Shown here: one piece after another, positions 1 through 23,035 of the stretch | Position numbering within the stretch: the first letter of the stretch is position 1 | Layout: each line of letters starts with the position of its first letter | IMG/VR virus record: IMGVR_UViG_3300025326_000209 | Location: 1-23,035 of that record | Origin: a virus | DNA: 23,035 nt | Reading direction: 5' to 3' (one strand) | Made by a program: the position numbers and the translations under genes | Notes under the pieces: model-generated | Database searches by the model: none | What the model was told of the DNA's origin: nothing | The model's input: only the letters and a program-made list of their open reading frames with translations

Positions 1-852
1 AATCCTATGATGGAAGAGGCTATCCGCCAAACCAAAAACTGGGCAATGGCGCAAAAAAAAGTTAATGATGAAATAGAGATGGGAAATAAATTTGATGAAC
101 AAAAGAAGGCAAAAAGAGGCGCAACCGCGCCGATTGCAATGGATTTGACATTTGCGGAGATAGACAATCTCAAGCAAAAAATAGAGCTATACGATCAATA
201 CAACGCCGCAATTGAAAAAAGCAATCAGTCTATAGAAAGAAGCATAGTAACTGCCGCGGCAAAAGGCGTTATAGACCGACAAACAATGGTTACTATGCTC
301 GGCAAAATACAACTGATGGAAATTGAGCTTGCTTTCCAGAACGCGCTTCAAAGCGCCCTTGTGCAATATATTCTTGGCCAGCAAAGCCTTGAGCAGGCCC
401 TCAAGATGGCCCTTGCGCAGGAGCTTGCGCAAATAGCCGCCAAGTCTGCCATAAATGCAATATATGAAACAGCGATGGGCATTGCAGCCTGGGCAAGCTA
501 TGGGTGGGCGCAGGCCGCTGCGCATTTTGAGGCAGCCGCAATGTTTGCTGGTTTGGCCGCAGGCGCAGGATATGCCGCAAGTAGCCTCGCCAAGTCATCA
601 GGCTACGGCGAGGGCGCACAGGGTTCATACAGCAACCCCTCGTATTCTTCCCCTTCCACCGGCGCATCCGCCGCTCTTTCAGGCGGAGGCAATCAGCAGG
701 GCAATGTAACTACTGTCTATTATATCAATGCAATAGACACCCAGACATTCAGCGAGTATGTGAAAAAGAATTCAGGCGCCATAACAGGCATTGTTGCGCA
801 AGACATAAAGACACGCGGTGAAATAAACTATGCAATACAACAGAATGTGTGA
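1..852 (+). CDS. Tail tape measure protein, C-terminal part (cut by window edge)
   Basis: The frame is open from the first base, so this is the 3' end of a longer gene; the ATG codons at 7 and 10 are probably internal. The visible 283 codons begin with charged, helical, coiled-coil-like sequence. An Ala/Gly-rich, moderately hydrophobic stretch follows (about residues 140-200), then a Ser/Gly/Tyr-rich low-complexity linker and a short folded tail. This is the usual C-terminal build of siphovirus tape measure proteins, which set tail length and later interact with the membrane. The next genes (DUF2460, DUF2163, NlpC-like, gpJ-like) follow the tape measure in many siphoviruses and gene transfer agents, which supports the call. 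No catalytic motif is visible. The call rests on composition and gene order, not on a family signature. Confidence 0.72.
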   Translation, partial: NPMMEEAIRQTKNWAMAQKKVNDEIEMGNKFDEQKKAKRGATAPIAMDLTFAEIDNLKQKIELYDQYNAAIEKSNQSIERSIVTAAAKGVIDRQTMVTMLGKIQLMEIELAFQNALQSALVQYILGQQSLEQALKMALAQELAQIAAKSAINAIYETAMGIAAWASYGWAQAAAHFEAAAMFAGLAAGAGYAASSLAKSSGYGEGAQGSYSNPSYSSPSTGASAALSGGGNQQGNVTTVYYINAIDTQTFSEYVKKNSGAITGIVAQDIKTRGEINYAIQQNV

Positions 853-855
853 GAT

Positions 856-927
856 GTCATCCCCGAATGCTTCTATCGGGGATATGGTTTTAAAAATCAG
901 ATTCCCGATAAAAACTTCGGGAATGAC
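856..927. repeat. Palindromic repeat element, double hairpin, between tail genes
   Basis: The 95-base gap between the tape measure gene and the DUF2460 gene is almost filled by two hairpins: CCCCGA...TCGGGG (861-880) and TTCCCGA...TCGGGAA (902-923). They are enclosed by an outer inverted pair, GTCAT (856-860) and ATGAC (923-927). The right half recurs in opposite orientation at 20722-20749, identical over about 28 bases. The left half recurs with one or two changes at 7117-7138 and 19731-19752. There is no T-tract, so it is not a typical terminator. It looks like a dispersed REP/RPE-like element of bacterial origin. Confidence 0.8.
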
Positions 928-947
928 AAAATAATAAAGGCATAAAA

Positions 948-1727
948 ATGGAAATCTATCCCTCAAACCCGGGGCCTATAAGGCCTATAAGCATAGAATC
1001 GGAATTCAAAACCCTTGTTACGGATTTTGAGACAGGCAAGGAACAGCGCCGTCAATTGTGGACATTCCCAAAACGCACAATCGCGCTGAAATACCGAACC
1101 CAGCAGACAAACACAGAGACGCTCTGGAATTTCTATGGCAGTCGCAAAGGCAAGTATGAGCCGTTTTATTTTGTTATGCCTTATGCGGAAAACCATCAAA
1201 ATGAATATGTGACAAAGGGCGATGGTTCTGCCGCAATCTTTGACCTGCCGTCAATAAGCACAGATCAATCAACCCTTATTGTCTATATCAATAGTATCCA
1301 AACCCTCGTCACATTTCTTTCCGGTGGCGGACAGGCAGGCGCGGACAGGATACAATTCAATGCGTTAGGCAATATAAACTCATCCAGTGTTGCCAACCCC
1401 ACGGTCATTACAACATCTGCGGCGCATGGACTTTGGACAGGCAATAGTATCCTTATTGCCGGCCACACCGGAAGCGCTCCCGACATCAACGGAAATCACA
1501 CAGTTACGGTTATTTCTTCCACGACATTCAGCATCACGGTGAATGTGACGGTCGGCGGCACAGGCGGCACATGGGCGCTCAATCCGCCGGCAAACGGCGC
1601 GACAATCACAGCGGATTTCAGCGGCAGACTCCGATTCACTGTAAGGTTTGCAGAAGATAAATTATCAAAAGAGATGTTTGAATATTTTCTTTATAGCCTC
1701 GGCATCGGATTAAAGGAGGTCAAATAA
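948..1727 (+). CDS. Phage tail protein, DUF2460 / TIGR02217 family, with inserted domain
   Basis: This 259-residue protein matches the DUF2460 (TIGR02217) family of distal-tail proteins found in gene transfer agents and siphoviruses. The family pattern is visible: an N-terminal half about replacing the column and returning to known regions (FPKRTIALKYR, then TLWNFYGSRKGKYEPFYF, residues 40-76), a GDGS segment (91-94), and a C-terminal PANGATITADFSGRLRFTVRF (214-234). Between these, about residues 143-210 form an extra beta-rich, Thr/Gly-rich module (VITTSAAHGLWTGN, later TTFSITV) that resembles small FCCH/Ig-like domains inserted in phage tail proteins. The start is the ATG after a repeat element; the Shine-Dalgarno (SD) signal there is weak. 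The stop TAA shares its last base with the next ATG, so translation is probably coupled to the DUF2163 gene. Confidence 0.85.
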   Translation: MEIYPSNPGPIRPISIESEFKTLVTDFETGKEQRRQLWTFPKRTIALKYRTQQTNTETLWNFYGSRKGKYEPFYFVMPYAENHQNEYVTKGDGSAAIFDLPSISTDQSTLIVYINSIQTLVTFLSGGGQAGADRIQFNALGNINSSSVANPTVITTSAAHGLWTGNSILIAGHTGSAPDINGNHTVTVISSTTFSITVNVTVGGTGGTWALNPPANGATITADFSGRLRFTVRFAEDKLSKEMFEYFLYSLGIGLKEVK

Positions 1728-2350
1728 TGCGTTCATTGCCAACAGACCTCGCGCTTGAAATCGGCAAAGATTTTGCTTTCTTTTGTCATCTTCTTAAGAT
1801 GGAGCTTTCCACAGCAGTCTATTATACGGATTTGGATATGGATGTTATCTGGGAGGGCAATACATATCTTTCGCGGGGACTCAGGTTTCATAACACCAGT
1901 CTCAACATCACCGCGGCCATAGACAGGACAAGTTTTGAGATAGACAACACAGGTCTTGAATTTTCCTCGCTTGTGCTAAGCGAAGACACACGCGGCAGGG
2001 CTTGCACAATACACATTGCGGCCATAGACAAAAATGGCCAGGTTCGTGCCGCAGACACGCCCTTTGTCGGGATGCTGGATTCCATAACGGTGGACAACCG
2101 CAAGGCAGTCTTCGATGTTTACAGCCATATGATTTTGTGGAAACGCAAATGCCCTGCGCGGATACACCAATCCAGTTGTCCATGGATTTTCAAGGATGCA
2201 GCCACATGCAGATATGCCGGCGCAGAGCTATGGTGCGACCACAGTTACGATAGATGCGTTGCGCTTTCCAATTCAAACAATTTCGGCGGGTTTAGATTTC
2301 TCCCGTCTTTGCAAAATAAACAAATATGGTGGGGGCGGTCTCCGGCATGA
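1727..2350 (+). CDS. Phage tail protein, DUF2163 (BR0599-like)
   Basis: This 207-residue protein belongs to the DUF2163/phage BR0599 family, which lies next to DUF2460 in GTA-like tail operons and is thought to act at the tail tip. The C-terminal signature is clear: SCPWIFKDAATCRYAGAELW then CDHSYDRC, with NNFGGFRFLP close behind (about residues 149-192). The conserved cysteines may bind iron or zinc, as inferred for GTA hub-type proteins. The start follows a strong AAAGGAGGT and overlaps the previous stop by one base (TAATG). The end overlaps the next gene through ATGA. The length is near normal for the family. Confidence 0.87.
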   Translation: MRSLPTDLALEIGKDFAFFCHLLKMELSTAVYYTDLDMDVIWEGNTYLSRGLRFHNTSLNITAAIDRTSFEIDNTGLEFSSLVLSEDTRGRACTIHIAAIDKNGQVRAADTPFVGMLDSITVDNRKAVFDVYSHMILWKRKCPARIHQSSCPWIFKDAATCRYAGAELWCDHSYDRCVALSNSNNFGGFRFLPSLQNKQIWWGRSPA

Positions 2351-2796
2351 TTACAAGAGAACAAATAAAAAAAATCCCCGAAGTCGTGAACCGCCTTTTT
2401 GAGAAAAAGTATGAGCTTGGCGTTCGCGACTGCCTGACGCTCATCATAGATTTTTTTGACGGCATCGGCATAGATATCCCGCGCAAGGCAGCGGAAAAAG
2501 GATTCAACGGAGTCACGCTCTCGAATTATCAGGAAAAATGGGAAATGGGAGAATGCCGGGAAGATTATCTTCCATTCCTCGAAACCTTTACCCGGGAAAT
2601 AGAGCCCGAACAAATTTTACCCGGCGATATTCTGATTTTCGAAGGCCCTGAACTTGATTTCTGGGGCATATACCTCGGCTTTGGAAACTGCATCGTGTGC
2701 ATGGAAGACTGGGGCGCAAGGGTTATGCCGGCAAAGGTTTTTAAAACAAAAGAAATAAGGAGAACAAAAGAGTGGGCGGCGAAACGGGCGGCATAA
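2347..2796 (+). CDS. NlpC/P60-like tail protein, probably without the catalytic His
   Basis: The protein is about 149 residues long and sits where tail-associated NlpC/P60 peptidases sit in lambda- and GTA-like operons. A cysteine at the family nucleophile position is present (RDCLTLIIDFF, Cys29 from this start), followed by PGDILIF and a GIYLG strand. The histidine expected before GIYLG is a Trp (ELDFWGIYLG), so peptidase activity is doubtful; DUF6950-like relatives show similar loss. I chose the ATG at 2347 because it overlaps the previous TGA (ATGA). An in-frame ATG at 2326 has no SD. The gene overlaps the next one by 25 bases. It may be a structural tail-tip part rather than a working cell-wall hydrolase. 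Confidence 0.68.
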   Translation: MITREQIKKIPEVVNRLFEKKYELGVRDCLTLIIDFFDGIGIDIPRKAAEKGFNGVTLSNYQEKWEMGECREDYLPFLETFTREIEPEQILPGDILIFEGPELDFWGIYLGFGNCIVCMEDWGARVMPAKVFKTKEIRRTKEWAAKRAA

Positions 2797-5243
2797 TACA
2801 GGGTGTTATAGGTGTAGTGCTAATCGTTGTCGGCGCTTTGGCAACCCCTGTCGGCTGGGGGTTGATTGCCATGGGCGCCAGTATGCTCATCGGCGGCGTC
2901 GCCTCATACACCGCGGAATCGCAGGCAAAAAAGGCCGGCAGATGGAATAACTCGCAGATCATAGAGCAGGGCGGGCATCTCATCAACACGCGCAGCACGC
3001 AAGAACCTATCCGGCTTATTTATGGCCGGATGAAAGTTGGCGGCAATATCGTCTATGAATCCGCATCCGGCGCAAACAACGAATACCTGCATCTCATCAT
3101 AACCCTCGGCGAGGGCGAAATGGACGCCTGCGAGCAGGTCTGGCTTGACGACAAACCCATAGCGGATTATGGCGCCACCGCATATTATGAATTTTACAAT
3201 GGCGGCGCAAACCAAAATATGTGCGCAGCGCTCAATGCCGCAGATCCAAACTGGACAGACCCGCTCAGACACACTGCTTATCTTTATGTCCGTTTAAAAT
3301 ATGATACGAATAAATATATGAACCAGCCAACAGCAACCGCGCTTATCCGGGGAAGCAAATTATTTGATCCGCGCTCCGGCCTTACCGCATGGAGCCAAAA
3401 CCCCGCGCTTGTATTCTATGATTTATTCACCCAAAAAAGATATGCCTTCGGATTCTCTTCCATACTTTTAGATACAAGCTCAATTATAGACTCTGCAAAC
3501 TGGTGCGATACAAATAGCTATGAAATAAATGGCGGCGTATTCAGTCAGGACGCCGCGCTGAATGTAATAGAGCAGATGCTCCTGAATTTCAGGGGAGTAA
3601 CAGTTTACAATGCCGCCAAATACAAACTCAAAGTTCTGGATTATGAATCCCCTGTCATGTCCCTCACGGAAGACGATATCAGGGCGGACAGCTTTGGCAT
3701 CAGCGTCCCTGGTCTGCCTGAAACCCCGAACCGCACACGGGTTAAATTCCCAAACAAGGATAATGGCTACAATACCGAAGACCTGGTTGTGGAGGATTTG
3801 AACGCCCTGACAATAGAAGGATACGAGCGAGAAAATTCAATCACCTTAATCGGCACGACAGACTGGACGCAGGCGCAAAAACTTGCAGTCTATAATCTTG
3901 AACGAAGCAGGCTCAATAAGGCGTATCATTTTATCGCCGGGCCAAAGGCGTTGCCTCTTGAGCAGGGCGATTGCATATCCATCACGCATAGTCTGCCCGG
4001 CTGGACAAACAAACTCTGCCGCATAATCGCAATGAGCATCGCAGGCCAGAATGAAGTTAGTTTGTCCGTGATTGAAGAAGACGTCGCCCTTTATAACGAT
4101 GTCATAGACATAGATGTCCACACATATTCATCCACAAACCTGCCAAGCCCATTTGACGTGCCTGACGAAGTAACGAATCTCACATTTATAGAAGAGGAAT
4201 ATTACAATAAAGATGTCAGTTATACCCGCCTGCAAATCACATTCACAAAACCCGTCTCGCCCTTCTGGAAACATTCGGAGGTATGGGTCAATGTGGCCGG
4301 CGCAGGATATTCCCACTATATGAATGCAACAGGCTCTTTCACCATAGAACCTGTAAAAGAAGCCGTTAATTATAAAATCAAGCTGTTGCCCGTGTCCATT
4401 CACGATAACAAGCAATCCATCTCCACCGCCACAGAATGGTCTTACGCTGTCATCGGCAAAAACACCCCGCCGCCGGATGTGGCGAACTTCAAGGCCATTC
4501 CGCAAAGCGACACAATCATCCTTATGTGGGATGCCGTGGACATAGTGGACTTGCAAGGCTATGAAATTCGTAAAGGCGCAAACTGGGCTGGCGGGATTTT
4601 TATAGGCTTTACAAGGGCGGTTGTATTCCAGCTGAATGGCGTTGCCCCGGGCAGCCATTCATACATGCTAAAAAGCATAGACACCAACAATAAGTACAGC
4701 AACAACTTTGCCCTTGCCACTACCACAGTGTACGGTCCTGCAAGCTATACGGAAAAAATGAGCCAGTATAGCGATTATAACGAGACAGGAGAAACGCATG
4801 ACAACACTGAGAGATATGTTGATGCAACTTACGGGCCTTTGCTCAGAGTTCTACGTCCTGCGCTAACCGGCACATATACATCTCCCGTATATGACAGGGG
4901 CTCTGTGGTTACAAGACGCTCATGGCCTGAATTTGACATCCTTTTTTTTGGAACCGGCACTGCATGGTATGATCAATTCAACGCAACACAGCTCTGGACT
5001 GATAAATTCAGCGGCTCCGATACATGGCTGACCCTTTTCGGGGCTTACATTGCAGGAATTCTTAAGATGAGACTTGGCTATAGCAATGATAATTCCATTT
5101 ATTACTGGATTGATTATTTTGAAAGCTACGTGGCGGAGACTCAGGCGCGCTATGTAAAATATGAAATTACAATAACCGATGTAGCGGCAGATGGCCGTTT
5201 ATGCGTCAAGCCCACAACATACAAGGAGGCGTATTGGCAATGA
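2772..5243 (+). CDS. Tail tip / central fibre protein, gpJ-like, with fibronectin III domain
   Basis: At 823 residues this is the largest gene here, placed directly after the NlpC-like gene like gpJ of lambda or the TIM-barrel tail protein of GTA-like systems. The start is GTG at 2772, with AAGGAG 9 bases upstream. A Gly/Val-rich hydrophobic N-terminus (about residues 5-45) could insert in the tail tube or a membrane. Residues of about 75-440 carry the tail hub region (RLIYGRMKVGG, later a LIGTTDWTQAQKLAVYNLER segment like the gpJ phage-tail-3 region). A fibronectin type III-like domain lies near residues 570-640 (MWDAVDIVDLQGYEIRKG). The C-terminal 150 residues are aromatic-rich and may contact the receptor. 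The exact receptor and domain limits are inferred. Confidence 0.85.
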   Translation: MGGETGGIIQGVIGVVLIVVGALATPVGWGLIAMGASMLIGGVASYTAESQAKKAGRWNNSQIIEQGGHLINTRSTQEPIRLIYGRMKVGGNIVYESASGANNEYLHLIITLGEGEMDACEQVWLDDKPIADYGATAYYEFYNGGANQNMCAALNAADPNWTDPLRHTAYLYVRLKYDTNKYMNQPTATALIRGSKLFDPRSGLTAWSQNPALVFYDLFTQKRYAFGFSSILLDTSSIIDSANWCDTNSYEINGGVFSQDAALNVIEQMLLNFRGVTVYNAAKYKLKVLDYESPVMSLTEDDIRADSFGISVPGLPETPNRTRVKFPNKDNGYNTEDLVVEDLNALTIEGYERENSITLIGTTDWTQAQKLAVYNLERSRLNKAYHFIAGPKALPLEQGDCISITHSLPGWTNKLCRIIAMSIAGQNEVSLSVIEEDVALYNDVIDIDVHTYSSTNLPSPFDVPDEVTNLTFIEEEYYNKDVSYTRLQITFTKPVSPFWKHSEVWVNVAGAGYSHYMNATGSFTIEPVKEAVNYKIKLLPVSIHDNKQSISTATEWSYAVIGKNTPPPDVANFKAIPQSDTIILMWDAVDIVDLQGYEIRKGANWAGGIFIGFTRAVVFQLNGVAPGSHSYMLKSIDTNNKYSNNFALATTTVYGPASYTEKMSQYSDYNETGETHDNTERYVDATYGPLLRVLRPALTGTYTSPVYDRGSVVTRRSWPEFDILFFGTGTAWYDQFNATQLWTDKFSGSDTWLTLFGAYIAGILKMRLGYSNDNSIYYWIDYFESYVAETQARYVKYEITITDVAADGRLCVKPTTYKEAYWQ

Positions 5244-5737
5244 GATACATCCATCCGGTCACAGACATAACCAATTACGACATTGACCAGCTTGCCCAGG
5301 AAATAAGAAGCGCAGGTCTTGATGTGCAGGCAATTCATAGCGGCAACGGGGTTTTGCTCTTTGAATTTCAGGCGGCCATTGCGGATGCGGAAAAACCCAT
5401 ATTGCAAAACATTGTCTCAAGCCATAGCCCGACATGGTTTGAATGGACAGAAAACGAGCAACTCAAGCGGCATAAAGTCAAATGCGCAGAAGATGTGGAT
5501 AAGTTAACCGCCATGAGAATACGCAATCTCATCGGCGGCAGCGACCCTATCCAGGAGCAGCTTAAACAAATCAGATTATCTTTATGGGCGCATGATGTGC
5601 AGCTGCATAGCAACGATTATTTGCAGGCAGACATAGACATGGCTGCGCAAATACGAAACCAGATGTTGACAATCAATACAAACATTGAGGCAATCAGAAA
5701 CGAAGGCAAAGATTTTAAAACAGGAAAGGGGTGGTAA
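5240..5737 (+). CDS. Small phage protein between tail tip and fibre genes, unknown function
   Basis: This 165-residue protein has no family that I recognise with confidence. The ATG at 5240 overlaps the gpJ-like stop (ATGA), and AAGGAGG lies 11 bases upstream. An upstream in-frame ATG at 5201 would lie deep inside the gpJ gene and is less likely. The sequence is hydrophilic and mostly helical, with two Trp in the middle (SPTWFEWTENEQ) and a long C-terminal helical part. There is no signal peptide or membrane segment. Its place between the tail tip and a tail fibre gene suggests a fibre attachment, assembly or minor tail role, but this is context only. Confidence 0.6.
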   Translation: MRYIHPVTDITNYDIDQLAQEIRSAGLDVQAIHSGNGVLLFEFQAAIADAEKPILQNIVSSHSPTWFEWTENEQLKRHKVKCAEDVDKLTAMRIRNLIGGSDPIQEQLKQIRLSLWAHDVQLHSNDYLQADIDMAAQIRNQMLTINTNIEAIRNEGKDFKTGKGW

Positions 5738-5740
5738 CTC

Positions 5741-6718
5741 ATGTCATACGATGACACATCTCCCGCGCAAGGGCATCAGGCATTAAGCGATGTGGAAATA
5801 ATCCGTAACAATACAAACGAGCTTCGTAAATTTGAGGCGTCGGCAGAGGCATCGCCGCCGTCAAATCCTGTAGCCGGGCAGTTTTGGTGGACTACCGATA
5901 CAAAAAAACTCTATCAGCGCAATCAAGCCAACGATACCTGGCTTCTTTTATGGTTCGAAAACGCATCCGGCTACGGCCCTGCGTGGTATTATCCCACGGC
6001 AACAGACAGCAGCGACCGCAATCTGAAAACCCATTTGGAAAAAAACATCACCGCCGCTATCGCCGTCCACGGCATAAAACAGGGTTCCGGCAACAACTTT
6101 GACGCAGACAAACTTGACGGCTACGAGGCAAGCGATTTTGTCGGCGCAAGCCACATTCAAGCTACGAGCGGGGTGCATGGCGTGGGCGCAGGAGTGATTG
6201 TAGGCACGGACTTGACTCAAACACTTGCCAATAAAACACTTACAAGTCCTGCCATAACAAGTCCTACCATAAATGGCGGGTCTATCGGAAGTAATATCAG
6301 TGTTGGCGGCGCGTATGTGGACGGCAGAGACCCAAGCGTAGATGGCGCAAAATTAGATACATATCCGGGAAGTGGCGCGCCAGCAGATGGAACGGTAACT
6401 ACCGATAAAATTGCAGATGCAAATGTAACTCTTGCAAAACTTAAAATGTCACAGGGAAGTTGGAGCTATGATTATACGGGGGTATTGACCAACTATATTT
6501 CTAATATTAGCATTCCTCAATATAGTCATATATATCCTATACGGATACAATATGTAGCGGGTGCAGCGGTTGGAACAGAAAGTATTTATGTTGAGAATTA
6601 TGTTTCATCAACAGGATATGTCGACACTGGTATTGTTTGTAGAATTAAGCTTACGCTGAATAATAACGACGGTGCCCGCTACATTTATTATGTTTATTGG
6701 GACTATCATGCAAATTAA
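5741..6718 (+). CDS. Tail fibre protein
   Basis: This 325-residue protein has the features of phage side or tail fibres: an N-terminal adaptor part rich in SPPSNPVAGQFWW-type sequence, then a shaft with repeated beta motifs. The motifs seen are KLDGYEASDF (about residues 125-134), TLANKTLTSPAITSP (residues 163-177, a common fibre shaft motif) and YVDGRDPSVDGAKLD. A distal Tyr-rich beta domain of about 95 residues (230-325) probably binds the receptor. It starts 3 bases after the previous stop, with GGGG before the start as a modest SD. A 116-residue protein gene follows 12 bases later, the usual place for a fibre partner. Confidence 0.85.
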   Translation: MSYDDTSPAQGHQALSDVEIIRNNTNELRKFEASAEASPPSNPVAGQFWWTTDTKKLYQRNQANDTWLLLWFENASGYGPAWYYPTATDSSDRNLKTHLEKNITAAIAVHGIKQGSGNNFDADKLDGYEASDFVGASHIQATSGVHGVGAGVIVGTDLTQTLANKTLTSPAITSPTINGGSIGSNISVGGAYVDGRDPSVDGAKLDTYPGSGAPADGTVTTDKIADANVTLAKLKMSQGSWSYDYTGVLTNYISNISIPQYSHIYPIRIQYVAGAAVGTESIYVENYVSSTGYVDTGIVCRIKLTLNNNDGARYIYYVYWDYHAN

Positions 6719-6730
6719 AAGGAGGAAAAT

Positions 6731-7081
6731 ATGTATATAGAATTAGAGCATGACGCGGAAGGGAATATTGCCAGTTGTTATTGCGTCGACACCTTGCCGG
6801 CATCGTCCGCCGAAAAATTATTCACAAGAAAAGACGGCACGCCGGCAGGCCTTGAGCATGTCAGAATAAATCTGGATACCCTGACAGCTATGGAGATTGA
6901 TGCCAAAAGCGGCCAGAAGGCGGTCATCAACGCAAAGGGAGAGCCTGAGATTGTGCAGATAGACAGGACACAATATATTCGGGAAAATTTTATCGTTGAT
7001 ATGACTTCTGAAGTTTCAATCCCCGCAAATGTCATAATACCGAGCGGCATGAAGATGCGGGGGCTGGCGCGAAAAAAATGA
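6731..7081 (+). CDS. Protein following tail fibre, possible fibre partner, unknown function
   Basis: This is a 116-residue protein with a textbook SD (AAAAGGAGGAAAAT before ATG) just after the tail fibre stop. It is acidic in the first half and beta-rich, with an IPANVIIPSGMKMRGLARKK end. It has no transmembrane segment or signal peptide. Position suggests a fibre chaperone or a small tail appendage protein, but I see no diagnostic motif. The last codons are followed at once by a repeat-rich gap with no coding sign. Confidence 0.6.
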   Translation: MYIELEHDAEGNIASCYCVDTLPASSAEKLFTRKDGTPAGLEHVRINLDTLTAMEIDAKSGQKAVINAKGEPEIVQIDRTQYIRENFIVDMTSEVSIPANVIIPSGMKMRGLARKK

Positions 7082-7095
7082 CGACCTATCTGGGG

Positions 7096-7140
7096 AAGTA
7101 GGGGAGGGGCACCTGGCCCCGAATGTTTCTATCGGGGATG
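7096..7140. repeat. Palindromic repeat elements before the lysis cassette
   Basis: The gap 7082-7167 carries AAGTAGGGGAGGGGC (7096-7110), which recurs exactly at 11180-11194. Next comes a CCCCGA...TCGGGG hairpin (7117-7136) of the same family as 861-880 and 19731-19750. An in-frame ATG at 7123 lies inside this hairpin and creates a false upstream start for the next gene. No promoter or T-tract is evident. Confidence 0.7.
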
Positions 7141-7167
7141 TTCCCTCCCGATAAGGAGACTAACACA

Positions 7168-7488
7168 TTGGAAGAAGAGCGGCTGATAAGGCTTGAAGAA
7201 AAAATAAAAGTAGTTGCCGGAGATATAAGCGATGTCAAGGACAGCCTGAAAGATATTGCAGCCTCCCTGAAAACCCTGGCTGTGCTTGAGGAAAAACACA
7301 ACACAGTATCCGAGGCAATCAAGCGCGCCTTCGTAATGCTTGATAAACACGCTGTGCGGCTTGACGACATAGAAAAGGCATTGCCTTATCTAAAGCTCGC
7401 CTCAAGCTGGCTGTTCAAGGGTATACTCTTTGTCATGGGCATTTTAGGAGCCGCAGCCATGCTCGTTGTGATTCGGGGAGGAAAATGA
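7168..7488 (+). CDS. XhlA-like coiled-coil membrane protein of the lysis cassette
   Basis: The protein has 106 residues: a long N-terminal coiled coil (about 1-75, with repeated LEEKIK/DDIEKAL heptads) and one C-terminal transmembrane helix (about 82-103) ending in a short basic tail. This is the plan of XhlA-type hemolysin/holin accessory proteins, which sit at the membrane and help timed lysis. The start is TTG at 7168 with AAGGAG 9 bases upstream; the in-frame ATG at 7123 lies in a palindromic repeat and has no SD. The stop overlaps the next ATG (ATGA). The neighbours, an endolysin and a 3TM holin, support a lysis role. Confidence 0.7.
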   Translation: MEEERLIRLEEKIKVVAGDISDVKDSLKDIAASLKTLAVLEEKHNTVSEAIKRAFVMLDKHAVRLDDIEKALPYLKLASSWLFKGILFVMGILGAAAMLVVIRGGK

Positions 7489-7703
7489 GCGCCTGCCCTC
7501 AAATGCCTCTATTGGGGGGACATGATGAATCTGACGCTATAAAAGAGCTTAAGAAACTATCTGACAATGCAAAAATGTTTTTAGCGCATCAAATCAGAAA
7601 TTCTCTAACTGTTATTATGTTCGCTGTTGCTAATGGCAATAAGCAGGCGGCAAGTGATGAATTGTGGGCATTAAAGCATAAATTGAATGGGTGGGGTTTA
7701 TGA
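7485..7703 (+). CDS. Small protein with H-box-like motif, unknown function
   Basis: This 72-residue protein is translationally coupled to its neighbours by ATGA overlaps on both sides (GGGGAGGAAAATGA at the start). Residues of about 33-42 read AHQIRNSLTV, close to the H-box of sensor kinase HisKA domains (H-E-x-R-N-P-L-T). It is followed by a second amphipathic helix, as in a DHp hairpin. There is no ATPase domain, so it is not a kinase by itself. The resemblance could be chance in a short helical hairpin. Its position between the XhlA-like and endolysin genes suggests a part in lysis control, but this is inference. Confidence 0.6.
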   Translation: MSACPQMPLLGGHDESDAIKELKKLSDNAKMFLAHQIRNSLTVIMFAVANGNKQAASDELWALKHKLNGWGL

Positions 7704-8113
7704 AAAACGAACACTTGTTAAACCAATGCACCCCGAAATTGGCCGCCCTTTTTAAAAGTGTGGATACAGAATTTGCGGAAGTTGAGATTCTTCCATCTAC
7801 AATTCGCACTATTGCACAGCAGGTGGAGTTTGTCAAAAACGGGACAAGCAAGACTATGAGCAGCAAACATTTGATCACTATAGAACATCCGCTATCCCGG
7901 GCCGTTGACGCAAGTTTCGCGCCAATGAAATGGCCGGTAGAAGGTTCTGCGGATTTTTGGAAGGATTGGGCGCGGCTTTATTATTTTGCCGGAATGGTGA
8001 TGGCTAAAGCTAAAGATTTAGGCATTAAAATTCGTTTCGGCGGTGATTGGAATGGCAATTTTACTTTAAAAGACGAGAATTTTTTTGATGGGGTGCATTT
8101 TGAAGAATTGTAA
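7700..8113 (+). CDS. Endolysin, M15-type L-Ala-D-Glu / D-Ala-D-Ala peptidase
   Basis: The protein has 137 residues and matches the compact peptidase M15 (VanY/T5 endolysin-like) fold. The zinc ligands are visible in order: SSKHL (His57), RAVDASF (Asp70) and the C-terminal DGVHFEEL (His133), with Asp130 and the FGGDWNGN segment (113-120) where the family has its conserved GG-W turn. It would cut peptide stems of peptidoglycan. There is no signal peptide, so it needs a holin; one lies about 550 bases downstream. The ATG at 7700 overlaps the previous TGA (ATGA), preferred over the upstream ATG at 7691. Confidence 0.87.
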   Translation: MKNEHLLNQCTPKLAALFKSVDTEFAEVEILPSTIRTIAQQVEFVKNGTSKTMSSKHLITIEHPLSRAVDASFAPMKWPVEGSADFWKDWARLYYFAGMVMAKAKDLGIKIRFGGDWNGNFTLKDENFFDGVHFEEL

Positions 8114-8120
8114 TTCAAAA

Positions 8121-8642
8121 ATGAAAAAACTCTCCATAACAATCTTATTGTTTTGGACACTCTGCATCCCTGTTAGGGGGACTGTTAGGGGGACTGTCCC
8201 TATTTACGGCGAGGAAGAAACAGGAATGCGTAGAATAGGGACAGTCCCCAACAAAGCAGAAAGCCACAAACCTTATTCTGATTTATATTTTGTTATTGCC
8301 TACGACCAGCCATCCGAGCCTGCCATAAGGCAAGGTCTAAAAAGGAATTTCCCTGACAAGGAAAAGTTTTTGAATACACATCGCATTATGCAGCTCATCA
8401 TTCACGGTTCAGATGAATTTTGCGCCAATGAATTTATAGTTACAAATGGCGTAAAAAGCATTGAGGCAGTATTGCTTATTTTTACCGCACAGAATGAATG
8501 GATTGCGACTTATTGCCATAATGTTATTGGTTTCACCTGGGGATATATTTTTATCCCAATTGAAAATGGCAACCAAGAGATAGGATTTATATATAAAAAT
8601 AAGTATGGAAAAATAGAAATTGCAAGGGAAATGCAGATTTAG
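8121..8642 (+). CDS. Exported protein of unknown function, carrying a palindromic repeat insert
   Basis: The predicted protein has 173 residues from the ATG at 8121 (KKLSITILLFWTLC), which gives a clear signal peptide; an upstream in-frame ATG at 8085 would bury it. Directly after the hydrophobic core, residues 19-44 (RGTVRGTVPIYG...RIGTVPN) are encoded by a repeat with a perfect 16-base inverted pair, so the signal cleavage region is made of repeat sequence. The remainder (about 50-173) is mixed alpha/beta with one Cys near residue 100 (SDEFCANEF) and another near 130. I do not recognise the family. Its place between endolysin and holin could mean a spanin-like, lysis or lysogenic-conversion role; none is shown. 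The SD is weak. Confidence 0.6.
   Translation: MKKLSITILLFWTLCIPVRGTVRGTVPIYGEEETGMRRIGTVPNKAESHKPYSDLYFVIAYDQPSEPAIRQGLKRNFPDKEKFLNTHRIMQLIIHGSDEFCANEFIVTNGVKSIEAVLLIFTAQNEWIATYCHNVIGFTWGYIFIPIENGNQEIGFIYKNKYGKIEIAREMQI
8173..8249. repeat. GGGACTGTCCC-type inverted repeat inside a gene
   Basis: Two tandem copies of TTAGGGGGACTG (8173-8184 and 8185-8196) lead into an inverted pair. Arm GGGGACTGTCCCTATT (8189-8204) is the exact reverse complement of AATAGGGACAGTCCCC (8234-8249), with a 29-base loop. Each arm holds its own small palindrome (GGGACTGTCCC / GGGACAGTCCC). The element lies in frame in the gene 8121-8642 and encodes the GTVP peptides. I know this repeat type as a dispersed chromosomal element in some Gram-negative genomes. 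Confidence 0.85.
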
Positions 8643-8663
8643 GATAGGACAAAAGGAGGCATT

Positions 8664-9140
8664 ATGATTCTCGGCGACATATTACAAGGCGTTTTTGGGG
8701 AGAAAGGCATAGCGGGAGAAGTTGTGGATGTCCTGAAAAGCAGCGGTGTCATCAAAGACCCTGACATGGAACTCAAAATCCGGCAAGCCCTGCAAGATTA
8801 TGAGCTTAAGAAAAGTCAGCAGGACGTTGACCTCTCAAAAATCGCCGCAGACGATAGAAAGAGCGCAAGAGACATGAACATCACCTCTCTCCAGCAGGAT
8901 GATAAGTTTGTTAAGCGATTTATATATATGTATGCCTCTATAACCACCTTTGTAACTTTCCTATATATCTTTCTTGTTACTTTCTGGACCATACCTGAAA
9001 CAAATGTCCGGTTTGCCGACACGGTTTTAGGCTTTTTTCTCGGCACGCTTCTGGCGACGATTATAACTTTTTTCTTCGGTTCAAGTTCGTCAAGCCTTGC
9101 AAAAACACAGGTCATTGACAAACTCGTAAGGGGGAAATAA
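8664..9140 (+). CDS. Holin, 3TM-type (GTA/phage holin superfamily)
   Basis: The protein has 158 residues with two strong transmembrane helices (about 88-110 and 119-138), preceded by a hydrophilic helical half (residues 30-85, DLSKIAADDRKSARD). This matches the GTA/phage 3TM holin family (PF11351-like), where the KIxxxDRxSARxM segment precedes the membrane part; here AADDRKSARDM is at 61-71. The C-terminus is basic (DKLVRGK). The SD is strong (AAAAGGAGGCATT). It would open the inner membrane so that the M15 endolysin reaches the wall. The stop is adjacent to the next ATG (TAAATG). Confidence 0.82.
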   Translation: MILGDILQGVFGEKGIAGEVVDVLKSSGVIKDPDMELKIRQALQDYELKKSQQDVDLSKIAADDRKSARDMNITSLQQDDKFVKRFIYMYASITTFVTFLYIFLVTFWTIPETNVRFADTVLGFFLGTLLATIITFFFGSSSSSLAKTQVIDKLVRGK

Positions 9141-9854
9141 ATGCTTGCAAAATCAATACCACAAATAGGCCATCAAATATTGCAATCAACAGCGATGCCG
9201 ATTATTATCCCATCATCAGGTTCAATGGCGGCTAATGGTGTGGTTACGCTTACTACTGCCCTGCCGAATATTTATCCCGATGTTTATTTATATTTCCCAT
9301 CGGGAGCGGTCTATTCAGGCTCAGCCGCAGGATTTTATTACGCCGTAATGAGTTCCACAACAGCCGGCACAGTCTATGACAATATTTATGTCCCCGGAAC
9401 TAACTTACCTAATATACCAGCCTCGCCTACGCCTATCGTGGCGGCAGGGCCTGGCGCATATACACAATCCACTTCTGAAATTACGGCAGTTAGCGTGAAT
9501 GTTGTCGGCGGGTCTATGGGAAAGAATGGAATAGTGAAAATAGAAGCAACAATATTTGTTAACAATAGTGCAAATACTAAAACAGTGAAATGGAAATTTG
9601 GAGCGATGCAGATTAATTTTATGACTGCGATAACAATAAACAGAGCTTTGGGTAGAGTTGCTATTATTAACAGAGGGAGAATAGATAGGCAAACTGCAAG
9701 TTATTTGGTTGATGGCGCAAACACAATAAATCCTCCTGTTTTTTCAATAGACACTGCTACTGACCAAGCACTAAACATAACTCTGCAACTTACAGTTGCA
9801 ACAGATTATTTGGGTATGGATTATTTCTTTACTGAATTACTACCGAAAAAATAA
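9141..9854 (+). CDS. Virion protein, probable tail fibre / receptor-binding beta domain
   Basis: This 237-residue protein begins straight after the holin stop, with AAGGGGGAAATA before ATG as SD. The segment PIIIPSSGSMAANGVVTLTT (20-39) followed by YLYFPSGAVYSGSAAGFYYAVMSS (about 51-74) and TAGTVYDN is a pattern I know from many phage genes annotated as tail or structural proteins. The second half (about 110-237) is beta-rich with alternating hydrophobic residues and ends in TDYLGMDYFFTELLPKK. There is no signal peptide, membrane helix or enzyme motif. It is most likely a fibre or spike domain; the precise role is inferred. Confidence 0.7.
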   Translation: MLAKSIPQIGHQILQSTAMPIIIPSSGSMAANGVVTLTTALPNIYPDVYLYFPSGAVYSGSAAGFYYAVMSSTTAGTVYDNIYVPGTNLPNIPASPTPIVAAGPGAYTQSTSEITAVSVNVVGGSMGKNGIVKIEATIFVNNSANTKTVKWKFGAMQINFMTAITINRALGRVAIINRGRIDRQTASYLVDGANTINPPVFSIDTATDQALNITLQLTVATDYLGMDYFFTELLPKK

Positions 9855-9864
9855 GGAGGAAAAT

Positions 9865-10332
9865 ATGATTCAGGAAATGATAAATACTAACGAAAATATA
9901 GTGTATGCGGAAAACTATCCAGAACCAAAACATATCTGGATAGATGGAAAACGGATAATACTATATACAGAACAAGATACCGTTATCATAACAATGGATG
10001 AAGTAAGGGCTAACAAAGAAGAGGGCATCAGAAATTATTACGCTGACCAGATTGAGGCTATAGTTGCGCCATACAAAATTCAAGAAAGGGAAACATGGTT
10101 TAAACAGGTTGAGGAAGCTGTCAAATGGTCGGCGGATAATAATATTGAAACACCCCTTATTGACGCTATAATAATCGCGAGGGGAACAACAAAAGCTGAA
10201 CTCGTATCCATAATACTTACAAAGCAGTCAGTTTATATATCGGCAGTAGGCGCTATTTTAGGAAAACAACAGAATTTAATCATCCAAGTTTATGCGGCGA
10301 CTACAATAGAGCAGATAAATGATATAGCGTAA
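9865..10332 (+). CDS. DUF4376-like protein, possible tail fibre assembly partner
   Basis: The protein has 155 residues from the ATG at 9865, which follows AAGGAGGAAAAT; a longer frame from 9796 lies inside the previous gene. The N-terminal part is beta-like (HIWIDGKRIILYTE). The C-terminal part (about residues 75-155) is a helical region with QERETWFKQVEEA and NIETPLIDAIIIARG, the layout of DUF4376 domains found in fibre-associated proteins after tail fibre genes. Its location after the preceding fibre-like gene fits. Assembly chaperone and structural roles are both possible. Confidence 0.62.
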   Translation: MIQEMINTNENIVYAENYPEPKHIWIDGKRIILYTEQDTVIITMDEVRANKEEGIRNYYADQIEAIVAPYKIQERETWFKQVEEAVKWSADNNIETPLIDAIIIARGTTKAELVSIILTKQSVYISAVGAILGKQQNLIIQVYAATTIEQINDIA

Positions 10333-10344
10333 AAGGAGGAAATC

Positions 10345-10734
10345 GTGGCAAACGCAAAATTGATAAGCACAGCTTGGGGCGAAACTGGCATAACTGCATA
10401 TTGCATAGTGCGGCGTGGATCAGACAATTATCGCCTTGATGATGTAGACGGCTCATTTGCCGCGAGTCCGGCAGACCCTTATTTATCGTTATCGGAAGAC
10501 AGCGTCCTCAAAGGTCTATATGAAGTTTCGGAAAACAGAACTGCCTGGACTGACGGAAGATACCTTGTTGCTATATATAAACAGATTGGCGGCAGCCCTG
10601 CGCCTGCAAGCGATGCGATAATCGGCGGCGGAGAGATAAATATAAACGGTGATTTGGAAGTGATTTCTGTAACCCTTTCCAATTATATCAAAAAAGCGCT
10701 TGTCTCGCTTAAAGACAAAATAGTGGGTTTTTAA
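10345..10734 (+). CDS. Phage virion protein of unknown function
   Basis: This 129-residue protein starts at GTG 10345 with a strong SD (AAAAGGAGGAAATC). The sequence is beta-rich (AYCIVRRGSDNYRLDD, TDGRYLVAIYKQIGG) and ends in a short amphipathic helix (YIKKALVSLKDKIVGF). It resembles small structural proteins near tail fibres that carry a jelly-roll-like module, but I cannot name a family. It is in the run of virion genes 9141-14024 on the same strand with short gaps, so co-expression is likely. Confidence 0.6.
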   Translation: MANAKLISTAWGETGITAYCIVRRGSDNYRLDDVDGSFAASPADPYLSLSEDSVLKGLYEVSENRTAWTDGRYLVAIYKQIGGSPAPASDAIIGGGEININGDLEVISVTLSNYIKKALVSLKDKIVGF

Positions 10735-10756
10735 ATTCTAAAAGGAGGATAAGAAA

Positions 10757-11179
10757 ATGGCAGATCTGATCTACAATGCGTTCAAAAAAAACATAATGAA
10801 CGGAGGCATAGACCTTGACACAGACACAATCAAGGTAATGCTGGTAACATCAGCCTATGTGCCCGACCAGGACACGCATGAGTTCAAATCCAGCGTGACC
10901 AACGAGGTTTCCGGCACAGGCTACACAGCAGGCGGCGCAACCCTTGCAGGCGCTGCGGTTACCCAGGACAACACCGACAATGAAGGCATGTTTGACGCCA
11001 CCGATGTTACATGGGGATCTTCAACGATTACGGCAAGAGGAGCGGTAATCTACAAGAGCACAGGCGTTGACGCCACATCGCCGCTGATTTGCTACATAGA
11101 TTTCGGCTCGGATAAAAGTTCCAATAACGGCGACTTCACTATCAGTTGGAACGCAGAAGGGATTTTGAATCTGAATTAA
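10757..11179 (+). CDS. Phage structural protein (conserved MADLIYNAFKKN family)
   Basis: This 140-residue protein belongs to a conserved phage structural family I recognise by its start (IYNAFKKNIMNGGIDLDTDT, residues 5-24) and by VTNEVSGTGYTAGGATLAG (47-65), TITARGAVIYKSTG (about 90-103) and ICYIDFGSDKSSNNGDFTI (110-128). The family is widespread in phages and usually annotated as a tail or capsid-decoration protein; its true position in the virion is unsettled. The SD is strong (AAAAGGAGGATAAGAAA). A hairpin-forming repeat follows the stop. Confidence 0.75.
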   Translation: MADLIYNAFKKNIMNGGIDLDTDTIKVMLVTSAYVPDQDTHEFKSSVTNEVSGTGYTAGGATLAGAAVTQDNTDNEGMFDATDVTWGSSTITARGAVIYKSTGVDATSPLICYIDFGSDKSSNNGDFTISWNAEGILNLN

Positions 11180-11206
11180 AAGTAGGGGAGGGGCTTGTCC
11201 CCTCCT
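11180..11206 (+). promoter_or_regulatory. GC-rich hairpin holding the only SD-like sequence before the next gene
   Basis: GGAGGGG (11187-11193) pairs with CCCCTCC (11199-11205) around a 5-base loop. The only SD-like stretch upstream of the ATG at 11215 is inside this stem and lies about 20 bases from the start. The hairpin may repress translation or be a leftover of a dispersed repeat: AAGTAGGGGAGGGGC also occurs at 7096-7110. It has no following T-run, so I do not call it a terminator. Confidence 0.5.
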
Positions 11207-11214
11207 AATAAACA

Positions 11215-13341
11215 ATGGCAAACAACATAAAATCCATAGAATCTCTGGCCGAAAGCACAGAGGCCGCTGGCACACGCACAACCAAAGCCCAGCTTCAGTT
11301 TACTCCTGTTGAATCGTCTAATTGGCTCATCCTTTTTTCAGCAGAGGTTAAAAGCTCTGCGTCCAATGACGCTGATATAGCCGTATTTTTCAACGTCAAC
11401 GGCGCAGATAAATCAAGCATTGTGGAATCATGCGGGAGCACTTCAATTGATTATCGCAATGTTTCAGGCTTCTATTATGTTACAGGCCAGACAGCGCAGC
11501 AAACATATAAGATAGATTTTAACCGCATTAACACAAACACAGCATCCATAAAAAATGCCCGTATCGTTGCCATAAGAACCGATGTCGCAGGCGCAGATGT
11601 GAGATATGCAGAATCTCTCGGTGAAGCAACCAACATTGGAACTACTTATGGAGCAAGAGCTACCCTCTCTTTTACCCCTGCAACAGCAGGCGATTATTTA
11701 GTCCTCGCCTGCTGTGAAGGCCGCAGTGACGATGCAGCAACCTCCTGGGGCGCAAGAGTCAATCAAAATTCAGGCGCACTCTATGTCCCAATACTAACAA
11801 CAGGTATAGAGCATTACATACAAGAGGATGTTAACACAGGAGTCTGGCAGCCATTTTTTGCAGGCAGGGTTATCAATCTTGCTGCAAGCGCACAGACCCT
11901 GGCGATTGAAACTGTAGGTGAATCAGGCTCTACGGCAGACACAAGGGCCCACAGAATCATAGCCATAAGGCTATCTAATGTATATACTTATGGCAATGCC
12001 CAGACAGATACAGCAGCAACCAACACCGCAACCACACCCGGCGTCAGAAACACACTCAACACCACCGCCCCAGGCAGCGTAAAAGAATGTCTGATCGTAG
12101 CAACGCAACACAACAGAAATAGCGCTGCCAATGCCTCTGCTTATGGCGAATTTGAAATTGATGACACCATAGTTGCAGGCAATAGACACGAGCCGCAGGA
12201 TACTACAGATTTTTGGTCTTTCGGCGTAGGCATATATAAACAAGTAAACGCCAGCCAGAGCATAAAACTTGAGACAACTTGGTATGGCGACACGACAGCA
12301 ACGCATACCATCAAAAATTCAAGCATTACATACATCGAAATCGAATCAGCGTCAACGCCTGTAACCGTCACCCCATCAGTCCAATCTGTAGTCTCTTCGT
12401 TTATTGCGCCGCTTATAAAAATAGGAACCATCCTGCTTGTTGCAGCCCAGACAGCATTATGCTCTGTCCAGGCCCCGACAATCGCTGTTAATGCCTTCCA
12501 TGCGCCGCCTGCTCAAGTAATAACTGTTAATCAGCAAGCGCCAGGAATCAAGACCAATTCTATTATAACCCCGGCAGTTCAGGGGACAAGTGTCTCTATT
12601 CAACCGCCGGCAGTAAAAATACCTATCACTGTTGCGCCTGCGGCCCAGACAGTTTCTTCAGCTTTCCAAACCCCTACAATCAAAATAGGGGTTTCTCACA
12701 GCGCCGGAGCACAGACGGCGAGCTGGACAATACCGCCGCCTAATATTATTATAAATACCCTCATCACCCCTCCGGTTCAAGCTACGCTCTATTCTATTCA
12801 GCCCCCCACAATATCGGGAGATGCGAATATATCTGGTTCGATTCAAACTGCGCTGTTTTCTATTCAGGCTCCGACAGTGGTGGTGGGCGGCAATATTGTT
12901 ATAACCCCGGCAGTTCAGGGGACAAGTGTCTCTATTCAATCGCCAATAGTAACAACATCAGGCGGCGCCCTCATAACGCCATCTGCGCAGTCCATTGCTT
13001 ATTCTATCCAATCTCCGGCAATATCCGGAGATGCAAACATATCTATCTCTGTGCAGGGCGTATCCGTCTCTATTCAATCCCCAACAATTATAATACCTGG
13101 CAATATTATCATTACCCCTAATGTTCAAACTGCGTCAATATCCCTGCAAACCCCCAATATAAAACAGGGCGTTGGCATAAACGCATATATCCAAGCCATA
13201 ACCACAAACTTGTTGCCGCCGGCAATATCTACAGACAGTCTAATCCAGCCATCAGCGCAGAATTTAATATTTACAATACTTGCAACAGGCGCAAAAAGCT
13301 ATAAATCATTTTATCTAAAATCAGGGAGGGTTAGACCATGA
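11215..13341 (+). CDS. Large virion protein with 14 tandem C-terminal repeats
   Basis: The protein has 708 residues. Residues of about 1-375 hold two related beta-sandwich-like halves (LQFTPVESSNWLILFSAEV near 28-46; LSFTPATAGDYLVLACCEG near 150-168) and a third similar unit near 270-370, giving an internal triplication of a jelly-roll-like domain. From about residue 383 to 690 come 14 imperfect repeats of 22-24 residues of the form I-T-P-x-V-Q-x-x-S-x-S-I-Q-x-P-x-I, a likely extended beta-solenoid or fibrous shaft. The last residues are basic (SFYLKSGRVRP). No SD lies at the normal distance. It is probably a fibre or decoration protein. The stop overlaps the next start (ATGA). Confidence 0.75.
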   Translation: MANNIKSIESLAESTEAAGTRTTKAQLQFTPVESSNWLILFSAEVKSSASNDADIAVFFNVNGADKSSIVESCGSTSIDYRNVSGFYYVTGQTAQQTYKIDFNRINTNTASIKNARIVAIRTDVAGADVRYAESLGEATNIGTTYGARATLSFTPATAGDYLVLACCEGRSDDAATSWGARVNQNSGALYVPILTTGIEHYIQEDVNTGVWQPFFAGRVINLAASAQTLAIETVGESGSTADTRAHRIIAIRLSNVYTYGNAQTDTAATNTATTPGVRNTLNTTAPGSVKECLIVATQHNRNSAANASAYGEFEIDDTIVAGNRHEPQDTTDFWSFGVGIYKQVNASQSIKLETTWYGDTTATHTIKNSSITYIEIESASTPVTVTPSVQSVVSSFIAPLIKIGTILLVAAQTALCSVQAPTIAVNAFHAPPAQVITVNQQAPGIKTNSIITPAVQGTSVSIQPPAVKIPITVAPAAQTVSSAFQTPTIKIGVSHSAGAQTASWTIPPPNIIINTLITPPVQATLYSIQPPTISGDANISGSIQTALFSIQAPTVVVGGNIVITPAVQGTSVSIQSPIVTTSGGALITPSAQSIAYSIQSPAISGDANISISVQGVSVSIQSPTIIIPGNIIITPNVQTASISLQTPNIKQGVGINAYIQAITTNLLPPAISTDSLIQPSAQNLIFTILATGAKSYKSFYLKSGRVRP
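12361..13290 (+). repeat. Tandem repeat array inside the virion protein gene
   Basis: Fourteen imperfect units of about 66-72 bases encode the TPxVQ...SIQxP repeats. Two stretches, 12563-12603 and 12899-12939, are identical over 41 bases including synonymous sites. Another pair encodes ISGDANIS near 12811 and 13020. Such identity in an otherwise diverged array points to recent duplication or gene conversion between units, and repeat number could vary between phage isolates. Confidence 0.8.
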
Positions 13342-14024
13342 TAGTCAACGGATTATACCGCGGTTATATCAGGCTTTACCAAATCGCAGACGAAAATTCA
13401 GAACCCCAGCCTCTCACAGGCAAAGGCACAAATGATTTTACAATCCAAACCACAAAGGGCGGTTCTCCCGTGTCGCTTGCCGTAACAATAACCGAGGTAA
13501 GCGCAGCACAGCGTCCCGGCCTTTACAAAATTGAAACAACGCCAACAGAATCCAACGACTACAGAATAGAAATAGAACTTACAGGCAATACCGTCAATCC
13601 GAAATTCATCATAGACAGCCAGTCATATCTTTACGACATGGATTCTTCATTCGTTCAGGTCCTGCCATTCTCAGGCTCCGTTTCGGTTGGCTATGCCAAA
13701 GCAGGCACGGTGACAGAGATAGTTGCAGGAGATACAGTTTCTATTCCTTACGACATTGACACAAATTTGACTGGTAAAAAAATCTACTTCGCTGCAAAGG
13801 CATCTGAAAGCGACACAACCTATGCCATCGCAGTCAAAGAAATTACAAGCTATCTCACAGATGTTGTCAATGGACTTGGGACTATACCACTCATATCAGC
13901 AGAGACCATTCTCACCGCAGGTATTTATAAGGCAGAATTAGAAATCCGCAACACAGACGGCACATCGCCGGTAACAGCGATGAAATTTGATTTGAGAGTG
14001 AAGGCGCAAATAATTACAGCATAG
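13338..14024 (+). CDS. Virion protein with BppU-like beta domain(s)
   Basis: The protein has 228 residues and starts at ATG 13338, overlapping the previous stop (ATGA), with GGGAGGG upstream. Residues of about 1-105 form one beta-rich unit (YIRLYQIADENSE...NDYRIEIEL). Residues of about 120-228 form another, with VAGDTVSIPYDIDTNLTGKK (residues 129-148) and IYFAAKAS, which resemble the N-terminal domain of BppU-type baseplate proteins that anchor receptor-binding proteins. It is the last gene of the late operon; the attachment site and a strong terminator follow. The BppU link is by pattern only. Confidence 0.65.
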   Translation: MIVNGLYRGYIRLYQIADENSEPQPLTGKGTNDFTIQTTKGGSPVSLAVTITEVSAAQRPGLYKIETTPTESNDYRIEIELTGNTVNPKFIIDSQSYLYDMDSSFVQVLPFSGSVSVGYAKAGTVTEIVAGDTVSIPYDIDTNLTGKKIYFAAKASESDTTYAIAVKEITSYLTDVVNGLGTIPLISAETILTAGIYKAELEIRNTDGTSPVTAMKFDLRVKAQIITA

Positions 14025-14035
14025 CGGCCAAAACC

Positions 14036-14059
14036 ATGACCCATTGATTTACAAGTGAT
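14036..14059 (+). promoter_or_regulatory. Putative left-arm (P) recombination protein sites
   Basis: ATGACCC at 14036-14042 and AAGTGAT at 14053-14059 lie left of the tRNA-derived core. They repeat motifs found in number right of the core (14201-14308). Motifs on both flanks of a core are expected for arm-type sites of tyrosine integrases or for excisionase sites. This is inferred from position and repetition only. Confidence 0.4.
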
Positions 14060-14078
14060 TAATTTTATAAACAATCAA

Positions 14079-14127
14079 CCGCCCTTTCACGGCGGTAACC
14101 CGGGTTCGAATCCCGGTGGGGACGCCA
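14079..14127 (+). other. attP: attP core: 3' half of tRNA-Glu(TTC)
   Basis: From the anticodon stem to CCA the sequence is a clean tRNA-Glu 3' half: stem CCGCC (14079-14083), loop CTTTCAC with anticodon TTC at 14086-14088, stem GGCGG (14091-14095), T-arm CCGGG-TTCGAAT-CCCGG (14100-14116), acceptor strand TGGGGAC (14117-14123), G, CCA (14125-14127). The 5' half of a tRNA is absent: upstream is AT-rich phage sequence without GTCCCC. This is how phages that integrate in tRNA genes rebuild the tRNA. A tyrosine integrase gene lies 1.1 kb away. It is not a functional tRNA here. Confidence 0.88.
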
Positions 14128-14138
14128 GATAATTAAGT

Positions 14139-14189
14139 GGCTGTAATATCAGGATATTTTATAAATATCGGGATGTTACAGCCTTTTTT
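14139..14189 (+). terminator. Strong rho-independent terminator of the late operon
   Basis: GGCTGTAATATC (14139-14150) pairs with GATGTTACAGCC (14172-14183) with one G-T wobble. The stem continues after a 2x2 internal loop as GATATTT (14153-14159) with AAATATC (14163-14169) around a 3-base loop. Six T follow (14184-14189). It would end transcripts from the virion genes just past the attachment core and shield the minus-strand genes. Confidence 0.88.
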
Positions 14190-14200
14190 ATTGTGCTTGA

Positions 14201-14240
14201 AAGTGATACAAAGTGGTATGAAGTGATACGAAGTAGCAGT
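14201..14240 (+). repeat. Four tandem 10-base repeats next to attP
   Basis: AAGTGATACA, AAGTGGTATG, AAGTGATACG and AAGTAGCAGT lie head to tail with an exact 10-base period, close to one helical turn, so the same DNA face is presented. A further AAGTGAT is at 14053-14059 on the other side of the core. Such iterons beside an attachment site suggest cooperative binding by an excisionase or accessory factor. Confidence 0.65.
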
Positions 14241-14246
14241 AAAAGT

Positions 14247-14308
14247 ATGACCCTTTTTATGACCCAAAGCTGTGGATAAGAGCGAGACCATGACCCTTTT
14301 CATGACCC
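14247..14308 (+). promoter_or_regulatory. Putative right-arm (P') integrase sites, four ATGACCC copies
   Basis: ATGACCC occurs at 14247-14253, 14259-14265, 14290-14296 and 14302-14308, as two pairs, each with a 12-base start-to-start distance. One more copy is left of the core at 14036-14042. The last copy overlaps the stop codon of the minus-strand gene 14300-14686. Paired direct repeats on both sides of a tRNA core are the usual look of integrase arm sites. Confidence 0.55.
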
Positions 14309-14686
14309 TTTTTTGCGGGGTCGGTTCCAGTAAGGGCTCCGACATTTAGGGCATTGTTTTGGCGCCTCCGGCGAGCGGGGATACCAGTCATGTCCGCAGC
14401 GGAGGCAATGGAGCGTTGCCAATCGCTGAAAGCCTGCCCATGCCGAGCGGGCGGCGATGACCTCTCTCGGAGTTTTTAAAGGGAGATTTTTTTCCTTGCA
14501 GAATTTTTTAAAATCTTCCTCGTCAAAAGGGATATAGATTACATTATACCCTTGCGCTTCCATGCCCTGTTTGATTGTGTCAAGCGCATCTACATAATCT
14601 TCATAAGTATCATCTGCAATTACACCCGCAAAGGCTTTCCACTTTTGCCAATCCGATTTTGACAAGAAACATATGTGCATCTTCAT
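14300..14686 (-). CDS. Small protein with C-terminal zinc ribbon
   Basis: This 128-residue protein has a helical N-terminal part (LSKSDWQKWKAFAGV, YEDYVDALDTIKQGMEAQGY) and a C-terminal zinc ribbon with CLRC (95-98) and CPKC (113-116), the type CxxCGHDWYPR...CPKCRSPYWNRPR (about 95-124) seen in small DNA-linked proteins of phages and plasmids. The SD is strong (GAAGGAGGACAATAATA). It lies downstream of the gene 15100-14720, probably in the same transcript. Function is unknown; a nucleic-acid or protein-binding regulator is plausible. The end overlaps one putative arm site. Confidence 0.65.
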   Translation of the reverse strand: MKMHICFLSKSDWQKWKAFAGVIADDTYEDYVDALDTIKQGMEAQGYNVIYIPFDEEDFKKFCKEKNLPLKTPREVIAARSAWAGFQRLATLHCLRCGHDWYPRSPEAPKQCPKCRSPYWNRPRKKGS

Positions 14687-14719
14687 TATTATTGTCCTCC
14701 TTCTTGCTTGGGTGTATTT

Positions 14720-15100
14720 TCATTCGTATTCTCTGCGCAGTTCACGCGCGGCGCGGGCGAGGTCTCCACGCGAATGCTTTTCTACCGCTGCTGCATGGCG
14801 AAGTGATTCATCCGTCCACAGTTTGCGATATAGGCCGTTAGCATATAGATTGCGTCCCTTCATTACCAATTTACCGCCTGCGGTGAGTTTTAGTGTGAAA
14901 GTATGTTGTTGTTTTTCCACACCATAACTGTCGCCGATTATTACGCCTGTAACCATTTCAAAACCCGCAAATTTTGGGTTACGAAAACTGCCGATGAATG
15001 TGGCGCGCTCAAAACGCACCTCGTCACCAATCACGGCGTCGCCGGTGCAATTGATTTTGTATTCAGCATCCCCTGAATATTTGGAAATTTCATAAGCCAT
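14720..15100 (-). CDS. Early leftward protein of unknown function
   Basis: The protein has 126 residues, with a beta-rich first part (YEISKYSGDAEYKINCTGDA, DEVRFERATF) and a helical, basic end (ESLRHAAAVEKHSRGDLARAARELRREYE). I do not recognise a family. The start follows GGGAGGAAAA and lies just below a promoter with an overlapping palindrome (15131-15173), so it is the first gene of a regulated leftward unit. The ATG at 15100 is the natural start. A role in early lytic control or excision is possible from the position only. Confidence 0.6.
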   Translation of the reverse strand: MAYEISKYSGDAEYKINCTGDAVIGDEVRFERATFIGSFRNPKFAGFEMVTGVIIGDSYGVEKQQHTFTLKLTAGGKLVMKGRNLYANGLYRKLWTDESLRHAAAVEKHSRGDLARAARELRREYE

Positions 15101-15130
15101 TTTTCCTCCCTGCGTTTTAAGGCCTCCGCC

Positions 15131-15173
15131 TGTTTATGATTATAAACATAGCGCATAATCATATACTTGTCAA
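15131..15173 (-). promoter_or_regulatory. Leftward sigma70 promoter with overlapping palindromic operator
   Basis: On the minus strand, TTGACA (15173-15168) and TATGTT (15150-15145) are separated by 17 bases. A perfect inverted repeat, TGTTTAT-GATT-ATAAACA (15131-15148), overlaps the -10 box and the start region, as expected for a repressor operator. It drives the genes 15100-14720 and 14686-14300. The same palindrome is not found at the repressor-early gene divergence, so a different regulator may act here. Confidence 0.78.
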
Positions 15174-15203
15174 GTCTTTTTTTCATTTATTTTAAAAATA
15201 TTT

Positions 15204-16331
15204 TTACGCCCTGAATTTCATCTTTTTGAGCGGGGATTCTTTGGATTCTATAATATGCAGGTAGCGGGTTGTGGTGGAGAGGCGCTTGTGGCCGGCTCTG
15301 TCCATTGTGTAGCGAAGGTCGTTGCTTGCGCGCAAAAGGTTGGTAACAAAGGTATGTCGCAGGGAATATGGCGTGCCGTCAATCTCTATCTTGCGCAGGA
15401 TGTGTCTTATAGCCCTGCTTATTGACTGCGGGACAAGTTGATTGTTTCCGCCGCAAAGATATTTTCCGCCGCCTGCCTGTGCAGGCACGGCAGACAGGCG
15501 CAGCAGGCATGTTGAAATATAGACATTGAGCTTTGGGTGGATTTCAATGCTTCGGAGCATTCCTGTTTTGGTTTCGCCGTGGATCATGATTTTGCCGGCA
15601 CGGATGTCTTGTGCAGTGAGCCGGATAATCTCTGATGGCCGCAGGCCCGCATAGAGATAAAGCATGACAACAGCCCGCAGATAACCGCGCAGGTATGCCT
15701 TCCTCTTTTTTAATTCCTGCATAAAAACAATAAGGTCTTCGTAAGACAGGGCGCAGGGAAGCCGTTCGTCATTTATTGGCGGGGCAGGGACTTGTCTTGC
15801 AGGGTTATCGCTGCCCATGTAATCCAGCAGCTTTCTGATGAGCGTATGCTCCTTGCGGCTCGTGGCGTTTTTGATGCCTTGTTGTTTCCGTTGTGAGATG
15901 TAGCTCTCTACATCTTCTTTTGTTATGTCTGCCGGAGTCTTGCCGGGGAAATATTTGTGCAGATAGTCCAGGACAACCTTGACTTTATCTGCATTCCTTA
16001 TATGCGTTGTTGAGCGGCAGTTGGCGCGGGACCAATCTTCATATTTTTTGGCAAGTTCATTCCATGTGAACGGTGCGGAGATTTTCGAGGATGAGAGCTG
16101 AGCGGCTTCTTGCTGGGAGATGTAGCCCCGGTTGCGGCAAAAGATTATTTCATCTTTTGAGAGTTCGGTTTTGCGGGAGAGGCTTTCAAGTTTATGAATA
16201 TCTGTATAGATTGCCTTTGCAATGTCTTTGCTCTTTGCCCAGCGGGTCTTGTCGGCATGGGTTCCGTCAAGGAAAAACACCCGATACATAATCCGCCAGC
16301 CTTTAGTCTTTGAGGGGTAGAGGTGGGGCAT
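15204..16331 (-). CDS. int: Tyrosine integrase (site-specific recombinase)
   Basis: The protein has 375 residues. It has an N-terminal arm-binding-like part (1-80), a SAM-like core-binding domain (about 87-172) and a catalytic domain (about 190-370). The visible active-site residues are Arg231 (AGLRPSEIIRL), Lys255 (GETKTGM), Arg325 in SLRHTF, His348 (AGHKRL) and the nucleophile Tyr357 (TTTRYLH). The first His of the H-x-x-R box is a Tyr (YSLR, 322). Residues of about 276-295 (LLRLSAVPAQAGGGKY) are encoded by a palindromic repeat, an apparent in-frame insert. The start lies 4 bases after the lipoprotein stop, so it is in the repressor operon. It should recombine the tRNA-Glu core at 14079. 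Confidence 0.92.
   Translation of the reverse strand: MPHLYPSKTKGWRIMYRVFFLDGTHADKTRWAKSKDIAKAIYTDIHKLESLSRKTELSKDEIIFCRNRGYISQQEAAQLSSSKISAPFTWNELAKKYEDWSRANCRSTTHIRNADKVKVVLDYLHKYFPGKTPADITKEDVESYISQRKQQGIKNATSRKEHTLIRKLLDYMGSDNPARQVPAPPINDERLPCALSYEDLIVFMQELKKRKAYLRGYLRAVVMLYLYAGLRPSEIIRLTAQDIRAGKIMIHGETKTGMLRSIEIHPKLNVYISTCLLRLSAVPAQAGGGKYLCGGNNQLVPQSISRAIRHILRKIEIDGTPYSLRHTFVTNLLRASNDLRYTMDRAGHKRLSTTTRYLHIIESKESPLKKMKFRA
15471..15500. repeat. Palindromic repeat inside the integrase gene
   Basis: GCCTGCCTGTGCAGGCAC followed by GGCAGACAGGCG forms a short palindrome (TGCCTG-TG-CAGGCA, 15474-15487) with a further GACAGGC arm. This resembles dispersed GCCTGCC...GGCAGACAGG repeats known from bacterial chromosomes. 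It lies in frame between the catalytic Lys and the H-x-x-R box and adds a Gly/Ala-rich stretch. Confidence 0.55.
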
Positions 16332-16335
16332 GAGA

Positions 16336-16845
16336 CTATTGTGCGGACTTTAATAGTCCCGTATGAACATCTCTGAACACATCAAAAGAACTTCGAGAGT
16401 CAAGGTCTATAAGGTCTATTTGTTTAAGCATTTTTGTGCCGTAATCTGTTCCACTATCCGTATAGATTTTTCTTATTGTCGGCAATACGATTCTTTCAGT
16501 CGCCTTTATCTCATCATATTTCACTTTTCCATAGACCATGTATTCCACGAATCCGTCTGAAGGTGAATGTCTGGATTCGGCAATTTTTTGCTTTCTGTCA
16601 GCATACCCCCAAGCTGTATCTTCCCAATGAGCCATGAATTGTGTTGTTGCCTGTTCAGTGGAGTTGCTTTCTAAAAGTTTTGCGGCCATAAGACAGGCAC
16701 TATAATTATGATCTCGGGTAGTCTGACACTCGGGCACAATCGTCATAAGTTTTGTGTATCCTGTTGGATATAATGCCTGAACAGATGGAAGCAAGGCACA
16801 GCTACCCAAAATAAAAAGAGAAAAAATTATCAATAATCTTTTCAT
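16336..16845 (-). CDS. Predicted lipoprotein in the lysogeny operon
   Basis: This 169-residue protein has a lipoprotein signal: MKRLLIIFSLFILGSC, with lipobox LGSC and the lipidated Cys at 16. No Asp follows the Cys, so outer membrane sorting is likely in a Gram-negative host. The mature part is hydrophilic with two further Cys (about 39 and 50, ECQTTRDHNYSACLMAAKLL) that could form a disulfide, and is mostly helical. I do not recognise the family. Its start overlaps the end of the HsdR_N gene (ATGA) and the integrase follows within 4 bases. A lipoprotein co-expressed with the repressor is a good candidate for superinfection exclusion or lysogenic conversion; this is inference. Confidence 0.75.
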   Translation of the reverse strand: MKRLLIIFSLFILGSCALLPSVQALYPTGYTKLMTIVPECQTTRDHNYSACLMAAKLLESNSTEQATTQFMAHWEDTAWGYADRKQKIAESRHSPSDGFVEYMVYGKVKYDEIKATERIVLPTIRKIYTDSGTDYGTKMLKQIDLIDLDSRSSFDVFRDVHTGLLKSAQ

Positions 16846-17600
16846 GTTGGGGAGACCTTAGACGGAGATGGTTCAGATGCAGGAGGTTCTGTGACAGGCT
16901 GTTCAGGCGCATTATGTCTTGATGCTTTTCTCTTTCGTTTTATTTTTACATCGCCGATAGATTCCCATGTTTGTGAGGATATCATTCCTTTAATGCCTGC
17001 TATCAAATCCTGTTCCTCTATGGTTACGCCTGACATCTTTTTAAGATGTGTCCGCATCATGCGCAAGGTGTTTTCATGGAAGATTGACTGGACAATACTT
17101 CGGGGGGACAGCGCTTTAATTTTAGAGTAATAATCTTCATGCTCGCCTTTTAATATGCTTTTTTTATGAAAGAGAGACAATTTATCGGATGCGTCATCGG
17201 CAAGTATATTTGTTGATATAATAAGGTCGCTTTGAATTCCCTCATCAAATGTAAGATGATACATTTGCCATGCAATGCCGTTTGTAAGCAGCACCCATTC
17301 AACGCCTGCATTTGCCGCATAGTTGCTGGCCTGCTCTATATGTTTTTCCTTCAGTTCTATTCCTGCCTGTTTTATCTCAATGAAAAACATTACCTTACCA
17401 TCCGCTTTTATGGCGTAATCCACATAGCGATCCTTGATGGTATGTTCCTTTGTGATGTCATGGAATACATCATATCCGAGCACATCTTCAAGAAACTTTC
17501 CTATGCGAAGCGATGTTTCCGCTTCATTGATATTTTGTTCCTGCGCCTGTTGAAAGATGGGAATGTATTTTTTTAAATCCTTTGTTATATCTATTGACAT
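16842..17600 (-). CDS. HsdR N-terminal-like PD-(D/E)XK nuclease domain protein
   Basis: The protein has 252 residues and matches the stand-alone HSDR_N_2 domain (type I restriction enzyme R subunit N-terminus). The PD-(D/E)XK core is visible: YVDYAIK (Asp61), then MFFIEIKQAG (Glu75, Lys77), followed by a helix with QASNYAANAGVEWVLLTNG (90-108), typical of this family. No helicase or methylase domain follows, so it is not a full restriction enzyme. The C-terminus is Lys/Arg-rich (about 218-232), then a Pro/Ser tail. The SD AAAGGAGGT is strong. It lies between repressor and lipoprotein in one operon, so lysogen defence against other phages is possible; the activity is not shown. Confidence 0.82.
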   Translation of the reverse strand: MSIDITKDLKKYIPIFQQAQEQNINEAETSLRIGKFLEDVLGYDVFHDITKEHTIKDRYVDYAIKADGKVMFFIEIKQAGIELKEKHIEQASNYAANAGVEWVLLTNGIAWQMYHLTFDEGIQSDLIISTNILADDASDKLSLFHKKSILKGEHEDYYSKIKALSPRSIVQSIFHENTLRMMRTHLKKMSGVTIEEQDLIAGIKGMISSQTWESIGDVKIKRKRKASRHNAPEQPVTEPPASEPSPSKVSPT

Positions 17601-17616
17601 AAAGACCTCCTTTTAT

Positions 17617-17964
17617 TTAACCAGCCTTAATTTGCTTCGTCTTTAAAAAAGCAATATAGTTCTTCAATTCCTGCTTATCTTTTTTTGATAATGGTTTGAG
17701 CATCTCAAGTATTTCCTCGTCATCTGGAGCGAGATACAAAGGCGGAGATTCAGATATCTTTGTATCGCCAAATTCCGTCTCAAATTTAATACCCAACCTT
17801 TGAGAAATATGAAGTAGCCGTTTTATACCGATGGGATCACGCCCTTTTAATATATTATTTAAGGCGGAAGGAGACCATCCTAACCTTTCGGCTAATTGTA
17901 TTTGCGTTATACCTTCCGTTCTCAAATAATCTTCAAGTTTTTGAATAACATCTTTTCCAGACAT
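17617..17964 (-). CDS. XRE-family helix-turn-helix repressor (cI-like role)
   Basis: The protein has 115 residues from the ATG at 17964; a TTG two codons upstream is an alternative. A clear XRE-type helix-turn-helix lies at about residues 18-55 (TQIQLAERLGWSPSALNNIL, then KGRDPIGIKRLLHISQRLGI). The C-terminal part (about 70-115) is helical and Lys-rich; there is no LexA-like peptidase domain, so induction would not follow the RecA-dependent self-cleavage route. It is divergent from the early promoter at 17993-18020 and precedes HsdR_N, lipoprotein and integrase genes, which marks it as the lysogeny regulator. The SD is weak, and the leader is short. Confidence 0.82.
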   Translation of the reverse strand: MSGKDVIQKLEDYLRTEGITQIQLAERLGWSPSALNNILKGRDPIGIKRLLHISQRLGIKFETEFGDTKISESPPLYLAPDDEEILEMLKPLSKKDKQELKNYIAFLKTKQIKAG

Positions 17965-17969
17965 AGTCA

Positions 17970-18013
17970 ATTTAGGAAGTCTAATTTTTTACTTGACAAT
18001 ATTTAGAAACTCT
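17970..18013. promoter_or_regulatory. Candidate operators: two related 13-base sites
   Basis: ATTTAGGAAGTCT (17970-17982) and ATTTAGAAACTCT (18001-18013) agree at 11 of 13 positions and start 31 bases apart, about three helical turns. The second lies between the -35 and -10 boxes of the rightward promoter; the first lies next to the repressor start codon. They suit a repressor that blocks the early promoter and controls its own gene. Confidence 0.55.
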
Positions 18014-18020
18014 GTATAAT
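17993..18020 (+). promoter_or_regulatory. Rightward early promoter, perfect sigma70 consensus
   Basis: TTGACA (17993-17998) and TATAAT (18015-18020) are both perfect, with a 16-base spacer. Transcription would start near 18027 and read into the early genes from 18051. It lies between the divergent repressor and the first early gene, the place of a lambda-type PR, and must be tightly repressed in a lysogen. Confidence 0.88.
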
Positions 18021-18050
18021 CCACTCCATCAAATAGAAGTGGAGGTCTGA

Positions 18051-18239
18051 ATGTTAAAGAAATCTAATGCAAAAAAGACTTTATTGAATCATCGCCTTCA
18101 GTCCATGCGCAGATTGCTACAGCCATACCTCGTTCTTGCGCAAGGCGATAGTTTTCTAATCCTATGTCCTTCTGAGCAAATTGCCCGGCAGTTACTTCAA
18201 GAGCGGATAGCTCCGGTTTTAAAATCTCCCAACACTTAA
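18051..18239 (+). CDS. First early gene, small basic protein, unknown
   Basis: This 62-residue protein starts 30 bases after the expected transcript start, with GTGGAGGTCTGA before the ATG. It has a basic, helical N-terminal half (KKSNAKKTLLNHRLQSMRRLL) and a second part SFLILCPSEQIARQLLQERI. There is no recognised motif. The first-gene position after a PR-like promoter is usual for Cro-like or antirepressor proteins, so a regulatory role is a fair guess; a helix-turn-helix is not evident. Confidence 0.6.
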   Translation: MLKKSNAKKTLLNHRLQSMRRLLQPYLVLAQGDSFLILCPSEQIARQLLQERIAPVLKSPNT

Positions 18240-18251
18240 GGAGGTCAGAAA

Positions 18252-18404
18252 ATGAAGAAAGCGCCTAACGCAAAAATCACGATAACGATGGAACCCGAGG
18301 TAATAAAAATCATCAAAGAAGCAACTGCGATGCTTGAATCTGTTTCTTCCTTCTTGGAAAAAGCGATTGAAAAAGGAATGACTCAATCTAATTCTTCCAA
18401 GTAA
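18252..18404 (+). CDS. Small ribbon-helix-helix-type protein (Arc/Cro-like role)
   Basis: This 50-residue protein starts after AAGGAGGTCAGAAA. The sequence NAKITITMEPEVIKIIKEAT followed by SSFLEKAIEKGM has the layout of a ribbon-helix-helix domain: a short strand (about 7-12), a helix (14-29), a turn and a second helix (32-42). Such dimers bind operators (Arc, MetJ, CopG). It sits in the early operon directly after the first gene and is a candidate anti-repressor or Cro substitute. Its 3' end overlaps the minus-strand gene 18388-18546 by 17 bases. Confidence 0.68.
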   Translation: MKKAPNAKITITMEPEVIKIIKEATAMLESVSSFLEKAIEKGMTQSNSSK

Positions 18405-18546
18405 TTTGAGCCCTGCATTGAGGGCATTCTTTTAATGTTTTTAGGTCTTTTACTTTTTTCTTAATTACTTTTTTACAATTAGGACATGTAAAGGGGATTT
18501 CAATGTTATTCAGGTCGGGTGTTTTTATGTCAACTTTAATTTTCAT
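18388..18546 (-). CDS. Small zinc-ribbon protein on the opposite strand
   Basis: This 52-residue protein lies on the minus strand inside a rightward region. It starts with ATG at 18546-18544 after AAGGAGATGAT, a good SD. Two CxxC pairs, CPNC (21-24) and CPQC (41-44), form a zinc ribbon; the rest is Lys-rich (CKKVIKKKVKDLKTLKE). It resembles small Com- or rubredoxin-type zinc proteins in phages. The gene converges with, and overlaps by 17 bases, the RHH gene. Transcribed leftward, it would make antisense RNA to the early operon. Confidence 0.65.
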   Translation of the reverse strand: MKIKVDIKTPDLNNIEIPFTCPNCKKVIKKKVKDLKTLKECPQCRAQITWKN

Positions 18547-18567
18547 ATCATCTCCTTTTTTTACAGT

Positions 18568-18674
18568 CTTGTCCGCCGGCAGGCCAGACCTCCATCCGAC
18601 CTATTGCCGGCACAAGAACGCAAAAGGCGCACGGATGCCGTCTTACCCGATGGATTATCTGCTGCGCCTTTGCG
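18568..18674. repeat. Two consecutive hairpins in the gap between divergent genes
   Basis: In the 215-base gap 18547-18761, CTTGTCCGCCGGCA (18568-18581) pairs with TGCCGGCACAAG (18605-18616) with a two-base bulge. CGCAAAAGGCGCA (18619-18631) pairs with TGCGCCTTTGCG (18663-18674) with one bulged A. They follow each other directly. They could be a structured leader, a small RNA or a pair of dispersed repeats; short frames here on both strands lack SD support. No T-run follows. Confidence 0.55.
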
Positions 18675-18761
18675 CTTTATATAACATAAGAGGGTTTTCA
18701 TGGCAACAGTTTTAATATAGTAGAAGGGTTTTAAAAAGGGAAACAAGGGAGGAGTTTTGCC

Positions 18762-19199
18762 ATGCACTTAAAATACATTCGTTTCCAAAACTTGCTATAT
18801 AACAAGTTTGTATCGCCCGGAGAGCATGACGCTAAAAAGGTATGCTCTCAAATGAATATATCTCTATCCACTTTTTACAATTATATTGAAGGCATCTCGC
18901 ATTTTCCCCCCGACCTTATCGCCCCGCTTTACAACGCTACCCACGACATAGACTTCCTGAATTTCATTTTAAATGATACTGACAAAAAAATAATAGACAA
19001 GGCTCCTGCTGCCAAGCAGGTCAAGACCCCGACTGATGAGACATTGGACATAGCCGCTGCAACAGGCACTCTTGTTGCTGAGGTTAAGAGGTCGCTGAAA
19101 GACGGGTATTTATCTGCCAATGACAAGCGAGCATTGGAAAAGCAAATCAATATCACTGAAAAAGAGATGGAGGATTTGAGGAAGATTTTGAAGGGGTAA
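18762..19199 (+). CDS. Phage regulatory protein CII-like (CP76 family)
   Basis: This 145-residue protein resembles the phage regulatory CII (CP76) family of P2/transposable phages. Its N-terminal helix-turn-helix covers about residues 22-45 (AKKVCSQMNISLSTFYNYIE), followed by the typical FPPDLIAPLYNATHDIDFLN (49-68). The C-terminal half ends in a coiled-coil (KRALEKQINITEKEMEDLRK). The SD is AGGGAGG about 10 bases before ATG. In the early operon it probably regulates establishment of lysogeny or early transcription; the exact target is unknown. Confidence 0.75.
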   Translation: MHLKYIRFQNLLYNKFVSPGEHDAKKVCSQMNISLSTFYNYIEGISHFPPDLIAPLYNATHDIDFLNFILNDTDKKIIDKAPAAKQVKTPTDETLDIAAATGTLVAEVKRSLKDGYLSANDKRALEKQINITEKEMEDLRKILKG

Positions 19200-19206
19200 A
19201 AAGGAT

Positions 19207-19389
19207 ATGACTAATATAGAAAATATAAACATATCAATAAATGAACATATAGAAGAGATATTAAGACTTGAGAGGCAGAGGGGAAGAGCATATAACGCAG
19301 GTGATATCGAACATTATTTTCAACTCTCCACAAAAATAAATATGCGGAGAAAGAAACTTGAGGACTTGAGAAAGGTTTTGAATGAGTAA
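19207..19389 (+). CDS. Small coiled-coil protein, unknown
   Basis: The protein has 60 residues, all helix: INEHIEEILRLERQRGRAYN and then INMRRKKLEDLRKVLNE. It lies 7 bases after the CII-like gene with AAAAGGAT as SD. Its C-terminal LEDLRKVL resembles MEDLRKIL at the end of the previous protein, so one helix may have been duplicated from the other. No function can be named. Confidence 0.6.
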   Translation: MTNIENINISINEHIEEILRLERQRGRAYNAGDIEHYFQLSTKINMRRKKLEDLRKVLNE

Positions 19390-19398
19390 GGAGGCATT

Positions 19399-19956
19399 AT
19401 GAGCGATTGCATATACACAGGTTGCAAGAAGGAAGCTAAAATAGAAGGATTTTGCGTGAAGCATTTTAAGCATAAGCAAAAGGCGCTGGGAGAGATTGAA
19501 CATGAGAACAGCCAGCCTGTGCAACGGCAGATAGATGAGCCATGCTGTCCAAAGTGCGGCAGGAAGGCATCAGAGGTTAGGACATTTATAAAAAAAAGAG
19601 GGATGTGTAAGGACTGCGCATATTCATATAAAAGCAAGAAAAGAAAAAAGAAAGATATAAAACTGGATTCCCGCTTAAAGCCTGCGGGAATGACAAAAGA
19701 AAAGCCTGCGGGAATGACGAGTAAGCTTGTCCCCGAATGTTTTTATCGGGGAGCGGACTCGATCAATCATCCGCCGCATTACACGCAGGGCAAGATTGAG
19801 GTTATTGACTTTATCGCAGACCAGCAGATGGGCTATATGGACGGTAATATAATCAAATATATCGCAAGGTATCGGCACAAGGGCAGCGCCGTGGAGGATT
19901 TAAAAAAGGCAAAGTGGTATTTAGAAAGGCTGCTCGCAGAGGTGGACGGAAATTAG
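19399..19956 (+). CDS. Zinc-finger plus DUF3310 protein, joined by palindromic repeat
   Basis: The protein has 185 residues. The N-terminal 1-85 region has Cys/His-rich segments: CIYTGCKKEAKIEGFCVKHF (4-23) and CCPKCGRKA...GMCKDC (49-73). Residues of about 121-182 are a clear DUF3310 domain (NHPPHYTQGKIEVIDFIADQ, then GNIIKYIARYRHKG and DLKKAKWYLERLL), found in many phages and often near nucleotide metabolism genes. The linker 89-118 (LDSRLKPAGMTK, EKPAGMT, KLVPECFYRG) is encoded by dispersed palindromic repeats. The SD AAGGAGGCATT is strong and the frame is open throughout, so the joined protein is probably made. Two once separate genes fused through repeats, or an insertion in a linker, both fit. 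Confidence 0.82.
   Translation: MSDCIYTGCKKEAKIEGFCVKHFKHKQKALGEIEHENSQPVQRQIDEPCCPKCGRKASEVRTFIKKRGMCKDCAYSYKSKKRKKKDIKLDSRLKPAGMTKEKPAGMTSKLVPECFYRGADSINHPPHYTQGKIEVIDFIADQQMGYMDGNIIKYIARYRHKGSAVEDLKKAKWYLERLLAEVDGN
19661..19752. repeat. Composite palindromic repeat in frame in the DUF3310 gene
   Basis: GGATTCCCGC (19665-19674) and GCGGGAATGAC (19684-19694) form an arm pair. AAGCCTGCGGGAATGAC is repeated directly at 19678-19694 and 19702-19718. A CCCCGA...TCGGGG hairpin (19731-19750) of the family seen at 861 and 7117 follows. Together they encode about 30 residues without a stop codon. Confidence 0.85.
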
Positions 19957-19957
19957 T

Positions 19958-20188
19958 ATGACCGAATTCTTAAGCATAAAACAGGCGTCTGAATATCTCA
20001 TCGCCAAAGGCTTTGAGATGAAGCCCGCAACTCTGCGCAAGAAAATACAGAGGTGGGAGATACCTTTTTATGACATCGGCAGGCCAAAACTAAAAAGGTC
20101 TGATTTGGATAGATGGATAGAATCAAGGCGCACCCGCGCAAGGCGCTGGCGGAAAGGAGAATATGACGACCTGTCAATGGCACGATAA
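19958..20188 (+). CDS. Excisionase-like / helix-turn-helix DNA-binding protein
   Basis: This 76-residue protein starts two bases after the DUF3310 stop. FLSIKQASEYLIAKGFEMKP (4-23) and ATLRKKIQRWEIPFYDIGRP (24-43) with KLKRSDLDRWIESRR (44-58) match the HTH_17/excisionase winged-helix layout (MerR-like). The tail is very basic (RTRARRWRKGEYDD). It may bind the attachment arms as Xis or be a general regulator; it lies in the early operon, well away from int, so I keep both open. Confidence 0.72.
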   Translation: MTEFLSIKQASEYLIAKGFEMKPATLRKKIQRWEIPFYDIGRPKLKRSDLDRWIESRRTRARRWRKGEYDDLSMAR

Positions 20189-20294
20189 TTCAAAGTGCCG
20201 TCTTACAGGCATTCTTTGTAATGGCGACCATGGGGCATGTTTTGAAACAATTGATTCAGGGGACGCAGAGGAGCTTTTACGAAGTGAAGCATAG
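20163..20294 (+). CDS. Small Cys/His-rich protein
   Basis: This 43-residue protein starts at ATG 20163 with AAAGGAGA 4-5 bases upstream, a better SD than any start of the overlapping frame downstream. It has Cys4, His7, Cys12, Cys19, His23 and Cys26, enough for one zinc site, and an acidic helical end (GDAEELLRSEA). It overlaps the HTH gene by 26 bases and the next gene by 11 bases if that starts at GTG 20284. It could be a small zinc-binding regulator; no family is recognised. Confidence 0.5.
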   Translation: MTTCQWHDNSKCRLTGILCNGDHGACFETIDSGDAEELLRSEA

Positions 20295-20757
20295 CCATGA
20301 CATCAAGCATAGCCATAAAGTCCCACCATCAAGAGTTAACACTTTATCGGAGTGTTTCTATAAGCCTTGCGGAAAGGCATTTGCACCCAAAAGGGTTGAT
20401 ATGGTTTTTTGTTCGCCTGAATGCAAAAAAACGCATTATCAAGAAGCATACAAAAAGGGGGTGAAACTCATGCAGGCAAAAGGGATGCGGTTTTCAAAAT
20501 TGGAAACATCGTTGCGTTTGCAAAGGCTCTATAAATATCTTTCGGACAGGGAGCCCCATTCAACGCGGGAAATCGGCGAGGCAGTTAATCTGGAGGCAGT
20601 TGGCTCATCTATCGGCGAGCTCAGACGAAACATCAGGCCCAAGGGCATGGACATATCCTGCAGGTTTAGCGGCAGGACGCAAGACGGCGCAAGCATCTAT
20701 TTATATCAACTTGTACCTGTAGTCATTCCCGAAGTTTTTATCGGGAATCCAGAATGA
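20284..20757 (+). CDS. Zinc-finger and winged-helix-like early protein with repeat-derived end
   Basis: The frame runs back to ATG 20221 but that start has no SD and overlaps the 43-residue frame; GTG 20284 follows GAGGAG by 10 bases and is preferred (157 residues). A Cys-type finger CFYKPCGKAF...FCSPEC lies at about residues 23-48. A helical part with RLQRLYKYLSDREPHSTREI (about 78-97) and GSSIGELRRN reads as a winged helix with the recognition helix at the end. The last dozen residues (VVIPEVFIGNPE) and the stop codon come from a palindromic repeat (20722-20757), so the original C-terminus was replaced or extended. DNA binding is likely, the target unknown. Confidence 0.65.
   Translation: MKHSHDIKHSHKVPPSRVNTLSECFYKPCGKAFAPKRVDMVFCSPECKKTHYQEAYKKGVKLMQAKGMRFSKLETSLRLQRLYKYLSDREPHSTREIGEAVNLEAVGSSIGELRRNIRPKGMDISCRFSGRTQDGASIYLYQLVPVVIPEVFIGNPE
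20722..20757. repeat. Palindromic repeat that supplies a stop codon
   Basis: GTCATTCCCGA (20722-20732) and TCGGGAAT (20741-20748) form a hairpin, ending in AATGAC, where TGA (20755-20757) is the stop of the gene. About 28 bases are identical to the reverse complement of 900-927. Two identical copies 20 kb apart in one phage show recent spread or exchange. Confidence 0.85.
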
Positions 20758-20769
20758 CAAGGAGGCAGC

Positions 20770-20925
20770 ATGGACATTACATTATGGATACTCACTGTTT
20801 TTATCTCCGCCAGCGGCGGATGTTTTCTCCGTCTCCTTTGGGCCGGCGCAAAAACATTGGAGCGAGAAGCCGATGCCTATGCGAGAGGTTGGGAGACAAA
20901 CAAAAATAAAAAGGGGGATATATGA
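20770..20925 (+). CDS. Small membrane protein
   Basis: This 51-residue protein starts after AAGGAGGCAGC. One hydrophobic segment (about 3-28, ITLWILTVFISASGGCFLRL) is followed by a charged helix (KTLEREADAYARGWETNKNK). Its stop overlaps the next start (ATGA), so it is co-made with the membrane-anchored transglycosylase-like protein. It could be a small holin, inhibitor or membrane partner of that protein; no family is recognised. Confidence 0.65.
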   Translation: MDITLWILTVFISASGGCFLRLLWAGAKTLEREADAYARGWETNKNKKGDI

Positions 20926-21353
20926 ATAAAATCTTTATATCTTTTCTGATTTTTTTATTTGGCATTATGGCCGGCTACGCCTGGCAAAATTATCATAATC
21001 ACTTAACGCTTATCAATCTAAAACGAGAAATCCATGAAAATAAATTATTAGTTGATTCTTTACAGAAATCAATCCAACATCTTGAAGAGGAATTAAAATA
21101 TGAGGAAATCGTTCAAAAGATTATTGCCTGCGAATCCTCACATAGATACGATGTTTGGGGCGATGGTGGTCTCAGTTTTGGGCCGGCGCAATTTCAATAT
21201 AAAACTTTTCAATGGATGAAACAACAAGCAGGGAAGCCATACCTGCGATGGAAAAACCCAAAGCACCAAATATACCTGCTGAAATGGGCGCTTAAAAACG
21301 GCCATGAAAAACATTGGCTGAACTGTTATCGCAAGGTATACGCTAATGGCTGA
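20922..21353 (+). CDS. Membrane-anchored lytic transglycosylase-like protein
   Basis: The protein has 143 residues. It has an N-terminal signal anchor (about 3-20, KIFISFLIFLFGIMAGYAW), a coiled-coil stalk (30-60) and a compact C-terminal domain with IIACESSHRYDVWGDGGLSF and GPAQFQ (67-92). Glu71 is in the place of the SLT catalytic glutamate, and GDGGLSFGPAQF matches the conserved G-x-x-Q-F segment of small transglycosylase-like domains. It would act in the periplasm on peptidoglycan. It is away from the M15 endolysin cassette, so it may serve DNA entry, superinfection control or lysis. The family fit is by motif only. Confidence 0.7.
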   Translation: MNKIFISFLIFLFGIMAGYAWQNYHNHLTLINLKREIHENKLLVDSLQKSIQHLEEELKYEEIVQKIIACESSHRYDVWGDGGLSFGPAQFQYKTFQWMKQQAGKPYLRWKNPKHQIYLLKWALKNGHEKHWLNCYRKVYANG

Positions 21354-21405
21354 ATGTTACTACGGCTGCGGCGAGAATGCAGGCTACACTTGTTAAGGTT
21401 TTGAT

Positions 21406-21711
21406 ATGAAGATAGATTTATGCGTAGAGCTGCACTCCCGATACTGTGTCTGTAGCGGCACAGGATGGCTCAGTAGATTGTTGCGTGCAGCGCAGAAATG
21501 CCAAGGCGACTGCATAATTATAACTTATGGAGACTGGCTTGCTATGGGCAAGCCCGCCACAACAGAAGCCCTATTGCAAAATCTTGAAGAAGGAAAATCA
21601 AACAAACATGTTGAGTTTATCAATACGCTGTGCGTGGCAATTGAAAAAGAGCTTACACCGCCACCTCGCCCCGCACCCCACATAGGTGAGGAACAGGACA
21701 AGGAAAGATAA
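21406..21711 (+). CDS. Small Cys-containing early protein, unknown
   Basis: This 101-residue protein has several Cys in its first 37 residues (LCVELHSRYCVCSGTGWLSR, then KCQGDC), possibly a metal site. A helical middle (TTEALLQNLEEGKSNKHVEF) and a Pro-rich end (PPPRPAPH) follow. The SD is TTAAGG about 10 bases before ATG. It lies just before the ligase gene (1-base gap), so coupling is likely. I do not recognise a family. Confidence 0.58.
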   Translation: MKIDLCVELHSRYCVCSGTGWLSRLLRAAQKCQGDCIIITYGDWLAMGKPATTEALLQNLEEGKSNKHVEFINTLCVAIEKELTPPPRPAPHIGEEQDKER

Positions 21712-21712
21712 T

Positions 21713-22234
21713 ATGGTAACAGAAAAAGATATGACTTTAGGGTTAGACTGGGATGGTTGCGAAACGACGGGATGGTTTATCTCGGAGAAATTCAATGGCT
21801 GTCGTGCATACTGGGATGGGAAAACGCTTTGGACACGCAACGGAAAGACCATTAAGGCGCCGGAATGGTTTACCCGCAGCTTGCCGCAAGACAAGCACCT
21901 TGACGGAGAAATTTATGCCGGATACGGCACGTTTGAAGAGGCGCGGTTGGCCACGCAGTATGGAAAATTCACCAAGAACATCAGATTTATGGTTTTTGAT
22001 TGCCCCACCGCAGCGGGAACATGGGATAAGCGCATAGCACATGCGCCTACAACACCGACCTCATATCCGGTATCGTATCGGCTATGTGTAAATAGAGTTG
22101 ATATGCTCGCAGAATTGGCTACCGTGCAGGCAAGGGGCGGAGAGGGATTGGTCATTCGCAGGATGGATGCGCCATTTTACGAAAAGGGAAGGACGAAAAA
22201 TTTATTGAAAGTGAAGGCGGCATTATCATTATAG
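21713..22234 (+). CDS. Minimal ATP-dependent DNA ligase, LigE-like, without OB domain
   Basis: The protein has 173 residues and contains most of a nucleotidyltransferase fold: motif I ISEKFNGCRAYWDG (Lys26 as AMP-binding nucleophile), motif III-like region with LDGEIYAG (Glu67) and FMVFDCP (93-98), motif IV GGEGLVIRR (142-150) and motif V LLKVK (164-168). The wording W-x-SEKxxGxRAYWDG is close to LigE-type ligases. The usual Asp in K-x-D-G is Asn (KFNG), and the protein ends right after motif V, so the OB domain that LigE and other ligases need is missing. The start at 21713 follows AAGGAAAGATA. It could be a nick-sealing enzyme helped by another protein, or a degenerate one. Confidence 0.8.
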   Translation: MVTEKDMTLGLDWDGCETTGWFISEKFNGCRAYWDGKTLWTRNGKTIKAPEWFTRSLPQDKHLDGEIYAGYGTFEEARLATQYGKFTKNIRFMVFDCPTAAGTWDKRIAHAPTTPTSYPVSYRLCVNRVDMLAELATVQARGGEGLVIRRMDAPFYEKGRTKNLLKVKAALSL

Positions 22235-22249
22235 GTAATCAATACTAAT

Positions 22250-22990
22250 ATGAATATCACGATAAAAATGGATGGGTTGCAAGATACAATCAAAAAGCTG
22301 CAGGATATATCAGCGCATAAAGTGCCGAAGGTGGCAGCTATGGCATTAACCGCCACAGCAAAAGAATTTAAAAAAACAATCACCGACATGATGCCGCAAG
22401 TATTTGACAGACCAACGCCATATACACTCAAAAGCTTGTATCTATTGCCTGCCACACCATCAAATCTTACTGCCACGGTGTGGTTTAAATGGGGTAGTTT
22501 ATTTCAAACTCAACATTATTTAGCGCCACATGTCTATGGTGGCGGACGAGAATTTAAAAAAGCAGAGATATTATTGCAAAACCGCAGACTATTGCCACAA
22601 GGAATGTATATGACAGCGGGGGGCGGTGCGCGGCTGAATAAATATGGAAATATATCAGGCGGGCAGATGACGCAAATATTATCAGCAGTCAAAGCCTTTC
22701 CTGAAGTTGGCTACATGATGAACATAACAGCCCGCTCACGCAAGAGAAATAAAAATCCTCGTCAATATTTTGTTGGTAGACCTGGCGGCGGAAATAAACC
22801 ATTAGGTGTGTGGGAGCGATACGGTGCAGGACGGCGGCACGTAAGGCCGATATTGATGTTTGTCAAAAAGCCAAGCTATAAGAAGCGTTTGCCATTTTAT
22901 GAAACAGCGCAAAGTATGATGCAGCCAACATTCAGACGGGAATTTATCCGACTTGCTGATGAGACGATTCAATTCAACAAAAATAAATAA
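22250..22990 (+). CDS. Conserved phage protein, probable virion morphogenesis protein
   Basis: This 246-residue protein matches a conserved phage family by its VFDRPTPYTLKSLYLLPAT (50-68), the LPQGMYMTAGGGARLNKYGN stretch (114-133) with GGQMTQIL, and PILMFVKKPSYKKRLPFYE (200-218). Relatives sit near head-tail joining or minor tail genes in proteobacterial prophages and are mostly annotated as hypothetical or tail proteins. It is basic and helical at the start and has no membrane segment. A weak SD precedes the ATG. It may mark the beginning of the head/tail region beyond the window edge. Function is not established. Confidence 0.6.
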   Translation: MNITIKMDGLQDTIKKLQDISAHKVPKVAAMALTATAKEFKKTITDMMPQVFDRPTPYTLKSLYLLPATPSNLTATVWFKWGSLFQTQHYLAPHVYGGGREFKKAEILLQNRRLLPQGMYMTAGGGARLNKYGNISGGQMTQILSAVKAFPEVGYMMNITARSRKRNKNPRQYFVGRPGGGNKPLGVWERYGAGRRHVRPILMFVKKPSYKKRLPFYETAQSMMQPTFRREFIRLADETIQFNKNK

Positions 22991-22991
22991 T

Positions 22992-23009
22992 TCACGGGTC
23001 CTTCCGTGA
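22992..23009. other. Short hairpin after the last gene
   Basis: TCACGG (22992-22997) pairs with CCGTGA (23004-23009) around a six-base loop. No clear T-run follows (GGGTTTGTCTT), so this is not a confident terminator. The remaining bases to 23035 show no gene start that can be judged. Confidence 0.35.
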
Positions 23010-23035
23010 GGGTTTGTCTTACGGGTAATTAAACC

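What the first reader, a model, noticed from the sequence alone, without database searches (positions are those of the whole stretch)
19661..19752. Palindromic repeats form the linker of a zinc-finger/DUF3310 protein
About 30 residues (KPAGMTKEKPAGMT...VPECFYRG) between two recognisable parts are encoded by dispersed palindromic repeats, including a direct duplication of 17 bases 24 apart. The frame is kept. This parallels Rickettsia palindromic elements inserted in genes, but in a phage.
Basis: partly seen in the sequence, partly recalled or inferred. Interest (0 to 1): 0.7.

Follow-up and report, generated by a model that had tools for sequence, protein, structure and literature searches.

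The report
Host palindromes coding a phage linker
A groundwater phage carries the small hairpin-forming DNA repeats of its bacterial host, and some of them sit in frame inside a phage gene and code for a protein linker; the host's own genes carry the same 27-base repeat, and sister species lack it at those positions.

Summary
Residues 89-118 of the DUF3310 protein (ORF 19399-19956) are encoded by three repeat pieces: a REP-like palindrome (19664-19695), a 24-bp duplication of half of it, and a 27-bp palindromic unit CTTGTCCCCGAATGTTTTTATCGGGGA (19726-19752). The repeats belong to the host. A near-identical prophage fragment (L172) continues past the tRNA-Glu att site into DNA identical to 'Deltaproteobacteria bacterium GWF2_42_12'. 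Against 0.84 Mb of host-clade DNA, the only matches in the 23-kb window are repeats and the att site. The 27-bp unit is an exact in-frame insertion in at least two host-clade genes (a RACo-like activase and a sugar-nucleotide epimerase), absent from sister species. It also sits, at exactly 27 bp, in the loops of two other hairpin repeats (24 to 51 bp, 23 to 50 bp). A related phage fragment lacks the repeat dimer at 851-947. Protein-coding palindromes are known (Rickettsia RPE; intragenic CGTC/GTAG REPs), so this is a new variant: a short unit of nine codons, a Deltaproteobacterial host and a phage carrier. Not shown: an empty site for the DUF3310 gene itself, the mobilising enzyme, or any function.

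The parts
19399..19956 (+). ORF of 185 aa: N-terminal CxxC...CxxC region, repeat-coded linker (aa 89-118), C-terminal DUF3310 domain
   Evidence: AlphaFold: DUF3310 part pLDDT 80-97, linker region about 52-64 with no secondary structure
19664..19695 (-). Unit C: REP-like palindrome; on the - strand TGTC tag, stem ATTCCCGC, 9-nt loop, stem GCGGGAAT, tail CCA; codes DSRLKPAGMT on the + strand
   Evidence: nine local matches in host-clade DNA, the best 81-94% identical; 24 copies in G001 within 2 mismatches of the pattern, reversed control 0
19701..19718 (+). Second copy of 18 bp of unit C, part of a 24-bp tandem duplication (KPAGMTKE / KPAGMTSK)
19726..19752 (+). Unit A: 27-bp palindromic unit CTTGTCCCCGAATGTTTTTATCGGGGA, 9 codons LVPECFYRG
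   Evidence: same boundaries as exact 27-bp host inserts; conserved positions span the same 27 bases in 38 contexts
855..928 (.). Inverted dimer of two palindromes, tags outwards, intergenic; missing from a related phage fragment (L171: 9 bp in place of 97 bp at 851-947)
   Evidence: dozens of host-clade copies
7098..7148 (+). 51-bp composite: GTAG-tagged palindrome with the 27-bp unit A nested in its loop; contains the ATG of ORF 7123-7488
8190..8248 (+). Another host repeat (GGGACTGTCCCTATTTACG ... CGTAGAATAGGGACAGTCCC) in frame behind the putative signal peptide of ORF 8124-8642
   Evidence: 83-85% identity to copies in G005 and G001; hairpin z = -6.5
11174..11215 (+). Simple 24-bp GTAG-tagged palindrome with flanks, at an ORF end / intergenic
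20722..20752 (+). REP-like palindrome, 31 bp identical to host copies; codes the last residues (VIPEVFIGNPE) of ORF 20221-20757
   Evidence: PHROG match in that protein ends at aa 164 of 178
14080..14127 (+). 3' part of tRNA-Glu(TTC): attachment site shared with the host
15204..16331 (-). Tyrosine-type (phage) integrase
   Evidence: PF00589, E=1.3e-19

Best explanation
The linker is made of host-type small palindromic repeats that came into a temperate phage gene and are translated. The phage integrates at tRNA-Glu of a Deltaproteobacterium whose chromosome is littered with REP-like palindromes. One of these, unit A, is a discrete 27-bp unit (YYTGTCCCCGAA-N7-TATCGGGGA or close to it) that inserts precisely into new sites, including loops of other hairpin repeats and open reading frames. 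Because 27 is a multiple of three and five of its six frames have no stop, an insertion in a gene adds nine residues (LVPECFYRG, LSPNVSIGE, SPIETFGDK and others) and survives where the protein has a tolerant loop or linker. In the phage, unit C, a 24-bp duplication of half of it and unit A together code the disordered linker between the CxxC region and DUF3310. Shown: repeat identity, host, exact 27-bp inserts and empty sites in host-clade genes, one empty site in a related phage fragment, disorder prediction. Inferred: that unit A still moves; that it moves as a single-stranded hairpin served in trans by an unidentified enzyme (its hairpin-plus-tag form and its nesting in hairpin loops suggest this); that the phage took up its copies while integrated in the host; that the inserts are near-neutral passengers.
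For: Host: the 50-bp flank of prophage fragment L172 is found exactly in G001, whose contigs C16 and C81 break at the tRNA-Glu att site. The window shares only repeats and the att site with 0.84 Mb of host-clade DNA. Exact 27-bp in-frame inserts: RACo-like gene of G006, absent in two sister species; epimerase gene of G001, absent in five siblings. Nesting: GTAG palindrome 24 to 51 bp, GTTCCCACGC palindrome 23 to 50 bp; RHS paralogues differ by a 28-bp unit lying in the loop of an older copy. Further in-frame cases: proS, folC, TIGR03960 radical SAM, DNA methylase, GT4 glycosyltransferase. Unit A lies in ORFs of 200 aa or more in 11 of 33 cases against 2 of 85 for the other palindrome classes, Fisher p=1e-5. 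Conserved positions end sharply at the 27-bp borders. Empty phage site: L171 has 9 bp where the window has 97. Linker without predicted structure.
Against: No empty-site orthologue of the DUF3310 gene is available. No transposase could be tied to unit A: genes with Y1 transposase domains are present but none has unit A beside it, and those with flanking hairpins carry other families. No target-site duplication is visible. The general test for nesting in inverted repeats was weak (2 of 38 contexts against 1.2% in control pairs). L171 differs from the window by 11% upstream of position 850, so its empty site is an orthologous site and not a same-strain polymorphism. Class A loci were partly fetched because they held the motif, so the class comparison is not a random sample.
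Confidence: 0.8

Rival explanations
1. Fusion by repeat: the repeats entered the boundary between two neighbouring genes, a zinc-ribbon gene and a free-standing DUF3310 gene, removed the stop codon and joined the two frames, so the linker made the protein and did not enter an existing linker.
For: Many DUF3310 relatives are short and start a few residues before the domain. In viral locus L058 a CxxC ribbon ORF and a DUF3310 ORF are separate neighbours in the same order. In host-clade locus L105 the palindrome joins the end of an RND-type transporter to the next ORF in one frame.
Against: Similarity of the L058 ribbon to this N-terminus is very weak (E=0.05). DUF3310 proteins with other N-terminal parts exist (PHROG matches), so the fusion may be older than the repeat.
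Confidence: 0.4
2. The phage gained the whole gene, repeats included, by recombination with the host or another prophage; the elements themselves did not move in the phage.
For: The host is full of the repeats; phage genes are exchanged often, and L171 shows a divergence change close to the 851-947 element.
Against: Nothing but the repeats and the att site is shared between the window and the sampled host-clade DNA. No DUF3310 relative is found in 8 genomes of the host family.
Confidence: 0.25
3. The hairpins are kept for a function in RNA or DNA, such as transcription attenuation, mRNA stability or sites for recombination, and their translation is incidental.
For: Most copies of the other classes are intergenic, and the dimer and the 8190 repeat fold strongly (z about -6.9 and -6.5).
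Against: Unit A in genes is short and only moderately stable (z -1.9 to -2.4), lies in unrelated genes, and is absent in sister species.
Confidence: 0.15
4. Chance low-complexity coding sequence.
For: The linker is Lys-rich on its N-terminal side.
Against: Shuffle controls and host copies.
Confidence: 0.01

Closest known systems
CGTC-tagged REPs (Di Nocera et al. 2013, PMC3733652; include Neisseria dRS3 and Rickettsia RPE-4/RPE-6)
   Same: Short palindrome with a (C/T)GTC tag at one end; for units of type C and B also an 8-bp stem beginning AT and a CCA tail; dimers; no transposase of their own; some copies in frame in genes, in loops and linkers
   Different: Loops here are 8-9 nt instead of 4-5; unit A has a 7-bp stem without the AT start and no CCA tail; host is a Deltaproteobacterium; copies in a phage
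Rickettsia palindromic elements RPE-1 and kin (Ogata et al. 2000, 2002, as described in PMC2229807 and PMC10969869)
   Same: Palindromic repeats inserted in frame in unrelated conserved genes, adding peptide segments; mechanism of spread unknown
   Different: RPE are 105-150 bp in an obligate intracellular alphaproteobacterium; here one unit is 27 bp, in groundwater bacteria (MAGs) and their phage
GTAG REPs / REPINs with RAYT transposases (PMC3733652, PMC3116915)
   Same: Window 11174 and the outer part of window 7098 are GTAG-tagged palindromes; RAYT-type Y1 genes occur in the host clade
   Different: Unit A bears no GTAG tag and lies beside no Y1 transposase found here

Membership tests
CGTC REP | CGTC (or TGTC/CCTC) tag at one end | tested here: met
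   TGTC in units A and C (sequence)
CGTC REP | Stem of 8-9 bp starting with AT | tested here: inconclusive
   Met by units of type C (19664-19695) and B (20722-20752); not met by unit A, stem TCCCCGA/TCGGGGA. Unit A is therefore not filed as a member
CGTC REP | Loop of 4-5 nt | tested here: not met
   Loops of 8-9 nt; 38 of 39 unit A copies have a 9-nt loop; exceptions are noted in PMC3733652
CGTC REP | CCA tail | tested here: inconclusive
   Met by types B and C, not by unit A
CGTC REP | Intragenic copies in frame | tested here: met
Rickettsia RPE (RPE-1 type) | 105-150 bp palindrome with long terminal inverted repeats | tested here: not met
   27-bp unit, 7-bp arms
Rickettsia RPE (RPE-1 type) | In-frame insertion in conserved protein genes, absent in relatives | tested here: met
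Rickettsia RPE (RPE-1 type) | Insert is translated | not testable with these tools
   needs proteomics
GTAG REP / REPIN with RAYT | GTAG tag and RAYT gene flanked by the same repeat | tested here: not met
   Unit A has no GTAG tag; no unit A palindrome beside the 24 Y1 loci read; those with hairpins carry other families
MITE | Target-site duplication | tested here: not met
   27-bp inserts without visible duplication

The most novel reading that the evidence does not exclude
A 27-bp hairpin unit is an active, very small mobile DNA unit of exactly nine codons that targets hairpin loops and genes, is served in trans by an unidentified single-strand enzyme, and is carried between bacteria by temperate phages whose own proteins it lengthens. 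The sharing of an identical 28-mer of the related type B palindrome by groundwater MAGs of several phyla would then reflect phage-borne spread.
Probability: 0.25. Interest if true: 0.75.

Novelty: new variant of a known kind. Interest (0 to 1): 0.52.

Why it matters
How small palindromes without a transposase of their own (CGTC REPs, RPE) move and enter genes is an open question. Here the unit has exact borders, empty and filled sites in sister species, and a phage that carries host repeats in coding positions. That gives a way to date insertions, look for the enzyme, and test phages as carriers. It also shows that repeat-coded peptides occur in phage proteins, which annotation and domain predictions may misread.

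Tried and rejected
Chance: rejected by shuffles and host copies. RAYT link: Y1 genes found but not beside unit A. Rfam: no match in the window. Same 28-mer or the 26-bp form of unit A in other IMG/VR phages: none; the looser type B pattern gave three viral contigs, none with a convincing insertion inside a gene. Relatives of the N-terminus and of ORF 20221: none. Phylum scan: the 26-bp form of unit A in only 2 of 395 sampled genomes of the phylum of G006. General test for nesting of unit A in inverted repeats: only 2 of 38 contexts.

Full report
Observation. The DUF3310 ORF (19399-19956) is real as an open frame and carries the domain at aa 122-176. Its residues 89-118 are encoded by palindromic repeat sequence: unit C at 19664-19695, a second copy of 18 bp of it at 19701-19718 (24 bp apart, frame kept), and unit A at 19726-19752, which starts on a codon boundary and reads LVPECFYRG. 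Shuffles give 0.03 matches for the CCCGAANNNTTNTATCGGG motif where the window has three, and 0.007 strict palindromes where it has five.

Host. A near-identical fragment (L172, 99.99% over 1020-14134) leaves the phage at a tRNA-Glu 3' end and continues into DNA identical to contigs of 'Deltaproteobacteria bacterium GWF2_42_12' (G001), whose assembly breaks at that tRNA. A tyrosine-type integrase lies beyond the att site in the window. The 28-mer common to window 899-928 and 20722-20749 occurs in GTDB only in 18 stretches of groundwater and related MAGs labelled Deltaproteobacteria, Nitrospinota, Nitrospirae and Mariprofundaceae. Binning errors could inflate that spread.

What the phage shares with its host. 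Against 0.84 Mb of host-clade DNA the window matches only at 834-959, 7098-7160, 8190-8248, 11174-11215, 14080-14147 (att), 19643-19704, 19724-19761 and 20722-20752. Four of these touch ORFs: the start of ORF 7123, the inside of ORF 8124-8642 behind its putative signal peptide, the DUF3310 linker, and the C-terminus of ORF 20221. In L171, a relative 88.7% identical on one side and 99.94% on the other, 9 bp stand where the window has the 97-bp stretch with the dimer.

The 27-bp unit. In the RACo-like (corrinoid activation) gene of G006, TTGTCCCCGAATGTTTCTATCGGGGAA is an exact 27-bp addition relative to sister species G008 and G009. In an NAD-dependent sugar epimerase gene of G001 itself, TCCCCGATTAAAGATTTCGGGGACAAG is an exact 27-bp addition relative to five siblings. 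A GTAG-tagged palindrome exists in simple 24-bp form and in a 51-bp form with the unit in its loop (the latter at window 7098). A GTTCCCACGC palindrome exists as 23 bp and as 50 bp with the unit in its loop, and the long form lies in proS and in a TIGR03960 radical SAM gene of G004. Two RHS paralogues differ by a 28-bp copy lying in the loop of an older copy, which breaks the frame. Across 38 contexts the conserved positions run from CT(TG) to the final A of TCGGGGA, and the loop is 9 nt in 38 of 39 copies. Other in-frame cases are folC, a DNA methylase and a GT4 glycosyltransferase. In folC and proS the same loops carry other repeats in related species, so these are tolerant sites.

Class difference. 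Unit A is inside ORFs of at least 200 aa in 11 of 33 cases; the other palindrome classes are in 2 of 85. Among the first 20 contigs of G001, taken without regard to repeats, numbers are small but in line: for unit A, 1 inside, 1 at a gene end and 4 intergenic; for types B and D, all 12 intergenic. Unit A is open in five of six frames.

Mechanism. Precise length without a visible target duplication, an asymmetric tag beside a hairpin, and insertion in loops of other hairpins fit a single-stranded hairpin route served in trans. This is inference: no enzyme was linked to unit A. In proteins the insert is probably a neutral addition; AlphaFold gives the phage linker low confidence and no structure, with a well-defined DUF3310 domain.

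Insertion or fusion. No close orthologue of the DUF3310 gene was found. Many relatives have DUF3310 as a free-standing protein, and L058 has a CxxC ORF and a DUF3310 ORF as separate neighbours, so the repeats may have joined two genes. In host-clade locus L105 a palindrome does join two ORFs.

Prior art. Intragenic REPs with CGTC or GTAG tags, in loops and linkers, and without a known transposase for CGTC, were described by Di Nocera et al. 2013 (PMC3733652); RPE in Rickettsia are reviewed in PMC2229807 and PMC10969869. The library searched held no account of such elements coding part of a phage protein, but it lacks most subscription journals. Unit A fails the stem, loop and tail features of CGTC families and is called CGTC-REP-like only.

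Noticed in passing
L210-L212 (proS) and L219-L225 (folC): The same loop of an essential enzyme carries different repeat-coded inserts in related species, so these loops act as tolerant sites for several repeat families.
   Followed up: partly
L124, about aa 302-322: The RACo-like protein carries a second repeat-like in-frame segment (PPHPSLSPMGRGLGRGARNEE), absent from the homologue of known structure.
   Followed up: no
L083-L100: An identical 28-bp palindrome occurs in MAGs labelled as Deltaproteobacteria, Nitrospinota, Nitrospirae and Mariprofundaceae: horizontal spread or binning errors.
   Followed up: no
window 186-850 versus L171 8-666: Identity to L171 changes abruptly from 88.7% to 99.9% around the repeat dimer, a likely recombination breakpoint.
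   Followed up: partly
window 16842-17597: ORF of 252 aa on the - strand matching only the N-terminal part of type I restriction R subunits (HSDR_N_2), beside a Cro/CI-type regulator and the integrase.
   Followed up: no
window 21686-22231: Short protein matching the ATP-dependent DNA ligase family (PHROG 114), about a third of the profile length.
   Followed up: no
L058 2980-3400: A CxxC ribbon ORF directly followed by a separate DUF3310 ORF, the unfused counterpart of the window's arrangement.
   Followed up: partly
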